From the NCBI RefSeq assembly GCF_041468085.1, contig NZ_CP121017.1:971501-1035500 (forward strand): 64,000 nt of DNA, read 5' to 3'. Each line of letters begins with the position of its first letter. The first letter of the stretch is position 1. Under the pieces are notes generated by a model that worked only from the letters and a program-made list of their open reading frames with translations, did no database searches and was not told where the DNA came from. Source of the stretch: Tistrella mobilis (lineage in GTDB: Bacteria; Pseudomonadota; Alphaproteobacteria; Tistrellales; Tistrellaceae). Both the position numbers and the translations under genes were made by a program. Positions 1-64,000 of this stretch are shown one piece after another.

Positions 1-1
1 A

Positions 2-409
2 GATGCTGCTTTGTATGACTCGCCGCAAAATATTGGACGCGCCTATTTACAAGGGGTTGCTGAGCTTCAGCGATACATAGGACATGAATACGGCTTTGAT
101 CAGAAATTTCAGAATATCGCGAACTTTACAAATGAATGGATATCACATGTCGATTATATACATGAGCAATTTGTCGAATCTACGGATAACGTGAACGGTA
201 TTCGTTCCAGGGATGTTCAATATGCTCTTGATGTTCTGGTTAACGGATTTTCCACCGGCGGTCTGCTGATGGAGATCGCGAAGGATATAGCTGGAGTCGT
301 CATATCGGGGAGTATATCCAAAGCTGCCCGATATCATGCAGCACAGTTGGAATATAAAGAAAAGGTTGAGGAATACATCGTGCTTGAGGTTGTGGGAAGG
401 CGTGGTTGA
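2..409 (+). CDS. C-terminal part of an unknown protein (cut by left edge)
   Basis: The reading frame is already open at the first bases (codons Asp-Ala-Ala precede a TTG at 11), so the gene probably begins outside the window and only its last ~135 residues are seen. The fragment is mixed helical, has no obvious membrane segment or catalytic motif, and ends in a short Lys/Glu-rich helix followed by a basic tail. Base composition is about 45-50% GC, far below the rest of the window, which suggests acquired DNA together with the next gene. I do not recognise the family and assign no function. Confidence 0.5.
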   Translation, partial: DAALYDSPQNIGRAYLQGVAELQRYIGHEYGFDQKFQNIANFTNEWISHVDYIHEQFVESTDNVNGIRSRDVQYALDVLVNGFSTGGLLMEIAKDIAGVVISGSISKAARYHAAQLEYKEKVEEYIVLEVVGRRG

Positions 410-431
410 TGGAGGGCTGCCATCGTTCAGA

Positions 432-456
432 GTCCGGAAGGCCTGACCTTCCGGGC
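432..456 (+). terminator. Hairpin after the left-edge gene
   Basis: CCGGAAGG (434-441) pairs with CCTTCCGG (447-454) around a five-base loop, 25 bases after the stop codon at 409, with the outer base pairs extending it to about 10 bp. A T-tract is missing, so it is a weak terminator candidate. The rest of 410-661 holds no convincing gene. Confidence 0.35.
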
Positions 457-661
457 TCCTTGCGGCACTCAGCTCATATCGTTCATCCGACGGTTGCCAG
501 GCAACATGATGTATGACGACGGTGGGAGACATGCCTGGCGCTTGGTGTCTCCGCGCCGGTCAGATAAGCATGAACGACACGGCAACAATGCCCGGTGATC
601 GTCGGTGACTGTTGTATCAATCAGGTAGCCACGGATTCCTACCTGGATATTCCAGAGTCTT

Positions 662-1444
662 CTACTTTGGTTTATCAATCATTTCCGAAGCAAGAGCAAT
701 AAAAAACGTCACAAAGAAAAACAGGGAGATTCCATAGAACGTATTCACTACGACTCCAAAAAAACTTCCGCCGATTTTCAGGGAGTCACCTGAAAATATG
801 GAGGCGATTGTCAAAGTTCCTTTAAGTGCATCAATGGGATCCTTGACGTCAGATTCATTTGAAAATAATCCCAGGACCGTGCCCGTATAGCTTACGACAC
901 TATAACTGACAGCCAATGTCAGAAGTTGGATGGCGGCCATGTCTGCGAAATGACTACGGGCAAGTCTTTTATGCTCATCTTCATCTATTTTTGAGAAATC
1001 CAGGCCCGTCTGGCGAATGATCCCAGATTTATTTATTTCAGAAAAGATCATATTGTAGCTTTGCGTGCGCATTAAATGGACATCATGCATGATCTGGAAG
1101 GTCATGATCCAGGCTCCGATGAAAACGCCCCAGAGCACAGGGGGATACACAAGCCACTGCGGATAGAAAACTTGAAGAATAATTAATGGGCATATTATCC
1201 CCGAGCTGCTTAATACAAAGCCGATAAATTTGAAGAGAAAGCTGGCCTGTAAGATGCCATCCGTGATGAGGAAGCGGTATGGGCGTCCGATGTAGGGAAA
1301 CGCACCTGGAATAGAAAGTAAAGCGTACGCGATGCCCCCAAGCGGGTGAGCATATCGCCTCATTAATACGGTTATGAACGTGACTGACACTCCAAGAAGA
1401 ATTTCCAGGAGCAACGGTGTAACTCCCCACAAATCGTCCAGCAT
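662..1444 (-). CDS. Hypothetical multi-pass membrane protein
   Basis: The 260-residue product has strongly hydrophobic stretches near residues 8-28, 38-50, 63-82, 85-115, 165-195 and 230-252, separated by a charged cytoplasmic-looking segment around 120-165 (Asp/Glu/Lys/Arg rich). This predicts an inner-membrane protein with about six helices. No transporter, kinase or phosphatase signature is visible and I do not recognise the family. GC content is near 45% and codon use is unlike the neighbouring core genes. An AT-rich stretch (1445-1530) lies directly upstream and could hold its promoter. The low GC and the lack of family resemblance suggest horizontal transfer. Confidence 0.6.
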   Translation of the reverse strand: MLDDLWGVTPLLLEILLGVSVTFITVLMRRYAHPLGGIAYALLSIPGAFPYIGRPYRFLITDGILQASFLFKFIGFVLSSSGIICPLIILQVFYPQWLVYPPVLWGVFIGAWIMTFQIMHDVHLMRTQSYNMIFSEINKSGIIRQTGLDFSKIDEDEHKRLARSHFADMAAIQLLTLAVSYSVVSYTGTVLGLFSNESDVKDPIDALKGTLTIASIFSGDSLKIGGSFFGVVVNTFYGISLFFFVTFFIALASEMIDKPK

Positions 1445-1606
1445 GGTCTTCCCCCAGAAGGTTTAAGAAACAAAAAGTAGTATAATTTGTAAAAACAAAA
1501 TCAAAAGTTGATAAATAGCTCGTTGCATTTTACAGCAGCCGGGCTGTTGCCCGTTGCGGGAAGGGCCGTCGCGCTTCCGCACGAAAAAAATGGAAATGGG
1601 CCCTGA

Positions 1607-3073
1607 TCAGCCGGTTGCCCGCCCGACCTCCCGCGCCGCCCGCCCCAGCCTTTCCAGCCCCGGATCGATGCGGCGTTCCGAGATGTAGGAGATGCCGAGG
1701 CGGATGAAGCGGCCGGCCTGGGCTTCGGGCATGAAAGGGTCGCCGGATTCGATCAGCACGCCCAGATCGGCGGCGCGGTCGGCCAGCGCGCGGCCGTCGA
1801 TGTCGGGCGGGCATTCGAGCCAGAGGCAGGAGCCGCCGGTGGCGGGGGAGCGGCGGAAGCCGGGGAGGTGGCGGTCGCAGCCGTCGGCCATCCGGCGCCA
1901 GCGGGCCTCGTGGGCGGTGCGCAGCGAGCGGAGCAGGGCGGTGTAGTGGCCCTCCGCCAGGAAGATGCCGGCGGTGCGCTGGTTGTTGAGCGGCGTGGAG
2001 CGGTGCATCAGCCGGCGCAGCCACAGCGCCTCGCGGATCAGGGCGGCATCGGCGACCATGAAGCCGATCCGCACCCCCGGCGCGAGCACCTTGGACATGG
2101 TGCCGAGATAGACCACCCGGCCGTCGGTATCGCGGGATTTGAGCGTGCCCGCCTCTCCCGATCCTGAGAGTTCGCCTTCGAAATCATCCTCGATCAGGAT
2201 CGTGCCATGGGCGCGGGCGGTAGCGTAGATCCGGTCGCGGCGGCGCTCGCTCATCGAGACCATGGTCGGGCATTGATGGGCGGGGGTGAGCACCGCGAGG
2301 TCGAGCGGGCCGGCACCTGAGAGATCGGCGCCTTCGGCATCGACCGGGAGGTCGACGATCTCCGCCTGTTCGGCCGCGAAGATGTTGCGGCCGTCGGGAT
2401 AGCCCGGCACCTCGATCCCCACCCGGGTGCCGCGGCGGGCGAGCAGGCGGGCGAGCAGATAGATGCCCTGCTGGGTGCCCAGCGTCACCAGGATCTGGTC
2501 CTCGCGCACGAAGATGCCGCGCTGGGGCAGGATCTGGGTGCGGATCTGCTCGATCAGCAGCGGGTCGTCTTCAACCGCGCGATCGGCCGTCCACCAGTCG
2601 ATGGCGGCCCGGCCCAGCGCATCGCGCGAGCAGGTGCGCCAGGTGTTGATCGGGAACAGGTTCGGGTCGACCTGGCCGTAGATGAAGGGATAGTCGAAAT
2701 CCTGCCAGTTCGACGGCTTGACGATGTGGCGGAGTGTCGACGGCGCCTGTTTCAGCCGGCCCTGCCAGTTGATCGCGCCGCCGCGCAGCGGCGCCTGCGC
2801 CTCCGTCCGGATCTGCCCGGCATCCGCCGGCAGACCGCGGCCGACGAAATAGCCCTGGCGGGGCAGGGCGTCGAGATAGCCGCGGGCGACCAGTTCCTCG
2901 TAGACGGCGGTGACCGTGTTGCGGGCGATGCCGAGCTGTTCGGCCAGCCGGCGCGAGGGCAGCAGCTTCTGCCCCGGGGTCATCTGCCCGGCATGAATGG
3001 CCGCGATGATCGAGCGGCGCAACTGCGACTGGATCGATTCGTCGCTCTGCCGTTCGAGGACGGATATCGACAT
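1607..3073 (-). CDS. tauR: MocR/PdxR-family regulator, TauR-like
   Basis: The 488-residue product is a chimera of a GntR-type winged helix (residues about 10-80, with LAEQLGIARNTVTAVYEEL) and a fold-type-I aminotransferase domain. PLP would bind Lys328 in the TMSKVLAPG motif, and an upstream DDFEGE motif supplies the usual Asp. I chose the ATG at 3073 (MSISVLERQ) because the open frame further upstream reads as non-protein sequence antisense to tpa. MocR proteins regulate adjacent PLP or amine genes. Divergent pairing with a taurine:pyruvate aminotransferase gene matches the TauR-Tpa arrangement known in Rhodobacter, so it is probably a taurine-responsive activator of tpa. The name rests on context and domain type. 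Confidence 0.78.
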   Translation of the reverse strand: MSISVLERQSDESIQSQLRRSIIAAIHAGQMTPGQKLLPSRRLAEQLGIARNTVTAVYEELVARGYLDALPRQGYFVGRGLPADAGQIRTEAQAPLRGGAINWQGRLKQAPSTLRHIVKPSNWQDFDYPFIYGQVDPNLFPINTWRTCSRDALGRAAIDWWTADRAVEDDPLLIEQIRTQILPQRGIFVREDQILVTLGTQQGIYLLARLLARRGTRVGIEVPGYPDGRNIFAAEQAEIVDLPVDAEGADLSGAGPLDLAVLTPAHQCPTMVSMSERRRDRIYATARAHGTILIEDDFEGELSGSGEAGTLKSRDTDGRVVYLGTMSKVLAPGVRIGFMVADAALIREALWLRRLMHRSTPLNNQRTAGIFLAEGHYTALLRSLRTAHEARWRRMADGCDRHLPGFRRSPATGGSCLWLECPPDIDGRALADRAADLGVLIESGDPFMPEAQAGRFIRLGISYISERRIDPGLERLGRAAREVGRATG

Positions 3074-3272
3074 GCGGAGGCCTTCCTGGGAGGTCGTTCC
3101 GCCCCAGTATTGCACGAAAACGGGACAGGAAAGCGAGCGGTCCGGAATCCGGCCGGACGGGGGCGTGCGGGCCTTGCGGCCGCGGGGAACAGTGGAGGGC
3201 CGTGGTTCCATCGAATGGCCGGCGCTGGACCTGTCGCGGCCACGCGAAACGGCGTAGCTCAGGGGACGATCA

Positions 3273-3294
3273 CGGGCCTGTTGCCACAGGCCCG
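3273..3294 (+). promoter_or_regulatory. Perfect hairpin in the tpa leader
   Basis: CGGGCCTGT (3273-3281) and ACAGGCCCG (3286-3294) form a 9-bp stem with a TGCC loop. It ends 8 bases before the GGAG ribosome-binding sequence (3302-3305) of tpa (ATG 3315). There is no T-tract, so it is more likely an mRNA-stabilising or regulatory element than a terminator. It could also be an operator on the DNA level. Confidence 0.4.
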
Positions 3295-3314
3295 ACCGAA
3301 CCGGAGCCGTCACG

Positions 3315-4685
3315 ATGTCTGAAAACGACCTGTCCCATATCGTCGAAGCCGATCGCGCCCATGTCTGGCACCATCTTGTGCAACATCGGGTCTTCGATGC
3401 CCGCGACCCGCGGATCATCGTCGAGGGCAAGGGCATGTCGGTCTGGGACCAGAACGGCCGCCAGTTCCTGGATGCGCTGTCGGGTGGCGTGTGGACGGTG
3501 AATGTCGGCTACGGCCGCGAGAGCATCGCCAATGCGGTGCGCGACCAGCTGATGAAGATCAACTATTTCGCCGGTTCCGCGGGCTCGATCCCGGGCGCGC
3601 GCTTCGCCGAGCGGCTGATCTCGAAGATGCCGGGCATGAGCCGGGTCTATTACTGCAATTCGGGCAGCGAGGCGAACGAGAAGGCGTTCAAGATGGTGCG
3701 CCAGATCGCGGCCCGGCGCTATGGCGGCAAGAAGCACAAGATCCTGTTCCGCGAGCGCGACTATCACGGCACCACCATCACGGCGCTGTCCGCCTGCGGC
3801 CAGCCCCAGCGCGCCGAACAGTACGGGCCGTTCACCCCCGGCTTCGTCGAGGTGCCGCACTGCCTGGAATATCGCAAGCAGTGGGATGTGGAGAATTACG
3901 GCGAGCGCGCGGCCGATGCGATCGAAGAGGTGATCCTGCGCGAAGGCCCCGACACCGTCGGCGCCATCTGCCTGGAGCCGATCACCGCCGGCGGCGGCGT
4001 GATCACCCCGCCCGAGGGCTATTGGCAGCGGGTGCAGGAGATCTGCCGGAAGTATGACGTGCTGCTGCATATCGACGAGGTGGTCTGCGGTGTCGGCCGG
4101 ACCGGCAAATGGTTCGGCTATCAGAATTACGGCGTCGAACCCGACATGGTGACCATGGCCAAGGGCGTCGCCTCGGGCTATGCCGCGATCGCCTGCCTGG
4201 TGACGACCGAGGCGGTGTTCGACATGTTCCGCGAGGATGCCGCCGACCCGCTGTCCTATTTCCGCGACATCTCCACCTTCGGCGGCTGCACCGCGGGCCC
4301 CGCGGCGGCGCTGGAGAACATGCGGATCATCGAGGACGAGGGCCTGCTGGAGAACACCCGGGTCATGGGCGCGCGGCTGATGGAGGGCCTGCAGGCGCTG
4401 AAGGACAAGCACGCCATGGTGGGCGATGTCCGCGGCGCCGGCCTGTTCGCCGGTGCCGAACTGGTCGCCGATCGCGAGACCCGCGAGCCGCTGGCGGAAG
4501 CCCGCGTCCAGGCGGTGATCGCGGCCTGTGATGCCGAAGGCGTGCTGGTCGGCATGACCAACCGCTCGCTGCCCGGCTTCAACAACACCCTGTGCTTCAG
4601 CCCGGCGCTGATCGCGACCGCCGACGACATCGACCACATCCTGGCGACGGTCGACGGCGCGCTGACCAAAGTGGCTGCCGCCTGA
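3315..4685 (+). CDS. tpa: Taurine--pyruvate aminotransferase
   Basis: This class-III PLP aminotransferase (456 aa, usual length) is expected to transfer the amino group of taurine to pyruvate, giving sulfoacetaldehyde and alanine in the cytoplasm. Visible class-III features are the NSGSEANEKAFK phosphate-binding region (about residue 115), the DYHGTT segment, the HIDEVVCGVGRTGK Asp-containing motif and the Schiff-base Lys283 in MAKGVASGY. The N-terminus (IVEADRAHVWHHL, then ALSGGVWTVNVGYG) closely resembles the Tpa branch rather than generic omega-aminotransferases. It is divergent from the TauR-like gene and followed by a strong terminator, so it is monocistronic. No sulfoacetaldehyde acetyltransferase or taurine transporter lies in the window. 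A beta-alanine or other omega-amino acid:pyruvate aminotransferase is the alternative. Confidence 0.85.
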   Translation: MSENDLSHIVEADRAHVWHHLVQHRVFDARDPRIIVEGKGMSVWDQNGRQFLDALSGGVWTVNVGYGRESIANAVRDQLMKINYFAGSAGSIPGARFAERLISKMPGMSRVYYCNSGSEANEKAFKMVRQIAARRYGGKKHKILFRERDYHGTTITALSACGQPQRAEQYGPFTPGFVEVPHCLEYRKQWDVENYGERAADAIEEVILREGPDTVGAICLEPITAGGGVITPPEGYWQRVQEICRKYDVLLHIDEVVCGVGRTGKWFGYQNYGVEPDMVTMAKGVASGYAAIACLVTTEAVFDMFREDAADPLSYFRDISTFGGCTAGPAAALENMRIIEDEGLLENTRVMGARLMEGLQALKDKHAMVGDVRGAGLFAGAELVADRETREPLAEARVQAVIAACDAEGVLVGMTNRSLPGFNNTLCFSPALIATADDIDHILATVDGALTKVAAA

Positions 4686-4709
4686 TCGGAGGCCGGCTGA
4701 CGGACCGAA

Positions 4710-4739
4710 GGGGGACGCCTGCGGGCGTCCCCCTTTTTT
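4710..4739 (+). terminator. Rho-independent terminator of tpa
   Basis: A perfect 10-bp stem GGGGGACGCC/GGCGTCCCCC with a four-base loop is followed by six T residues, 24 bases after the tpa stop codon. Confidence 0.93.
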
Positions 4740-4758
4740 CGTGCGGAGACGCGCGACC

Positions 4759-7700
4759 CTAGCCCGCGACCACCTCCACCCCCGACCGCCCGGCACCCCG
4801 GGGGATGACGCGGATCTGGACCGGGATGCGGTCCTTCAACGCCTCGACATGGCTGATCACCGCGACCCGGCGGCCGGTGGCCTGCAGGCGTTCGAGCATC
4901 GAGATCGCCATGGCCAGCGCCTCGGGGTCGAGCGCGCCGAAACCCTCGTCGATGAACAGGCTTTCGATGGCGAGCCCGCGGCCGGCGGAAATGTCGGCGA
5001 GGCCCAGGGCCAGCGCCAGGCTGACCAGAAAGCGCTCGCCGCCCGAGAGGTTGTGCACCGCGCGCGCCTCGTCGGCCATGTCGTGGTCGACCACCTCCAG
5101 CGCCATTTCGGCGCCCTCCATGCGGCGCAGCGCATAGCGCGGGTGCAACTCGCCCAGATGGCGGTTGGCACCGGCGACCAGCCGGTCGAGGGTGAGCGAC
5201 TGGGCGAAGCGGCGGAATTTCGTGCCGTCGGCGGCGCCGATCAGCTCGTTCAGCTGCGCCCAGACCTCTGCCGCGGCCCGGGCCTCGGCCAGCGCCGCGG
5301 TGAGCCGGCCGGCGGCGGCGCGGCGGGTGTCGTCGTCGGCGAGCACCTGTTCGGCCCGGCGGCAGGCGGTCTCGGCTGCGGTGCAGGCCTCCACCGCCTC
5401 GGCACGGGCGGCCTCCGCCACCGCGCGCAGGCCGGTATCGGCCCCCGAGGCGATGGTGTCGGGATCGGCGAGATGGCGGTCCAGATCCTCCTGCCGGGCC
5501 CGCAACGTGGCCTCGGCCTCGGCCACGCTGCGGGCGAGCGCGTCGAGGCGGCGGGCCTCGGCATCGAGCGCCGGGGCGCCGGCTGCGATCACCCGGCGCA
5601 GGCTGTCGGGATCCATGTCGAGCGCTGCGCGGGCGGCGTCGAGCGCGGCATCGGCGGCGGTGGATGCGTCCGCGGCGGCAGCCACCGCCGCCTCTGCCTG
5701 ATCGCGGGCTTCGAGCGCCCGGGCATGGGCGGCCGCGGCCTCGGTGACGCGGGTGAGGGCGGTATCGAGCGCCGTGCGGGCGGCATTGCGGGCGGCCTCG
5801 GCCTCGGCCTCGACCATGGCCACGGACCGGCCGTCGAGCAGGGCGGCACGGGCAGCCTGCAAGGCCGCATGGGTGCGGGTGCGTTCCTCGGCGAGCGCCA
5901 CGGCGCGGCCGGCGGCCTCGGCGGCGGCTTCGGCATGGGCCCGGGCCGCGGCATGATCGGGGGCAAGGCGGGTCCGCTCGGCGCGGGCGGCCTCGGCCTC
6001 GGCCCGCGCCTCGGCCAGGTCTGCGGCGTGGCGGCGGATCAGGGCGGCGAAGCCCGCGGCATCGGCGGCCAGATGCTCCCGCCAGTCGGGCCGGGCGGTG
6101 CCGAGCAGGACGGCCAGCCGCTCGTCCAGCCGGCCGATGCGGGCCTCGACATCGGCGCGGCGCTGTTCGCTGCGGGCGATCGCGGCCCCGGCTTCGGCCC
6201 GGCGCGCGGCCAGGGTGGTGAGTGTTTCGGCGGCCGCATCGCGATCGCGGGTGGCGGCGGTATGGTCGCGGCGAAGGCCGGTCGCCCGGGTGGCGGCGGC
6301 GTCGATCGCGGTGATCCGGGCCTCTGCCGCCTCGATCGCATCGGCGACCGCCTCGCGCCAGCCGGCGAGACGGGCGGCCGGCGGCCGATGGTCGGTCGTT
6401 CCGTGAGCGGCTTCAGCGGCGGGCAGCGGCGGCAGGGCATCCAGGCCCGCCTCAGCCGCGGCGTCGGCCAGCCGGATGAGCAGGGCCTCGTGGTCGGCGG
6501 TCGCAGCGGCAAGGGTTTCCGCCGAGGTGTCCCCGGCGGTGGCGGCATCGGCGGCGCGGCGGGTTTCGGCGTGCGCACGCTCTTCCGCCCGGGCGAGGGC
6601 GGTGGTGAGGGCGGCGAGTTCGGCCCTGAGTGCGGCCACACGGGCGCGGTCGGCGTCGAGCCGTCGGGCGAGCAGATCGTCGATCGCCCGGGTCGGATGA
6701 TCGGTCGATCCGCAGACCGGGCAGGGCGCGCCCGGGATCAGCAGGGCGCGCAGCCGGCCGGCATGGTCTTCGGCCGCGGCTGCGGACAGATCGGCGGCCC
6801 GGCCGGCCTCGTCGAGCCGGGCTTCGACCACGGGCAGGGCAGTGCGGTGGCGGTCGGCCTCGGCGGTTGCGGCCGCAGCGGCCTGTGTTGCGTCTTCGGC
6901 CGTGGCGGCATGGGCGTCGCGGGCGCGGGCGGCCTCGAACGCCGCGACCATCACTTCCGAGAGGTCGTCGAGATGATGATCGATCTGAATCAGCCGGTCG
7001 CGGCGGCGGCGCAGCGTGCGTGCCTCGGCCTGGTCGGCCGCGGCTTCGGCGGCGGCGATCGCCTGGTCGAGTTCGGCCATGCGGGTGGCGGCGGCATCGC
7101 GGGCGGCGGCAAGGCGCCCGGCCTCGGCCGCATCGGCGCGATCACGGGCCTGAAGATCGTCGAGCCCGGCGGTCAGCCGGCGCATCTCGTCATCGAGGGG
7201 CGCACGCTCCAGGATGGTTTCGGCCGCGGCCTCCGGATCGGAGACCGGTGGGGCTGTGGCCTCCAGCGCGGCCAGCCGGGTACGGGCTGCGGTTTCGCGG
7301 GCCTGGGCCTCGGCGATGGCGGCGGCCAGCCGGTCGGAGGCTGCCTGATGGGCGGCGGCGGCGTCTGCGGCCGCTTCGGCGTCACGGCGGGCCTGGCCGA
7401 GCGCCCGTGCCGCCGTGTCGAGCTGGTCGTCCAGCCGCCGCGCCTCGGCCAGATGCGGGGCGCGGGCGGCGTCTTCGTCCCGGCCGCGGCCGACGGCCTC
7501 TTCCGCCGCCGCCCGGGCAGCGAGGGCCGTCTGATGGTCGGCCTCGGCCTTGACGAGGGCGTCGGTCGCCGCGCTCAGCCGGTCGCGGGTCCCGGCCAGC
7601 CGGGCCGTTGCGGCATCCGCCGCAGCCAGCTCGGCCCGTGCCGCCAGGGCGGCGCGGTTGCGGGCCAGACGGTCACGGTCGGGGGCGGCGGCGGCGTCGG

Positions 7701-8544
7701 CGCCGCGGGCAGCCTCCAGGGCCTCGGCCGCGGCGGCACGGGCGGCCTCCAGCGCCAGGCGGCGATCGACCCGCCGCAGGGTCTCGGCGGCGACCTCCTG
7801 CCGCGCACGGGCGGTGGCGAGGGCCTGACGCGCCGCCTCTGCGGTGGCCTCGGCCTCGGCCCGGGCGGTCTCGTCGAGCGGCTGATGCTCGCCCAGCTGA
7901 AGGCGGATGCGGTCGATCTCGGCCTGGGCAGCCTTGTTGCGCTCGAAGGCGGCGATGGAGATGCGGCTGTAAATATTTGTGCCGGTTATCTTTTCCAGAA
8001 CGTCCGCGCGCTCTTTCCCCGTGGCGCGCAGGAAGGCGTCGAAGTCGCCCTGGGCGAGCAGCACCGACCGGCGGAACTGGTCGAAGTCGAGCCCGATCCG
8101 GGCCGCGATCTCGATGCCGGCCTCACGCTTGCTATTGGCCACGACCTGATCTGCGTCCAGATCGATGAGCACCCGCTTTGCCGCCTGCAGCGTGCCGGTG
8201 GCCTTGCCGTGGGCGCGGCGCACGCTCCAGCCGGCCCGGTAGCGACGACCGTCGCGGCCGACGAAATCAACCTCGGCCTCGGCCTCGCCAGCGCCGTGGC
8301 TCAACACCCGACGGCCGTCATGGAGCCCCACCTCCATCGGTTGATCCTTGCTCGCGGCGGGGCTCCTGGGCAAGGCATCGTAGAGCGCCAGGCAGACGGC
8401 ATCGAGCAGGGTGGACTTGCCGGCCCCGGTCGGGCCGGTGATCGCGAGGATGCCGGCATGGGCGAGCGGCGGCGCCTCGAAATCGACGGTGAAATCGTCC
8501 TGAAGGCTGGCGAGGTTGCGGCCGCGGATCCGGAGCAGGCGCAT
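4759..8544 (-). CDS. sbcC: Exonuclease SbcC (Rad50-like ATPase)
   Basis: The 1261-residue protein is the SMC-like subunit of the SbcCD nuclease that cleaves DNA hairpins and protein-blocked ends. It has an N-terminal Walker A (GPTGAGKST, about residue 37), very long Ala/Glu/Arg-rich coiled coils, a central CxxC zinc hook (CPVCGS, about residues 607-611), and a C-terminal ABC signature (LSGGERFLVSLALALGLAD) followed by Walker B (LFIDEGFGALD). Length is slightly above E. coli SbcC. Its ATG shares one base with the stop of sbcD, so the two are translationally coupled. The very high GC3 of the coiled-coil region creates long antisense open frames that are not genes. Confidence 0.96.
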   Translation of the reverse strand: MRLLRIRGRNLASLQDDFTVDFEAPPLAHAGILAITGPTGAGKSTLLDAVCLALYDALPRSPAASKDQPMEVGLHDGRRVLSHGAGEAEAEVDFVGRDGRRYRAGWSVRRAHGKATGTLQAAKRVLIDLDADQVVANSKREAGIEIAARIGLDFDQFRRSVLLAQGDFDAFLRATGKERADVLEKITGTNIYSRISIAAFERNKAAQAEIDRIRLQLGEHQPLDETARAEAEATAEAARQALATARARQEVAAETLRRVDRRLALEAARAAAAEALEAARGADAAAAPDRDRLARNRAALAARAELAAADAATARLAGTRDRLSAATDALVKAEADHQTALAARAAAEEAVGRGRDEDAARAPHLAEARRLDDQLDTAARALGQARRDAEAAADAAAAHQAASDRLAAAIAEAQARETAARTRLAALEATAPPVSDPEAAAETILERAPLDDEMRRLTAGLDDLQARDRADAAEAGRLAAARDAAATRMAELDQAIAAAEAAADQAEARTLRRRRDRLIQIDHHLDDLSEVMVAAFEAARARDAHAATAEDATQAAAAATAEADRHRTALPVVEARLDEAGRAADLSAAAAEDHAGRLRALLIPGAPCPVCGSTDHPTRAIDDLLARRLDADRARVAALRAELAALTTALARAEERAHAETRRAADAATAGDTSAETLAAATADHEALLIRLADAAAEAGLDALPPLPAAEAAHGTTDHRPPAARLAGWREAVADAIEAAEARITAIDAAATRATGLRRDHTAATRDRDAAAETLTTLAARRAEAGAAIARSEQRRADVEARIGRLDERLAVLLGTARPDWREHLAADAAGFAALIRRHAADLAEARAEAEAARAERTRLAPDHAAARAHAEAAAEAAGRAVALAEERTRTHAALQAARAALLDGRSVAMVEAEAEAARNAARTALDTALTRVTEAAAAHARALEARDQAEAAVAAAADASTAADAALDAARAALDMDPDSLRRVIAAGAPALDAEARRLDALARSVAEAEATLRARQEDLDRHLADPDTIASGADTGLRAVAEAARAEAVEACTAAETACRRAEQVLADDDTRRAAAGRLTAALAEARAAAEVWAQLNELIGAADGTKFRRFAQSLTLDRLVAGANRHLGELHPRYALRRMEGAEMALEVVDHDMADEARAVHNLSGGERFLVSLALALGLADISAGRGLAIESLFIDEGFGALDPEALAMAISMLERLQATGRRVAVISHVEALKDRIPVQIRVIPRGAGRSGVEVVAG

Positions 8545-9791
8545 CAGGCGGTCTCCTCCGCATCGGTATCGGGGCCTGTATGGGCGTCGGCGAGAAGTTC
8601 GGCAAAGGCGCGGGCCAGCGCATCGGGCGGGTCGGCGTCGAAATGCTGGCGGTGCAGCCGGGCGAAGACCTCGGCCGGGCCGATCTCGTCGAGGGCGGGC
8701 GGCAGGCTGGCGCCGTCGGCGAGGCTGCCGCCGCTGCCGCGGCTGAGCGCACGCACCCGGGCGAGGCGCACCGGCACATCACCCAGCGCCTCGGCCACCC
8801 GGCGGCGGAGATCGGGGACCGGGGTGTCGATCGCGACCACGACCTCCAGATAGGGGCGGAGATCGGGGCTCTCGGGCAGGTCGACCTCAAGGCCGGCGAC
8901 CGCCGCGAGGGCGGCCTCGGGGTCGAGCGCGCCGGTCTCGGGCACGCGCAGGAAGGCGACCGGGCGGGGCACCGGGATCAGCCGATGGGCTGCGGGACCC
9001 TGGCCGTCGGTCTCGACCAGCACCACCGAATGGCGATAGCTGCGCTCCGCCATCGACATCGGAAAGGGGGCGCCGGCATAGCGCAGCGGCATGGCGGCTT
9101 TCAGCCCCTGGGCGCGATGCAGATGGCCGAGGGCGATATAGGCATAGCCCTTGGGGAAGAGGTCGGGCGACAGCGCCTCCTCGCCGCCGATCATCACCGG
9201 GCGCTCGCTTTCGGCCGAGACGTCGCCGCCGGTGACATGGAGATGGCCGGTTGCGATCACCGGCAGATCGGGGAAGCGATCGCGGGCGGCGCTGAGGGCT
9301 TCGGCATAGATGTCGGCAAGCGCCGAGGCGCCGCCGCCATCGACCGGCAGATCCCCCGGGCGGGGATAGGCGATGGCGGCGACCACGGCAGCGGTGCGGC
9401 CGGTGGCATCGGTGAGCGGCACCAGCGTGCGGGCGGGATCGGGGCGGCCGTCACTGCGGGGCAGGGCGCCGAAGATCGAGATCCGCGACCGGTCGAGCAG
9501 CGGGGCCGGCAGTTCAAGACGGCTGGGGCCGTCGTGATTGCCGCCCACGATCACGATATCGAGCCCGGGCCGGCGGGCCAGCGCCGTGTTCAGGAAGCGG
9601 TAAAGCCGCTGCTGGGCGGCGACCGGCGGGTTGACCGTGTCGTAGACATCCCCCGCCACGATCAGCGCATCGACCGCCTCGTCATCCAGCGTGTCGAGCA
9701 GCCAGGCGAGAAAACGGTCGTGCTCGGCGCCGCGGTCGAAACCGTGCAGCTCCTGGCCCAGATGCCAGTCGGCGGTGTGAAGGATGCGCAT
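8544..9791 (-). CDS. sbcD: Exonuclease SbcD (Mre11-like nuclease)
   Basis: This is the metallophosphoesterase nuclease subunit that pairs with SbcC. The ordered metal-binding motifs are present: HTADWHLG at residues 5-12, GDVYD, GGNHDGPS and ATGHLHVTGG/LGHLHRAQ. The start at 9791 (MRILHTADWHLGQEL) is the conserved one; the frame is open upstream but that part is not protein-like. The product has 415 residues, typical for the family, with the C-terminal capping domain ending in an acidic tail. The gene order sbcD-sbcC with TGATG coupling is standard. Confidence 0.96.
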   Translation of the reverse strand: MRILHTADWHLGQELHGFDRGAEHDRFLAWLLDTLDDEAVDALIVAGDVYDTVNPPVAAQQRLYRFLNTALARRPGLDIVIVGGNHDGPSRLELPAPLLDRSRISIFGALPRSDGRPDPARTLVPLTDATGRTAAVVAAIAYPRPGDLPVDGGGASALADIYAEALSAARDRFPDLPVIATGHLHVTGGDVSAESERPVMIGGEEALSPDLFPKGYAYIALGHLHRAQGLKAAMPLRYAGAPFPMSMAERSYRHSVVLVETDGQGPAAHRLIPVPRPVAFLRVPETGALDPEAALAAVAGLEVDLPESPDLRPYLEVVVAIDTPVPDLRRRVAEALGDVPVRLARVRALSRGSGGSLADGASLPPALDEIGPAEVFARLHRQHFDADPPDALARAFAELLADAHTGPDTDAEETA

Positions 9792-9909
9792 GCCCGCTCC
9801 GGTCCGCTCCGGTCTGCGCCGGGGCCGTTTCGCCCGCGGCGGGAAGTGGAAGAGCGGACGATACACGCGACGGACGGGGAAGCGGAAGAGGCTGCGGCCC
9901 GGATCGGGA

Positions 9910-10503
9910 TCAGCCGGGGCGTCGCATCAGCCGCCAGACCAGGAAGGCGGTGACCTCGACCGCCAGCACGGCGGCGGCGAACCACATCATCACCTGGGTG
10001 GTGTCCATCCGGCTTTCGGCCAGCACGTCGCCCAGCACAACCAGCGGCGTGTTCCAGAGCGCGGTGCCGACGATGGTGGCTGCCAGATAGGGACGGAAGG
10101 GCAGGCGCATCACGCCCGCCGGCAGGCCGATGAAGATCCGGACCGTGGGGATGGTCTGCGCGATCAGCGTCACCAGGAAGGGGCGGCTGCCATAGGCGTC
10201 GCGCATCCGGTCATAGAGCTGGGGGGTGAGCAGGATGTAGCGGCCATGGCGGGCAACGAAGCGCTCGGTGCGCTCCGACAGCACCCGGCCGACCCAGTAC
10301 CAGCCAATGGCCCCCACCACCGATCCGATCGTGGCCGCCACGACGGTCGCGACGATGCCGCCTTCCATCTGATCACCCAGCGCCCCGAAGGCGGCGAGCA
10401 TCACATAGGAGGGGATGATCGGCACGTATTTCTCGGCGAAGGCCAGAAAGGCCACCCCCGCGAGACCGGCGGACATCAGCAGATCGATGATGGATTGCGG
10501 CAT
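9910..10503 (-). CDS. DedA/VTT-family inner-membrane protein
   Basis: The 197-residue protein has the DedA layout: a re-entrant N-terminal segment with a conserved acidic residue (FAEKYVPIIPSYVML), a glycine-rich helix (TIGSVVGAIGWYWVGR), the basic F-x-x-R-x-x-P-x-x-R region as RPFLVTLIAQTIPTVRIFIGLPAGVMRLPF, and a C-terminal helix. DedA proteins are proposed lipid scramblases or proton-dependent transporters that influence membrane homeostasis and polymyxin resistance. The substrate here cannot be read from sequence. It lies 118 bases downstream of sbcD on the same strand order and is probably independent. Confidence 0.85.
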   Translation of the reverse strand: MPQSIIDLLMSAGLAGVAFLAFAEKYVPIIPSYVMLAAFGALGDQMEGGIVATVVAATIGSVVGAIGWYWVGRVLSERTERFVARHGRYILLTPQLYDRMRDAYGSRPFLVTLIAQTIPTVRIFIGLPAGVMRLPFRPYLAATIVGTALWNTPLVVLGDVLAESRMDTTQVMMWFAAAVLAVEVTAFLVWRLMRRPG

Positions 10504-10604
10504 GGATTGAGGGCGCGCGGCCCCTCCGGACGGTGGTTCACCGCCTGTTCATATCATGCCCTGCGGTCGGAGGGCAGTGACCAGATCGCGGCGGTGACGG
10601 GGGA

Positions 10605-11501
10605 TCAAAGCTGCACGGGCAGGCCCTTCAGGAACATGGCGTCCTTCTTGGGCGCCGTCCCGAACAGCCGTGTGTATTCCCGGCTGAACTGCGAAGGACT
10701 TTCATAGCCGACGCGGAAGGCGGCGCTGGTGACGCTGGCAGATTCCGCCACCATCAGGCGCCGCGCTTCCAGAAGCCGCAGCTGCTTGTGATATTGCAGC
10801 GGTGTCATCGAGGTCAGCGTCTTGAAGTGCTGATGGAAGGACGACACACCCATGCGGGCGGCATGTGCCAGCTCCTCGATGCTGAGTGGCTGCCCGACAT
10901 TCCCGCGCATCAGATGGATCGCTTCCGCGATGCGCTGGGTGTGGCTGCCGGCGCGCGCGATCTTGCAGATCTCGCCGCCATTCGGGCCCGACAGAAGCCG
11001 GTAATACAATTCCCTGACGGTGGCGGGGTAGAGAACGGGAACCGCATCGGGCGTCTCGAACAGCTGTACCAGCCGGATAAGGCAATCCTGAACCGGGTCC
11101 GACAGTTCCTCGACGAAGACGCCGAGCCGTTCTTCCGCCGGCCGTGGAGGCGAGAGCATCTGATCGAGGACCTCGCGCAGCAGGGCGATGTCGAATTCGA
11201 TGGTCATGCCGAGGAAGGGCTCCGCCTTCGTGGCCTGCGTCACGCTGCCGAACCCCGGCAGGCCGATGCTGATGATCAGTGCGGTTCCGGCCGAATAGTC
11301 GAAGCTCCGATCTTCAAGTTCGATGCGCTTGGCGCCCTGAACGACCACGCAGAGCGACGGCTTGTAAGCCTTGCGGAAGGGCATGCGCTCTTTCGTGCTG
11401 CACATGAGGATGACGTCCTGAACCGCTGTCCGCGAGACCGCGTCGGGGCCGCCGTGGCCGGCCACATAGCGCGCCACCACCTCCCTCAATTCCTGCCGCA
11501 T
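10605..11501 (-). CDS. AraC-family regulator (AraC_N type)
   Basis: The 298-residue protein has an N-terminal AraC_N-type ligand domain (residues about 20-175, including KPSLCVVVQGAKRIEL and a GTALIISIGLPGFGSV strand region) and a C-terminal double helix-turn-helix (about 195-295; IEELAHAARMGVSSFHQHFKTLTSMTPLQY, then ASVTSAAFRVGYESPSQFSREYTRLFG). Relatives often sit beside and activate aldehyde/alcohol oxidoreductase genes. It is transcribed divergently from iorA-like 11741, with about 240 bp of shared control region, so it probably regulates that operon in response to an aldehyde or aromatic substrate. The effector is unknown. Confidence 0.85.
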   Translation of the reverse strand: MRQELREVVARYVAGHGGPDAVSRTAVQDVILMCSTKERMPFRKAYKPSLCVVVQGAKRIELEDRSFDYSAGTALIISIGLPGFGSVTQATKAEPFLGMTIEFDIALLREVLDQMLSPPRPAEERLGVFVEELSDPVQDCLIRLVQLFETPDAVPVLYPATVRELYYRLLSGPNGGEICKIARAGSHTQRIAEAIHLMRGNVGQPLSIEELAHAARMGVSSFHQHFKTLTSMTPLQYHKQLRLLEARRLMVAESASVTSAAFRVGYESPSQFSREYTRLFGTAPKKDAMFLKGLPVQL

Positions 11502-11740
11502 CGTGATGCTCCCGCCGGTGTCGATACGGGAAAAGCCTAGGCACGAATTCCGCGTCGCACCAGCACCTTGGAGAATCAGGCAAGTTTTTTGCGCGTTCCG
11601 GCATGAAGGGCCGGGCCTTCGTTTTCATCTTCCAGAGATGCAACAGGCTGGAGGTCGATGATGACGGGCAGAGATGTCGGATGTGCACCGCAGATCAGGG
11701 TCAGCCTGGCCCTGGCGGGAACCGGTCGTGGAGGCGCCGG

Positions 11741-12205
11741 ATGGTCGCGCTGAAGGTGAACGGCCGCCGGGTCGAGGTCGCGGCACCGGATCACAAGCCG
11801 CTGCTCTGGGTGCTGCGCGAGGATCTGGGGGTGCTTGGCCCCAAATACGGCTGCGGCGTGGGGGAGTGTGGCGCCTGTCGGGTCCTGGTCGATGGCGAGG
11901 CGATACGGTCCTGCATGCATCCGATCGGCAGCCTCGGCGGCGCGTCGGTGGTGACCGTCGAAGGGCTCGCGGATCCGGACGGCAGGCTGTCGGCGGTCCA
12001 GCAGGCATGGATCGACGAGCAGGTCCCCCAATGCGGGTACTGCCAGCCGGGCTTCATCATCGCCGCAACGGAACTTCTGGCCCGGACCCCAGCGCCCACC
12101 GATGCCGAGATCGACGAGGCGATCACCAACATCTGTCGCTGTGGCACCTATCCGCGCATCCGCCGCGCGATCCACCGTGCCGCCTCCATGATGACCCGGA
12201 CGTAA
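11741..12205 (+). CDS. Molybdenum hydroxylase 2Fe-2S subunit (IorA/CoxS-like)
   Basis: The 154-residue protein is the small iron-sulfur subunit of a xanthine-oxidase-family hydroxylase. The plant-type 2Fe-2S cluster is bound by Cys38, Cys43, Cys46 and Cys58 (YGCGVGECGAC...SC). The second cluster is bound by Cys98, Cys101, Cys132 and Cys134 (CGYCQPG and ICRCGTY). The ATG at 11741 has a GTGGAGG ribosome-binding sequence; upstream in-frame starts give a non-conserved extension. It is followed after 9 bases by the large subunit. It lacks its own export signal, as usual, and would ride with the Tat-signal-bearing large subunit. Confidence 0.9.
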   Translation: MVALKVNGRRVEVAAPDHKPLLWVLREDLGVLGPKYGCGVGECGACRVLVDGEAIRSCMHPIGSLGGASVVTVEGLADPDGRLSAVQQAWIDEQVPQCGYCQPGFIIAATELLARTPAPTDAEIDEAITNICRCGTYPRIRRAIHRAASMMTRT

Positions 12206-12214
12206 GGTGTTCCC

Positions 12215-14533
12215 ATGCCCCGTCTTCTGTCCCGACGCACTTTCCTGTGGACCGGCGCCGCGCTGGGCGGCACGGCGCTGGTCGCCGCGGTCGGTGGTGC
12301 CGGCTATCTTGCGACCATCGATGTGGACGGGCGCATAAGCTCCGTCGACGGCGACGGTGCCGCACTCAACGCCTTCCTGACCATCCATGGCGACGGCCGC
12401 GTGGTCGTCCAGGTCCCGAAGACCGAGATGGGGCAGGGCATCCATACCGGGCTCGCCATGGTCGTGGCGGAAGAGCTGGACATTCCCTTTGACGATCGCA
12501 TCCGGGTGAAGTTCCCGGTCGAGCCGCTGCCGGCCTATTCCAACTGGTTCAATATTCTGCGCGTGCGTCCGGAAGAGGCGAGCGGGCCGGTGGTCTGGGT
12601 CGGGCGGCGCGTGCTCGGCCTGGCGGGCTTCATCGCGACCGGCGCTTCGGCGTCGACCATGGCGCTGTGGCATCCCATGCGGGTCGCGGGCGCGTCGGCG
12701 CGTCACATGCTGCTCGCGGCGGGCGCGGCGCGGCTCGGCGTGCCCGTCGATCAGCTTTCGACCGGCGACGGCAATGTCCGGCACGACGGGTCCGGCCGCA
12801 GCCTGTCCTATGGCGACCTTGCGCGCGACGCCGCCTTCATGCCGCCGCCCGACGATCCGCCGCTGAAGCCGGCGGCCGAATGGCGGGTGATGGGCAGGTA
12901 CCAGCCCCGGGTGGACGTGCCGGCCAAGGTCAGAGGCGAGCCCGTCTTCGGCATCGATGTCGTCCGTCCTGGGATGCTGCATGCCACGATCCGCCACGCT
13001 CCCGTGTTCGGGGCAGGTGTCGCACGCGTCATCAACGCCGCCGAGGTGCGTCGCGAACCCGGGGTTGTGGATGTCGTGGTCATCGACGGCAAGAGTGTCG
13101 CGGTGGTCGGTGATCAGTGGTGGCAGGCCGAGAGTGCCGCCCGACGCCTGGAGATCGCGTGGACGCCGATCGAGGCGGATCACGTGTCCGACAGCACGCT
13201 GTCCGCAGCGCTCAAGGCCGGGCTGCGCAGCGAGACCCCCTATGAACACGTCGACATGGGAGATGTGGATGCGGCCATCGCAGCCGACCCGGCACGCCTG
13301 GTCGAGGCCACCTGTGACGTTCCTTTCGTGACCCATGCCTGCATGGAGCCGATGAATGCCACGGTGATCATCCGGCCGGACGGGTCGGCGGAAGCCTGGG
13401 TGCCGTCGCAATCGCCCATGAGCGTGCGGAACGGGATACGCAGCGGCGCCGGCCGCGCCGGCGTCAGCGTCGCCGACATCACCTGCAACATCACGATGAA
13501 CGGCGGCGGATTCGGGCGCCGCAGCGACCAGGATGTGGTCGCGCAGGCCGCGTATCTTGCGGCACGCCATCGCGGACGGCCGGTCAAACTGGTCTGGCCG
13601 CGTGAAGAGGATATCGGTCGCGGCCTGTTCCGCAGCCATGCGGCGGCACGGCTGCGCGCGGTGCTGGGCCCGGACGGCCTGCCCGTCGCCTGGGATGCGC
13701 TGGTCGCGACGCAGTCGGTCATACATTCGGTCGCCAGCCGGAACCTGCCGTTCACGCCGGGTCCCGACGGCGACCGCCTGGCGATCGAAGGGCTGGAGAC
13801 GCCCTATTACGCCATCCCCAACCGGCGTGTTCGCAGCCAAAACGTCCCCAGCCATGTGCCGATCGGTCTGTGGCGATCGAACGGGTTTTCCTTCAACACC
13901 TTCTTCACCGAGAGCTTCATCGACGACTGCGCGCTGACGGCGGGGATCGATCCGCTGGACTATCGCCGGGCACTTCTGCGCGACAGTCCGCGTCACCTGC
14001 GCGTCCTGGAGCACGTGGCCGGGATGGCCGGATGGGGCAGCTCCATGGCAACGGGCCGCGGGCGCGGCATCGCCATCGAGGAATGCTATCGAAGCGTGGT
14101 GGCGCAGGTGGCTGAGGTCACGGTCGCCGGGGATGGTGAGATCACCGTGGACCGGGTGTTCTGCGCGATCGATGCGGGGCTGGTGATCAATCCCGACGGG
14201 GTGAAGGCCCAGATGGAGGGCGGCATCGTCTTCGGTGTCACCTCCGCGCTGAACAGCAGGATCACGCTGGAGAACGGTGCGGTGGTGCAGTCGAACTTCC
14301 ACGACTTTCCCATGCAGCGCCTGCACAACGCCCCCGACATCACGGTCGACATCATGGGCAGCGACCTGCCACCGGGAGGTGCGGGGGAACCCGGCGTCGT
14401 TCCCGTGGCGGCGGCGATTGCAAATGCGGTTCATGCCGCGACCGGCCGGCGTCTGCGCTCCCTGCCGCTGGCCACCACCGAGACCGTGGGTGACGGGCGC
14501 ACACGGACCGTCCTGCGCCCGGCAGCGACCTGA
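12215..14533 (+). CDS. Molybdopterin-binding large subunit (isoquinoline 1-oxidoreductase IorB-like)
   Basis: The 772-residue subunit begins with a Tat signal (SRRTFLW at residues 6-12 followed by a hydrophobic core), so the assembled hydroxylase should act in the periplasm. Tandem aldehyde-oxidase/xanthine-dehydrogenase cofactor domains follow, with the IorB-type GGGFGRRSDQD loop near residue 430 and the catalytic Glu725 in GGAGEPG. Family members hydroxylate N-heterocycles or oxidise aldehydes with water as oxygen source. There is no FAD subunit, as expected for the Ior type, and no cytochrome c subunit nearby, so the electron acceptor is unknown. The exact substrate cannot be told from sequence. 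Confidence 0.87.
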   Translation: MPRLLSRRTFLWTGAALGGTALVAAVGGAGYLATIDVDGRISSVDGDGAALNAFLTIHGDGRVVVQVPKTEMGQGIHTGLAMVVAEELDIPFDDRIRVKFPVEPLPAYSNWFNILRVRPEEASGPVVWVGRRVLGLAGFIATGASASTMALWHPMRVAGASARHMLLAAGAARLGVPVDQLSTGDGNVRHDGSGRSLSYGDLARDAAFMPPPDDPPLKPAAEWRVMGRYQPRVDVPAKVRGEPVFGIDVVRPGMLHATIRHAPVFGAGVARVINAAEVRREPGVVDVVVIDGKSVAVVGDQWWQAESAARRLEIAWTPIEADHVSDSTLSAALKAGLRSETPYEHVDMGDVDAAIAADPARLVEATCDVPFVTHACMEPMNATVIIRPDGSAEAWVPSQSPMSVRNGIRSGAGRAGVSVADITCNITMNGGGFGRRSDQDVVAQAAYLAARHRGRPVKLVWPREEDIGRGLFRSHAAARLRAVLGPDGLPVAWDALVATQSVIHSVASRNLPFTPGPDGDRLAIEGLETPYYAIPNRRVRSQNVPSHVPIGLWRSNGFSFNTFFTESFIDDCALTAGIDPLDYRRALLRDSPRHLRVLEHVAGMAGWGSSMATGRGRGIAIEECYRSVVAQVAEVTVAGDGEITVDRVFCAIDAGLVINPDGVKAQMEGGIVFGVTSALNSRITLENGAVVQSNFHDFPMQRLHNAPDITVDIMGSDLPPGGAGEPGVVPVAAAIANAVHAATGRRLRSLPLATTETVGDGRTRTVLRPAAT

Positions 14534-14591
14534 TCCGATCACGCCAGACGCATTGGTCTTCGGACCCTTATCCATGAAACGGAGCACATCC

Positions 14592-15170
14592 ATGCTCTTC
14601 GACCAAGCCCGTTTTTTTCGCGCCTGGCTGGCGAACCCGTTGCGCGTGGCGGCGCTGACACCCTCGGGTCCCCCACTGGCGCGGCTGATCACCAGCGAAA
14701 TCGGGGTCTCTCAGGCCCCGATCCTCGAACTCGGTCCCGGGACCGGCGTCTTCACCCAGGCCCTGATCGATCGCGGGATCGATGAGCGGGATCTGATCCT
14801 GGTCGAATTCGACGAGACGTTCGTGACGCTCCTGAAGAAGCGGTTTCCACGGGCAAACATCGTCCATGCCAGCGCGGCGCGGCTTTCAGGGCTGAGGCTG
14901 TTTTCCGGTGTGAAAGCGGGGGCCGTCGTCAGCGGTCTCGGTCTGCTGTCGATGTCGACCCGTACCGTGTTCGCAATTCTCGCCGGCGCATTCGCCGGTC
15001 TTGGTCCGTCAGGCGCGTTCTATCAGTTCACCTACGGCCCGCGATGCCCGATCGAGCGGCCGATCCTCGATCGTCTCGGCCTCGAGTCGCAACGTCTCGG
15101 CGGCACGCTGTGCAATCTTCCTCCGGCCGCCGTCTATCGTGTCGTCCGCCGCGATCCTTTGTCGGTCTGA
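14592..15170 (+). CDS. Class I SAM methyltransferase, PmtA-like
   Basis: The 192-residue product has the SAM-binding motif I ILELGPGTGVFTQAL near residue 42 and an acidic motif II (ILVEFDETF). The N-terminal FFRAWLANPLRVAALTPSGPPLARL and the later TYGPRCPI-type region resemble bacterial phospholipid N-methyltransferase (PmtA) or rRNA-adenine-methylase-like proteins. I chose the ATG at 14592 because GGAG lies seven bases upstream; ATG 14574 is the alternative. It sits 58 bases behind the molybdenum hydroxylase and 50 bases before the SDR, so it may be co-transcribed, but a role in that pathway is not evident. Confidence 0.7.
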   Translation: MLFDQARFFRAWLANPLRVAALTPSGPPLARLITSEIGVSQAPILELGPGTGVFTQALIDRGIDERDLILVEFDETFVTLLKKRFPRANIVHASAARLSGLRLFSGVKAGAVVSGLGLLSMSTRTVFAILAGAFAGLGPSGAFYQFTYGPRCPIERPILDRLGLESQRLGGTLCNLPPAAVYRVVRRDPLSV

Positions 15171-15220
15171 AGAACAGGCCATGGCCGTGACGCGGCAAGA
15201 CTCTCAGGAATTGTACCCAC

Positions 15221-16135
15221 ATGACTATGCGCAGCATGAACGACATCCCGTTCCAGGGCGGACGCACGGCGGTCATCACCGGCACCGGTGGCCTCGGCTA
15301 TGAAGCGGCTCGCGCGCTTTGCCGCGCCGGGGCGCAGGTGATCCTGGCCGGACGCAATGCGGCAAAGGGGGTCGACGCCGTCGGACGGATCCGTGCCGCC
15401 ATGCCGGGCGTCCGCATCACCTTCGAGCATCTCGATCTCGCCAGCCTCGATTCGGTCGCCGATTTCTGTGCCCGGTTGGATGCGACATGGGGAACGCTCG
15501 ATCTGCTTATCAACAATGCCGGTGTGATGGTCCCGCCCAGACGACAGCAGACGGCGGATGGCTTCGAGCTGCAATGGGGGGTCAACTATCTCGGTCATTT
15601 CGCCCTCACGGCCCATCTTCTGCCATTGCTCAGGACCGGCAGAAATCCCCGCGTGGTCAGCCTGTCGAGCATCGCCGCCCGCAACGGCACGATCGATTTC
15701 GACGATCTGAATGCGGCGCGCAGCTACAGACCAATGCCGGCCTACAGTCAGTCGAAGCTCGCATGCCTGATGTTCGCGCTTGAACTGCAGCGGCGCAGTG
15801 AGGCTGCCGGCTGGGGCATCACGAGCATGGCCGCTCATCCGGGTGTCTCCCGCACCGGTCTGCTGCACAACGGACCCGGCCGCCGGAGCCTGTCCGGCAT
15901 GGCGAGGACGTATCTGTGGTTCCTGTTTCAGTCCGCAGAACGGGGGGCCTTGCCCATGCTCTACGCGGCGACCTCACCCGAGGCGACAGGTGGCGGCTAC
16001 TACGGCCCCGACCGGATGAGCGAACTCCGCGGCTTCCCGGCCCCTGCCCGAATTCCGCCGCAGGCGGAGGATCGCGAGGCAGCGGCACGATTGTGGGAGG
16101 TTTCGCAGGTCCTGGCGCGGGTCCGGTTCGCCTAG
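15221..16135 (+). CDS. Short-chain dehydrogenase/reductase
   Basis: The 304-residue protein is a classical/extended SDR. It has a TGTGGLGYEAAR dinucleotide loop near residues 20-31, LINNAGVMVP, a VSLSSIAARNG strand supplying the catalytic Ser, and the active-site Tyr175-x-x-x-Lys179 (YSQSKLA). It resembles the retinol-dehydrogenase/WW-oxidoreductase-like branch, which accepts alcohols and aldehydes of lipophilic compounds. The start could be any of the close Met codons (15221, 15233 or 15239). Placed after the Ior-like genes, it may handle an alcohol or aldehyde partner of their substrate; this is inference. Confidence 0.83.
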   Translation: MTMRSMNDIPFQGGRTAVITGTGGLGYEAARALCRAGAQVILAGRNAAKGVDAVGRIRAAMPGVRITFEHLDLASLDSVADFCARLDATWGTLDLLINNAGVMVPPRRQQTADGFELQWGVNYLGHFALTAHLLPLLRTGRNPRVVSLSSIAARNGTIDFDDLNAARSYRPMPAYSQSKLACLMFALELQRRSEAAGWGITSMAAHPGVSRTGLLHNGPGRRSLSGMARTYLWFLFQSAERGALPMLYAATSPEATGGGYYGPDRMSELRGFPAPARIPPQAEDREAAARLWEVSQVLARVRFA

Positions 16136-16142
16136 GAAGGCA

Positions 16143-16163
16143 GCCGGCATGGTGCATGCCGGC
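16143..16163 (+). terminator. Hairpin after the SDR gene
   Basis: GCCGGCATG (16143-16151) pairs perfectly with CATGCCGGC (16155-16163) around a three-base loop, starting eight bases after the SDR stop. It has no T-tract, so it may act as an mRNA 3' end or weak terminator. Confidence 0.45.
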
Positions 16164-16303
16164 GGGCCTCCATGGCCAGGCCGGATCAAAGCGGGTGGAC
16201 TTTTGCTCTGAATAAGCATTACCTGTGCGGGACAGGATGGTCCGGCGCCCGTGCGGGGTCTGCGGGGCCGTTGCGGAGAGCCCGTTGCGGAGAGAGTTTG
16301 CTC

Positions 16304-17536
16304 ATGACCAGGATCCAGCTTTCCCGCGCCGTGCTGGCGGCGCTTGGTGTCGTGGCCGGGATGGCGGCGGCGGGGGCGCCCGTGCGGGCTGCCGATTCGG
16401 GCCGGGCGGGGCCGATCCGGGTGGGCGAGGTCAACAGCTATTCGGCGCTGCCGGCCTTCACCGAGCCTTATCGCAAGGGCTGGCAGCTGGCGCTGGAAGA
16501 GGTGAATGCGGCCGGCGGGGTGCTGGGGCGGCCGCTGGAATTCGTCTCACGCGATGATGCCGGCAAGCCGGCCGATGCGCTGAATGCGGTGAACGAGCTG
16601 GTGACGCGGGAAGAGGTGGCGCTGGTCGCCGGAACCTTCTTTTCGCATGTGGGCCTTGCGGTTGCCGATTACGCTGCGCGGCGCGACGTGTTCTTCCTGG
16701 CGGCGGAGCCGCTGACCGATGCGCTGGTCTGGTCGAAGGGCAATGACGTCACCTTCCGCCTGAGGCCAAGCAACCACATGCAGGCGGCGATGCTGGCCGA
16801 AGAGGCGGCGAAGCTGCCGGCGAAGCGCTGGGCGACCATCGCGCCCAATTACGAATACGGCCAGTCGGCCGTGGCCGAGTTCCGCAAGCTGCTGTCGGAA
16901 AAGCGGCCCGACATCGAATGGGTGGCGGAGCAGTGGCCGCCGCAGGGCAAGATCGATGCGGGCCCGGTGGTGCAGGCGATCGCGGCGGCCGGGCCCGAGG
17001 CGATCCTGAACGTGACCTTCGGCCCCGATCTGGTGAAGCTGGTCCGCGAGGGCACGACCCGCGGCCTGTTCAAGGACCGGTCGGTGGTCAGCTTCCTGAC
17101 CGGCGAGCCGGAATATCTGGACCCGCTGGGCGCCGAGGCGCCGGAAGGCTGGATCGTCACCGGCTACCCCTGGTATGCGATCGATACGCCCGAGCACAAG
17201 GCGTTCCTGGAGGCCTATCAGGCGCGCTGGAACGATCATCCGCGGCTGGGATCGATCGTCGGCTATGTGACGGTGAAGTCGATCGCGGCGATCATCGCGA
17301 AGGCGAAGTCGACCGACACCGCGGCGCTGGTCGAGGCGGCGAAGGGGGTGGCGGTGGACACGCCCTTCGGCCCCATCACCTATCGCGCCGCCGATCATCA
17401 GTCGACGCTGGGCGCCTTCGTCGGCCGCACGGCGGTGGTCGACGGCAAGGGGCGGATGGTCGATGCGGTCTATCGCGACGGCGCCCGCTACCTGCCGGCA
17501 GAGGCCGAGGCGGCGAAGCTCCGGCCGGGCGGCTGA
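16304..17536 (+). CDS. ABC transporter substrate-binding protein, LivK family
   Basis: This 410-residue periplasmic binding protein has a Sec signal peptide (hydrophobic residues about 7-25, cleavage near PVRAADS) and a Peripla_BP_6 fold (IRVGEVNSYSALPAF, then GWQLALEEVNAAGGVLGRPLEFVSRDDAGKPADALNAV). It is the substrate receptor for the permease and ATPase genes that follow. ATG 16304 was chosen because it starts the signal peptide and has a GGAGAGAG ribosome-binding sequence. The family binds branched-chain amino acids, amides, urea or aromatic acids; the ligand cannot be told here. The downstream thiolase hints at an acyl or aromatic compound, weakly. Confidence 0.88.
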   Translation: MTRIQLSRAVLAALGVVAGMAAAGAPVRAADSGRAGPIRVGEVNSYSALPAFTEPYRKGWQLALEEVNAAGGVLGRPLEFVSRDDAGKPADALNAVNELVTREEVALVAGTFFSHVGLAVADYAARRDVFFLAAEPLTDALVWSKGNDVTFRLRPSNHMQAAMLAEEAAKLPAKRWATIAPNYEYGQSAVAEFRKLLSEKRPDIEWVAEQWPPQGKIDAGPVVQAIAAAGPEAILNVTFGPDLVKLVREGTTRGLFKDRSVVSFLTGEPEYLDPLGAEAPEGWIVTGYPWYAIDTPEHKAFLEAYQARWNDHPRLGSIVGYVTVKSIAAIIAKAKSTDTAALVEAAKGVAVDTPFGPITYRAADHQSTLGAFVGRTAVVDGKGRMVDAVYRDGARYLPAEAEAAKLRPGG

Positions 17537-17646
17537 GCCGGTCTCTGCCACCCTCGCACATGCGCGGGCATCCGGTGTAGAGTGGTGCACCCGATCGCCC
17601 GCAGACCCTGTCTGCCGCCCGGCCCCAGCTTTAGCGGATCTTCTGC

Positions 17647-19491
17647 TTGGACCTGATCCTCGCCCAGTTCCTCACCGGCCTTGCCAGTGCGTCCTCGCTG
17701 TTTCTGGCGGCGTCGGGGCTGTCGATCATCTTCGGCGTGACCCGGATCGTGAACTTCGCCCATGGCGCCTTCTACATGCTGGGCGCCTATCTGGCCTGGA
17801 CCTTCGCCGGGCTGTGGGCGGGCGCCCTGGGCTGGTGGGCGGCGATCCTGGCCGCGGCAGCGGTGACCGCGGCGCTGGGCGCCATCACCGAGATCGTTCT
17901 GCTGCGCCGGCTCTATCGTGTGCCGGAGCTGTTCCAGCTGCTGGCGACCTTCGGCCTGACGCTGGCGGTGCAGGATATCGTGGTGCTGATCTGGGGCCCC
18001 GAGGATCTGGTGGGCCCGCGTGCCCCCGGGCTCGACGGGGCGGTCACGATCATGGGGCAGGCGCTGCCGACCTATGATCTGGTGCTGATCGCCGCCGGAC
18101 CGATCGTGCTGGCGGGGCTGTTCCTGATCTTCCGCCGCACCCGTTTCGGCATTCTGGTCCGGGCGGCGACCCAGGATCGCGACATGGTGGCGGCGCTGGG
18201 CGTGGACCAGCGGCTGCTGTTCACCGGCGTCTTTGCGCTGGGCGTGTTCCTGGCGGGGCTTGGCGGTGCGCTGCAACTGCCGCGGGCGGCGGTCTCTCAC
18301 ACGATGGATCTGTCGATCATCGTCGAGATCTTCGTGGTGGTGGTGATCGGCGGGCTGGGCAGCATCACCGGCGCCTTCCTGGCCGCGGTGATCGTGGCCG
18401 AACTGAACGCCTTCGGCATTCTGGTCCTGCCCGAAATCTCGCTGGTGATCGCCTTCCTGGTGATGGCGGTGGTGCTGGTGGTGCGACCGCAGGGGCTGCT
18501 GGGCCGGGCCGAGGCGCCGGCGCGCGGGGCCGCGGCCGGTTTCGTGCGCAGGCCCTGGGCGCCCTGGCCGGTGCCGCTGCGTGCGGCGGTGATCGCGGGG
18601 CTGGCGGTGCTGGTGGCGGGCCTGCCCTTGGTGACCGGCGGCTATGTGCTGGGGGTGGCGGCCGAGATCGCGATCTTCGCGCTCTTCGCCCAGAGCCTGC
18701 AGTTTCTGATGAGCACGGCGGGCGTGGTCTCGTTCGGCCATGCCGCCTATTTCGGGCTGGGGGCCTATGGCACGGCACTGGCCGCCACCGGTTTCGGCCT
18801 GGCGATGGGGCCGGCCGCGGCGGCGGGCGTGGCGCTGGCAGGCGCCGGGGCGGTGGTGTTCGGCTGGTTCTGCGTCCGGCTTTCGGGCGTCTATCTCGCC
18901 ATGCTGACGCTCGCCTTCGCCCAGATCGCCTGGTCGATCGCCTTTCAGTGGGTCTCGGTGACCGGCGGCGACAACGGCATTCTGGGCGTCTGGCCGCCCC
19001 GCGCCGTGTCGGACCCTGCGGCCTTCTTCCGGCTGGCGGCGGTGGTGGCGATCGCGGGCGTGATCGTGCTGCGCATGATCACCTTCGCGCCCTTCGGCCA
19101 GGCGCTGCGCGCCCTTGCCGATGCGCCGCGCCGGGCCGAGGCGATCGGCCTCGACCGGCGGCGGATGCAATGGGCGGCCTTTGTGGTTGCAGGCATGATG
19201 GCCGGGCTTGCCGGCGTGCTTCATGCCTATCTGAAGGGCAGCGTGTTCCCGGACGTGCTGGCCATTCCGCTGTCGGTCGATGCGCTCGCGATGGTGCTGC
19301 TGGGCGGCATCGAGACCGTGTCGGGTGCCGTTCTGGGGGCGGGCGTATTCCGCGGCCTGTCGATCTGGCTGACCGCCAGCACCGATCTTTCCAAGCTGGT
19401 TCTTGGCCTGCTGATCGTGGTGGTGGCCGCCCTGGTGCCGCGCGGGCTGGGCGGCCTGCCCGCCCTGCTGCCGGGGAGACATCGACGGTGA
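17647..19491 (+). CDS. Fused LivH-LivM type ABC permease
   Basis: The 614-residue protein joins both membrane subunits of a branched-chain-type importer. Residues 1-290 are LivH-like (SIIFGVTRIVNFAHGAFYMLGAY; VVVVIGGLGSITGAFL), then a short linker, and residues about 315-610 are LivM-like (FGHAAYFGLGAYGTALAA; RLSGVYLAMLTLAFAQI; VTGGDNGILG; MVLLGGIETVSGAVLG). In most genomes these are two genes. The start is a TTG at 17647, the first codon giving the conserved MDLILAQFLTGLA beginning. Its stop overlaps the next start as GTGA, so translation is coupled to the LivG-like ATPase. Confidence 0.9.
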   Translation: MDLILAQFLTGLASASSLFLAASGLSIIFGVTRIVNFAHGAFYMLGAYLAWTFAGLWAGALGWWAAILAAAAVTAALGAITEIVLLRRLYRVPELFQLLATFGLTLAVQDIVVLIWGPEDLVGPRAPGLDGAVTIMGQALPTYDLVLIAAGPIVLAGLFLIFRRTRFGILVRAATQDRDMVAALGVDQRLLFTGVFALGVFLAGLGGALQLPRAAVSHTMDLSIIVEIFVVVVIGGLGSITGAFLAAVIVAELNAFGILVLPEISLVIAFLVMAVVLVVRPQGLLGRAEAPARGAAAGFVRRPWAPWPVPLRAAVIAGLAVLVAGLPLVTGGYVLGVAAEIAIFALFAQSLQFLMSTAGVVSFGHAAYFGLGAYGTALAATGFGLAMGPAAAAGVALAGAGAVVFGWFCVRLSGVYLAMLTLAFAQIAWSIAFQWVSVTGGDNGILGVWPPRAVSDPAAFFRLAAVVAIAGVIVLRMITFAPFGQALRALADAPRRAEAIGLDRRRMQWAAFVVAGMMAGLAGVLHAYLKGSVFPDVLAIPLSVDALAMVLLGGIETVSGAVLGAGVFRGLSIWLTASTDLSKLVLGLLIVVVAALVPRGLGGLPALLPGRHRR

Positions 19492-20261
19492 CGCTGGTGC
19501 TGGAGGCGGACGGGCTGGTCAAGGCCTGGGGCGGGGTCCGCGCGGTCGACGAGGTGTCGATCCGGGTCGAGGCCGGGCGGATGCTGGCACTGATCGGCCC
19601 CAATGGCGCCGGCAAGTCGACCTGCTTCAACCTGCTGAACGGCGAGCTTGCCCCCGATGCCGGGCGGGTGGTGATGCTGGGCACCGAGGTGACCGGCTGG
19701 CCGCCGCGGCGGATCCGCCGTCTGGGGGTGGGGCGCACCTTCCAGATCACCGAGGTTTTCGGCTCGATGACCGTGCGCGAGAATGTGCAGGCGGCGCTGA
19801 TTGCGGCACGGGGAGAGAGTTTCCGCTTGTTCGGCCGCGCCGACCGACGGCATATGGATACTGCAAATGCCTTGCTGCATCGCACCGGCCTGGGGGAGCA
19901 GGCGGGGCGGGCGGCGGGCGAGCTTGCCTATGGCGACGTCAAGCGGCTGGAGCTGGCGATCGCCATCGCCAACCGGCCGAAACTGCTGCTGATGGACGAG
20001 CCCACCGCCGGCATGGCGCCTGCGGAACGGGCCGGGCTGATGCAGCTGGTGTCGGCACTGGTGCGCGAGACCGGCATGGGGGTGCTGTTCACCGAGCACG
20101 ACATGGATGCCGTTTTCGGCCATGCCGACCGGCTGATGGTGCTGCATCGCGGCCGGGTGCTGGCCGAGGGCCGACCCGACGAGGTAAGGACCGACCCGCG
20201 GGTGCGCGAGGTCTATCTTGGTGGCGCCACGCTGCCGGACGGGAGGGATGAGACGAGATGA
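19488..20261 (+). CDS. Branched-chain-type ABC transporter ATPase, LivG family
   Basis: This 257-residue nucleotide-binding subunit has Walker A GPNGAGKST (about residue 36), a Q-loop region with GVGRTFQITEVFGSMTV, a signature-like LAYGDVKRLELAIAIA (LSYG-type, typical of LivG) and Walker B LLLMDEPTAGMAP. It starts at GTG 19488, overlapping the permease stop by four bases, and ends overlapping the LivF-like gene by four bases (ATGA). It powers import of the substrate bound by the LivK-like protein. Confidence 0.92.
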   Translation: MTLVLEADGLVKAWGGVRAVDEVSIRVEAGRMLALIGPNGAGKSTCFNLLNGELAPDAGRVVMLGTEVTGWPPRRIRRLGVGRTFQITEVFGSMTVRENVQAALIAARGESFRLFGRADRRHMDTANALLHRTGLGEQAGRAAGELAYGDVKRLELAIAIANRPKLLLMDEPTAGMAPAERAGLMQLVSALVRETGMGVLFTEHDMDAVFGHADRLMVLHRGRVLAEGRPDEVRTDPRVREVYLGGATLPDGRDETR

Positions 20262-20980
20262 CCGATGGGCCCGCCCCGCTGTTGGCCGTGGAAGAGCTGA
20301 GCGCCTTCTATGGTTCGGCGCTGATCCTGGACGGGCTGTCGCTTTCGGTCGCACCGGGAGAGGTGGTGGCGCTGCTGGGCCGCAACGGTGCCGGCAAGTC
20401 GACCGTGCTGAAGGCCGTGCTGGGGCTGGTGCCCCGCCGGCTGGGCCGGGTGACCTTCGAGGGCACCGATATCTCGCGCCTGCCGACCCATGAAATCGTC
20501 CGCCGCGGCATCGGCTGGGTGCCCGAGGACCGGCGGATCTTCACCGAACTGACCACGCTGGAGAATCTGGAGGTCGGCCGGCGCGACGCCCGGCCCGGCG
20601 CCCCGCACTGGACGGTGGAGACGCTGATCCGGCTGTTCCCCAACCTGGCCGAACTGGCCGACCGGCCGGCCGGGCGGATGAGCGGCGGCGAACAGCAGAT
20701 GCTGACCATTGCCCGCACGCTGATGGGCAACCCGTCGCTGGTGCTGCTCGACGAGCCTTCTGAAGGGCTGGCACCCCGGATCGTGGAAGAGATGACCCGG
20801 ATGCTGGCGACGCTGAAGCGCGAGGGGCTGGCGCTGCTGCTGTCGGAACAGAATCTCGCCGTCGCCCGTGCGCTGGCGGACCGGGTCTATGTGATGGAGA
20901 AGGGGCGGGTACGCTTCACCGGAACGATGGCCGAGCTGGATGCCCGGCCGGATGTGAGGGATGCCTATCTGGCCGTCTAG
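20258..20980 (+). CDS. Branched-chain-type ABC transporter ATPase, LivF family
   Basis: The 240-residue protein is the second ATPase of the importer. It has Walker A GRNGAGKSTV, the LivF-typical IGWVPEDRRIFTELTTLENL, signature MSGGEQQMLTIARTLMG and Walker B LVLLDEPSEGLAPRIVEEM. It is the last gene of the five-part transporter set; the next gene (thiolase) begins about 200 bases later. Confidence 0.93.
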   Translation: MTDGPAPLLAVEELSAFYGSALILDGLSLSVAPGEVVALLGRNGAGKSTVLKAVLGLVPRRLGRVTFEGTDISRLPTHEIVRRGIGWVPEDRRIFTELTTLENLEVGRRDARPGAPHWTVETLIRLFPNLAELADRPAGRMSGGEQQMLTIARTLMGNPSLVLLDEPSEGLAPRIVEEMTRMLATLKREGLALLLSEQNLAVARALADRVYVMEKGRVRFTGTMAELDARPDVRDAYLAV

Positions 20981-21186
20981 GCCAAGGCTGCCGATCATCC
21001 CGCAGGTTGAGCCCGATACCGCCCTGCGAAATGTTTAGCCGGCCCTGTTGACACAAACGTTCGTATGAAAGAGCCTTGTTTCCGAGAGAAGGTGCCGCGG
21101 CCGGGAGGGGGTCGCCGGCGCCCGCCTGCGTGCAGATCAGCCCCGCATACCCGCAAACCGGGATGCCCGTCCGAGGAAGCGCTCCT

Positions 21187-22371
21187 ATGACCGAAGCCGT
21201 CATCGTCTCCACCGCCCGCACGCCGATCGGCAAAGCCTATCGCGGTGCCTTCAACGACACCAGCGGCCAGCAGCTTGCCGCCCATGCCATCCGCCATGCG
21301 GTCGCCCGCGCCGGCATCGACCCGGCCGAGGTCGAGGACGTGGTGCTGGGCTCGGCTCTGCAGCAGGGCTCGACCGGCGGCAATGTGGCGCGTCAGGCGG
21401 CGATCCTCGCCGGCCTGCCGGTGACCACTTCGGGCACCACCATCGACCGTCAGTGCAGCTCGGGCCTGCAGTCGATGGCGCTGGCCGCCCGCGCGATCAT
21501 GTACGACAAGGTGCCGGTCGCCGTGGCCGGTGGCGTCGAGTCGATCAGCCTGGTGCAGAACGACAAGATGAACACCTATCGTGCGGCGGATGAAGAGATC
21601 CTGCGCATGAAGCCGGAACTCTACCTGCCGATGATCGACACCGCCGAGGTGGTGGCCGCCCGCTACGGCATCAGCCGCGAGGCGCAGGACGAGTACGGGC
21701 TGGAGAGCCAGCGCCGCACCTTCGCCGCCTTCGAGGCCGGCCGCTTCAAGGACGAGATCGTGCCGATGACCACCACGATGCTGGTGGCCGACAAGCAGAC
21801 CGGCGAGATTTCGAAGCGCGAGGTGACGCTGGACCGTGACGAAGGCATGCGCGGCGACTCCACGCTGGAAGGCCTGTCGTCGCTGAAGCCCGTGCGCGGC
21901 GAGGGCAAGACCGTCACCGCCGGCAATGCCAGCCAGCTGTCGGACGGCGCCTCGGCCCATGTGCTGATGAATGCGAAGCTGGCCGAGCAGAAGGGCCTGC
22001 AGCCGCTGGGCATCTTCCGCGGCTTCCAGGTCGCCGGCTGCGAGCCCGACGAGATGGGCATCGGCCCGGTCTTCGCCATTCCGCGCCTGCTGGAGCGCAA
22101 CGGCCTGAAGATCGACGATATCGGCCTGTGGGAGCTGAACGAGGCGTTCGCGGTGCAGGTGCTCTATTGCCGCGACAAGCTGGGCATCGACCCCGCGAAG
22201 CTGAATGTCGACGGCGGCGCGATCTCGGTCGGCCACCCCTACGGCATGTCGGGTGCGCGCCTGGCCGGCCATGCGATGATCGAAGGCAAGCGCCGCGGCG
22301 TGAAGTATGTGGTGGTCACCATGTGCATCGGCGGCGGCATGGGCGGCGCGGGCCTGTTCGAGATCGTCTGA
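21187..22371 (+). CDS. Acetyl-CoA acyltransferase (beta-ketothiolase)
   Basis: The 394-residue cytoplasmic thiolase has all catalytic residues: nucleophile Cys90 in RQCSSGLQ, an NEAFAVQ motif, His350 in [10 protein letters not shown] and Cys380 in [10 protein letters not shown]. It would cleave 3-ketoacyl-CoA with CoA, or run the Claisen condensation in reverse, in fatty acid or similar acyl-CoA catabolism. It has its own leader (20981-21186) and is followed by a strong terminator, so it is a single-gene unit. Chain-length preference cannot be read from sequence. Confidence 0.92.
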
Positions 22372-22399
22372 TCCGGCAGCCGCCGTCTCTGTCTGCTGC

Positions 22400-22438
22400 G
22401 ACCGCCCGGCGGATCTTCCGCCGGGCGGTCGTCGTTTT
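22400..22438 (+). terminator. Rho-independent terminator of the thiolase gene
   Basis: A perfect 14-bp stem (GACCGCCCGGCGGA with its complement, 22400-22430) has a three-base loop and is followed by GTCGTTTTG, 28 bases after the stop. Confidence 0.88.
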
Positions 22439-22514
22439 GATCTGAAGCATTGTGCATGACCGGGCTTCGTGGAACTCTGCACCGACGTCCACCGCAACGG
22501 AGTTGCCGAGCCCC

Positions 22515-23117
22515 ATGGAAGGCAGTCCCCGCATGCTGCTGCCCTGTCCCTTGACGCCGCTGGCGGTCGAGGTGTGGGAGCTGCGTGACGATCTGCCGGA
22601 CAACCCCTTCGACCAGTACGAGGTGCGCCAGCTGATCGCCCCGGACGAGCAGGAGGCGGAAGAGGTGGCGCTGGGCCTGCTGACCGTCTTTGCCGATATG
22701 GGCATCGACGAGGTGGAGAGCCTGCAGCTCGACTGGCTGGCATCGGGCATGTCGGGCATGGTGCCGACCGCCGGCGGCTTTCTGGGGCTGCGCGCGGTGA
22801 TCTATGCCATGCAGGTGGCGGGGATCGGCCGCGAGGATCTGGCGCCGGTGCGCGACTATATCCGCGCCTTCAACGAACTCTGCCTGCGCCGCTGGCGGGC
22901 GGACGGGCGCGAGGCGGATGCCGCCGTCCTTGCGGCCTGGCTGGACCATTTCGACGAGCATTGGGCGGTCTTCCTGGGGGCCTGGCAGGCGGCGCATGCG
23001 CCAGAGGGGGCGGATGAGGACGCCCCCGCCGAAGAAGACACTGCCGAAGAAGACACTGCCGAAGAAGACTCCGTCGAGGACGGGCCGGGGGAACCCGGGG
23101 ACGACGTCGCCGGTTGA
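22515..23117 (+). CDS. Hypothetical acidic protein with repetitive tail
   Basis: A 200-residue protein if it starts at ATG 22515; ATG 22452 and 22533 are alternatives. The first ~150 residues look globular and helical (VALGLLTVFADMGIDEVESL, FDEHWAVFLGAWQAAH). The last ~45 residues are almost entirely Glu, Asp, Ala and Pro and include the repeat EEDTA. I see no signal peptide, membrane helix or catalytic motif and do not recognise the family. Its stop is followed by the Na/Pi-type transporter 50 bases later, so the two may be co-transcribed. Confidence 0.6.
   Translation: MEGSPRMLLPCPLTPLAVEVWELRDDLPDNPFDQYEVRQLIAPDEQEAEEVALGLLTVFADMGIDEVESLQLDWLASGMSGMVPTAGGFLGLRAVIYAMQVAGIGREDLAPVRDYIRAFNELCLRRWRADGREADAAVLAAWLDHFDEHWAVFLGAWQAAHAPEGADEDAPAEEDTAEEDTAEEDSVEDGPGEPGDDVAG
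23029..23073 (+). repeat. 15-bp tandem repeat encoding EEDTA
   Basis: The unit GCCGAAGAAGACACT is present twice exactly and a third time with a changed end. The repeat is in frame, so copy-number change would lengthen or shorten the acidic tail without a frameshift. Confidence 0.8.
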
Positions 23118-23167
23118 CCCTGGGGCCGCAGAGGGCGGCCATCGGATCAACCCCCGGAAACCCAGCA

Positions 23168-24871
23168 ATGACCGCCACCCTCATCGATTTCGCCGGTTTC
23201 GTCGCCCTGCTGCTGTGGGGGACGCATATGGTGCAGACGGGGGTGCAGCGGGCGGCGGGTGCCCGGCTGAAGCTGTGGCTGGGCCATGCACTCCGCGGCC
23301 GGCTCAGCGCCTTTGCGGCCGGGATCGGCGTGACCGCCCTGCTGCAGAGCAGCACCGCCACCGGGCTGATGGTCACCGGTTTCGCCGCGACCGGCATGCT
23401 GGCCCTGGTGCCGGCGCTTTCCGTGATGCTGGGGGCCAATGTCGGCACCACCCTGATCGTGCAGCTGCTGGCCTTCGATGTGCAGCTGGCGGCGCCGCTG
23501 CTGGTGCTGACCGGGGTGGTGGTGTTCCGGCGCCTGGAACGGGGCCGGTTGCATGATCTGGGGCGGGTGGCGATCGGGCTGGGGCTGATGCTGCTGGCGC
23601 TGGATCATCTGAGCGGCAGCCTGGCGCCGCTGGCCGGCAGCCCGGCGGTGCGGACCCTGATAGGCCTGCTGCAGGCGGCCCCGGTGGCGGCGGTGATGCT
23701 GGCCGCCGCCCTCACCTGGATGGCGCATTCCAGCGTGGCGGTGGTGCTGCTGGTGATGTCGATGGCAGGGCAGGGGCTGGTTGCGGGGCCGATGGCGATC
23801 GCCCTGGTGCTTGGCGCCAATCTGGGCACCGCGATCAACCCTGTGCTGGAGGGTGCGGGCGGCGACGACGTGCAAGCGCGGCGGCTGCCGCTCGGCAATC
23901 TGATCAACCGGATGATCGGGGTGGTGGCGGCGCTGATCCTGATCCAGCCGGTCTCGGTCGCCATGGGCCGGCTGGTCGGCGATCCGGCGCATATGGTCGC
24001 GGTCTTCCACACGCTGTTCAATCTGACGGTCGCGGCGGCGTTCCTGCCGGTGCTGCGCCATTATGCCGGGCTGCTCGCCCGGCTGCTGCCGGTGCGGGCG
24101 ACGCCGGCCGATCCCGCCCGCACGCTCTATCTGGACGAGGCGGCGCGGGAGACGCCCGAGGTGGCGCTGGGGCTTGCGACCCGCGAAGTGCTGCGCATGG
24201 CCGATGTGCTGGACGACATGCTGGCCGGTGCGCGGGCGGCGCTGCGCAGCGGCGAGCCGGGCCCGGCCGCGGCGCTGAAGGGGCTGGACGATGTGCTCGA
24301 CCACGTCAACCGCGCGCTGAAGACCTATCTGGCGGGCATCGACCCCGCACGGTTGAGCCCGGCCGACGAGCGCCGGCTGACCGATCTTCTGACCTTCGCC
24401 ACGCGGCTGGAACAGGCGGGGGATACCGTCGATCGTGGCCTGCTGCCGACGCTCGCCAAATGTCGCAAGCGCCGGGTATGGCTGTCGAAAGAAGGGCAGG
24501 GGGAGTTGCTGCGCCTGCTCGACCGGCTGCGCGACAATCTGGCCCAGGCGGCCGCCCTGCTGATGACCCGCGACCTGCGCGCCGCCCGGCTGCTGGCGGC
24601 GGAAAAGGCGGTGTTCCGCCGCCTTGAGGGCGAGGCGACGCTGGCTCATTTCCGCCGCCTGCGCAGCGGCCGGCCCGACACCGCCCTGACCAGCGCACAG
24701 CATCTGGACCTGCTGCGCGACATCAAGCTGATCAACTCGCAGATCGTCGCCGCCGCGGCCTATCCGGTGCTGAACCGCGCAGGGGAATTGCTGGCGAGCC
24801 GGGTTGCCGGGGAAGAGATGGCAGAAGAGGCGCGGGAAAACGGGGCGAGGCCGTCACCGCCGCGACGGTGA
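23168..24871 (+). CDS. Na+/phosphate cotransporter family protein
   Basis: The 567-residue inner-membrane protein has the two inverted signature repeats of the NptA/PNaS family: LLQSSTATGLMV with GANVGTTLIV (about residues 57-100), and MAHSSVAVVLLV with GANLGTAINP (about 192-225). A C-terminal PhoU-like helical domain (about 330-550) follows. It would export or import phosphate coupled to sodium. ATG 23168 (MTATLIDFAGFVALLLWGTHMV) begins directly before the first membrane helix. A hairpin overlaps its stop codon and separates it from the convergent msrA. Confidence 0.88.
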   Translation: MTATLIDFAGFVALLLWGTHMVQTGVQRAAGARLKLWLGHALRGRLSAFAAGIGVTALLQSSTATGLMVTGFAATGMLALVPALSVMLGANVGTTLIVQLLAFDVQLAAPLLVLTGVVVFRRLERGRLHDLGRVAIGLGLMLLALDHLSGSLAPLAGSPAVRTLIGLLQAAPVAAVMLAAALTWMAHSSVAVVLLVMSMAGQGLVAGPMAIALVLGANLGTAINPVLEGAGGDDVQARRLPLGNLINRMIGVVAALILIQPVSVAMGRLVGDPAHMVAVFHTLFNLTVAAAFLPVLRHYAGLLARLLPVRATPADPARTLYLDEAARETPEVALGLATREVLRMADVLDDMLAGARAALRSGEPGPAAALKGLDDVLDHVNRALKTYLAGIDPARLSPADERRLTDLLTFATRLEQAGDTVDRGLLPTLAKCRKRRVWLSKEGQGELLRLLDRLRDNLAQAAALLMTRDLRAARLLAAEKAVFRRLEGEATLAHFRRLRSGRPDTALTSAQHLDLLRDIKLINSQIVAAAAYPVLNRAGELLASRVAGEEMAEEARENGARPSPPRR

Positions 24872-24876
24872 CGGCC
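24849..24876. terminator. Bidirectional hairpin between transporter gene and msrA
   Basis: GGCCGTCACCG (24849-24859) pairs perfectly with CGGTGACGGCC (24866-24876), an 11-bp stem located where two convergent genes end. There is no T-tract on either side. Confidence 0.5.
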
Positions 24877-24880
24877 GGCC

Positions 24881-25519
24881 TCAGTCACGCGGCTTCAGCT
24901 TTTCGGGGTAGGCCGCCTTCAGCTTGGCGACTTTCGGGGCCGAGACATGGGCGATATAGGGCTGGTTCGGGTTCCGCGCCGCATAATCCTGGTGATAGGC
25001 CTCGGCCTCGTGGAAGAGATCGAGGGGGACGAGTTCGGTGGCGACGGGGCGGTCGAAGACCCCGGCCTCGTCGATCGCACGGATATAGGCCTCGGCCACC
25101 GCCTTCTGGCCGTCATCGGCGTAGAAGATCGCCGAGCGGTACTGGCGGCCGACATCATTGCCCTGGCGGTTCACCTGGGTGGGGTCGTGGGCGACCGAGA
25201 AGAAGATCTTGAGGATCTGGCCCAGATCGATCACCCGCGGGTCGTAGCGGATCCGCACCGCCTCGGCATGGTCGGTGTCGCCGCCGCAGACCGCCGGGTA
25301 ATTGGCGGTGTCGGCCGTGCCGCCGCTATAGCCCGAGGTGACGTCGATCACGCCGGCCAGCTCGCGATAGACCGCCTCCACACACCAGAAGCAGCCGCCG
25401 GCCAGGATGATCTCCTGTTCGGTGGTGCCGGCTTCGAGCGGGGCCGCCGGGGGCGGTTCGGGGAAGCGTCCGGGGGCGGGGCCGCGGTTGCGGCCGAGGA
25501 TGCCGTCGAGCAGGCTCAT
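24881..25519 (-). CDS. msrA: Peptide methionine-S-sulfoxide reductase MsrA
   Basis: The 212-residue enzyme reduces methionine-S-sulfoxide in oxidised proteins. The active site GGCFWC gives catalytic Cys43, with Cys46 next to it. Conserved GYSGG, HAEAV and FFSVHDPTQ-like (FFSVAHDPTQVNRQGNDVGRQYRSAIFY) stretches follow. The N-terminal ~30 residues are Pro-rich and not conserved, and there is no signal peptide, so it acts in the cytoplasm. No msrB is adjacent. Confidence 0.95.
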   Translation of the reverse strand: MSLLDGILGRNRGPAPGRFPEPPPAAPLEAGTTEQEIILAGGCFWCVEAVYRELAGVIDVTSGYSGGTADTANYPAVCGGDTDHAEAVRIRYDPRVIDLGQILKIFFSVAHDPTQVNRQGNDVGRQYRSAIFYADDGQKAVAEAYIRAIDEAGVFDRPVATELVPLDLFHEAEAYHQDYAARNPNQPYIAHVSAPKVAKLKAAYPEKLKPRD

Positions 25520-25716
25520 CTCGAACTCTCCTTCGGGGACGGTGTCCTGACCAGATGGGAGCGGCGGGCGCCCGGATCCAGGGGGGGCCGGTGTCCTTGC
25601 CGTGCCGTGTCCTTGCCATGCCAGAGGACGTCCACGCCTTGAACCATGTCTTCAGGCGGACCATGTGCCGGAGACCACACGGCCGGTGCCGGATCTGTTC
25701 GCAGGGAGACACGACC

Positions 25717-26568
25717 ATGGATGCCAGAAAGCTGCTCGACCAGGTGATGGGGGCGGCGTCGTCCCGCAGCGCGCAGGGCGGCAGGCTGCCCTCGGGCCAT
25801 TCCTCCGGGGGGCTCCCCTCGGGGCTGGGCGACATGCTGGGCAAGGTGACCGGCGGTGCCAGGGGTGGCGGCGGTGCCAAGGGCGGCGGTACTGGCGGGA
25901 TCGGCTCGATGATGGGCGGGTTCGGCGGCGGCGCCGTGACCGGCGGGCTGGTGGGGCTTCTGTTCGGCAACAAGAAGGCCCGCAAGACCATGAAGAAGTT
26001 CGGCGGCGGCGCGCTCGGCTATGGCGGCGCCGCGGTGCTGGGCGCGCTGGCCTATCGGGCCTGGGCCGACTGGCGGTCGGGCAAGGCGCCCGAGGCCGCG
26101 GTGCCGGCCCGGCCCGATGATGCGGCGGCGGCAGAGCCCGCCTTCCGGCCGCTGGACACGATCAGCGATCCGGCCGAGGCCGAGGGTTTCGCAATGGCGG
26201 TGCTGAAGGCGATGATCGGGGTGGCCAAGGCCGATGGCCATATCGATGCCGAAGAGCGCAGCCGGATCTTTGCCGAAGTGGAGCGCCGCGATTTCGACCC
26301 CGAAACCAAGGCGGCGATCTTCCAGGTGCTGGATGCCCCCGTCTCGATCCCCGACATCGCGGCTGCCGGCACCAACGAAGCCCGGGCGGCCGAGATCTGG
26401 CTGGCGGCGCGGCTGGCGGTGGATGCCGACCATCCGGCCGAACGGGTCTGGCTGGACGCGCTGGCCCATGGGCTGAAACTGCCGGCACCGCTGGTGGAGC
26501 ATCTGGATCGCCAGGCGGTGATCGGTCTCAACGATCCGGGCCAGGAGATGGATCCGGCGCGGAACTGA
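25717..26568 (+). CDS. TerB-like/DUF533-family protein
   Basis: The 283-residue protein has a Gly-rich, low-complexity N-terminal half (about 20-85), a possible membrane helix near residues 95-115 (GGGALGYGGAAVLGALAYRAW) and a C-terminal TerB-like helical domain (about 150-275) with the typical AKADGHIDAEERSRIF acidic motif. DUF533/YebE proteins of this layout are inner-membrane proteins of unknown function. ATG 25717 follows an AGGGAG ribosome-binding sequence. Its 3' end overlaps the convergent LysR gene by 41 bp. Confidence 0.8.
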   Translation: MDARKLLDQVMGAASSRSAQGGRLPSGHSSGGLPSGLGDMLGKVTGGARGGGGAKGGGTGGIGSMMGGFGGGAVTGGLVGLLFGNKKARKTMKKFGGGALGYGGAAVLGALAYRAWADWRSGKAPEAAVPARPDDAAAAEPAFRPLDTISDPAEAEGFAMAVLKAMIGVAKADGHIDAEERSRIFAEVERRDFDPETKAAIFQVLDAPVSIPDIAAAGTNEARAAEIWLAARLAVDADHPAERVWLDALAHGLKLPAPLVEHLDRQAVIGLNDPGQEMDPARN

Positions 26569-27481
26569 TCGCGGCATCGATCCGGGCTTCGAGCCAGTCG
26601 AGGCCCGGATCGGGCGCGGAAGCGGCGCGGCGCATGACGCCCAGATCATAGCCGGCCAGCGGCAGCGGTGGCGGGTGGAGCGCCACGCCGAACCGTGCGG
26701 CATGGTGGCGGGCCACACGCTCCGGCAGGGTGGCGACCAGGTCACTGTCGGCGACCACCGCAAGCGCCCCCATGAAATGGGGCACGGCCGCAACCACCCG
26801 GCGCGACAGGCCGCGTTCCGCCAGCACCTCGTCGATGGTGCCGGTGAGGTCGCCTGCGGCCGAGACCAGGATATGGGCGAGGCCGGTATAGGTGCGCAGG
26901 TCGGGCGGGCCGTCGACGAAGGCCGGATGGCCGTGGCGCGCGGCCAGCATATAGCCTTCATGAAACAGCACCCGGCAGATCAGCCGGCCGGGATCATAGC
27001 TGGCAAGCCCGATCATCAGATCCACCTCGCCCTCCAGCAGGGCGCGGACCGCCCGGACCCGCCCGAAGCTGACGAAGGCGAGGCCGAGGCCCGGTGCCTC
27101 GGCCGCAAGCCCGGCGAGCAGCCGTGGGCCGATCACCGAAATCGTGTTGTCGAAGGCAGCCACCCGGAACACCCGCTGCGCGGTGCGCGGGTCGAAGCCG
27201 CGTGCCGTGCCGATGGTGGCGGCGAGCGCATCGAGCGCGGCACGTACGGGGCCGGCCAGGGCCAGTGCCACGGGGGTGGGCTCGATGCCGCCGGCGCGGC
27301 GCAGAAAGAGCGGGTCGCCATAGATGTCGCGCAACCGCCCCAGCGCATGGCTGATGGCCGAGGGGGTGAGGCCCAGCCGCTCGGCGACGAGGGTCAGCCG
27401 GCGGTGCTTCAGCGCCTCGTCGAGCACCAGCAGCAGGGTCGGGTCCAGCCTGCGAAGTTGAACAGGATCGAAATCGGTCAT
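26528..27481 (-). CDS. LysR-family regulator
   Basis: The 317-residue protein has an N-terminal winged helix-turn-helix (LLLVLDEALKHRRLTLVAERLGLTPSAISHALGRLRDIYGDPLFLRR, about residues 15-57) of the NodD/NahR-like LysR group and a PBP2-type effector domain. It is divergent from the quinone-reductase gene at 27581 with a 99-bp shared region, the classical LysR arrangement, so it probably controls that gene. The ATG at 27481 begins the conserved MTDFDPVQLRRLDPTLLLV. The effector is unknown, perhaps an electrophile or quinone. Confidence 0.9.
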   Translation of the reverse strand: MTDFDPVQLRRLDPTLLLVLDEALKHRRLTLVAERLGLTPSAISHALGRLRDIYGDPLFLRRAGGIEPTPVALALAGPVRAALDALAATIGTARGFDPRTAQRVFRVAAFDNTISVIGPRLLAGLAAEAPGLGLAFVSFGRVRAVRALLEGEVDLMIGLASYDPGRLICRVLFHEGYMLAARHGHPAFVDGPPDLRTYTGLAHILVSAAGDLTGTIDEVLAERGLSRRVVAAVPHFMGALAVVADSDLVATLPERVARHHAARFGVALHPPPLPLAGYDLGVMRRAASAPDPGLDWLEARIDAAISSAPDPSPGPDR

Positions 27482-27580
27482 GAAGCCATTTCGGTGGGGT
27501 TCATCTTTCTCCGGTTCTACACCTTGAGGGGACCGGCGGGCCAGCCGCCGGTGCACTGCCGCAACCGGAGACTTCTCCCC

Positions 27581-28249
27581 ATGCATGCCCTCATCGTTCT
27601 GTCTCATCCCGAACCGCAGAGCTTCAACGCCGCCATGGCCCGGCGGGCCGCCGCCGCGCTGACGCAGGCCGGCCATACGGTCGATCTGGCCGATCTCCAT
27701 GCCGAAGGCTTCGATCCGGTCTCGGACCGGCGGAATTTCACCACCACCGCCGATCCCGCCTATCTGAAGCTTCAGGCGGAAGAGATGCAAGCCACCGGCG
27801 CGGGCGGTTTCGCGCCCGATCTGGAGCGCCAGATCGCCCGGCTGGAGGCGGCGGACCTGCTGATCCTGCAGTTTCCGCTCTGGTGGTTCGGCCTGCCGGC
27901 GATGCTGAAGGGCTGGGTGGATCGCAGCTTCGCCATGGGCCGGATCTATGGCGACGGGCGGATGTACGACACCGGCCGGTTCCGCGGCCGGCGGGCGCTG
28001 CTGTCGCTGACCACCGGCGGTGCCCCGGCGGGCTATACGCCGGACGGGCTGCATGGCGATATCGACGGCGTGCTCCGCCCCATCCGCCGCGGCATTCTGG
28101 AATTCGTGGGCTTCGAGGTGCTCGCGTCGGAAGTGGTCTGGCAGCCGGCCCGGCTGACCGGGGCCGAGCGCGCGGCAGCGCTGGACCGCTGGGCGGCGCG
28201 GCTGGCGAAGATCGGGACGGAGGCGCCCCAGGGCGCCGGGCGGTACTGA
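27581..28249 (+). CDS. NAD(P)H:quinone oxidoreductase, flavodoxin-like fold
   Basis: The 222-residue FAD/FMN enzyme of the NQO1/KefF/MdaB-like group would reduce quinones by two electrons in the cytoplasm. Visible features are the LIVLSHPEPQSFNAAMA phosphate-binding start, the LQFPLWWFGLPAMLKGWVDRSF motif (about residues 95-117) and the LSLTTGGAPAGY loop. It is the probable target of the divergent LysR regulator. Convergent with the MFS remnant that follows. Confidence 0.88.
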   Translation: MHALIVLSHPEPQSFNAAMARRAAAALTQAGHTVDLADLHAEGFDPVSDRRNFTTTADPAYLKLQAEEMQATGAGGFAPDLERQIARLEAADLLILQFPLWWFGLPAMLKGWVDRSFAMGRIYGDGRMYDTGRFRGRRALLSLTTGGAPAGYTPDGLHGDIDGVLRPIRRGILEFVGFEVLASEVVWQPARLTGAERAAALDRWAARLAKIGTEAPQGAGRY

Positions 28250-28277
28250 TCCGGCGGCGGTCAGCTCCAAGCCCCGG

Positions 28278-28600
28278 TCAGGCGCAGGCGGCGGCGCGGT
28301 CGCGGCTTTCGGTCAGCGCCCGGGCGCCGGCAAGGCAGGCGGCGAGGCCGAGTGCCGCCACCAGCGCGAAGATCATGCGCCAGCCCGCGGCATCGATGAT
28401 CGCGCCCGAGGCGATCGGCCCGAAGGCGAGGCCGACGCCGAAGGCGGTGCCGACCAGGCTGAAGGCCCTGAGCCGCGCAGGCCCGTCGACTGTCTGGGCC
28501 AGGGCCGTCATGCCGCCCGCCAAGGCGGCGGCTGCCGCCAGCCCCTGGGCGGCGCGGGCGAGATCGAGCATGAGGATGTCGGGGGCGAGCCCGGCCGCGG
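28278..28600 (-). pseudogene. Remnant of an MFS (DHA2-like) transporter
   Basis: About 105 codons encode only a central piece of an MFS drug exporter: a LARAAQGLAAAAALAGGMTAL helix, then SLVGTAFGVGLAFGPIASGAIIDAAGWRMIFALVA (helices about 4-6), and the frame stops soon after the sixth helix. Both the N-terminal helices and the second half of the protein are missing. The homology ends within about 20 bases of the stop codon of the ATP-grasp gene, so the remnant marks the left joint of the lasso cluster. Confidence 0.65.
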
Positions 28601-28618
28601 GGTAAGCGGGGCGTTCCC

Positions 28619-29674
28619 TCAAGCCGGAAGCCATGCCCTGAGCAGCGGTGGCAGGGAGGCTGTCTCCAGGCCGAACACGCCCGGCAGCGTGGCAAGGATC
28701 CAGTTGCCGCCGGTATTGCCCTCCAGCATCACCATGCCGCAGGTGGAGGGGATCAGATCCCAGTGCACCAGGGCCAGTCCCGGCAGGGCGGTCATGGCGC
28801 CGAGAGCCATGGCAACGGCATCTTCGAAGCCCGGAAGAGTGCGCCCCGCGAGACGGGCGTTGTTCCAGGGCAGGCGGGGTATCGGACGGCGCGGGGCGCC
28901 CAGCAGGATGCCGGCGGCAAGGCGGCCACTTGCGGGATCGACCGGTACCTGGATGCCGCCGTGCAGGAAGTCGCGCGGGTGGCGGTCCGGAACCGGGACC
29001 GTCAGCAGGGCTGACTGCAGGAAGGGCGCCTCGTCGGGGCGTCGGGCGGTGGCCAGCCGGAGGACGGGTGCACGGTCCGCCGTGGCCAGATCGGCGAGGG
29101 CGGTACAGGGTGCAAGATGTTCCTGGACCAGCAGGTCATCGGCCCCCAGCAGTCGGTTCAGCCGGGCAGCCAGGGCCGTGGCATCGACCGGCTGAGCGTC
29201 GATCTGCCAGCCGCCGCCGTCATGACGAAGCCCGAAGGCACCGGCACCGCCATGGCCATGGCGCGGTTTGACGAACAGCCCCGCGCCGGCCGCTGCGACC
29301 GGAACGAGCCGGTCGGGATCGACACTCTGTCCCTGCGAGAGCACGACCGGGGTCGCCGGGAAAACGGCACCCGCTGCGGTCAGCCGTGCCGCTGCGGCCA
29401 TCTTGTCGGCAAGCAGGACATGAGCGGCCGGATCGCCCAGCCGGGCGAGCAGCAGAGAGGCGGCCCTCTGCGGCAATGGGTTGTAACCGCCATGCAGTCC
29501 CCGCCACAGATCGACATCCAACGGTGTGCCGCCGGTCGCGATGCAGTCGCGGTAGAGGCGCCATGCGGCCCCGGCGCCGAGGCCTCTGCGTCGGGCATAC
29601 CGCCAGCAACTCGCGCTCGCAGCCAGCGGGTGAGCTGTGCGGTCGCCAAGTCGGAGAACAAGACGCAAAAACAC
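28619..29674 (-). CDS. ATP-grasp protein, sugar-transfer-associated type
   Basis: The ~351-residue product resembles the ATPgrasp_ST group: LADKMAAAARLTAAGAVFPATPVVL (about 88-112), GLFVKPRHGHGGAGAFGL (P-loop-like ATP-grasp strand, about 132-150), LLVQEHLAPC, and a C-terminal HWDLIPST...MLEGNTGGNW with the usual Glu/Asn metal ligands. Such enzymes ligate a carboxylate to an amine or thiol using ATP. The GTG at 29674 is uncertain: the frame is open upstream without an ATG and the conserved start may lie elsewhere. It lies downstream of the lasso precursor on the same strand, separated by a hairpin, so it is probably part of the lasso cluster, perhaps as a ligase acting on the peptide. Its role is unproven. 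Confidence 0.65.
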   Translation of the reverse strand: MFLRLVLRLGDRTAHPLAASASCWRYARRRGLGAGAAWRLYRDCIATGGTPLDVDLWRGLHGGYNPLPQRAASLLLARLGDPAAHVLLADKMAAAARLTAAGAVFPATPVVLSQGQSVDPDRLVPVAAAGAGLFVKPRHGHGGAGAFGLRHDGGGWQIDAQPVDATALAARLNRLLGADDLLVQEHLAPCTALADLATADRAPVLRLATARRPDEAPFLQSALLTVPVPDRHPRDFLHGGIQVPVDPASGRLAAGILLGAPRRPIPRLPWNNARLAGRTLPGFEDAVAMALGAMTALPGLALVHWDLIPSTCGMVMLEGNTGGNWILATLPGVFGLETASLPPLLRAWLPA

Positions 29675-29675
29675 C

Positions 29676-29702
29676 GGCCGCTTCTGCCGCCAGGAAGCGG
29701 CC
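29676..29702 (-). terminator. Hairpin between lasso precursor and ATP-grasp gene
   Basis: On the minus strand GGCCGCTTC and GAAGCGGCC form a perfect 9-bp stem with a nine-base loop, followed by GGTGTTTTT. It lies 119 bases behind the precursor stop. It may be a partial terminator or mRNA-stabilising element that keeps precursor expression above that of the downstream gene. Confidence 0.55.
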
Positions 29703-29820
29703 GACCAGTCCCTCAGATCTGCAAGATCAGGATCGGAAGAGGCTTGCCAGCCTTCTCCGTCCCAGGGCAGACCCCGCCACCAGTTGCAGGGTGTCCGGGT
29801 ACGTCCGGTGCCTGAGAGCC

Positions 29821-29988
29821 TCAGGAGCCGGGCTTGAGGAAGCTGGGGCCTTCGATGCCGGAGGTTCCGGTACCGGTGGTGAAGGCGGATACGTCGGCAT
29901 CGTTCAGCACCGGCTTGTTCCAGGGCTTGCGTGCCCCATGGCTGTCCGTTGCATCGGTGGAATACATAGGCAGAGGGGGCTGGACCAT
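29821..29988 (-). CDS. Lasso-peptide precursor
   Basis: A 55-residue precursor (ATG 29988, weak AGGA 12 bases upstream) or 48 residues from ATG 29967. The leader carries WNKPVL, matching the lasso Y/W-x-x-P-x-L element recognised by the B1 protein. The leader ends in F-T-T with Thr at position -2. The core (29824-29874) is GTGTSGIEGPSFLKPGS: Gly1 and Glu8 can form the eight-residue macrolactam ring and residues 9-17 the threaded tail. The last residue is Ser, the residue that lasso kinases phosphorylate. The alternative cut before Gly3 would give only a six-residue ring and is unlikely. Divergent from the kinase-sulfotransferase-B1-cyclase genes. Confidence 0.85.
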   Translation of the reverse strand: MVQPPLPMYSTDATDSHGARKPWNKPVLNDADVSAFTTGTGTSGIEGPSFLKPGS

Positions 29989-30025
29989 GCTATGTGCACA
30001 TCCTGAAGAGTGAAGTAATATGGCA

Positions 30026-30054
30026 AATGTAGCATTGAGAGATGGTCCGCCCAA
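30026..30054 (-). promoter_or_regulatory. Candidate promoter of the lasso precursor
   Basis: On the minus strand TTGGGC (30054-30049), 17 bases, and TACATT (30031-30026) form a plausible sigma70-type pair, about 40 bases upstream of the precursor ATG at 29988. A possible plus-strand -10 (TAATAT, 30016-30021) for the divergent kinase operon overlaps the same AT-rich stretch. Confidence 0.4.
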
Positions 30055-30098
30055 TGGAAAATCTTCAGAGGGGCCGGCGTGAGGATAACATTCTCCAT

Positions 30099-31040
30099 AT
30101 GTATGACGCGACATTTATTTATAGAACGTCAGGGTTGCTGGTGCGATCGGGCGTTTCCTTCGCCGGAGCCGTCTCGCAGAGGGATACCGGGCGCAATCGG
30201 CCCGATGTGATCGTCATGCGGGGGGATTGTCCCGCCAGCCTGGACGCGCCTCGTCATCGCGGCCCCTGCTGGGCTGCGGACGACCGGCACCTGCTGCTCG
30301 ACCTGCCGGGGATTGGTCGGCTGCTGGCGGCCGACGGCGAGCGGGTGACCCTCGATCCGGCACCGGGTGTCCCGGTTGACGACATGGCGGCGTTCGCGGC
30401 CGGGATCGGTCTGTCGGCCATTCTTCATCAGCGCGGCACGGGGCTGGTGCTGCAGGCGTCGGCCGTGCTCCTGGATGGTCGGGCCCATCTGTTCTGCGGC
30501 CCGCCCGGGTCGGGGAAGTCGACGCTGGCGGCGGCGTTGTGCCAGGCCGGCGGGGGGCTTGTCGCCGACGACCGCTGCGTGATAGAGCCGGCGGAGCCGG
30601 TTCTGGTCCATCCCGAGGGGCTGGGCCTTCAGTTGCGGTCGGATGCCTTGTCGTGGCTGGGTCTGGAAGACCGGGCCTGCACACCGGTACGTGGAAGGGG
30701 GGCGAAGGTGGTACTTGCCCCGCCGGAGCACACGCCGTCGACAGTACCCCGGCCTGCCGCGCCTGTGCCCGTGGCGTCCATCCAGGTCATGGCTGACATT
30801 CCCGGCGATGGGATGGCCATGATGACGCGCCTGCCTGCGCTGCCGGCCGCACAGCTGCTGCTGAACCAGATCCATGCCCGGCGCCTTGCCCTGGCCTGGC
30901 CGGCCCGGGTGCAGCCGGCGGGCAGGATTGCGGCAGTGCTCAATCACGTGCCGGTCTACCGCCTGGACCGCCCGCGCGATCTGCGCCGCCTGGGCGAGAC
31001 CGTCGATCTGGTTCTGGCCATGTCGGCCGACATGGCGTGA
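30099..31040 (+). CDS. HPr-kinase-like lasso-peptide kinase
   Basis: The 313-residue protein resembles HPr(Ser) kinase C-terminal domains. It has a Walker A CGPPGSGKST with Lys140 and a following ADDRC acidic motif (about residues 157-161). The N-terminal strands (YRTSGLLVRSG) and the ILHQRGTGLVLQASAVLLDGRAHLF core are those seen in kinases of lasso clusters such as PadeK of paeninodin, which phosphorylate the C-terminal Ser of the precursor. ATG 30099 is preferred over 30042 because conserved sequence begins there and GAGG lies upstream. The matching C-terminal Ser of the local precursor supports this role. It leads a four-gene operon with 10-50-base gaps. Confidence 0.82.
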   Translation: MYDATFIYRTSGLLVRSGVSFAGAVSQRDTGRNRPDVIVMRGDCPASLDAPRHRGPCWAADDRHLLLDLPGIGRLLAADGERVTLDPAPGVPVDDMAAFAAGIGLSAILHQRGTGLVLQASAVLLDGRAHLFCGPPGSGKSTLAAALCQAGGGLVADDRCVIEPAEPVLVHPEGLGLQLRSDALSWLGLEDRACTPVRGRGAKVVLAPPEHTPSTVPRPAAPVPVASIQVMADIPGDGMAMMTRLPALPAAQLLLNQIHARRLALAWPARVQPAGRIAAVLNHVPVYRLDRPRDLRRLGETVDLVLAMSADMA

Positions 31041-31050
31041 GGTGCAAGAG

Positions 31051-31902
31051 ATGGCATCCTTCCCCGCCGGCGCCGTCTGGCTCGCGTCTTATCCCAAATC
31101 AGGCAATACCTGGATGCGGGTGTTGCTTGCCAATCTCATGGCGGGCGGTGCGGCCCCCGTTGATATCAATGCCCTGCCCGACGACTACGCCGTGACGTCG
31201 CGACGGCAGTTCGCCGAGCATATGCTGATCGATGCCGACCTCCTGACCCCGGATGAGCTGGAGCGGCTCCGTCCCGCCTTCAATGCGGCGGTGTTCCAGC
31301 CTCTCGAAGGGCCGGCCTTCTGCAAGACCCATGACCCGTTTTTCGGCAGGGACGGAGCCGGCAGGGCGCGTGTGCCGGTATTGGGAACGGCGGCACGGGC
31401 GGCGGTCTATCTGATCCGGGATCCGCGGGATGTGGCGATTTCCTTTGCGCATCACATGGGTGCCGATATCGATGAGGCCATCCGGCGGATGGGTGATGGA
31501 TCGGCCGTCATGGGCAGTGCCGCGCAGCTTTCCCATCACCTGGGCGACTGGGCTGGTCATGTCGAAAGCTGGACCCGTCAGGATCTGGTGCCGGTGGCGG
31601 TGATCCGTTACGAGGACCTTCGCCGGGACACGCATGGTTGTTTCGCAGCGATGCTGAAGCGGCTGGGCGTCGCGGCGACGGCGGCGGAGATCGATCGGGC
31701 CGTTGCTCATTCCAGCCTGAAGGCGCTGCAAGGCCAGGAACGTCTGGCCGGCTTCCGCGAGCGGCTGCCGGGCCAGGACCGGTTCTTCCGGTCGGGACGC
31801 GTAGAAGGATGGCGCGACGTGCTGAGCACGGCGCAGATCCGGGCGATCGAGGATCAATGCGCCGCGACCATGATACGCTGGGGATACGCCCTGGCGGGTT
31901 GA
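31051..31902 (+). CDS. Sulfotransferase in the lasso cluster
   Basis: The 283-residue protein is a PAPS-dependent sulfotransferase. The 5'-phosphosulfate-binding loop is WLASYPKSGNTWMR (residues about 10-23) and the 3'-phosphate region is AVYLIRDPRDVAISFAHHM (about 127-145). A late FFRSGRVEGWRD matches the conserved R-K-G-x-x-G-D-W region, with Arg-Val in place of Lys-Gly. It starts ten bases after the kinase stop. The core peptide lacks Tyr, so if the peptide is the acceptor, a Ser or Thr hydroxyl is the only option. A small-molecule acceptor or a repurposed kinase-partner role cannot be excluded. Confidence 0.82.
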   Translation: MASFPAGAVWLASYPKSGNTWMRVLLANLMAGGAAPVDINALPDDYAVTSRRQFAEHMLIDADLLTPDELERLRPAFNAAVFQPLEGPAFCKTHDPFFGRDGAGRARVPVLGTAARAAVYLIRDPRDVAISFAHHMGADIDEAIRRMGDGSAVMGSAAQLSHHLGDWAGHVESWTRQDLVPVAVIRYEDLRRDTHGCFAAMLKRLGVAATAAEIDRAVAHSSLKALQGQERLAGFRERLPGQDRFFRSGRVEGWRDVLSTAQIRAIEDQCAATMIRWGYALAG

Positions 31903-31951
31903 TCCCGGCGGGTGATCCATGTGGCCTGTTCCCTTTCTCCGGGATGATCCG

Positions 31952-32218
31952 ATGACCGAGATCCTGCGCCGCGCAGACGACGTTTCCGCCGTAACAGGCG
32001 ACGGCGAGACGCTGCTGCTGAACCTCTCCACAGGCCTCTGGCACGGTCTGGACCCGATCGCAGCACGGATCTGGGAGATGCTCGCCGAGCCGATGGATGC
32101 AGACGGCCTTGTCGCCCGCCTGGTGGCCGAATACGAGGTGACGCCCGAGACCTGCCGGGCGGAGATCATTCCGCTGCTCGACCGTATGCGGGCACGCGGC
32201 CTGCTGGCCGGAGGCTGA
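31952..32218 (+). CDS. PqqD-like RRE protein (lasso B1)
   Basis: The 88-residue protein has the PqqD fold sequence pattern (ETLLLNLSTGLWHGLDPIAARIWEML, then LVARLVAEYEVTPETCRAEIIPLLDRMRARGLL). In lasso pathways this stand-alone RiPP recognition element binds the leader, and the WNKPVL motif of the local precursor fits its usual ligand. I chose ATG 31952; ATG 31919 would add eleven residues not typical of the family. It is followed after four bases by the cyclase gene. Confidence 0.87.
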   Translation: MTEILRRADDVSAVTGDGETLLLNLSTGLWHGLDPIAARIWEMLAEPMDADGLVARLVAEYEVTPETCRAEIIPLLDRMRARGLLAGG

Positions 32219-32222
32219 CCCG

Positions 32223-34151
32223 ATGCGGCTGATCTGCGGCATGCTCCGGCTGGATGGCGAGCCGGCTTCAGACCGGCATCTGGATGCCATGGCCGCGGGG
32301 CTGACCGCGCCGGGCACAAACCCCGGCCTGTCGCGCCATATCGACGGCCCGCTGGGGATGGCGGTGCTGGATTTCACCGGCGGCACCGACGGTCTGGTCC
32401 GGCGGGAGGGGCTGGTTCTGGCCCTGGATACAAGGCTCGATCGGGGCCTCACGGACGAGGGCGCCGCCGTCATCGGCGCGATCCGCCAGCACGGGGCCGA
32501 TTTTCCCGACCATCTGCATGGTGATTTTGCCGTGGCGGCCTGGGATGCGGCGCGCGGAGAGCTGATCCTGGGCCGGGACTATATCGGTGTCCGGCCACTG
32601 GTCTGGACCCTGCAGCCCGGCCGTCGTCTTGCCTTTGCCAGCCTGCCGGCCGGGCTGATCGCGGCGTCACCCGAACGGGCCGCGCCCGATCCGGTCGCAC
32701 TGGGCCTGCTGTTGGTTCACGGCTATTTCGTCGGCGCCGATACCGGCCATGCGGGCATCGCCATGCTTCAGGCGGGGCACAGCCTTACCGTGCGGACAGG
32801 AGAGGGCCGGCCCCCCCGCCTGCACCGCGCCTATCGGCCCGATCCGCGTCTGGTCGGGCGCTGGCGTGGCGACCGGCACGAGGCGGCGGCCAGATTGCGT
32901 GATCTGGTGACTGAGGCCGTGACCGACCGCTTGCCCCCGCAGGGCGTCGTCGCCAGCCATCTGACCGGTGGGCTCGACAGTTCGGCCGTGACCGTGCTGG
33001 CGGCGCGCGGCATGCGGGAACGCGGCGGCCGGATACTGGCACTCAGCAAGCTGATGCCGACTGCCATGGGGCCGGCGGACCTGGATGAGCGGCCGCTGAT
33101 CGCTGCCGTGCTGGCGCAGGAGCCGGATATCGTTCATGCCGGGGCGCCGGACCTGCTGCCCCTGCCATCCCAGCCCCAGCATCCCGACTGGCCGGGTCTG
33201 CCACTGGACGGACCGGAGGATGACATGGCTGCCGCTGCGGCCGCCTTTGGCGCCGATCGCATCCTGAGCGGTGTGGGGGGCGATGAAGGCGCCAGCTATC
33301 ACGGTGCCAATCTTTATGCCCGGCTGCTGCGCGACGGCTGGCTGAGGACGCTGGCGCGTGAATTGCCGGCGCGGGCAAGACGGGACGGGGTCAGCCTGAA
33401 GCAGGCGGTGCGCGGCCGGTTGATCGGGCCCCTGCTGCCGGACGGTCTTGCCCGCAGGCTGGGGGTATCGGTCGGTCGGGGCCAGCTTTATGGTTCGTCG
33501 AAGGGGGTGGCCCGCTTCCTCGCGCCCGGGCTCCGCGACGCGGTCGAGGCCCGACGGATGCGGAAAGTCCTGGTCAGCAACGACCCCGAAGAGCGGGTGG
33601 CTGCCTTTGCCGACCACCACATCCCCTCGCGCTGCAGCTTCTATGCGATCACCGCGGCACGGCGCGGGCTGGCAGCCTCGTTCCCGCTGCTCGATCGCCG
33701 GGTGGTTGACTTCATCCTGTCGCTGCCGGCAGGCCTGTTCCTTGACGATGGCTTCGCCCGCCAGCCCTTCCGGGCGGCGATGGACGGCATCCTGCCCGAC
33801 ACGGTGCGGCTGAAAGCGCACAAGGTCGGGCTCTATGACGATCGCTTCATTGGTTATGCCGACCATCGTGCCGCCCTGCTGGCAGAGGTGGACCGGCTGG
33901 CGGCACGGAGATCGGAGATCGTCTGCCGGCTCTTCGATCTGACCGAGATCCGCGCCGCGCTGGCCCTGTTACCCGATGCGGCCAACGCGCTGGATTTCGT
34001 GCGGACACGACCGGGCGACCTTCATGGCGGTGTGCCGCCCTGGCTGCCGCTGATCGCGGTGCACTGCCTGATAGTTGCGCGGCATCTGGACGATCATGCG
34101 GCAGTCACGGGCGGGGGGAGTGGTGTCACCCCCGCCCGCAATCCATCCTGA
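32223..34151 (+). CDS. Lasso cyclase, asparagine-synthetase-like (lasso C)
   Basis: The 642-residue protein combines an N-terminal class-II glutaminase-like domain (residues 1-200) with an asparagine-synthetase domain. The PP-loop HLTGGLDSSAVT (Asp252, Ser253) binds ATP. The glutaminase nucleophile is not at position 2 as in AsnB; the nearest Cys is residue 5 (MRLICGML), consistent with a lasso cyclase that needs no glutamine. It would adenylate the Glu8 side chain and close the macrolactam to Gly1. It ends by overlapping the convergent methyltransferase gene by 26 bp. Confidence 0.88.
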   Translation: MRLICGMLRLDGEPASDRHLDAMAAGLTAPGTNPGLSRHIDGPLGMAVLDFTGGTDGLVRREGLVLALDTRLDRGLTDEGAAVIGAIRQHGADFPDHLHGDFAVAAWDAARGELILGRDYIGVRPLVWTLQPGRRLAFASLPAGLIAASPERAAPDPVALGLLLVHGYFVGADTGHAGIAMLQAGHSLTVRTGEGRPPRLHRAYRPDPRLVGRWRGDRHEAAARLRDLVTEAVTDRLPPQGVVASHLTGGLDSSAVTVLAARGMRERGGRILALSKLMPTAMGPADLDERPLIAAVLAQEPDIVHAGAPDLLPLPSQPQHPDWPGLPLDGPEDDMAAAAAAFGADRILSGVGGDEGASYHGANLYARLLRDGWLRTLARELPARARRDGVSLKQAVRGRLIGPLLPDGLARRLGVSVGRGQLYGSSKGVARFLAPGLRDAVEARRMRKVLVSNDPEERVAAFADHHIPSRCSFYAITAARRGLAASFPLLDRRVVDFILSLPAGLFLDDGFARQPFRAAMDGILPDTVRLKAHKVGLYDDRFIGYADHRAALLAEVDRLAARRSEIVCRLFDLTEIRAALALLPDAANALDFVRTRPGDLHGGVPPWLPLIAVHCLIVARHLDDHAAVTGGGSGVTPARNPS

Positions 34152-35136
34152 ACGGGCCGAAGGCGGTCTCGACCAGCCGGCTGTCGATGCGGGTGAAGCC
34201 GGCTTCGGCCATGGCGGCGGCGATGGTGCCGTCGTCGAAGGAGCGGTCCTGACCGCGCAGCGCCGGGACAAGGCGGCCGGTGACATGGGTTTCAGGGGCG
34301 GTGCGTTCGGCCGTCAGCGCCTCGTGCAGGGTGACGAAGACCCCGCCGGGGGCGAGGGCCCGGCGGATGCCGGCCAGGACGCGGACCAGATCGCGGGCGT
34401 AATAGAGCGTCATCGAGGTCCAGATGATGTCGTAGCCGGTGCCGAAGCCGGCCGCGTTCATGTCACCTGCAATGACCGTGGCGGGCCGGCCGTCCAGCCG
34501 GGCGCGGATGCGGTCTGCCATCGGCGGCAGGTCGAAGACGGTGATGTCGAGCTGCGGGTGCCGGTCGGCGAGGCGGCAGGCCAGTATCTCGGATCCGGCC
34601 CCCAGATCGAGCAGGCGGCGCGCCGAGGGCCATTCGGGCAGGCGGGTGAGCAGGTCGAGGGCGGTGTCGGCACCCATCGCCCGATGAAAGGCCCTGAGGC
34701 TGTTGGCCGAGCCGTCCCAGAAGGCGGGCGACGCCATGTCGGGGGCGGGGGCCGGCCCGGGATCGGCGAGCAGGCCCGCGACGTCGCCATGACGGAGCCG
34801 CGGCAGGGTGAGGAGCAGGTCGCGCATCGACCGCGCGCCATCGGTCCTGAGCAGCGGGGCGGCCTCTGCCGTCAGGCCGTAGCGGCCGCGGGTCTTGTCG
34901 AGCAGGCCCATGGCGGCAAGGCCGTCGAGCACGCGGCCGAGCCGGGTGGCATCGAGGCCCAGGGATCCGGCGAGATCTGCGGCCGTGGCCGGCGGGTCGA
35001 GCCGGTCGAACAGGCCGAGATCGAGCGCACAGGCGAGCAGCTGCCAGCGCAGGGGCGCCTGGATCAGATCGAACAGCCGGCCGGCGAGGCCGTCGCGGCC
35101 GGGGATATCGATGATGGGGAGCGTGCGATCGCGCAT
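34126..35136 (-). CDS. SAM-dependent O-methyltransferase-like protein
   Basis: The 336-residue protein belongs to the family-2 O-methyltransferase fold. It has an N-terminal winged-helix dimerisation domain (ALDLGLFDRLDPPATAADLAGSLGLDATRLGRVLDGLAAMGLL), the SAM motif LLDLGAGSEILACRLA near residue 165, an acidic VFDLPPM after the next strand, and a C-terminal LAPGGVFVTLHEALT. Its ATG at 35136 shares one base with the stop of the TonB receptor gene (GTG 35139 is the alternative), so the two are translationally coupled. Such pairs of TonB receptor and methyltransferase occur in siderophore or metallophore loci; the substrate is unknown. Confidence 0.82.
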   Translation of the reverse strand: MRDRTLPIIDIPGRDGLAGRLFDLIQAPLRWQLLACALDLGLFDRLDPPATAADLAGSLGLDATRLGRVLDGLAAMGLLDKTRGRYGLTAEAAPLLRTDGARSMRDLLLTLPRLRHGDVAGLLADPGPAPAPDMASPAFWDGSANSLRAFHRAMGADTALDLLTRLPEWPSARRLLDLGAGSEILACRLADRHPQLDITVFDLPPMADRIRARLDGRPATVIAGDMNAAGFGTGYDIIWTSMTLYYARDLVRVLAGIRRALAPGGVFVTLHEALTAERTAPETHVTGRLVPALRGQDRSFDDGTIAAAMAEAGFTRIDSRLVETAFGPFRMDCGRG

Positions 35137-37256
35137 CACCAGCTTGCCTTCACCTGGAGGCTGACCTCGCGGCCGGCGCCGTCTTCGACCAGCTGGCCGA
35201 GCGGCACGCCGACGGCGCGGGCATAAACGTTGCGGTCGAAGATGTTGCTGGCCTGAAGCGAGACCTCGATGGTGCCGAAGCGGTAGCCGAGGGCGGCATC
35301 GGCCAGGGCGAAGGCGTCCTGCGACAGCGTGTTGGCACCGTCGAAGTAATAGGGGCCGGAGCCGTTGGCTGCGACCAGGCCGAACCAGCCGTCGCCCCCC
35401 GTGCTGCCGCCCTGGTCGTAGCGCAGCCCCGCCGACCAGGTGGCCTCTGCCGCCATCGGCAGGCGGTTGCCGGAATAGTCGACCGGCACCAGCGTGCCGC
35501 CGCGGTTGACGGTGGTGCGGTAGGAACTGGCCTCCGCCTTCTGCAGACCGCCGGTGGCGAACCAGCCCCAGACCTCGTCGATCCGGCCGTCGAGGGCGAG
35601 TTCGGCGCCGTAGATGCGGGCCTCTGCGGCATTGGTGATGGTGGTGATGCCGCCCGGTTCGAGATCGAGAATCTGGCGGTCGGTCGAGGTGGTGTGGAAG
35701 AGGGCAAGGTCGGCGACGACCCGGCCGCCGAACAGCGCGGTCTTCACACCGGCCTCTGCCGTCCAGCTGTGTTCGGCGCCATAGGTCAGGCTGTCACGGC
35801 TGGTGGCATTGCCGTAATTGTAACCGCCGGGCAGATAGCCGCGGGCGTAAGATGCGTGGAGCATCGTCTCGGGCGCCACGTCCCAGGCGAGCGAGATCTT
35901 GGGCAGAAGCGTGGTGTCGGTGATGTCTGCGTCGAAGCGGCTGCTGCCCGCCGCGTTGGTCAGCCGCATCCGGCCGCTCTGGTCGATCCGCTCCACCCTG
36001 GTCCCCAGGGTGACGCGCAGATCCGGGGTGAGGCCGTATTCGGCCTGGCCGAAGCCGGCGATGCCGGTCTGGTCGATCGATGTTTCGCGCGTCACCCGCG
36101 GCGTGCCGATGCGGAAATCGAGATCGGTGCGGCTGACATAGCCGTAGAGCCCCGCGAGCCAGCGCAGCCGGGCATCATCATCCGGCGAGGCGATGCGCAG
36201 TTCCTGCGAGACGGTATCGTCCTTGTGGGAGGAAAGCGTGGGCAGGGTGGGCAGCGGCGTGCCGTCCAGATCCATCCGGAAATCCCGGGTGTAATGCGTC
36301 CAGCCGGTGATGGCGGTGAGATCGACCGGCCCGGCACGATGGTCGATGCGCAGCGACTGGATGGCCGTCACCGTATCGTCCCACGAGGCGGCGTCGTAAT
36401 TGGTGACATTGCGGGGCGTGGCATAGGGGCCGGTCAGGAAGCGCAGCCGCTGCTTGCCGAGATCGGCCCGCTCCACCACGCTTTTGAGCGAGATGTCGGT
36501 GTCGTCGTCGGGCAGCAGGGTCAGCCCGCCGGAAAAGGTCAGCCGATCGGTGGACGCGCCGTCATCGGCGCCGTCGGTGAGGTTGAGACCGGGGCCGCGG
36601 GCCTGTTCGGCCCGCAGCGCCACGGCGCCCGCGGCCTTGTCGGGCGCGATCGGCCCCGAGACCCGGCCGCTGACGGTCCAGCTCGGGCTCCAGCCGTCGG
36701 CGCCGTCTTCGAACCCCAGGATGGCGCGGGCTTCGGCGCCCGCCTGCCAGTCGGGATCGGCCGTGTCGGTACGGATCAGCCCGGCTTCGGTGTTGCGGCC
36801 GTACAGGCTGCCCTGGGGGCCTTTCAGGATCTCCATGGTGCCGGGATCGGGCAGGCGCGGCGCCTGTACCGCGCCATGGGGCAGGGCGACGTCGTTGACC
36901 GTGAAGCCGAGCGGATCCTGCAGGGCGGTGTTGGCGACGGTCATGCCGCGCATCACCACCCGGGTCTGCACCGAGGACTGTTCGATCAGCACATTGGGCG
37001 AGTGTCGGGCGATGCCGGCGAGGCCACCGGCGAGCGGACCGGCCTGATCCTCGGGCGTGAGCAGGTCGACCGTGCCGGGGGTTCGGCGGACATCCTCGGT
37101 CCACTGGCGGGCCTCGACCAGGACGGGCGCGAGGCGGACGACGGTTTCGTCCTCGCCCGCCACGGCCGGACCCGTGACGAGCGTCGTGCCGCCGGCCAGC
37201 AGCACGGGGACGGCGGAGGCGAGCAGGCGGGTGCGGACCCTGCGATGCGTGGTCAT
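35136..37256 (-). CDS. TonB-dependent outer-membrane receptor
   Basis: The 706-residue receptor has a signal peptide (MTTHRRVRTRLLASAVPVLLAGGTT, cleaved near AVAGED), a TonB-box-like ETVVRLAPVLVEA, a plug domain (about residues 50-165, with VVMRGMTVANTALQDPLGFTVNDVAL and MEILKGPQGSLYGRNTEAG) and a beta-barrel ending in QVKASW. It is closest in pattern to siderophore receptors of the FepA/pyochelin-receptor kind. Upstream on the same strand are an MFS exporter and an AraC regulator, downstream a coupled methyltransferase. Its nearness to the lasso cluster raises the possibility that it imports a lasso peptide, but no lasso isopeptidase accompanies it. Confidence 0.88.
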   Translation of the reverse strand: MTTHRRVRTRLLASAVPVLLAGGTTLVTGPAVAGEDETVVRLAPVLVEARQWTEDVRRTPGTVDLLTPEDQAGPLAGGLAGIARHSPNVLIEQSSVQTRVVMRGMTVANTALQDPLGFTVNDVALPHGAVQAPRLPDPGTMEILKGPQGSLYGRNTEAGLIRTDTADPDWQAGAEARAILGFEDGADGWSPSWTVSGRVSGPIAPDKAAGAVALRAEQARGPGLNLTDGADDGASTDRLTFSGGLTLLPDDDTDISLKSVVERADLGKQRLRFLTGPYATPRNVTNYDAASWDDTVTAIQSLRIDHRAGPVDLTAITGWTHYTRDFRMDLDGTPLPTLPTLSSHKDDTVSQELRIASPDDDARLRWLAGLYGYVSRTDLDFRIGTPRVTRETSIDQTGIAGFGQAEYGLTPDLRVTLGTRVERIDQSGRMRLTNAAGSSRFDADITDTTLLPKISLAWDVAPETMLHASYARGYLPGGYNYGNATSRDSLTYGAEHSWTAEAGVKTALFGGRVVADLALFHTTSTDRQILDLEPGGITTITNAAEARIYGAELALDGRIDEVWGWFATGGLQKAEASSYRTTVNRGGTLVPVDYSGNRLPMAAEATWSAGLRYDQGGSTGGDGWFGLVAANGSGPYYFDGANTLSQDAFALADAALGYRFGTIEVSLQASNIFDRNVYARAVGVPLGQLVEDGAGREVSLQVKASW

Positions 37257-37341
37257 GGGCGTCTCCGGAAGGCGCTGGAATGAGATGGGCGAGGCTAGCG
37301 CCGGCACGCGCCGCCGGCGCCCTTATGGCGAACGCCGACCG

Positions 37342-38529
37342 TCATCCGGCGAAAGCCTCGGACCGGCGCCGGAAGGCGATCCCGGCGATGACGGCGAGCA
37401 GGACCGCCCCCGCCCACCAGGGCGCGGTGGGGGAGAACTGGTGCAGCATGGCGCCGAGCATCGGCCCTGCCGCCATGGCGAGGCCCTGGGCCATGCCGTT
37501 GATGCCGGCGGCGCGGGCCTGGGCGCCCGCGGGCGTGGCCAGGCTGAGCCCGGCGAGATTGCCGGGCAGCAGCAGGCCGAAGCCGGCACCGAGCAGGACC
37601 ATCGCGATCTGGAGCCAGAGGATGGCAGGTGCGGCCGCCGCCATGGCCATGGCGAGGAGGGCGAGCACGGCCCCCCTGCGCACCAGACGGGCCGGGGCCC
37701 AGCCCAGCCGGCCGATCACCAGACCCTGCGTCGCGACCATGGCGAGGGTGGTCAGGGCGAGGAGCGCACCGCCGCGTTCGATGGAGGCGGCGGGGGCGAG
37801 GCCGAACTGATCCTGGAGGCGGAGCGCCGTTACCTGCTGAAGCTGGGCATAGGCGGCAAGGCCGGCGAAGGTTATGGCAAGGAAGGGCAGAAGCCGGCCG
37901 AGCGGCGGGCGCGGCGTGGCGGTGGTGGCCGTGGATACCGGCCGTGCCGTCGCCCGCAGCACCAGCGCCACCAGAAGCGTGCCGGCGGCGATGGCGGCCG
38001 AAAGGACCAGCAGCGCCACGGCCGGCGATGCGCCGCCCAGCCGCCAGGCGGTCATGCCGCCCAGAATCGAGCCCAGGCCGAAGGCGGCCCCCATCATCCC
38101 CATGCCGCCGGCCCGGCGGTCGCGGGCGGTGACATCGGCCAGAAAGCCCTGGGCGGCGGGCATGATCCCGGCCGATATGGCGGCCTGAACCAGCCGTGCC
38201 GCGAGCAGCAGGCCATAGGCGCGGCCGGCATCGAGCCGGCCGCCATCGAGGGCATCGAGGGTCCAGGCGAGGAGGGCGGGGAAGAGGGCGGCGGCGGCAA
38301 GCCCCGCCACCAGCACCGGCCGGCGGCCGATCCGGTCGGCGACATGGCCCCAGACGGGCCCTGCCACCACCATCAGCAGGGCCGAGAGGCCGAGCAGCAG
38401 CCCGGTTTCAAGATCGCCGAAGCCGCGGGCACGGCCGAGCGGCGGCAGGGTGATCAGCAGGAAGGCATGGCCGGCCCCGTTTGCGGTAAGGGCGGCAAGC
38501 AGGGCGGCGACGGCTGGACGGGTCGACAT
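37342..38529 (-). CDS. MFS transporter
   Basis: The 395-residue protein has about 12 membrane helices. The MFS motif A is GHVADRIGRRPVLVAG (about residues 58-73), and the second-half counterpart is weak. It resembles drug/siderophore efflux or siderophore-import MFS proteins linked to TonB receptor genes. ATG 38529 begins the conserved MSTRPAVAALLAALTANGAGHAFLLI; the 14-residue upstream extension is unlikely. It stands between an AraC regulator and the TonB receptor on the same strand, likely in one operon. Confidence 0.85.
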   Translation of the reverse strand: MSTRPAVAALLAALTANGAGHAFLLITLPPLGRARGFGDLETGLLLGLSALLMVVAGPVWGHVADRIGRRPVLVAGLAAAALFPALLAWTLDALDGGRLDAGRAYGLLLAARLVQAAISAGIMPAAQGFLADVTARDRRAGGMGMMGAAFGLGSILGGMTAWRLGGASPAVALLVLSAAIAAGTLLVALVLRATARPVSTATTATPRPPLGRLLPFLAITFAGLAAYAQLQQVTALRLQDQFGLAPAASIERGGALLALTTLAMVATQGLVIGRLGWAPARLVRRGAVLALLAMAMAAAAPAILWLQIAMVLLGAGFGLLLPGNLAGLSLATPAGAQARAAGINGMAQGLAMAAGPMLGAMLHQFSPTAPWWAGAVLLAVIAGIAFRRRSEAFAG

Positions 38530-38635
38530 GGGCGCACGGGGCTCCGGATGGGCGGTCGGAGGGGAGACCATGCCCTGTCCGGAAGCTGCGCGCCGTCATC
38601 TGGCGAAAGGGTGGCGGGGACGGGGGAGACGCCTT

Positions 38636-39619
38636 CTATCCGCGCCGGAAGGCCGCCGGGCTGGTGCCGTGGCGGGCGCGGAAGGCGGCGGCGAAATGGC
38701 TGGAGCTGCTGAAGCCGCACAGGAAGGCGATTTCGGTGACGCTGGCCTCGCCCCGTTCCAGCGCAAGGCGGGCCTGGTCCAGCCGGCGGTCGCGCAGCCA
38801 GGCGAAGACCGTGGCGCCATAGGCCTTGCGGAAACAGCGGTTGAGGCGGACATGGCTCATGCCGGCCAAGGCTGCCAGTTCGTCGAGCGATGGCGGTTCG
38901 GCCATGTCGGCCAGCAGCCGGTCGGCGACCCGGGCGACCGCGCGGCGGTCTTCGGGGGCGAGCAGGCCGCCCGGCGGCTCGGGGGCATGTCCGGGCCCCA
39001 GCCAGTCGGCGAGCAGGCCGAGCGCCGTGCTTTCGGCCCTGAGCCGATCGATGGCCGTGGCGAGCGGATTGCCGGTGAGGGCGGAGAGCGTCGTGCGGGT
39101 CCCGACCCGGCCCAGGCGGCGGGCGCCGGTGCCCTTGCAGGCGATCCCCGCTTCGGCCAGGACCGCGGCGACGCGGTCGAGGTCGAACTTGACCGCGAGC
39201 ATGCAGGCCTGGTCCTGGGCGGGGGTCAGGCGGCTGATCGGGGCGTCGTCCAGACGGAACAGCCAGACATCCCCGGCCTGTACCTGATGCGTCAGGTCGG
39301 GGCGGCCGCAGCCGAACAGGCTGGTGCCCGACAGGCCGAAGGCGAGCACGCCGACCGCGCCGCCATGATCGATCCGCGAGCGATAGTCGGCGTCCAGCCG
39401 GCAGGTGCTGGTCGTCAGCGTGATGCCGGGGCCGGGGCGTGCGGTCCGGAAACGCACGGCACCGCCGCCCACCGCCAGCGCATGATCCTGCCAGCCGGCA
39501 CGGCCGGTCGACAGCCGGTCGAGCAGGCGCGGCCCCACGCGGAATTCGCTGCCGGCGCGCAAGCCGGTGCGCGCAGGGCCGGCAGCGGCGGGGAGAACAA
39601 GGGCAGGATGGTCGGTCAT
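38636..39619 (-). CDS. AraC-family regulator, PchR-like
   Basis: The 327-residue regulator has a divergent N-terminal sensor (1-215) and a C-terminal AraC DNA-binding domain (about 225-325) with ELAALAGMSHVRLNRCFRKAYGATVFAWLRDRRLDQARLALERGEASVTEIAFLCGFSSSSHFAAAFRARHG. This wording is typical of PchR/YbtA-type siderophore-responsive regulators that activate a linked TonB receptor. It heads the AraC-MFS-TonB-methyltransferase run, and a candidate Fur box lies 54 bases upstream of its ATG. Confidence 0.86.
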   Translation of the reverse strand: MTDHPALVLPAAAGPARTGLRAGSEFRVGPRLLDRLSTGRAGWQDHALAVGGGAVRFRTARPGPGITLTTSTCRLDADYRSRIDHGGAVGVLAFGLSGTSLFGCGRPDLTHQVQAGDVWLFRLDDAPISRLTPAQDQACMLAVKFDLDRVAAVLAEAGIACKGTGARRLGRVGTRTTLSALTGNPLATAIDRLRAESTALGLLADWLGPGHAPEPPGGLLAPEDRRAVARVADRLLADMAEPPSLDELAALAGMSHVRLNRCFRKAYGATVFAWLRDRRLDQARLALERGEASVTEIAFLCGFSSSSHFAAAFRARHGTSPAAFRRG

Positions 39620-39672
39620 GGCTGGCGGATCCGACGGTTGCGGGATGCCGTCAGACTAGCAGATCAAATTAT

Positions 39673-39691
39673 GAGAATGATAGTGATTCGC
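39673..39691 (-). promoter_or_regulatory. Candidate Fur box
   Basis: GAGAATGATAGTGATTCGC matches 14 of 19 positions of the classical GATAATGATAATCATTATC Fur box, in an AT-rich island upstream of the PchR-like gene. The element would make the whole downstream module iron-repressed. In alphaproteobacteria an Irr or RirA system may replace Fur, which lowers confidence. Confidence 0.4.
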
Positions 39692-39708
39692 AGAATATCG
39701 CCGCAAGA

Positions 39709-40305
39709 TCAGGCCTCCGGCGGGGCGAGGCCGCGGGTGATCAGGTCGAAAATGTCGTCGAAGGCCCGTTCGACCTCGGCCTCGGGCAGCGACCAGTGGC
39801 CGACATGGGCCGGATGATGAAAGACCATGGTGGTCCGCAGCACCGCCCAGGCCGTGGCCCGCGGATCGTTGAACCGCACCTCTCCGGTGACCATGCCGTC
39901 GCTCAATATGCGCGATATCTGGTCGACCAGCTTGCCGACATGGTCCTGAACCACGGCATCGGCCTCGCCGGCCAGTGCATGATAGACCGCAAAAAGCTCA
40001 GGATCTTCAAGCACCTTGCCGCGCTTGATCCGGATCAGCCGTTCGAGCCAGCGCCGCAGGCGCGGCAGGGCCGGGCCGGTCTCTGCGGCAATCTCGGCCA
40101 GCGGCTCCGAGACGCGGGCGAGCCAGCGGGCGGCCACCGCCTCACGCAGGGCGGTTTTGCTGGGGAAATGGCGATAGATGCTGCCATGGCTGACGCCGAG
40201 CGCACGGGCCACGTCGACGACCGTGGTCTTCTGAAGCCCGAACCGGCGGAGGACATCCTCCGCCGTGTCCAGGATCTGTTCGGGCGTGAGCGCGCCGTCG
40301 GCCAA
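39709..40305 (-). CDS. TetR-family repressor
   Basis: The 198-residue protein has the TetR helix-turn-helix (KTTVVDVARALGVSHGSIYRHFPSKTALREAV, about residues 25-56) and a C-terminal ligand domain of the YbiH/AcuR-like type. It lies 27 bases behind the aldo/keto reductase gene in the same orientation, so both are co-transcribed. A perfect inverted repeat upstream of the reductase gene is its likely operator, giving autoregulation. Confidence 0.9.
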   Translation of the reverse strand: MADGALTPEQILDTAEDVLRRFGLQKTTVVDVARALGVSHGSIYRHFPSKTALREAVAARWLARVSEPLAEIAAETGPALPRLRRWLERLIRIKRGKVLEDPELFAVYHALAGEADAVVQDHVGKLVDQISRILSDGMVTGEVRFNDPRATAWAVLRTTMVFHHPAHVGHWSLPEAEVERAFDDIFDLITRGLAPPEA

Positions 40306-40332
40306 TCCGTCTCTCCCCTGGGGGCCGGGGCG

Positions 40333-41367
40333 TCAGACGGCCCCGGTCTCGCTGTCCAGCATCCGCATCTGTTCAGGCGTGTAGCGCGTCCCGGCCGTGG
40401 CGTCGGCCGGGATGGCATCACGGATCCGGGCAAGATCGCCGGATGAGAGCCGGATGTCGAGCGCTCCGATTGCTTCGGCAAGCTGGTGACGCCGGCGGGC
40501 GCCGATCAGCGGCACGATATCCGGGCCCTGGGCCGCCACCCAGGCGATGGCGATCTGGGTGGCGGTCACCTCGCGTTCCGCCGCGATGTCGTGCAGCACG
40601 CCGGTGAGCGCCAGATTGCGTTCCAGATTGTCGCCCGAGAAACGTGGCAGATGGGCGCGGTAATCCCCCACCGCCAGCGCCCTGCGTGCCGCCCAGTCGC
40701 TGGAGAGCAGGCCGCGGCCGAGCACGCCATAGGCGCTGATCACCGTGCCGAGCCGGCGGGCGGCGGGCAGGATCGAGGCTTCGATGCCCCGGTCGAGCAC
40801 CGAATATTCGATCTGCAGCCAGCGCACAGGATGCACGGCGGCCGCGCGCTCCAGGGTTCGGGCACTGACTTCCGAGAGGCCCAGATGGCGGACATAACCG
40901 GCCTCGATCATCTCGGCGACGGCGCCGACCGTGTCCTCGATCGGCACCGCCGGGTCGAGCCGGGCCGGCTGGTAGAGATCGACGTAATCGGTGCCCAGCC
41001 GCTTCAGGGTATAGGCAAGCGCGTTCTTCACCGCGGCCGGGCGGCTGTCGAATCCCAGGAAGCGGCCCTCGGGGTCGCGCAGCGCGCCGAACTTGACCGC
41101 GATGAACACATCCTCGCGCCGCCGGCTCCACAACGCCTCGCGGATCAGCAGTTCGTTGTGGCCCTGGCCGTAGAAGTCGCCGGTATCGAGCAGGAAGATG
41201 CCCGCATCGAGCGCGGCATGAATGGTCGCGATGCTCTCGTCGCGATCGGCCGGACCATAGGCATCGGACATGCCCATGCAGCCGAGGCCGAGTGCCGGCA
41301 GGGTCATCGGATCGTCCAGCCGGCCGGTGGTGCCGGTGAAGGTGTGGGCAGGAACGGAGACAGGCAT
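40333..41367 (-). CDS. Aldo/keto reductase
   Basis: The 344-residue NADPH-dependent oxidoreductase is a (beta/alpha)8 barrel of the AKR13/YhdN-like group. Catalytic-tetrad context is visible: LLDTGDFYGQGHNE (Asp and Tyr), FIAVKFGAL (Lys) and RHLGLSEVS (His region). The C-terminal NADP-binding loop reads IVPLIGARRRHQLAEAIGAL. It reduces aldehydes or ketones in the cytoplasm. It is the first gene of an operon with a TetR repressor, suggesting induction by a toxic carbonyl or electrophile. Confidence 0.9.
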   Translation of the reverse strand: MPVSVPAHTFTGTTGRLDDPMTLPALGLGCMGMSDAYGPADRDESIATIHAALDAGIFLLDTGDFYGQGHNELLIREALWSRRREDVFIAVKFGALRDPEGRFLGFDSRPAAVKNALAYTLKRLGTDYVDLYQPARLDPAVPIEDTVGAVAEMIEAGYVRHLGLSEVSARTLERAAAVHPVRWLQIEYSVLDRGIEASILPAARRLGTVISAYGVLGRGLLSSDWAARRALAVGDYRAHLPRFSGDNLERNLALTGVLHDIAAEREVTATQIAIAWVAAQGPDIVPLIGARRRHQLAEAIGALDIRLSSGDLARIRDAIPADATAGTRYTPEQMRMLDSETGAV

Positions 41368-41416
41368 GACGCCATCCTCTCTTCATCGGGGTGTGAAGAG
41401 AGGATGCGCCTGATAA

Positions 41417-41438
41417 TGACAGATTTCAATATCTGTCA
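41417..41438. promoter_or_regulatory. Probable operator of the TetR repressor
   Basis: TGACAGAT (41417-41424) and ATCTGTCA (41431-41438) form a perfect 8-bp inverted repeat with a six-base AT-rich spacer, 50 bases upstream of the aldo/keto reductase start. Arm length and spacing suit a TetR-family dimer pair. It lies in the only AT-rich stretch of the promoter. Confidence 0.7.
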
Positions 41439-41463
41439 GTCAGAGTCTCAAAACCGTCATCCG

Positions 41464-42429
41464 TTATCCGCCGACTGATGCCTCCCTGGTGGCCGGCTCG
41501 TCGAAGAAGGCGGCGGCGGCGGCGGCGATGAAGCCGGAGCGTTCCATCGGCAGCATGTGGGTGATGTCGGCCAGCTGAAGCAGGTCGAACCCCGCGGCCC
41601 GGGCGGCGACAGAGGCGATGGCGGCGGTGAAGGGATCGGCCGCGATGCCCTCGGGCCGGCGACCGGCGATCATCAGGCTGGGGGCGATGAGACCCGGTTG
41701 CCGCTTCGCCCGGGCGAGCAGATCCCAGAGCCCTTCCGGGGTGTTGCCGGCATAGAAACCGCTCTCGACCACGGGCGGACAGGCCAGGCGGAACCCGCCA
41801 TCCTCCGCCGGGACCAGCACGGCGGCGGCCAGGTCGTCGGGCGCGCCCGGCTCCATCCAGGCAAATTCCGGCCGCTCGCGGAAGATGCGGGCGAAATCCG
41901 CGCGGCTGGCAAAACGGTCCTTGCGGCGTTTGACCCGCTCGGCCAGGAAGTCGCGCCCGGCGGCGGCCTCGGTGGCCCCCTCCATGTCGCCGGCCGGAAT
42001 CAGCGGCGGCTCCATGAACACCCGGCGATGGTAGAGCCGGCCTTCCGCCTGTTCGGCATGCAGCGACAGCACGCCCGAATAGGAATGGAACAGCGCGTCC
42101 GGCGGCGTGCCGGCTTCCGTCGCGAGATGGCGGGCGATGGCGGCCTGGTCGGCGGCAAGCCGGGCCTGGGGCGGGGTGACCTCGATGCCGGCGGCGTTCA
42201 GGCCGTGGCCGCGCAGGTCCACCGCCACCACCTCGCGATCCCGCGACAGCGTCTGCCACAGGCCGCGACAGGCCAGGGTGGCGAAGCCGACGCCATGGCC
42301 CAGGATCACCGGCCGGCGGCCGCTTTCGGCGAAACGCGGGCCGATCCGGGCCAGGGTGAGGGCAAAGCCATCGTCCATGCCCAGCCGCTCGACCGTGAAG
42401 CCGGCATCGGCGAAGGCCTCGGGGATCAC
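41464..42429 (-). CDS. Alpha/beta hydrolase
   Basis: The 321-residue protein has the alpha/beta-hydrolase fold: PVILGHGVGFATL (HG oxyanion region, about residue 43), VVAVDLRGHGLN, the nucleophile elbow written as FHSYSGVLS instead of the usual G-x-S-x-G, and ADITHMLPMER with the catalytic His. The elbow is non-canonical at its first Gly, which could mean altered activity. Translation starts at GTG 42429, overlapping the stop of the upstream hydrolase-OsmC gene by four bases (GTGA), so the two are coupled. The substrate is unknown. Confidence 0.75.
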   Translation of the reverse strand: MIPEAFADAGFTVERLGMDDGFALTLARIGPRFAESGRRPVILGHGVGFATLACRGLWQTLSRDREVVAVDLRGHGLNAAGIEVTPPQARLAADQAAIARHLATEAGTPPDALFHSYSGVLSLHAEQAEGRLYHRRVFMEPPLIPAGDMEGATEAAAGRDFLAERVKRRKDRFASRADFARIFRERPEFAWMEPGAPDDLAAAVLVPAEDGGFRLACPPVVESGFYAGNTPEGLWDLLARAKRQPGLIAPSLMIAGRRPEGIAADPFTAAIASVAARAAGFDLLQLADITHMLPMERSGFIAAAAAAFFDEPATREASVGG

Positions 42430-43715
42430 GCCGTCACCGCGCGCGTCCGAACCATGATCTCTGAATGCAGCGTCCGATGAACCGGGCATTTGTCGGCAAT
42501 CTCCATCAGCTTGGCGCGCTGGTCGTCGTCGAGTGGACCGTCGAGACGGATCTCGCGGTCGATCACGTCGATCTTGCCCTCGCGGGTTTCGCACTCGGCG
42601 CAGTCTCGGGCATGGACCTTGGCATGCGCAAGGGTGACGGTCACACGGGCGAGCGGCCAGCCCTTGCGATCGGCATACATGCGGATGGTCATCGAGGTGC
42701 AGGCACCAAGGCCGGCGAGCAGATAATCGTAAGGGGCAGGCCCACCATCCTGGCCGCCCACCGCCACCGGCTCGTCGGCCAGCTGGATATGGCGGCCGAC
42801 CCGGACGGTGTTGCCGAGTTTGCCCCGGCCGTTCTCTGCCACCACCACCTTGCCTTCCGGCGGTGGCGCGCCGGCCGCGGTGGCGGCATCGACCGCACGT
42901 GCATCGGGCGCGCCGGCCCGGGCGCCGTGGCGATGGCCGGCCTGGTCGTCGCGGGTGTAGCGCGCGGCCCAGGCGGCGATGACGCCTGCGGCATAGGCGG
43001 CATCGGCGGCGCCGTTCAGCAGATGGTCGGCGGTGTCGAGCGACACGAAGCTTTTGGGATGGCGGGCGGCGACGAAGATCCGGGTCGCCTCGTCGATGCC
43101 GACGATCTGATCGAAGGGCGCATGCATCACCAGCAGCGCCTTGTGCAGCCGGCCAAGGCCGCGCAGCACATCGGTCTCGCGCACGCCCTGAACGAAATCG
43201 CGGGTGACGGTGATGGTGCCCGAGCCCAGCGGCAGCACCGCGCGGCCGTCGTCCAGCGCGTCGTCGGCGGCGCGGCCCAGATGGTGCAGGATGTGCTCGG
43301 GGGCGGACGGCGCACCGATGGTGGCGACGGCGCGCACGGCGGCCAGCCGGGGGGAAGCGGCCAGCACCGCGGTGCCGCCCAGGCTGTGGCCGATCAGCAG
43401 CACTGGCGCCGCGTAGTTCCGCTCCAGCCAGCCGGCGGCGAGGATGATGTCTTCGACATCGGCGGCGAAATCAGGCGCCGGCGGCTCGCAGCCCTCGCCG
43501 CTGCCGGTGAAATCGACCCTGAGCACGCCGAAGCCTTCCGCCGCCAGCCCGCGTGCAATCCGGGTGGCCGCGGTGCTGGCGGCAGAGCAGGTGAAGCAAT
43601 GGGCGAAGATCGCCCAGCCGGCGGTGACCGTACCCTCTTCCGGCAGGTCGATCAGAACCGGCAGCGGTCGGCCGTCACGGCCGGCAATCTCGGGGCGGAG
43701 CGGCGGGGAGGTCAT
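42426..43715 (-). CDS. Bifunctional alpha/beta hydrolase-OsmC protein
   Basis: The 429-residue fusion carries an N-terminal alpha/beta hydrolase (1-260; nucleophile in IGHSLGGTAVL, catalytic His in DTADHLLNG) and a C-terminal OsmC-like domain (about 285-425). The latter has the two reactive cysteines in GLGACTSMTIRMYA and DKCPVHRTL. OsmC domains reduce organic hydroperoxides. This fusion is a recurrent family in proteobacteria, probably cleaving an ester or thioester and detoxifying a peroxide. It is coupled to the following hydrolase gene. Confidence 0.9.
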   Translation of the reverse strand: MTSPPLRPEIAGRDGRPLPVLIDLPEEGTVTAGWAIFAHCFTCSAASTAATRIARGLAAEGFGVLRVDFTGSGEGCEPPAPDFAADVEDIILAAGWLERNYAAPVLLIGHSLGGTAVLAASPRLAAVRAVATIGAPSAPEHILHHLGRAADDALDDGRAVLPLGSGTITVTRDFVQGVRETDVLRGLGRLHKALLVMHAPFDQIVGIDEATRIFVAARHPKSFVSLDTADHLLNGAADAAYAAGVIAAWAARYTRDDQAGHRHGARAGAPDARAVDAATAAGAPPPEGKVVVAENGRGKLGNTVRVGRHIQLADEPVAVGGQDGGPAPYDYLLAGLGACTSMTIRMYADRKGWPLARVTVTLAHAKVHARDCAECETREGKIDVIDREIRLDGPLDDDQRAKLMEIADKCPVHRTLHSEIMVRTRAVTA

Positions 43716-43784
43716 GGGCGCGCATCCTTAGGCCAGGTGGACGGGATGCCTGCCATGCTACCGCCCGGTATGGGGGACCGCCAG

Positions 43785-44024
43785 TCATGCGACTTTGGGG
43801 CGCGGCTCGATGCCCTTTTCGCGGCAGAGGCCGAGATAGACGGCCAGCGATCTGCGGCCTTCCTCGATCAGGTCGGGGATATTCGTCGCGTAGAAATCGG
43901 CGCCACCGCTCAGGCCGACGAATGCACCGCGCAGCATCCGGGTCTCGGGATCGAGGGTGACGGTCGCCGTCTCGCCGTCAATCTCAAGACGGTCGCTCAG
44001 GGGGGCGATGCTTCCTCCCGACAT
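43785..44024 (-). CDS. HicB-like antitoxin-family protein (orphan)
   Basis: The 79-residue product matches the N-terminal HicB-like fold: VTLDPETRMLRGAFVGLSGGADFYATNIPDLIEEGRRSLAVYLGLCREKGIEPRP. It lacks a recognisable DNA-binding tail, and no HicA toxin (dsRBD-like, about 60 aa) is next to it. ATG 44024 has a strong GGGAGGAAG ribosome-binding sequence; an upstream ATG at 44075 would add a low-complexity extension. It may be a solitary antitoxin or a domesticated regulator. Confidence 0.65.
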   Translation of the reverse strand: MSGGSIAPLSDRLEIDGETATVTLDPETRMLRGAFVGLSGGADFYATNIPDLIEEGRRSLAVYLGLCREKGIEPRPKVA

Positions 44025-44185
44025 GGTACTTCCTCCCGCCATGGGCGATGATCCGCGGGCGTCAAAGCCTGCCATTCATGCCAAGCTGTGCGTGACAAAA
44101 GGTCAAACAGGTTCAGCCCCCACAAGGGCGGGGACCCGCCGCGCGGGCGGCGGCGATGGCCCCCGCCGGGGTGGGGCGGGTGGGG

Positions 44186-44503
44186 TCAGCGGGCCGGTTC
44201 CGGCGGCGGGGCCGGCTTGCGGTTGCGGGTCACACCGGAATTGGGGTCCGAATGCGAGGGCGGGTCGCTGGCCGGGAAGCTCTCATCCAGGGCTTCGTCG
44301 ATCCGTTCCTCTTCATGCTCTTCGGCTTCCGTCTCCGCATCTTCGGCGGGGTCGTCGTCGATGCGGGCATTGCCGGGCTCGGTCTGGGACGGCGGGTCGC
44401 TGGCGGGGAAGCTTTCCTCAAGCGCCTCGTCCAGGCGCTCGTCGGTATGGGCCCGGGCGGCGGTCTCGTCCGCCTCGTCGGCGGGGGATTTCCGGTTGGT
44501 CAT
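44186..44503 (-). CDS. Small acidic disordered protein with SFPASDPPS repeats
   Basis: The 105-residue product is very rich in Asp, Glu, Pro and Ser. It holds two copies of a ~20-residue unit with pattern D/E-E-R-L/I-D-E-A-L-E/D-E-S-F-P-A-S-D-P-P-S, at about residues 21-39 and 64-82. The same motif is found singly in short proteins of many alphaproteobacteria; its function is not known. No signal peptide or membrane helix is seen, and disorder is likely outside the short helices. The DNA of the two units is also similar, so an internal duplication occurred. Confidence 0.7.
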   Translation of the reverse strand: MTNRKSPADEADETAARAHTDERLDEALEESFPASDPPSQTEPGNARIDDDPAEDAETEAEEHEEERIDEALDESFPASDPPSHSDPNSGVTRNRKPAPPPEPAR

Positions 44504-44585
44504 AGGGTCCTCCTGTTCGGGGGCGCACCTCTCATATGTCGATGCATGCCCCGAGGTACAACCCGCGAGACCCCGATCTGGTGCC

Positions 44586-46118
44586 CTACTGAAATGCGGT
44601 TTCGGTGAAGCTGCGCAGCTTGCGGGAATGCAGGCGTTCGCGTGGCATCGCGCGGAGCGCCTCCATGGCCCGGATGCCGATTTCCAGATGCTGGGCGACC
44701 TGGCGTTTGTAGAAATCGGTGGCCATGCCGGGCAGCTTCAGCTCGCCATGGAGCGGCTTGTCCGAAACGCAGAGCAGGGTGCCGTAGGGTACGCGGAAGC
44801 GGAAGCCGTTGGCGGCGATGGTGGCCGATTCCATGTCGAGCGCGATGGCGCGCGATTGCGAGAAGCGCTGGACCAGGGCGCTCTGGTTCCAGAGTTCCCA
44901 GTTGCGGTTGTCGATCGAGGCGACGGTGCCGGTGCGCATCACCTGTTTCAGATCATAGCCGTCGAGGCCGGTGACATCGGCCACGGCATGTTCCAGCGCC
45001 ACCTGAATCTCGGCCAGCGGCGGGATCGGCACCCAGACCGGCAGGTCGTGGTCCAGAACATGATCGTCGCGGACATAGCCATGGGCGAGCACGTAATCGC
45101 CCAGCCGCTGGCTGTTGCGGAGGCCGGCGCAATGGCCCAGCATCAGCCAGGCATGGGGGCGCAGCACCGCCACATGGTCGGTGATGGTTTTGGCGTTGGA
45201 AGGGCCGACGCCGATATTGACCAGGGTGATGCCGGACTGGTCGGGCCGGGTGAGGTGATAGGCCGGCATCTGCGGCAGCTTGCCGTCGGGCAGGGCGAGG
45301 CCGCGGCCGGTTTCGCCCGCACGGGTGACGAGATTGCCCGGGGCCACGAAGCTTTCATAACCGCTGCGGGCATCGGCGAGCAGGCCCGACGCCATGCGGC
45401 AGAATTCGTCGACATAGAACTGGTAGTTGGTGAAGACGATGAAATTCTGGAAATGCTCCGCCGCGGTGGCGGAATAGTGCTGCAGGCGGTGCAGCGAATA
45501 GTCGACCCGGGGGGCCGTGAACGGGGCGAGCGGCATCACCCCGTCCGCCGCCTCGTAGGTGCCGTTGGCGATGGCGTCGTCCATCAGCTTCAGATCCGGC
45601 AGGTCGAAGATGTCGGCCAGCGGCCGGTCGATGCGCAGCGCCGCGGCGCCCTCGACATATGTGCCGTCCCAGAAGGCGAAATGCAGCGGAATGGGCACGG
45701 CCGAATCGCCGATCAGCACCGGCACGTCGTGATTGCGGATCAGCAGCGAGATCTGTTCGGTGAGATAGCGCCGGAACAGGTCGGGGCGGGTGATGGTGGT
45801 GGCATGCACCCCCGGCCCCGAGACGAAGCCATAGGAGAGCCGGCTGTCGACCCTGGTATGGCTGTCGGTGACCAGGCGGATCTGGGGGTAGAAGGCGCGC
45901 ACCCGTACCTCGCCCAGGCTGCCGTCGAGCAGCCGGGCGAAGGCCTCGCGCAGCCAGCGGGTGTTACGTTCGAACAGCTCGACCAGCCGGTCCACCGCCG
46001 CCACGGGGTCGCGGAAGGGCTGGAGCGGCGCGGCCGGTGCCTGCTCCAGCGGGCGGCTGCCGGTCGCCCGGCCGGTGGTCTCGGGGTAGGGCACGGGGCT
46101 CGTCTCCGTTCTCGCCAT
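44586..46118 (-). CDS. amn: AMP nucleosidase
   Basis: The 510-residue cytoplasmic enzyme hydrolyses AMP to adenine and ribose 5-phosphate. An N-terminal Amn-specific domain (1-190) is followed by a PNP/UDP-phosphorylase-type catalytic domain (about 260-500) with TLVNIGVGPSNAKTITDHVAVLRPHAWLMLGHCAGLRNSQRLGDYVLA and the DMESATIAANGFRFRVPYGTLLCVSD segment (Glu-Ser base/ribose contacts). Slightly longer than E. coli Amn (484). It lies 91 bases downstream of the BMP-type importer and probably ends that transcription unit, linking import to purine-ring release. Confidence 0.92.
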   Translation of the reverse strand: MARTETSPVPYPETTGRATGSRPLEQAPAAPLQPFRDPVAAVDRLVELFERNTRWLREAFARLLDGSLGEVRVRAFYPQIRLVTDSHTRVDSRLSYGFVSGPGVHATTITRPDLFRRYLTEQISLLIRNHDVPVLIGDSAVPIPLHFAFWDGTYVEGAAALRIDRPLADIFDLPDLKLMDDAIANGTYEAADGVMPLAPFTAPRVDYSLHRLQHYSATAAEHFQNFIVFTNYQFYVDEFCRMASGLLADARSGYESFVAPGNLVTRAGETGRGLALPDGKLPQMPAYHLTRPDQSGITLVNIGVGPSNAKTITDHVAVLRPHAWLMLGHCAGLRNSQRLGDYVLAHGYVRDDHVLDHDLPVWVPIPPLAEIQVALEHAVADVTGLDGYDLKQVMRTGTVASIDNRNWELWNQSALVQRFSQSRAIALDMESATIAANGFRFRVPYGTLLCVSDKPLHGELKLPGMATDFYKRQVAQHLEIGIRAMEALRAMPRERLHSRKLRSFTETAFQ

Positions 46119-46209
46119 ATGATCAGGCAAGATCGGGTGCGGCGGCGCCGGTATCAAGGGAAGAGCCTGTGACGGCGCCGGCCGCCCGGCCTCAATACCG
46201 GCCCTTGCG

Positions 46210-47142
46210 TCAATGTCTGTCCTCGCGCGAATAGGGGCGGCCCAGGGCGGCCGGCCCCATGGCGCCGTCGCGGCGCAGGATGGCGGTGGCAACCAGCACC
46301 ACCAGGGCGGCGAGATAGGGGGCCATGAACAGGATGAAGGTGGGCACCGCCACACCGGCGGCCTGCAGCCGGGGCACCAGCGCATCGACCGCACCGAAGA
46401 GCAGCGCGCCGCCGATCGCCGCGACCGGGTTCCAGCGCGCCAGGATGACCACGGCGATCGCGATCCAGCCGCGGCCGTTGGTCATGCCCTCGATCCACAT
46501 CCGGCTGCCGGCCAGCGCCAGATAGCCGCCGGCCAGGCCCGAAAGCGCACCGCCGGCCAGCACTGCGCCCATCCGGGTGGCGGTGACCGGCACACCCGCC
46601 GCATCGGCGGCATCCGGCGCCTCGCCCACCGCCCGCAGCTTCAGCCCGCCATCGGTGCGGGCGAGATACCACCAGACCAGGGCGGCCAGCGGCAGGCAGG
46701 CATAGAGCAGGGCATCCTGGGCGAAGAGAACCGGGCCGATGCCGGGCAGATGGGCGAGGCCATGATCTTCCAGCCGCGGGAAGCCGGGCACGCCCTTCTG
46801 GGCATAGTCGCGGCCCAGAAGCCCGGTGATGCCCGCGCCCAGCGCCGCGAGGGTGAGGCCGGTCACCACCTGGTCGGCCTTGAAGATCAGGCAGGCGACG
46901 CCGAAGACCAGGGCGAGGCCGGCCCCGGCCAGGATCGCGGCGGCGGCCCCGGCGACCGGGCTGCCGGTGGCGAGCGAGGCGACGGCACCGGCAAGTGCGC
47001 CGCACATCATCATGCCCTCGGTGCCGAGATTGAGCACGCCCGCCCGGCCGGCGAGAATGGTGCCGAGCGCCGCCAGCAGCAACGGCATGGTCATCGGCAG
47101 CGCCGCCGACGCCCAGTTGATCAGGAAGATGCCGTCGGTCAT
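46210..47142 (-). CDS. ABC permease of a BMP-type nucleoside importer (NupQ-like)
   Basis: The 310-residue permease has about 8-9 membrane helices and the family signature GRAGVLNLGTEGMMMCGALAG near residue 35 and AVGEAPDAADAAGVPV (EAA-like loop) near residue 185. It pairs with the upstream permease; their genes overlap by four bases (47139-47142). Together with the two-domain ATPase and the BmpA-type binding protein it forms a purine-nucleoside-type importer. Confidence 0.92.
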   Translation of the reverse strand: MTDGIFLINWASAALPMTMPLLLAALGTILAGRAGVLNLGTEGMMMCGALAGAVASLATGSPVAGAAAAILAGAGLALVFGVACLIFKADQVVTGLTLAALGAGITGLLGRDYAQKGVPGFPRLEDHGLAHLPGIGPVLFAQDALLYACLPLAALVWWYLARTDGGLKLRAVGEAPDAADAAGVPVTATRMGAVLAGGALSGLAGGYLALAGSRMWIEGMTNGRGWIAIAVVILARWNPVAAIGGALLFGAVDALVPRLQAAGVAVPTFILFMAPYLAALVVLVATAILRRDGAMGPAALGRPYSREDRH

Positions 47143-48269
47143 GGCCGGTCCCCTCTTCCGGAATGCGGGCCGACGCGGTGCAGGCGGATGCCATAGCGGG
47201 CGAGCATGTCGGCCGAGACCACCGAGACCAGGATCACGCCCTGGATCAGCAGCACCACCGCCCGCGGCAGCTGGTAGAAGACCTGGGCGGTATCACCCGC
47301 GACATAGAGACCGGCGGTCAGGATCGCCACGATCACCACCGGGATGACGCCGAAGCGGGCGAGGAAGGCGATCACGATGGCCGAGAAGCCGGTGCCGGTG
47401 GCGAGCGCCTGGGTCAGGCGGTATTCCTGGCCGGCGGCGATCATGAAGCCGCCGAGGCCGGCAAGCGCGCCCGAGAGCAGCACGGCGCCTGCGATCACGC
47501 CCGCGACCGGCAGGCCGCAGGCGAAGGCGACCCGGGCATCGGCCCCGACCGCGGCCACCCAGGCGCCGATGCGCGAGCGTTCCGCCACCAGCCAGAGCAG
47601 GGCGGCGAGGACCAGCGCCACGATCAGCCCGACATGAACCTTGCCCCAGCCCAGCCCGGCCAGACGCTCCACGCCCGGCTCGAAGCTTTCGGAATAGGGG
47701 AAGCTGGAGGCGGGATCCTTCCAGACCCCGAAGACCAGATGCTGGACGAAGAGGGCGGCGACATAGTTCAGCAGCAGGGTGGTGATGATCTCGTTGACGC
47801 CGAGGCGGCGCTTCAGGATCAGCGGCGGCAGGGCCATCAGCGCCCCGCCGGCCATGGCGGCCAGGGCCATCAATATCAGCCGCGCACCGGGGCTGCCGAT
47901 ATCGGCGACGGCGACCCAGGTTGCGCAGACGGCGCCCATCCAGGCCTGGCCCTCGATGCCGATGTTCCAGAAGCCGATGCGCAGCGCCGCGGCGGCGGCA
48001 AGCCCGACCACGATCAGCGGCGTGGCCGCGACCAGGGTCAGCGCCAGACCTTCGCTGCTGAAGAAGGTGTAGATCACGAATTCGTTCAGCACGTCGCGCG
48101 GCGGCACGCCGGCGGCGGCGAGCATGGCGACGGTGGCGCCGAGCCCGACCCCCAGCCCGACGGCGAGGGCGAGCAGGGTGTGACGGGGCCGGACATCGCG
48201 GCGCGGTGTGGCGATCAGCCGGACGGGCAGGCGCGGCCGGCGGCCGGCGGGAACGGTCAGGTCAGCCAT
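47139..48269 (-). CDS. ABC permease of a BMP-type nucleoside importer (NupP-like)
   Basis: The 376-residue permease has a basic N-terminus, about ten membrane helices and the motifs RIGFWNIGIEGQAWMGAVCA (about residue 95) and GVNEIITTLLLNYVA (about 157), typical of NupP/YufP proteins. It overlaps the ATPase gene by eight bases and the second permease by four, showing tight translational coupling within the operon. Confidence 0.92.
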   Translation of the reverse strand: MADLTVPAGRRPRLPVRLIATPRRDVRPRHTLLALAVGLGVGLGATVAMLAAAGVPPRDVLNEFVIYTFFSSEGLALTLVAATPLIVVGLAAAAALRIGFWNIGIEGQAWMGAVCATWVAVADIGSPGARLILMALAAMAGGALMALPPLILKRRLGVNEIITTLLLNYVAALFVQHLVFGVWKDPASSFPYSESFEPGVERLAGLGWGKVHVGLIVALVLAALLWLVAERSRIGAWVAAVGADARVAFACGLPVAGVIAGAVLLSGALAGLGGFMIAAGQEYRLTQALATGTGFSAIVIAFLARFGVIPVVIVAILTAGLYVAGDTAQVFYQLPRAVVLLIQGVILVSVVSADMLARYGIRLHRVGPHSGRGDRP

Positions 48270-49833
48270 GGGCCGTGCCTCCTTGATCGCCGACCATCAG
48301 GGCGCCGATGGCGGTGCGATCGGCCGCGCCCGGCAGCTCTCCCACGATGCGGCCACGGTTGATCACCCCGATCCGGTCGGCCAGCGCCAGGATCTCGTCC
48401 AGATCGTCGCTGATCAGCAGCACGGCGGCGCCGGCATCGCGGGCGCGGACCAGGCTGGCCCGCACCGCCTGGGCGGCGCGAACGTCGAGCCCGCGGGTGG
48501 GCGAATGGGCCAGCACCACCGCGGTTGCCGGATCACCCAGTTCGCGGGCCAGGACCAGCTTCTGGGCATTGCCGCCCGACAGCAGCCGCGCCGTGGTCCA
48601 GGGGGTGGCGCCGGCGACGCCGTGGACCGCGATCAGCTTGCGGGCACGATCGGCCAGGGCCTTGCGGTCGAGCAGGAAGCGGCCGCGGCGAAGCCCGGTG
48701 AGGGCGAGGTTGAGCGCCACCGGCAGATCGGCGGCAAGTGCCGCGGCGAAACGGTCGGCCGGCACGATGCGCAGCCCCGCCTGCCGGCGTGCGGCCGGGT
48801 GCTGGCGGTCGAAGGCATGGCCGTCGATCACCACCTGGCCGGCATCGGCGCGGCGCAGCCCGGCGATCATTTCGGCCAGTTCGGTCTGGCCATTGCCGCC
48901 GACGCCGGCAAGGCCGTAGATCTCACCGCCATGCACGGCCAGCTGCACGCCATGCAGCATGGGCGCGCCGTCATCGCGCCGGCCGGCGAGGTCGTTGACA
49001 TAGAGCCGGACCTGGCCCGGCCGCGCCGGCGCGGGCGCGATGGCCGGCCCCGGCTCCCCCACCATCAGCCGGGCAAGTTCGGCAGGCCCCAGGCCGTCGG
49101 CGGGCAGGTCGGCGGCGACCGTTTCGCCCGCGCGCATCACCGTCACCCGGTCGGCGACGGCGGCGATTTCATGCAGCTTGTGGCTGATCAGCACGATCGC
49201 CCGGCCCTCGTCGGCCAGGCGGCGGAGCGTGGCGAGCAGGGAGGCCGCCTCGACATCGGCCAGAACCGCGGTCGGCTCGTCCAGGATCAGGATCCGGGCG
49301 CGGGTGATCAGCGCCTTGACGATCTCCACCCGCTGCATCTCGGCGACCGAGAGATCGGCGACGCGGGCCTCGGGATCGAGGTCGAGCCCGGCCTCCGCCC
49401 CCGCCTCCGCGATCCGGCGGGCGATCTCGGCCCGCGAGAGGCCGGCGAGCGCCTTCGCGCAGGCGAGGCGCAGGTTTTCGGCCACCGTGAACGGCTTCAC
49501 CAGCTTGAAATGCTGGTGGACCATGGCGATGCCGAGACCGGCGGCGATGTCGGGGTCGAAGCCCGGCACCGGTACGCCCGCCACCGCCACCCGGCCCCGG
49601 TCGGGGGCGTAGAGCCCCGTCGCCACGGTCATCAGCGTCGATTTGCCGGCCCCGTTCTCCCCCAGCAGGGCGTGGATCTGGCCGAAACGGGCGATGAAGC
49701 CGGCGGCCTTCAGCGCCGGCTTGCCGTCGAAGGCCTTGTCGATACCGGCGAGCGACAGCGCCTCTGCCCCCACCGCAGGCGCGGCGGGAGCGGGTGAGAC
49801 GGTCGATCGCGCGCGGGGCGGGGCGGCGGTCAT
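48262..49833 (-). CDS. Two-domain ABC ATPase of a BMP-type importer (NupO-like)
   Basis: The 523-residue protein has two ABC cassettes. The first has Walker A GENGAGKSTLM (about residue 57) and Walker B ILILDEPTAVL, with a signature-like LSVAEMQRVEIVKALI. The second has a degenerate Walker A (GVGGNGQTELAEMIAG), as usual for this sugar/nucleoside-import family, and the signature LSGGNAQKLVLARELG. It energises the NupPQ-like permeases. The start overlaps the BmpA-type gene as ATGA. Confidence 0.93.
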   Translation of the reverse strand: MTAAPPRARSTVSPAPAAPAVGAEALSLAGIDKAFDGKPALKAAGFIARFGQIHALLGENGAGKSTLMTVATGLYAPDRGRVAVAGVPVPGFDPDIAAGLGIAMVHQHFKLVKPFTVAENLRLACAKALAGLSRAEIARRIAEAGAEAGLDLDPEARVADLSVAEMQRVEIVKALITRARILILDEPTAVLADVEAASLLATLRRLADEGRAIVLISHKLHEIAAVADRVTVMRAGETVAADLPADGLGPAELARLMVGEPGPAIAPAPARPGQVRLYVNDLAGRRDDGAPMLHGVQLAVHGGEIYGLAGVGGNGQTELAEMIAGLRRADAGQVVIDGHAFDRQHPAARRQAGLRIVPADRFAAALAADLPVALNLALTGLRRGRFLLDRKALADRARKLIAVHGVAGATPWTTARLLSGGNAQKLVLARELGDPATAVVLAHSPTRGLDVRAAQAVRASLVRARDAGAAVLLISDDLDEILALADRIGVINRGRIVGELPGAADRTAIGALMVGDQGGTAHG

Positions 49834-50924
49834 TTCGGCAGCGTGCCGGAGGTGCCCTCGACCAGGAAATCCATGCCGAAGAGCTGGGCGGTATCGAGGG
49901 TGGCGCCGTCTGCGACCACGACCTTGCCGGTCTGGTCCTTGATCGGCCCCTTCCAGATGTCGAGCCTGCCCTCGGCGATGGCGGTTTTGGTCTCCAGAAT
50001 CTTCGCCTTCTGGTCGTCGGTCAGCGCCGTGCCGGTGAAGGCGGAGATGCCGACCAGGCCGGTTTCCAGCCCCTCGAAATAGGTGCCGCCCTCGAAGGTG
50101 CCGGCGATCGCCTTTTTGATCTGCGGCACCACGAAAGCGCCCCAGTTCCAGGTGGCGGCCATGATATGGGCATTGGGGGCCGAGGACGACATGTCGGCGT
50201 TGTAGCCGATCGACTTCACACCGGCGCGTTCGGCCGCGATCTGCGGTCCGGGGGTGTCCTGGTGCTGCCCGATGACGTCGGCGCCCTGTTCGATCAGCGC
50301 CTTGGCGGCGGCCTCTTCCCGCACCGGATCATACCAGGTGTTGGTGAAGGAGACGGCGACCTCGGCCGCCGGGTTGACCGAGCGCGCGCCCAGCGCGAAG
50401 GCATTGGCGTTCCACAGCACCAGGCCCAGCGGATAGGCGGCGACGAAGCCCAGCTTGTTGGATTTCGTGGCATAGCCCGCCGCCATGCCGGCCAGATAGA
50501 GCGATTCGTAGGACTTGCCGTAATAGGAGGCGAGGTTGGGTGCCGAGGTGTAGCCGGCGGCGTTCATGAACACCACCTCGGGATGGCGCGTGGCGGCTTC
50601 CTTGAAGGCATCCGAATAGCCGAAGGCGGTGCCGACGATGATGTTGAAACCGCGCCCGACATAGCGGTCGATCACCTGCGACACCCGCTCGGTGACCTCG
50701 GGAATGCTCTCGGTATAGGCGGTCTGGACGCCGAGTTCCTTTTCGACCGCCTTGCGCGACTGGTCGTGGGCCCAGGTCCAGCCCAGATCGCCGACCGGGG
50801 CGATATAGATGAAGGCGACCTTGGGGTCCCCCTTGATGCCCATCGCCGCATCGGCCGGCGCCGGCACCGCCGACATCAGGCCGAGCGCCATCATCGCCGC
50901 CGTCAGGGCTGCGCGTATCCGCAT
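49830..50924 (-). CDS. BMP-family substrate-binding lipoprotein-like protein (BmpA/PnrA)
   Basis: The 364-residue periplasmic binding protein has a Sec signal (residues 1-26, cleavage near ADAAMG) and the BMP fold: VAFIYIAPVGDLGWTWAHDQSRKAVEKEL, IIVGTAFGYSDAFKEAATRHPEVVFMNAAG and GADVIGQHQDTPGPQIAAERAGVKSIGYNAD. BMP proteins such as PnrA bind purine nucleosides. No lipobox Cys is seen, so it is soluble. ATG 50924 begins the signal peptide. It is the first transporter gene of the unit and follows the VOC gene by 73 bases. Confidence 0.91.
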   Translation of the reverse strand: MRIRAALTAAMMALGLMSAVPAPADAAMGIKGDPKVAFIYIAPVGDLGWTWAHDQSRKAVEKELGVQTAYTESIPEVTERVSQVIDRYVGRGFNIIVGTAFGYSDAFKEAATRHPEVVFMNAAGYTSAPNLASYYGKSYESLYLAGMAAGYATKSNKLGFVAAYPLGLVLWNANAFALGARSVNPAAEVAVSFTNTWYDPVREEAAAKALIEQGADVIGQHQDTPGPQIAAERAGVKSIGYNADMSSSAPNAHIMAATWNWGAFVVPQIKKAIAGTFEGGTYFEGLETGLVGISAFTGTALTDDQKAKILETKTAIAEGRLDIWKGPIKDQTGKVVVADGATLDTAQLFGMDFLVEGTSGTLPK

Positions 50925-50997
50925 GTGTCCGGATCCTCGGAAAGATCGTGGAAGAGGAGAAGATCGTAGAAGAGGGGGGATGAGAGAGGGCGGCCGG

Positions 50998-51387
50998 TCA
51001 GTCGAGCATCTTGTTGATCCGGAAGACATTGCCCTCGGGATCGAGCAGCACCGCCTGGTACCAGTCGTAATAGGTGCGATAGGGCGCCTTGATCAGCGTG
51101 GCACCCTTCTCCACCGCCTTCGGCACCATGGCGTCGACCTCGTCCACCGTGTCGACATCGATGTTGAGCAGGAATTTAACGCCCCTGGTGTCGGCGAAAT
51201 CCTGCAGTTTCAGCAGCTCGTAGGCGTCGAGCGCGTTGAAGCCGATCGCGGTGCCGCCGGCATCGATCCCCCGGAAGATCGGCGAGCGGATCGCCTCGAT
51301 TTCGGGGAAGCCGAAGACCTCGGAATAGAAGCCCGACAACGCGACCACGTCGCGGGCGAAGACGTTCACATAGCTCAGATGCGCCAT
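50998..51387 (-). CDS. VOC (glyoxalase/dioxygenase fold) protein
   Basis: The 129-residue protein is a single VOC module pair (LSYVNVFARDVVALSGFYSEVFGFPE; YQAVLLDPEGNVFRIN). ATG 51387 gives the conserved start MAHLSYV. Of the usual VOC metal ligands only the N-terminal region and a Glu near the C-terminus (DPEGN) are evident, so its metal binding and activity are uncertain. It lies 46 bases behind the 2OG-oxygenase gene in the same operon and may process that enzyme's product or bind the ligand. Confidence 0.8.
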   Translation of the reverse strand: MAHLSYVNVFARDVVALSGFYSEVFGFPEIEAIRSPIFRGIDAGGTAIGFNALDAYELLKLQDFADTRGVKFLLNIDVDTVDEVDAMVPKAVEKGATLIKAPYRTYYDWYQAVLLDPEGNVFRINKMLD

Positions 51388-51433
51388 CGGGCGTCGCTCC
51401 GACTCGGGGTGGATGCGCAAGGGGCGCCGCCGC

Positions 51434-52444
51434 TCAGGCGGCGTCGCGGCCCTGGGCGGTCTGCTTGGTGAACTTCATGTAGAGATGATCGCCGGACGAG
51501 ACGGGCGCGTATCGGGCCGGGTTGCCGGGGCCTTCGCAGCTTTCCAGGCACGACACCGTCGCGTCGTAATTCGGCTGGTGGAAGAAGACCAGCGAGATGC
51601 GCCGACTGTCGAGCGCCTTGTCACGCGGCGGATTGATCACCCGGTGCATGGTCGAGATCCAGGTGTCGTTGGTCCACTGCATCATCAGATCGCCGATATT
51701 GACGACGAAGGAGCCGGGGATGAAGGGCACGTCGACCCATTCGCCCAGCTTGTTGCGCACCTGCAGCCCGCCCGGCCGGTCTTCCTGACGCACGATGGTC
51801 AGGCTGCCATAGTCGGAATGGGCGCCGGCCCGCATCTGGCCGGGCAGCGGCTCGTCCTTCTGGTCGGGATAGTTCAGCACCCGGAACATGCTGATATGGC
51901 GGTCGATCTTGTCGTCGAAGAAGGTCTCGGGCAGGTCGAGCGCCAGCGCGAACAGCCGCATCAGATCGGCGGCCAGCGTCTCCTGACTCTTGAAATAGGC
52001 CTCCCAGATCGGGCGCAGCGCCGGCAGATCCTCATCCGGCCAGAGATTGGGCGCGAAATGCACCGCGGCCGATCCCTCGGTGAAATAGGGATCGTCGGCG
52101 GGCACATCGATCGGGCCGACCGAGAAGCTCTCTTTCAGGTCGGGCGGGGTGGGGTCGTCCAGGCTGTAGGACAGGCCCTCTTCGCAGAGCCCGCTATAGC
52201 CGCGGACCTGATCGGGCGAGGGCTGGGCGACCTTGCGCTTCACCGGCTCGGGCAGGTCGAAGAACTGCCGCGAGATGTCGTAGGTGGAGGCGACCAGATC
52301 CGCCGGCACCTGATGGCCGGTCACGACCATGAAGCCGATATCGCGGCAGGCGCGGCCGACCTCGGCGGCGACCTGCGCCTTGCCTTCGGGCGTGCCGTCG
52401 TAATAGCCCGCAAGGTCGATGATGGGAACGTTTTCGAGTGGCAT
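51434..52444 (-). CDS. 2-oxoglutarate/Fe(II) oxygenase, isopenicillin-N-synthase family
   Basis: The 336-residue oxygenase has the DIOX_N domain (VPIIDLAGYYDG..., RDIGFMVVTGHQVP) and the double-stranded beta helix with the iron facial triad His209-x-Asp211 (GAHSDYGSLTIV) and His267 (STMHRVI). The 2OG-binding Arg-x-Ser is RRISLVFF. Such enzymes hydroxylate or demethylate small molecules. As the first gene of a unit with a nucleoside-type importer and AMP nucleosidase, it may oxidise an imported purine-like compound; this is inference. The start at 52444 (MPLENVPIIDL) is preferred over 52456. Confidence 0.88.
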   Translation of the reverse strand: MPLENVPIIDLAGYYDGTPEGKAQVAAEVGRACRDIGFMVVTGHQVPADLVASTYDISRQFFDLPEPVKRKVAQPSPDQVRGYSGLCEEGLSYSLDDPTPPDLKESFSVGPIDVPADDPYFTEGSAAVHFAPNLWPDEDLPALRPIWEAYFKSQETLAADLMRLFALALDLPETFFDDKIDRHISMFRVLNYPDQKDEPLPGQMRAGAHSDYGSLTIVRQEDRPGGLQVRNKLGEWVDVPFIPGSFVVNIGDLMMQWTNDTWISTMHRVINPPRDKALDSRRISLVFFHQPNYDATVSCLESCEGPGNPARYAPVSSGDHLYMKFTKQTAQGRDAA

Positions 52445-52669
52445 GACTGCCTCCACAACGCGGGGACCACCGTCCGGCGTCGTTCATCGCGCGCCGGCCC
52501 TGTCTTTGCTTGGCGGTTGCGGCGACTCGCCCCCGATCCCCGCCGCCCCCCTTTGGGGGTGCGGACGTCTCCCGGATCCGGGCCGTCATCGCCGTGTGCG
52601 CATGCGGGGGCATTGCGTCACCACCCCCGTCTCCCCGGGGGCGCTGGCGGCTCGGAAGGTTAGCAAAAG

Positions 52670-52860
52670 CCGTGCCATGGCACGGACGCAGCCCTGCCAT
52701 GGCATGATGGCGGAAACCCTGACCAACTGGTCAGAAAATGCGGCCGGAACCGGGAATGTCTGCATAAAAATTATGCGATTGCCCGATTCCTCGTCATTTT
52801 GCCTGTTTTTCGCTCAGATCCTGGTCGTGAGGATCCCACGACCGCGCGGCAACATGTTGC
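52670..52860. promoter_or_regulatory. Palindrome-rich control region
   Basis: Within 191 bp lie six inverted repeats: CCGTGCCATGGCACGG (52670-52685, perfect), TGCCATGGCA again (52695-52704), CTGACCA/TGGTCAG (52719-52734), GCATAA/TTATGC (52762-52776), GGTCGTG/CACGACC (52823-52843) and GCAACATGTTGC (52849-52860). It lies between the oxygenase operon (starting at 52444, leftward) and the tailspike-like gene (52952, rightward). Several are plausible operators; which genes they serve cannot be told. The stretch 52445-52669 is GC-rich and shows nothing else I can support. Confidence 0.55.
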
Positions 52861-52951
52861 AACAGATGATCGCGTGCCGGTGACGGAGTCCGCAGGCAAT
52901 CTCGCTGTGTGATTCCGGATGGATCGGCATCCGGAAAGATGGAGCGAAGAC

Positions 52952-54484
52952 ATGGCTGACATGATCGTGGTCGATACGCTGGCGGATCTTCTGGCGATTC
53001 CTGCAGGTTCGCGGGGGCCCGCGCAGATTCTGGGCCGCAATGTGGTGAATGACGGGGGCGGCGGTGTGTTTCAGTGGGATGCCGCCAGCACGGCGACGCC
53101 CGACCGTGGCACCGTCTTTCAGCCGACGGCGGGCGGGACCGGGCGCTGGATCCGGATCTGGTCGGCGATCGCCGACCTGCCCTGGTTCATCCGTGCGGCG
53201 GACGGCAGCGCCAGCCCCGGCCTTGCCGCGGCACTGGAGGTGGCCGATGTGGTCCGCATCCCCGTGGGCAGCTGGAGCCTGGCCGACATGCATGTTCTGG
53301 AAGGCAAGCGCCTGATCGGCGACGGCATGGGGCTTTCGGTCCTGACGCTTGCGAATACGGCTGCCGGCGTGACGCTGTCGGGCCAGGTCGACGGCACCGG
53401 CATCTCGGGGCTGACGATCGACGGCGGCCAGCTGACCGATACCACCGGCGCCTCGGGGCTGATCTTCCGCAATGCCCGCCACAGCCGGGTCGAGAATGTC
53501 GAGACCCGCGCGCTTCCCGCCGGCACCGGCTTCGACTTCGTCAATGTCGATGGCGGTTTCAACGAGAGCAACATCCTGATCGGCATCCGTGCGACCGATT
53601 GCGGCTGGGGCCTGCGTTTCCGCCGTGCCGCCGGCTCGACCGCCGACAGCTTCTACTACAACACCATCATCGGCACCGTGAGCCGGATGCCCGAAGGCGG
53701 CACCGGTCTTGCGGTGGAAAGCGTCACCGATGGTGGCACCACCCGCTTCAGCGTGCTTTCCGGTGCCTTCGTGCGTCTGAACGTCTACGGCAATGTCGCT
53801 GCCGGTTCGCGCATCGTGGACATCGGCGGGCGGGTGACCTCTTCGGCGCTGTTCGTGACCGGCGAGGCGGCGGGCGGATCGACCGCACATACCACGCTGC
53901 GGCTTGGCCCCACGGCCTGGTTCCGCGAGAACACCGGCCAGATCACCTATATCAACGGCAGCTTCGACATCGATGCCGGGGCCACCATCGCCAACAACAA
54001 GATCCTGCTGCAGGCGGGCGAAGACATTCGGGTGTTCGAGACCGCCACGGGCGGTGCCGAGCGGCTCAGCACGGCCTTCACCTTGTCGACCGGCAGCTGG
54101 GTCGCGCTCGACGCGGCAAGCTGGACGCGGATCTACGACCGGCCCAGCCCCTGGACCTCGGGCGAGCAGATGAATGGCGGCCGCTTCGTCACCGTCGTGA
54201 CGGCGCGCTACCAGATCGCGGCCGCCCTGCTGATCTCGGGCGTGTCGGCCGGCCAGACGGTGGAGCTGCAGGCGGTGCTCGACGACGGCACCCGGCTGAT
54301 GATCGACACCCGCACGGCCGGCGCGGCCGGTGACCTCGCCATCGGCGGCATCGTCGCCACCACGCTTGCCGCCGGTGTCACGGCGACGCTGGAAGTGCGG
54401 GTGACCGGCGGCAGCTCCGTTCAGGTCGTGCCGGGGGCGGGCGTCCAGGCCTCGACCTGGTCGGTCACCAGCATCGGGACCTGA
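52952..54484 (+). CDS. Tailspike-like beta-helix protein
   Basis: The 510-residue protein has an N-terminal segment like phage tailspike head-binding/adaptor regions (VVDTLADLLAIPAGSRGPAQILGRNVVNDGGGGVFQWDAAST...RGTVFQPTAGGTGRWIRIW). A right-handed beta-helix follows (about 100-350, many short Gly-Ile-Asn-rich turns such as GTGISGLTIDGGQL), and a C-terminal C1q/TNF-like beta-sandwich (about 375-510). ATG 52952 with GGAG eight bases upstream is chosen. No signal peptide and no other phage gene are adjacent. It may be a stray phage receptor-binding gene, or a cell-surface or carbohydrate-active protein. Confidence 0.72.
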   Translation: MADMIVVDTLADLLAIPAGSRGPAQILGRNVVNDGGGGVFQWDAASTATPDRGTVFQPTAGGTGRWIRIWSAIADLPWFIRAADGSASPGLAAALEVADVVRIPVGSWSLADMHVLEGKRLIGDGMGLSVLTLANTAAGVTLSGQVDGTGISGLTIDGGQLTDTTGASGLIFRNARHSRVENVETRALPAGTGFDFVNVDGGFNESNILIGIRATDCGWGLRFRRAAGSTADSFYYNTIIGTVSRMPEGGTGLAVESVTDGGTTRFSVLSGAFVRLNVYGNVAAGSRIVDIGGRVTSSALFVTGEAAGGSTAHTTLRLGPTAWFRENTGQITYINGSFDIDAGATIANNKILLQAGEDIRVFETATGGAERLSTAFTLSTGSWVALDAASWTRIYDRPSPWTSGEQMNGGRFVTVVTARYQIAAALLISGVSAGQTVELQAVLDDGTRLMIDTRTAGAAGDLAIGGIVATTLAAGVTATLEVRVTGGSSVQVVPGAGVQASTWSVTSIGT

Positions 54485-54503
54485 ACGATCGTCCCGGCCT
54501 GCA

Positions 54504-55466
54504 TCACCCCACCCGCGGCCGCACCGGATGCAGGATCGCCTCGCCCGCCTGAAGGCGGGCGAGGTTGGTCATGGTGACGGCGGCCAGGCGCTCGTCGATG
54601 GCGCATGATCCGCCGCCGGCGACATGGGGGGTGATCATCAGATTGGGCGCGCGCCAGAGGGGGGCATCGGCGGGCAGCGGCTCGGGGTCGGCGACGTCGA
54701 TGCCGGCGCCGGCGATCGAACCCGAGAGCAGGGCTTCGAGCAGGGCGGTCTGGTCGATCACCGGCCCGCGGGCGACGTTGATCACCAGGGCATGGCGGGG
54801 CAGGGCCGCCAGCACCTCGCGCCCGATCAGCCCGCGGGTGGCATCGCCCAGCGGCAGGCAGGCATAGAGCACGTCGCTGCGGGGCAGAACCGCTGCCAGA
54901 TCGTCGATGCGGACGGCCTCGTCGGCCAGATCATGCGGGCGGGCGCTGCGGGTGACCGCGATGATGCGGGCCCCGAACGGCTTCAGCCGCTTCGCCGTCT
55001 CTTCACCGATCGAGCCGAAGCCGAGCATGGTGACGGTGCGACCTTCGAGCGAGCCCATCTCGCGCAGGATGCCCCGATCCCAGTTCTGATGCGCCTGGGC
55101 GATGCCGGCCTGGGGCAGGCGGCGGAGCAGGGCGAGCATCATGGCGACGGCATGTTCGGCGACGGTCGGCGAATACGAACCGCCGGCATTGGCGACCATC
55201 AGCCCGGCGGGCACGCCATGGGCGTCCAGCGGGTCGAAACCGGCGGTCAGCAGCTGGACCAGTTTCAGCCGCGGCATCGCCGCGGCCACCAGATCACGCA
55301 CCTTGGGTGACCAGTATTGCGAGATCATCGCCACCATGTCGGCGCCTTCGGCCAGAATGCGGGCGAAGTCTTCACCGTTCTGGGCCACCGCCGGCTCGTG
55401 CCCGGCCGCAGCGACACGAGCGGCGATCAGGTCGCGGGCGTTGGGGGTCCAGATGGCAATGCGCAT
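54504..55466 (-). CDS. D-2-hydroxyacid dehydrogenase
   Basis: The 320-residue NAD(P)-dependent enzyme reduces 2-keto acids. It has the Rossmann motif MLGFGSIGEETAKRL (about residues 146-160), and catalytic residues in NVARGPVID (Arg), DVADPEPLPADAPLW (Glu) and ITPHVAGG (His). It is of the phosphoglycerate/glyoxylate-hydroxypyruvate reductase type; the exact substrate is not evident. It is convergent with the tailspike-like gene. Confidence 0.9.
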   Translation of the reverse strand: MRIAIWTPNARDLIAARVAAAGHEPAVAQNGEDFARILAEGADMVAMISQYWSPKVRDLVAAAMPRLKLVQLLTAGFDPLDAHGVPAGLMVANAGGSYSPTVAEHAVAMMLALLRRLPQAGIAQAHQNWDRGILREMGSLEGRTVTMLGFGSIGEETAKRLKPFGARIIAVTRSARPHDLADEAVRIDDLAAVLPRSDVLYACLPLGDATRGLIGREVLAALPRHALVINVARGPVIDQTALLEALLSGSIAGAGIDVADPEPLPADAPLWRAPNLMITPHVAGGGSCAIDERLAAVTMTNLARLQAGEAILHPVRPRVG

Positions 55467-55684
55467 GCGGGCCGTCTCCTCGGGCTTTGTCGAACGGGTA
55501 GAGTGACTGCTTGCAGACTACCTGCGCGCGCGGTTTCCCGGTACCCCCTTCAGAGGGTCACCTTTCGGGTGATGCTGCATCGAGATTTCCTCTGGCGACG
55601 CGGCCCCCGGGACGGCATATCCTTGATACTCAAGAATGGCGACCGGCGGGGCAACCGCGGGCGGCAGTGGAGGAGGCAGTTACA

Positions 55685-56251
55685 ATGTACAGCATCGAAC
55701 CCGTGGCGCCGCGGGGTCTGGAACGGCTGGTCGACCGCCTGGCCGGCTATGGCGCCTATCACCGCGACGCCCGTAATCTGGCAACTCATCTGATCGGTAT
55801 TCCGATGATCGTGGTCGCGGTCGCGATTCTGCTGTCGCGGCCGACGCTCGATCTGGGCGCCATTCATCTGAATCCGGCCATGGTGGTGGCGGGGCTGGCT
55901 GCCGCCTGGTATCTGGGCCTGGATCTGCGCTTCGGCGCGGTGATGACCGTGCTGCTGACGGCAGCCGTGGTGACGGGCGACGCCCTTGCAGAGCGCAGCA
56001 CCAGCGTCTGGCTGGGCTGGGGGCTTGGCCTGTTCGTGGTCGGCTGGATCTTCCAGGCCGTGGGCCATGTCTTCGAAGGCCGCAAGCCCGCTTTCCTGGA
56101 TGACATCGCCGGCCTGCTGATCGGCCCGCTGTTCGTGGTGTCGGAGACCGCCTTCATGATCGGGCTGCGCCGCGAGGTTGCGGCGGCGATCGAAGCCCGG
56201 GTCGGCCCGCTTCGGGTGCGCGAACGTCGCCGGCCGGTGAGGCCGCACTGA
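55685..56251 (+). CDS. Mpo1/DUF962-family membrane protein
   Basis: The 188-residue inner-membrane protein has the DUF962 (yeast Mpo1, YGL010w) layout: YGAYHRDARNLATHLIGIPMIVVA, then three hydrophobic helices and QAVGHVFEGRKPAFLDD with the second His. Mpo1 is an Fe(II)-dependent dioxygenase that alpha-oxidises 2-hydroxy fatty acids; the His residues that bind iron there appear conserved here. The bacterial substrate is not known. The ATG at 55685 is preceded by GGAGGAGG. Confidence 0.85.
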   Translation: MYSIEPVAPRGLERLVDRLAGYGAYHRDARNLATHLIGIPMIVVAVAILLSRPTLDLGAIHLNPAMVVAGLAAAWYLGLDLRFGAVMTVLLTAAVVTGDALAERSTSVWLGWGLGLFVVGWIFQAVGHVFEGRKPAFLDDIAGLLIGPLFVVSETAFMIGLRREVAAAIEARVGPLRVRERRRPVRPH

Positions 56252-56289
56252 GGTCGTGAATTTTCTGTGGTTGCCCGACGGGGCGGTGG

Positions 56290-56847
56290 TCAGTCCACCG
56301 CCCCGTCGTCGTCTGTGGGGGTGGGGCGCGGATATGCCGGCAGGGCGCCCGACGAGCCGTGGCGGCCGAAGGTGAAATAGCGCAGCGCCGCCTCGTCGGT
56401 GATGCCGGGGCCGGGCTCGGGAGTAACGCGGCGCGGATCCAGCGGTTCGCCGCATTCCGAGCACGAAACCACCGGGCGGAAGTGGTGGCCGCAGTCCAGA
56501 TGGCGGTGCAGCACCGGCACGCCCTCGCTGTCGGTGCGCCAGCGATCGCCCCAGCTGAGGATCGACATCAGCACCGGGTAGATGTCGAGCCCCTTTTCCG
56601 TCAGCCGGTATTCCTCGCGCAGCGGCCGTTCCTGATAGGGCACGCGCACCAGCAGCCCCGCCTCGACCAGCTTGCGCAGCCGGTCGGCCAGGACATGGCG
56701 GGTGATGCCCAGCCGGTTCTGGAAATACTCGAACCGGCGCACGCGCATGAAGCATTCCCTCAGGATCAGCAGCGTCCAGCGATCGCCGATGATCGAGAGG
56801 GTGCGCGCGATCGAGCAATGCTCCTCGTCCAACTCGTTCCACCGCAT
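56290..56847 (-). CDS. HxlR-family regulator
   Basis: The 185-residue protein has the HxlR winged helix with the N-terminal Cys used for redox or electrophile sensing (EEHCSIARTLSIIGDRWTLLILRECFM, about residues 8-34). Then come FEYFQNRLGITRHVLADRLRKLVEAGLLVRVPY and the typical EYRLTEKGLDIYPVLMSILSWGDRW. The C-terminus adds a CxxC pair (SCSECGEPLD). It is divergent from the nitronate monooxygenase gene, and two identical-pattern operators lie between them, so it probably represses or activates that gene. Confidence 0.92.
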   Translation of the reverse strand: MRWNELDEEHCSIARTLSIIGDRWTLLILRECFMRVRRFEYFQNRLGITRHVLADRLRKLVEAGLLVRVPYQERPLREEYRLTEKGLDIYPVLMSILSWGDRWRTDSEGVPVLHRHLDCGHHFRPVVSCSECGEPLDPRRVTPEPGPGITDEAALRYFTFGRHGSSGALPAYPRPTPTDDDGAVD

Positions 56848-56917
56848 CGGGCGGGCTCTCCCAGGGTCTACGGGGGTGCATCGGGGCCAGGCGACCCAGA
56901 CCTTGATGCGCTTGACA

Positions 56918-56967
56918 GGTTCCGATTTGGAACGCACTCTGTCAATACAGGGTTCCGATAAGGAACG
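56918..56967. promoter_or_regulatory. Twin operators between HxlR and nitronate monooxygenase genes
   Basis: GGTTCCGATTTGGAACG (56918-56934) and GGTTCCGATAAGGAACG (56951-56967) are each an inverted repeat GTTCC-N5-GGAAC and start exactly 33 bp apart (three helical turns). TTGACA hexamers face both ways beside the left site (56912-56917 plus strand, 56944-56939 minus strand). Confidence 0.8.
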
Positions 56968-57047
56968 GACTACCTGAACCGACAGGACGGGCGCCCGCAT
57001 CGAACGACGGTCGCCCTTGGGGGACAACGCCTGGGAGACGCTTCGAG

Positions 57048-58028
57048 ATGAGCCTGCCCGACAGCCTCGCACGCCGCCTGCAATTGCCGGTGATCGGCTC
57101 GCCGCTGTTCATCGTGTCGAACCCCGATCTGGTGATCGCCCAGTGCAAGGCGGGCATCGTCGGCTCGTTCCCGGCGCTCAACGCCCGGCCCGGTCCGGTG
57201 CTGGAAGACTGGCTGAAGCGGATCCGCGACGAGCTTGGCCAGTGGGACGAGGAAAACCCCGACCGTCCCTCGGCCCCCTATGCGGTGAACCAGATCGTCC
57301 ATCGCTCCAACGACCGCCTCAATCACGACATCGACATGTGCGTGAAATACGAGGTGCCGGTGGTGATCTCGTCGCTGGGCGCGCGGGAAGAGCTGAACCA
57401 GGCGATCCATTCCTATGGCGGCGTGGTGCTGCACGACATCATCAACGACACCTTCGCCCGCAAGGCGATCGAGAAGGGCGCCGACGGGCTGATCGCGGTG
57501 TCGGCCGGCGCCGGCGGCCATGCCGGTACCTGGTCGCCCTTTGCGTTGATCCAGGAAATCCGCAAATGGTTCGACGGGCCGCTGGCGCTGTCGGGCTCGA
57601 TCGCGAACGGCGCCTCGATCCTGGCGGCGCAGGCGATGGGCGCCGATCTCGCCTATATCGGCTCGGCCTTCATCGCCACGAAGGAAGCCAATGCGACCGA
57701 TGCCTATAAGCAGGCGATCGTCGACCATGGCGCGGGCGATATCGTCTACACCAATCTCTTCACCGGCGTGCACGGCAACTATCTGAAGCCCAGCATCGTC
57801 AATGCCGGTCTCGACCCCGACAATCTGCCGGTCAGCGACCCGTCCAAGATGAATTTCGGCTCGGGCGGCAATACCAAGTCCAAGGCCTGGCGCGACATCT
57901 GGGGCTGCGGTCAGGGCATCGGTGCGATCGATGCCGTGCTGTCGGCGGGCGAGCTGGTCGACCGCTTCAAGCGCGAATATGCCGCTGCCCGCGACAGCCT
58001 TGCCGCCCGGTCGGCGCCCTATGTCTGA
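57048..58028 (+). CDS. Nitronate monooxygenase (2-nitropropane-dioxygenase family)
   Basis: The 326-residue FMN enzyme oxidises nitronates such as propionate-3-nitronate or alkyl nitronates. The TIM-barrel signatures include IGSPLFIVSNPDLVIAQCKAGIVGSFPALNA (N-terminal FMN region), a GAGGHAGTWSPFALI His-containing motif (about residues 154-168) and ALSGSIANGASILAAQAMGADLAYIGSAFIAT. It is of class II-like nitronate monooxygenases. It is divergent from an HxlR regulator and followed by a strong terminator, so it is probably induced as a single gene by a nitro compound or electrophile. Confidence 0.88.
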   Translation: MSLPDSLARRLQLPVIGSPLFIVSNPDLVIAQCKAGIVGSFPALNARPGPVLEDWLKRIRDELGQWDEENPDRPSAPYAVNQIVHRSNDRLNHDIDMCVKYEVPVVISSLGAREELNQAIHSYGGVVLHDIINDTFARKAIEKGADGLIAVSAGAGGHAGTWSPFALIQEIRKWFDGPLALSGSIANGASILAAQAMGADLAYIGSAFIATKEANATDAYKQAIVDHGAGDIVYTNLFTGVHGNYLKPSIVNAGLDPDNLPVSDPSKMNFGSGGNTKSKAWRDIWGCGQGIGAIDAVLSAGELVDRFKREYAAARDSLAARSAPYV

Positions 58029-58155
58029 TTTCTGAAACCTGTGGGCCCGGGCATTCCGCCCCGGCCCCGGATCCCGCACCCTCCCGGTGCAGACGCCTGG
58101 TTGCGGGCACGGACCGGCCGCCTTCCATCCCCTCCGGCCGCCCGTTCCGCACGCC

Positions 58156-58185
58156 GCCCCCGGTCGCAAGACCGGGGGCTTTTTT
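58156..58185 (+). terminator. Rho-independent terminator of the nitronate monooxygenase gene
   Basis: A perfect 10-bp stem GCCCCCGGTC/GACCGGGGGC with GCAA loop is followed by six T residues. It ends at the stop codon of the convergent paiB-like gene. Confidence 0.92.
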
Positions 58186-58817
58186 CATGAGCGGCCGGCG
58201 GCAACCAGCGTCGCCATCTCGCGATCCGCCGGGCGGTCGCTTGCGGCCAGCCCGGCCGCGACGCCTTCACGATCGGCGGCGGGCCGGTTCTGGCTGGCCT
58301 TGCACTTGCCCTCGATCCGGCTGATCTGAAGGCGCAGCCCGACGATGCCGCGCAGCTGGGCGCGGATGAAATCTTCCGGCGCATCGGCCACCGACCAGGG
58401 CATCGGCCGGCCGGCTTCGTGGCGCTCGGTCAGGCGCCGGACCAGGTTCAGCAGCCGGTCGGCATCGTCGAACAGCTCCAGCGTTCCATAGGCGTGAACG
58501 GCGACATAATTCCAGGTCGGCACCACCCGGCCGGTCTCCCGCTTGGTGGCGTACCATGAGGGTGTCACATAGGCATCGGGGCCGGTGAACATCGCCAGCG
58601 CCTCGGCCGTTGCGGGCAGCCGCCCTTGCGGATTTGCGCGGGCCAGATGGCCGTAGAGCGTGCCAAAGGGTCCCTCGGTCTGGTCCAGCAGCAGCGGCAG
58701 CGGGGTCGCCATCAGCCCCTCGGCCGTGGCGGTGACCAGGGTGGCGAGGCCGGCGGCGTGCATGGCGGCGAAAAGGCTCTGCCGGTCGTCGATGCGGAAG
58801 GCGGGCGGGGTGTACAT
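58185..58817 (-). CDS. FMN-binding negative regulator, PaiB family
   Basis: The 210-residue protein has the PaiB fold: MYTPPAFRIDDRQSLFAAMH, ATPLPLLLDQTEGPFGTLYGHLARANPQ and VTPSWYATKRETGRVVPTWNYVAVHAYG with the VPTWNY signature, then FIRAQLRGIVGLRLQISRIEGKCKASQNR. PaiB proteins bind FMN-like ligands and were described as negative regulators of sporulation and degradative enzymes in Bacillus; later work suggests protease or oxidoreductase roles. Divergent from a MocR regulator with 77 bp between the starts. Confidence 0.9.
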   Translation of the reverse strand: MYTPPAFRIDDRQSLFAAMHAAGLATLVTATAEGLMATPLPLLLDQTEGPFGTLYGHLARANPQGRLPATAEALAMFTGPDAYVTPSWYATKRETGRVVPTWNYVAVHAYGTLELFDDADRLLNLVRRLTERHEAGRPMPWSVADAPEDFIRAQLRGIVGLRLQISRIEGKCKASQNRPAADREGVAAGLAASDRPADREMATLVAAGRS

Positions 58818-58894
58818 GGTGAAACTCCCTTGCGTGCGCCCCCAGAATGCCGCGAGTCTGGACCGGCAGGAATGTCCGGTTCCGGAGAAATCAG

Positions 58895-60307
58895 GTGGGC
58901 CAGTTTGACGAGGACGGCATTGCCCGCCGGATCGTTGCGTCGATCCGGGCGCGGATCGACGAGGGCGTCTGGCAGCCGGGGGAGCGCCTGCCGTCGACCC
59001 GCAGCTTCGCCGCCGAATGGGGGGCGTCGCGCACCACCGTGACCGCCGCCTACGGCCAGCTGGTGGCCGAAGGCTACATCACCACCCGGCCGGGGGCGCG
59101 GGCCGAAGTGGCCGCAGGGCTGGGGCGGGACGTGGTGCCGGCGGCGCCCGAATCGGCCCCGCCGCGGCAGCTGTCGGCCTTCGCCCGGCGGCTTGCCGAC
59201 CTGCCGGCCCCGGCGCCGGCGCGCGTGTTCCGGATCGCGGATTTCCGCTATGGCGATCTGGCGGGAGCCGATTTCCCGGTGCTGGCCTGGCGGCGGGTGA
59301 TGAACACGGTGCTGCTGCGCCGCCCCGACCGGCTGGCCTATGGCGATCCGCAAGGGGTGCCGGCGCTGCGCCGGGCACTGGCCGACTATCTGTGGCGGGC
59401 CCGCGGCATCCGCTGTGGCCCCGACCGGATCATCGTGGTCAACGGGTCGCAACAGGCGCTGGACCTTGCAGCGCGGCTGCTGCTCGATCCCGGCGACTGC
59501 TTCGTGATCGAAAATCCGGGCTATCTGCTCGCCCGCGGGGCTTTCGCCGCGGCGGGTGGGGTGGCGGTGCCGGTGCCGGTGGATGCCGAGGGTCTGAGCA
59601 CCGATCGTCTGCCCTCTGCCCGGCTGGCCTATGTCACGCCTTCGCACCAGTTTCCCCTGGGCGGGGTGCTGTCGGCGGCGCGACGGCGGGCGCTGCTCGC
59701 CTGGGCCCGGGCCCGGGCGGCGCTGATCGTCGAAGACGATTACGACGGTGAATACCGCCACGACGTCGCCCCCGTCCCTGCCTTGCAGACGGCGGATCCG
59801 GCGCGGGTGATCTATGTCGGCACGGTCTCGAAGACGCTCTCGCCCACCCTGCGCCTGGGGTATCTGGTGGTGCCGGCCGATCTTGCCCCGGCCTTTGCCG
59901 AAGCCAGGCGCGTGACCGACCGGCACACCGCCCTGATCGGGCAGGAGGCCCTGGCCCTGATGCTGGAGAGCGGCGCCTATGAGCGCCATGTCCGTGCCAT
60001 CCGCCGTCGCAACGCCGCGCGGCGTGCGGTGCTGCTCGACGCGCTGGCGGGGCTGCCGGTGACGGTTGCGGGGGCCGCCACCGGCCTGCATCTGGTCGTC
60101 TGGCTGAATGGCGTGCCGGCCGGCCGCGAAGCCGCGGTCATTGCAGCCGCGGCGGCGGCCGGGGTGGGGCTTTACCCGGTCTCGGCCCTGTATGATCCGG
60201 CAGCCCCCCGGCCGGAGACGGCCGGGTTGATCCTCGGCTATGCCGGGCTCGACCCGGCCGCGATCCGGTGCGGGGTGGCGGTGCTGGCCCGGGTGCTGGG
60301 GCGCTGA
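58895..60307 (+). CDS. MocR/PdxR-family regulator
   Basis: The 470-residue protein couples a GntR winged helix (IVASIRARIDEGVWQPGERLPSTRSFAAEWGASRTTVTAAYGQLVAEGYI, about residues 12-60) to an aminotransferase-like domain with PLP Lys313 in TVSKTLSPTLRLGY and Asp in VEDDYDGEY. GTG 58895 with GGAG eight bases upstream is preferred over ATG 58847, which would add 16 basic residues. It is divergent from the PaiB-like gene and probably controls it; similar MocR-PaiB pairs are common. Confidence 0.9.
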   Translation: MGQFDEDGIARRIVASIRARIDEGVWQPGERLPSTRSFAAEWGASRTTVTAAYGQLVAEGYITTRPGARAEVAAGLGRDVVPAAPESAPPRQLSAFARRLADLPAPAPARVFRIADFRYGDLAGADFPVLAWRRVMNTVLLRRPDRLAYGDPQGVPALRRALADYLWRARGIRCGPDRIIVVNGSQQALDLAARLLLDPGDCFVIENPGYLLARGAFAAAGGVAVPVPVDAEGLSTDRLPSARLAYVTPSHQFPLGGVLSAARRRALLAWARARAALIVEDDYDGEYRHDVAPVPALQTADPARVIYVGTVSKTLSPTLRLGYLVVPADLAPAFAEARRVTDRHTALIGQEALALMLESGAYERHVRAIRRRNAARRAVLLDALAGLPVTVAGAATGLHLVVWLNGVPAGREAAVIAAAAAAGVGLYPVSALYDPAAPRPETAGLILGYAGLDPAAIRCGVAVLARVLGR

Positions 60308-60316
60308 ACGCCGCCG

Positions 60317-61492
60317 TCAGCCCAGGGCGGCATCCAGATCGGCGATGATCGCCGCCGGATCCTCGAAGCCGAGGCCCAGGCGGATCAACCCGGCGGGCAG
60401 GCCCGTCAGGGTCAGTTGATCCGGCGTCATCATCGCCGACCACATCGCCGCCGGATGGACCGCGACCGTCATCGGCGTGCCGAAACTGGCCGAGCGGCGG
60501 ATCAGCCGCAGCCGGGACATCATGGCCTCTGCGGCATCCAGCCCGCCGGCCACCTCGAAGGAAAGCAGGCCGCCAGCGCCGTCGGGCATCTGCCGGCGGG
60601 CCAGATCGCGCTGCGGGTGGCCGTCGAGGCCCGGATAATGAACGGCTGCGATCCGCGGATGCGCCGCCAGATGGCGGGCGACGGCAAGTGCCGTGGTGTT
60701 CTGGCGCGCAACCCGCATCGGCAGGGTGCGCAGGCCCCGGAGCACCAGCCAGGCGGCGAAGGGATCGGGCGTCGCCCCCAGCAGATGCGCTTCCTGCCAG
60801 ACCCGTTCGACCAGATCGGCACGGCCGGTGATGATGCCGGCCGAGACGTCGCCATGACCCGACAGATATTTGGTGGCGCTGTGCATCACCAGATCGATCC
60901 CGAAGCCGAGCGGGCGCTGGTTGAGCGGGGTGGCGATGGTGTTGTCGATCATGGTCACGATGCCGCGGTTGCGCGCGAAGGCCGCAACACCGGCCAGATC
61001 GGTCAGCCGGAGCAGGGGGTTGGAGGGGCTTTCCAGCAGGATCAGCGTCGTGTTCGGACGGGCGGCCCGGGCGAAGGCGCCGGTATCCTCCTGATCGACC
61101 AGATCGACGGTGATGCCGAGCCGGGGGGCCAGACGGGTGAGCAGGCCGGTGGTGCCGCCATAGAGCAGGCGCTGCGCCACCACGTGATCGCCCGCGCCTG
61201 CGAAGGCGAGCAGCACGGCGGTGATCGCCCCCATGCCCGAGGCGGTGGCGACCGCGGCCGGGCCGCCTTCGAGCGCCGCCACCGCCTGTTCCAGGGCGCG
61301 GGTGGTGGGGTTGCCATAACGGGTGTAGAAGCCCTCATGCATCGGCGTCGTCGCCATCCGGGCGAAACCTTCGGCGTCCTCGGCAGAGAAGGCGGCGGTC
61401 TGATAGAGTGGCGGGGCGATCGGCACCGAGCCCTCGGGCAGGGTGACGGCAGCCTGCGACAGCAGGGTCCAGGGATCGGAATGCGGAAACAT
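60317..61492 (-). CDS. Trans-sulfuration-family PLP enzyme (cystathionine gamma-synthase/lyase type)
   Basis: The 391-residue enzyme belongs to the Cys/Met-metabolism PLP family. It has YTRYGNPTTRALEQAVAALEGG (phosphate and Tyr contacts), ATASGMGAI, ESPSNPLLRLTDL and PLP Lys208 in MHSATKYLSGHGDVSAG. The family covers cystathionine gamma-synthase, O-acyl-homoserine sulfhydrylase, cystathionine and methionine gamma-lyase; the ASFGTPMTVAVHPAAM region fits a sulfhydrylase or lyase but does not settle it. Divergent from an AraC regulator whose start codon interlocks with its own. Confidence 0.88.
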   Translation of the reverse strand: MFPHSDPWTLLSQAAVTLPEGSVPIAPPLYQTAAFSAEDAEGFARMATTPMHEGFYTRYGNPTTRALEQAVAALEGGPAAVATASGMGAITAVLLAFAGAGDHVVAQRLLYGGTTGLLTRLAPRLGITVDLVDQEDTGAFARAARPNTTLILLESPSNPLLRLTDLAGVAAFARNRGIVTMIDNTIATPLNQRPLGFGIDLVMHSATKYLSGHGDVSAGIITGRADLVERVWQEAHLLGATPDPFAAWLVLRGLRTLPMRVARQNTTALAVARHLAAHPRIAAVHYPGLDGHPQRDLARRQMPDGAGGLLSFEVAGGLDAAEAMMSRLRLIRRSASFGTPMTVAVHPAAMWSAMMTPDQLTLTGLPAGLIRLGLGFEDPAAIIADLDAALG

Positions 61493-62441
61493 GGGCCAGA
61501 ACCTCGATCGACAGCGGAAGACCTCTGCCGAGCCTAGCGATCCGGCGGGCCGGGTCTTGTCCGATCCTGCGCAGGGTTATGCCGGGCTGACCGACGGCGT
61601 GCGGCTGGTCGCCGCCGGGACGACCGGGGTGGAGGCCACCTTCGCCCGCCTGCGCCGGCACCGCTTCCGCCCCCATACCCACGACACGCTGATGCTGGGG
61701 CTGATCGAGGCCGGGGTGAAGGAATTCCGTCGGGAACGGGCCACCCATGCCGCCGCCCCCGGGCGGATCTCGGTGGTCGATCCGGGGGATCTGCACACCG
61801 GCAGCCGGGTGGTGGGCGACGAGCTGCGCTATCGCGCGCTCTATCTGCCCATGGCGCTGCTGACCGAGGCGGCGGCAGCGGCCGGATTCGGCCCCGGCGG
61901 CGGCGTTGCCGGCGGCGATGCGCCCGAGGTGGGGTTCCGATGTGCGGTGATCGAGGATGCCGGGCTTCACGCCCGGCTGATCGCCACCCATCAGGCGCTG
62001 TGCCGGCCCGAAACCCGGCTTGCCCGCGACGTGCTGCTGCGCGAGGCGGCGGTGATGCTGGTCGCCCGCCATGGCAGCGGCCGCACGGCGCGGGTTGAGG
62101 CCGCCGCCGCTTCACCCGAAATCGCCCGCGCACGGGCGCTGATCGATGCCCGCTTCGCCGAAGACCTGCCGGTGACCGAGATCGCCGCCGCGGCCGGCCT
62201 CAGCCCCTGGCATCTGATGCGCCAGTTCCGCCGGCTGGTGGGCCTGCCGATCCATGCCTATCAGATCCAGCTCAGGGTCGAGGCGGCGAAGCGGCTGCTG
62301 GCGGCGGGCTGCCCCACGGTTCAGGCGGCGCTGGAGACCGGCTTTGCCGACCAGGCCCATTTCAGCCGCCGTTTCAAGGATCTGGTCGGCGTGTCGCCGG
62401 CCGCCTGGGCGCGCGACCGGCGGGGGGCCGCCGGTGCCTGA
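61491..62441 (+). CDS. AraC-family regulator (cupin sensor)
   Basis: The 316-residue regulator has an AraC-ligand cupin (RHRFRPHTHDTLMLGLIEAGVKEFRRERATHAAAPGRISVVDPGDLHTG, about residues 55-105) and a C-terminal double helix-turn-helix (about 210-310). Many relatives control amino acid exporters or lyases. The start at ATG 61491 interlocks with the start of the divergent PLP enzyme gene; GTG/TTG codons a little downstream or ATG 61443 are alternatives. It probably regulates the PLP enzyme gene. Confidence 0.82.
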   Translation: MGQNLDRQRKTSAEPSDPAGRVLSDPAQGYAGLTDGVRLVAAGTTGVEATFARLRRHRFRPHTHDTLMLGLIEAGVKEFRRERATHAAAPGRISVVDPGDLHTGSRVVGDELRYRALYLPMALLTEAAAAAGFGPGGGVAGGDAPEVGFRCAVIEDAGLHARLIATHQALCRPETRLARDVLLREAAVMLVARHGSGRTARVEAAAASPEIARARALIDARFAEDLPVTEIAAAAGLSPWHLMRQFRRLVGLPIHAYQIQLRVEAAKRLLAAGCPTVQAALETGFADQAHFSRRFKDLVGVSPAAWARDRRGAAGA

Positions 62442-62536
62442 GCGTTGACACTGCGTCACCGCCGCCGGGACTATCCTGGCGGGGAGCTGCGGGCTAGCCT
62501 CAAGGCAATAACGGGCTTTGAGCGAGGACGGATCCT

Positions 62537-63466
62537 ATGAGCAGGTTCGAGGACGGGATGGCCGGCGAGGCCGCCCCCGGCGGGTGCCCGGCGGTGGAGA
62601 TGGTGATCCGCGGGCGGGTGCGCGATATCGGCGGGCTGAACGTCGCCCGGCTGCTGCCCTATGCGAAGCGGCGCGCGATCGGGCCCTTCGTGTTCTTCGA
62701 CCGGATGGGACCGGTCGGCTTTGCACCCGGCACCGGGCTCGACGTGCCGCCGCATCCCCATATCGGCCTCGCGACGCTCACCTATCTGTTTCAGGGGGCC
62801 ATCGTTCATCGCGACAGCCTGGGCACGGTTGCGACCATCCGCCCCGGGGCGGTGAACCTGATGACCGCCGGCCATGGCGTCGCCCATTCGGAACGCACCG
62901 CGCCCGAAGACCGGCCGGGAGGATCGGTGCTCGACGGGGTGCAGATCTGGCTGGCGCAGCCGAAGCCCGAAGAGCAGGGGGCGCCCGGCTTCGCCCATCA
63001 TGCCGCGGAAGACCTGCCCGAACTGCGCATCGGCACTGGCATCATCCTGCGTGTGGTGGCGGGGGAGGCCTATGGCGCGCGCTCGCCGGTCGAGGCGCCG
63101 GGCGGCGCGCTCTGCCTGGATCTGGCGCTGGAAGACGGCACGGCATTTGAGGTACCGGATGCCGCACCGGAACGCGGGCTGGTGGTGATCGACGGCGCGG
63201 TTCTGATCGACGGCGAACCCCACGAGGCCGGCATGCTGGCGGTGCTGCGCGCGGGCAGCCGGCCGCGGCTTCAGGCCGCAGGCGGCGCGGCGCGGGTGAT
63301 GCTGATCGGCGGCCCGCCGCTGGATGGGCCGCGGTCGATGTGGTGGAACTTCGTCGCCAGCGATCCGGCGTTGATCGAAGACGCCAAGCGCGACTGGGCC
63401 TCGGGCGATCCCCGCTTCCCGGCGGTGGCAGAGGAAGACAGCCGCCTGCCCCTGCCGCAGTCCTGA
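62537..63466 (+). CDS. Pirin-family protein
   Basis: The 309-residue bicupin has the pirin metal ligands in PPHPHIGLATLTYLF, IVHRDSLG and a later Glu in GHGVAHSER (about residues 75-120). Pirins are iron proteins; some have quercetinase activity and some act as redox regulators. The function here is unknown. It follows the AraC regulator by 95 bases in the same direction and precedes the DUF4149 gene. Confidence 0.9.
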   Translation: MSRFEDGMAGEAAPGGCPAVEMVIRGRVRDIGGLNVARLLPYAKRRAIGPFVFFDRMGPVGFAPGTGLDVPPHPHIGLATLTYLFQGAIVHRDSLGTVATIRPGAVNLMTAGHGVAHSERTAPEDRPGGSVLDGVQIWLAQPKPEEQGAPGFAHHAAEDLPELRIGTGIILRVVAGEAYGARSPVEAPGGALCLDLALEDGTAFEVPDAAPERGLVVIDGAVLIDGEPHEAGMLAVLRAGSRPRLQAAGGAARVMLIGGPPLDGPRSMWWNFVASDPALIEDAKRDWASGDPRFPAVAEEDSRLPLPQS

Positions 63467-63584
63467 CCCCGCGACCGACCGATGGTGACACCGGCTTGCT
63501 CCCGGATGCTCGCAGAGGATCCGGGCGGCACGAACCATATCTGAACAGGAGACCCCGCCCCGCCAGAACAGATGAGAGGCCGCC

Positions 63585-64000
63585 ATGATCGATGCCGCAG
63601 GACTGATCGATGCCCCCGGAGTTGTGGCGCTCTACCTGTCGGCCGTGATGCTGGGGGCCATGGTGTTCTTCTCAGGGATCGTGGCGCCGACCGTGTTCAC
63701 CACACTGGAGCCGCAGCCGGCGACGCGGCTGATCCGGCGGATGTTTCCGCGCTATTACCTGCTGATCATCCTGACCGGCTTCGTCACGGCACTTGCCGCG
63801 GCCTTTGCCGCGCGCTGGCTGCCGGCGCTGCTGTTCACCCTGGTGGCGGCGCTCGGGTTGATCGCCCGCCACGGCATTCTGCCCGCGGTGAACCGCGCCC
63901 GGGATGCCGAACTTGGCGGCGATCCTGCCGCCGGCCGCCGCTTCGCCCGGCTGCACCGGGCAAGCGTGACACTGAATGTCGTTCAGCTGGTCATTGCGGC
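63585..64000 (+). CDS. DUF4149 (TMEM205-like) membrane protein, cut by right edge
   Basis: The first 138 residues are visible. They include ALYLSAVMLGAMVFFSGIVAPTVFTTLEP (helix 1), FPRYYLLIILTGFVTALAAAFA, LPALLFTLVAALGLIARHGILPAVNRARD and a final helix starting LNVVQLVIA. This is the DUF4149 pattern of four helices found in many proteobacteria; function unknown. No stop codon occurs before the window ends. The ATG at 63585 lies eight bases behind a GAGAGG-like ribosome-binding sequence. Confidence 0.82.
   Translation, partial: MIDAAGLIDAPGVVALYLSAVMLGAMVFFSGIVAPTVFTTLEPQPATRLIRRMFPRYYLLIILTGFVTALAAAFAARWLPALLFTLVAALGLIARHGILPAVNRARDAELGGDPAAGRRFARLHRASVTLNVVQLVIA

Follow-up and report, generated by a model that had tools for sequence, protein, structure and literature searches.

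A putative lasso peptide cluster in Tistrella whose leader peptidase may act in trans

From a biosynthetic perspective, the locus described here raises the question of how a gene set resembling a lasso peptide cluster could mature its precursor with no leader peptidase gene of its own. The locus lies in a Tistrella mobilis genome, within a stretch of 64,000 nucleotides that was analyzed as a whole (hereafter, the window). A sequence-only reading of this DNA had placed a lasso locus at 28619–34151; the precursor, PqqD-like, and asparagine-synthetase-like genes on which it relied hold up in our analysis, but it had overlooked, among other things, the absence of a B2 leader peptidase gene and the presence of an ATP-grasp ligase gene downstream of the precursor (table 1).

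Precursor, core peptide, and gene set

The range given by that reading nearly coincides with a clean insertion of about 5.5 kb that is absent from T. mobilis KA081020-065, where the flanks are collinear. The segment missing in this strain corresponds to positions 7062–12552 of the locus from the sister Tistrella species (L012), and the last codons of the cyclase gene lie in sequence common to the empty site. The cluster is a recently exchanged gene set. The methyltransferase, TonB receptor, and MFS genes at 34126–38571 were set aside as members because they are present in T. mobilis without the cluster and had no tblastn match (E <= 1e-4) in 36 related loci, all 36 of which were matched by the cyclase query used as a positive control.

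Table 1. Features of the putative lasso peptide locus (positions in the window)
Feature	Position	Strand	Basis or remark
Insertion carrying the whole cluster	28608..34126		BLAST of the window, sister L012, and T. mobilis KA081020-065 (L068)
ATP-grasp ligase	28619..29791	-	PF14397, E 1.1e-15
Predicted lasso precursor, 55 aa	29821..29988	-	ORF and conservation in relatives
Core GTGTSGIEGPSFLKPGS, predicted Gly1-Glu8 ring	29824..29874	-	Conserved in L012, L022, L024, L034
Leader recognition motif WNKPVL	29905..29922	-	Same motif position in relatives
Intergenic region between precursor start and likely kinase start (ATG 30099)	29989..30098		Divergent
HPr-kinase-like gene	30099..31040	+	Gln (codon 30453-30455) replaces conserved motif His
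Sulfotransferase	31051..31902	+	PF00685, E 4.7e-24
PqqD-like B1 / RRE	31919..32218	+	PF05402, E 4.6e-16
Lasso-cyclase-like C protein	32223..34151	+	PF00733, E 5.5e-21

The minus-strand precursor of 48–55 residues announced by the sequence-only reading, with its WNKPVL motif and its Thr at −2, is confirmed as an ORF that recurs in relatives and in which KPWNKPVLNDADVSAFTT precedes the core GTGTSGIEGPSFLKPGS. It would be 48 residues long if the second Met were the start; the 55-residue form is preferred because this Met is an Ile in the sister species and an AGGA, spotted by eye, stands 5' of the first ATG in both Tistrella species. The Trp of the leader motif sits at −16 (the corresponding Tyr is placed at −17 in the available text of PMC10368454). 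Divergent from the precursor run, as the same reading had it, the kinase-like, sulfotransferase, PqqD-like, and asparagine-synthetase-like genes, the last three with Pfam matches and the kinase below cut-offs. The intergenic region between the two directions contains a weak sigma-70-like match at 30035–30062, one being found against 0.5 expected in shuffled sequences.

Lack of conservation of the frame, which the sequence-only reading had named as a refuter, was checked for and did not turn up: the precursor has 85% identity to the L012 counterpart and cores of the same pattern are present in L012, Ancylobacter rudongensis (L022), Falsiroseomonas algicola (L024), and a marine alphaproteobacterial MAG (L034); at locus L036, a precursor was looked for and none was found, and Pfam and PHROGs searches with the precursor returned no match. 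The consensus in these relatives, GxGTSG[IVM]EGxxFLK[PA]GS, is kept across four genera or MAG lineages together with the leader motif and Thr(−2), and its Glu8 and C-terminal Ser, both present in Tistrella, are invariant, in keeping with the Gly1/Glu8 core and nine-residue tail proposed earlier. A core kept so constant across several genera hints at a target that is itself conserved. Between the two Tistrella species themselves, the precursor differs by 4 synonymous and 11 nonsynonymous changes (dN/dS 0.91), that is, with no sign of purifying selection. The mass computed by hand for the unmodified lasso (about 1572.78, [M+H]+ about 1573.79) was reproduced by our recalculation (1572.7784 and 1573.7857).

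In the wider family, 21 of the 22 cores carry an acidic residue at positions 7–9 counted from the cut, which is partly a selection effect: these cores were picked by hand, 20 by a rule on Thr(−2) and the acid that ignored the terminus and those of L016 and L033 through a filter using the terminal Ser. A terminal Ser is found in 20/22 ORFs picked blind to the terminus versus 34/446 called genes; two Thr(−2)-plus-acid matches lacking this Ser, both in L028, were discarded as chance.

As for the proteins expected to act on this precursor, the solved chains closest to the PqqD-like protein are 9x90, a lasso PqqD chaperone, and TbiB1 (5v1u), with E about 1e-8, and its score against the NCBIfam lasso PqqD model is 51.6 bits, below the cut-off of 80. 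The best NCBIfam model of the cyclase is likewise that of lasso cyclases (NF033535, E 2.8e-43), at 148.4 bits and under a cut-off of 525. The gene set very probably makes a lasso peptide, and a Gly1–Glu8 lasso is the leading interpretation, given that lasso RREs are the nearest solved chains to the PqqD-like protein and that the cyclase is similar to those of lasso pathways.

Candidate tailoring enzymes

The earlier suggestion of product forms heavier by 80 Da survives in one of its two possible senses. Phosphorylation by the Tistrella kinase is doubtful because residue 119 (counted from ATG 30099) is Gln in both Tistrella species, when it is His in 30/30 other aligned rows; of the His-Lys-Asp-Asp motif, which is not intact, the Lys and both Asp are retained. 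This His is described as important in other lasso kinases, as far as the accessible parts of PMC10368454 and PMC9266682 go. The kinase also stays under every Pfam cut-off (PF07475, 17.1 bits vs 33.3), and HprK_rel_A, the NCBIfam model that it fits best, gives 37.9 against a cut-off of 200. Relaxed selection on this gene was considered and rejected (dN/dS 0.41, not significant, p 0.24). The sulfotransferase looks intact: of the 52 positions with at least 90% conservation in relatives it retains 51, its dN/dS is 0.21, and sulfation of the product (+79.957) is possible.

The ATP-grasp ligase is found in 13 of 23 related loci. In Tistrella, its frame has no ATG, GTG, or TTG ahead of GTG 29674, its conserved N-terminal W-x-GLP motif sits upstream of this GTG, and the 29791 boundary is approximate; its conserved positions are retained and its dN/dS is 0.29. 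The nearest folds are D-Ala-D-Ala ligase, RimK, and LysX, and the search by sequence gave no convincing solved relative (best E 0.089). Set against the graspetide families, whose ATP-grasp ligases cross-link side chains, it shows the PF14397 match and weak NCBIfam matches. The idea that this ligase replaces B2 was dropped because 7 of the 13 loci carrying it also have B2 in the fetched stretch. Together with the sulfotransferase, it is a candidate tailoring enzyme.

Source of the leader peptidase

The cluster contains no B2, and the genome has a single one, an orphan that lies on a different contig. This orphan passes the NF033537 lasso_biosyn_B2 model (72.3 bits, cut-off 33) and retains the Cys and His columns seen in B2s encoded within clusters; a sequence search found no solved relative. 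The situation is not peculiar to Tistrella: among 23 distinct loci combining kinase, sulfotransferase, PqqD, and cyclase, whose gene content was called with small custom HMMs and which leave out duplicates (L032, L035, L040) and short pieces (L017–L021), the fetched stretch lacks B2 in 10, one of them (L023) on a 4.5-kb contig, and includes it in 13. When nine of the ten genomes with a B2-less locus were searched whole, eight had B2 elsewhere, in every case with at least one copy having no neighboring match to the custom lasso HMMs (that is, an orphan), and the ninth, G006, had cluster and precursor and no B2 match. Among 53 control relatives, defined by no cyclase match at E <= 1e-30, six have B2, adjoining cyclase- or PqqD-like genes in five; one of the 53 (G014) carries a more distant kinase–sulfotransferase–B2–PqqD–cyclase cluster. 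Orphan B2 is thus present in 8/9 B2-less cluster genomes versus 1/53 controls (Fisher p 2.4e-8, with sets drawn differently and relatedness uncorrected).

On the whole, we consider it probable that this is a lasso cluster whose leader peptidase acts in trans. The PqqD-like B1 would bind the W-x-x-P-x-L leader; the sulfotransferase, the ATP-grasp ligase, or both would tailor the linear precursor, the role of the kinase being doubtful; the orphan B2 would then cut after Thr-Thr, and C would close the Gly1–Glu8 ring, threaded by the nine-residue tail. What we infer is the link between the orphan B2 and this precursor, the sites and sequence of the tailoring steps, and the threaded fold. Some points count against this reading: T. 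mobilis KA081020-065 has B2 without the cluster, G006 lacks B2, the cyclase, PqqD-like protein, and kinase fall below NCBIfam cut-offs, and the precursor shows a dN/dS of 0.91. The B2 tree also counts against it, since it does not group the Tistrella orphan with the B2s in close cluster relatives; orthology between the two was considered and set aside, the tree being poorly resolved.

The orphan B2 may have another job, because KA081020-065 keeps it under constraint without the cluster (dN/dS 0.09 against the B2 of the window's genome). Another cellular protease could free Gly1, or cyclization could be independent of B2, the orphan being unrelated; G006 and KA081020-065 both fit this explanation, as does the precedent of pseudomycoidin, judging by its title. 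Lasso formation without a leader and a leader peptidase has reportedly been found there, in a phylum and with a gene set that presumably differ from those of the Tistrella cluster. We nevertheless regard this explanation as unlikely, given that orphan B2 accompanies B2-less clusters far beyond its frequency in controls.

A decaying cluster, with B2 lost, the kinase crippled, the ATP-grasp start disturbed, and no product made, would account for the Gln in the kinase motif, for the missing usual start codon ahead of 29674, and for the dN/dS of the precursor. It appears quite improbable in view of the computed purifying selection on C (dN/dS 0.22), the sulfotransferase, and the ATP-grasp ligase, of a PqqD with zero amino-acid changes in the same comparison, of frames for these four genes free of stops or frameshifts, and of the recent exchange of the unit. 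That the AsnB-like enzyme and the ATP-grasp ligase make some non-lasso macrolactam or amide through the same leader logic is very improbable: the subthreshold cyclase and several wider-family cores beginning with K, V, R, or Q, unusual first residues for lasso peptides, would suit it, whereas the acid at 7–9 in nearly all these cores (partly a selection effect), the loci with B2 in the fetched stretch, and the lasso RREs nearest to PqqD argue against it.

Implications and comparison with known systems

If B2 does act in trans, searches requiring B2 beside C would call such pathways incomplete; newly arriving units that lack B2 could also draw on one already resident in the genome, making it easier for lasso pathways to spread. 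A bolder scheme, which we hold to be rather doubtful, would see here a subfamily made modular across the genome, in which a resident B2 serves mobile units with none of their own (precursor, B1, cyclase, sulfotransferase, ATP-grasp), with a Tistrella kinase devoid of catalysis and a sulfated lasso bearing an ATP-grasp-made amide, for example at the C-terminal carboxylate or Lys14. In the open-access literature, seen mostly as search listings, we found no published account of the ATP-grasp association or of a trans B2, and the accessible part of PMC13352647 mentions neither sulfotransferase nor ATP-grasp.

Similar families appear in the Pontixanthobacter gene list of PMC10040529, which has B2, a nucleotidyltransferase, sulfotransferases, PqqD, and asparagine-synthase-related proteins under neighboring cluster numbers; unlike the Tistrella cluster, this list includes B2, and no discussion of a lasso cluster was found in the available portion. 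The bsf cluster of Bradymonas sediminis, as partially accessible in PMC10368454, shares the kinase, B1, a YxxPxL-type leader, and a ring at position 8, and differs by Ile at −2, a phosphorylated Ser3, a C-terminal Asp, and B2 inside the cluster; a sulfotransferase was looked for in that text and not found. Lasso clusters with a kinase gene are also described from Firmicutes and Proteobacteria, such as those of paeninodin (PadeK) and Sphingobium yanoikuyae (SyanK); in the parts of PMC8498205 and PMC9266682 that were available, they have in common with our case an HPr-kinase-like gene, a separate PqqD/B1, an AsnB-like C, and a C-terminal Ser, a sulfotransferase gene being mentioned for some of the Firmicutes clusters. 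Relative to these paeninodin/SyanK-type clusters, as far as the same sources describe them, the Tistrella cluster is set apart by its lack of B2, its ATP-grasp ligase, and the replacement of His by Gln in its kinase.

Precursor conservation and lasso identity

The precursor proposed by the sequence-only reading held up when genome_contigs was scanned with an alignment of four cyclases, the 69 matching stretches yielding 32 loci. Its core recurs in the sister Tistrella species (L012, GTGTSGVEGIPFLKPGS) and, with the same pattern, in Ancylobacter rudongensis (L022, GGGTSGVEGTSFLKPGS), Falsiroseomonas algicola (L024, GGGTSGVEGTSFLKAGS) and a marine MAG (L034, GNGTSGMEGTSFLKPGS); a Sphingomonas MAG (L023) has a further close cyclase on a 4.5-kb contig without a precursor. 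The precursors of the two Tistrella species differ by 4 synonymous and 11 nonsynonymous changes, and constraint is therefore not visible from this pair alone; it is evident from conservation across genera. A rule that asks for the leader motif, Thr(-2) and a nearby acid and is blind to the terminus picks out 22 small ORFs across the wider family; 20 of them have a terminal Ser, versus 34/446 called genes.

From Thr(-2) and Glu8, we predict a ring closed between Gly1 and Glu8 and followed by a tail of nine residues; the lasso mass computed for it, 1572.7784, agrees with the earlier value of about 1572.78. The best solved matches of the PqqD protein are a lasso PqqD chaperone (9x90, 1.1e-8) and TbiB1 (5v1u, 1.3e-8), and the lasso cyclase is the top NCBIfam model for the cyclase (2.8e-43), yet far under the curated cut-off. 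Overall, the window holds a real, probably working lasso-type cluster.

Coordinates of the cluster and of features in related loci
Feature	Location	Strand	Remarks
Precursor	window 29821-29988	minus	ORF, 55 aa, MVQPPLPMYSTDATDSHGARKPWNKPVLNDADVSAFTT then GTGTSGIEGPSFLKPGS
ATP-grasp gene	downstream of precursor	minus, as precursor	PF14397
HPr-kinase-like gene, sulfotransferase, PqqD protein, AsnB-like cyclase		divergent from precursor	PqqD at window 31919-32218
Cluster insertion	window about 28608-34126; sister 7062-12552
Remnant MFS gene	window 28278-28634		inner stretch missing versus longer sister copy (L012 4518-6062)
Cluster-side B2, Niveispirillum	G063:C25:12146-12520 (L031)		in-frame TAG
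Tail collar genes	L014:3013-4834; L016:14401-16114		followed by GNAT gene
Tail collar genes	L026:162-9359		nine ORFs
Tail collar genes	L028:14744-16719; L033:14549-16286; L038:14854-16660; L070:14054-15722
Tail collar genes	L043; L045		single cut copies
2OG-Fe(II) oxygenase-like genes	L014:10753-12705; L015:7090-7806		adjoin lasso genes of the wider family
Similar precursors, Novispirillum	L026:4711; L026:9616	minus	KTSSTMESTPGDVKIGS; KTSSTMESVPGFVKNGS

A candidate leader peptidase (B2) outside the cluster

The 6.3-Mb genome holding the window has a single match to PF13471 (B2), on a different contig, and this sole protein clears the NCBIfam lasso B2 cut-off. In T. mobilis KA081020-065, which has B2 and lacks the cluster, the genes next to B2 carry the annotations 2-isopropylmalate synthase and sensor kinase; the sister species and the genome holding the window show the same neighbours. 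For this orphan B2, dN/dS is 0.12 when compared with the sister and 0.09 when compared with T. mobilis.

Of the 23 distinct related loci that combine a kinase, a sulfotransferase, PqqD and the cyclase, 10 show no B2 in the stretch read. Whole-genome searches of nine of these ten genomes, all but that of L044, located B2 elsewhere in eight, and each of the eight has at least one B2 with no other match to purpose-built lasso HMMs nearby; the flanks read span about 7-12 kb a side, except in the window's genome, where a contig end limits one side to 3 kb. G062, G063 and G065 have an additional second B2 adjoining other lasso genes, and G006, searched whole, has no B2. Among 53 control relatives without this cyclase at E <= 1e-30, six carry B2, five of them beside cyclase- or PqqD-like genes (weakly in G016), T. 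mobilis being the one orphan; the contrast in orphan B2, 8/9 versus 1/53 (p 2.4e-8), compares samples drawn differently, with kinship uncorrected. The Niveispirillum B2 beside its cluster may be broken, and an orphan B2 (L063) is also present in that genome.

Insertion history and neighbours in related loci

Relative to T. mobilis the cluster is a clean insertion, the last cyclase codons falling in sequence common to the empty site. The two species that bear the cluster differ less at synonymous sites within it (110/1472 sites) than in five flanking genes (333/1641; p 1.7e-25), consistent with the unit having been exchanged recently. Values of dN/dS of 0.21-0.29 speak for working cyclase, sulfotransferase and ATP-grasp genes; the kinase value is 0.41, a difference that is not significant (p 0.24).

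Phage tail collar domain proteins, mostly in threes, adjoin lasso genes at seven distinct loci (PF07484 confirmed in 3/3 tested). None occurs in the window or in ten B2 stretches (L054-L063), and we found no literature pairing a lasso peptide with tail collar proteins. The two Novispirillum precursors lie on both sides of one gene set.

Candidate tailoring enzymes

The ATP-grasp gene is present in 13/23 loci, and its predicted model (pLDDT 89.7) matches D-Ala-D-Ala ligases, RimK and LysX/ArgX (top Foldseek E 8.2e-9; top Z 17.3, with 227 residues aligned at rmsd 3.5), a fold predicted to be amide-forming. In the window, no in-frame ATG, GTG or TTG precedes GTG 29674; the W-x-GLP motif common to close relatives sits upstream of it, and a 10-nt difference from the sister species alters the reading frame in that upstream part.

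Of 52 sulfotransferase positions with at least 90% conservation, 51 are retained, and PqqD has Trp in place of the Tyr found in 31/31 other rows, the leader motif also having Trp. In the kinase, both Tistrella species carry Gln at a motif His kept in 30/30 other aligned rows, Ala at a mostly conserved Arg (28/30) and changes at three conserved Leu; the Lys and Asp pair is retained. According to PMC10368454, Ala at the motif His of BsfK harmed solubility and this His is counted among residues significant for catalysis, and PMC9266682 reports His-Lys-Asp-Asp motif mutations. Because this reportedly important residue is altered, a C-terminal phosphate on the Tistrella peptide seems doubtful. The cluster is distinguished by a B2 apparently acting in trans, an ATP-grasp partner and an altered kinase.
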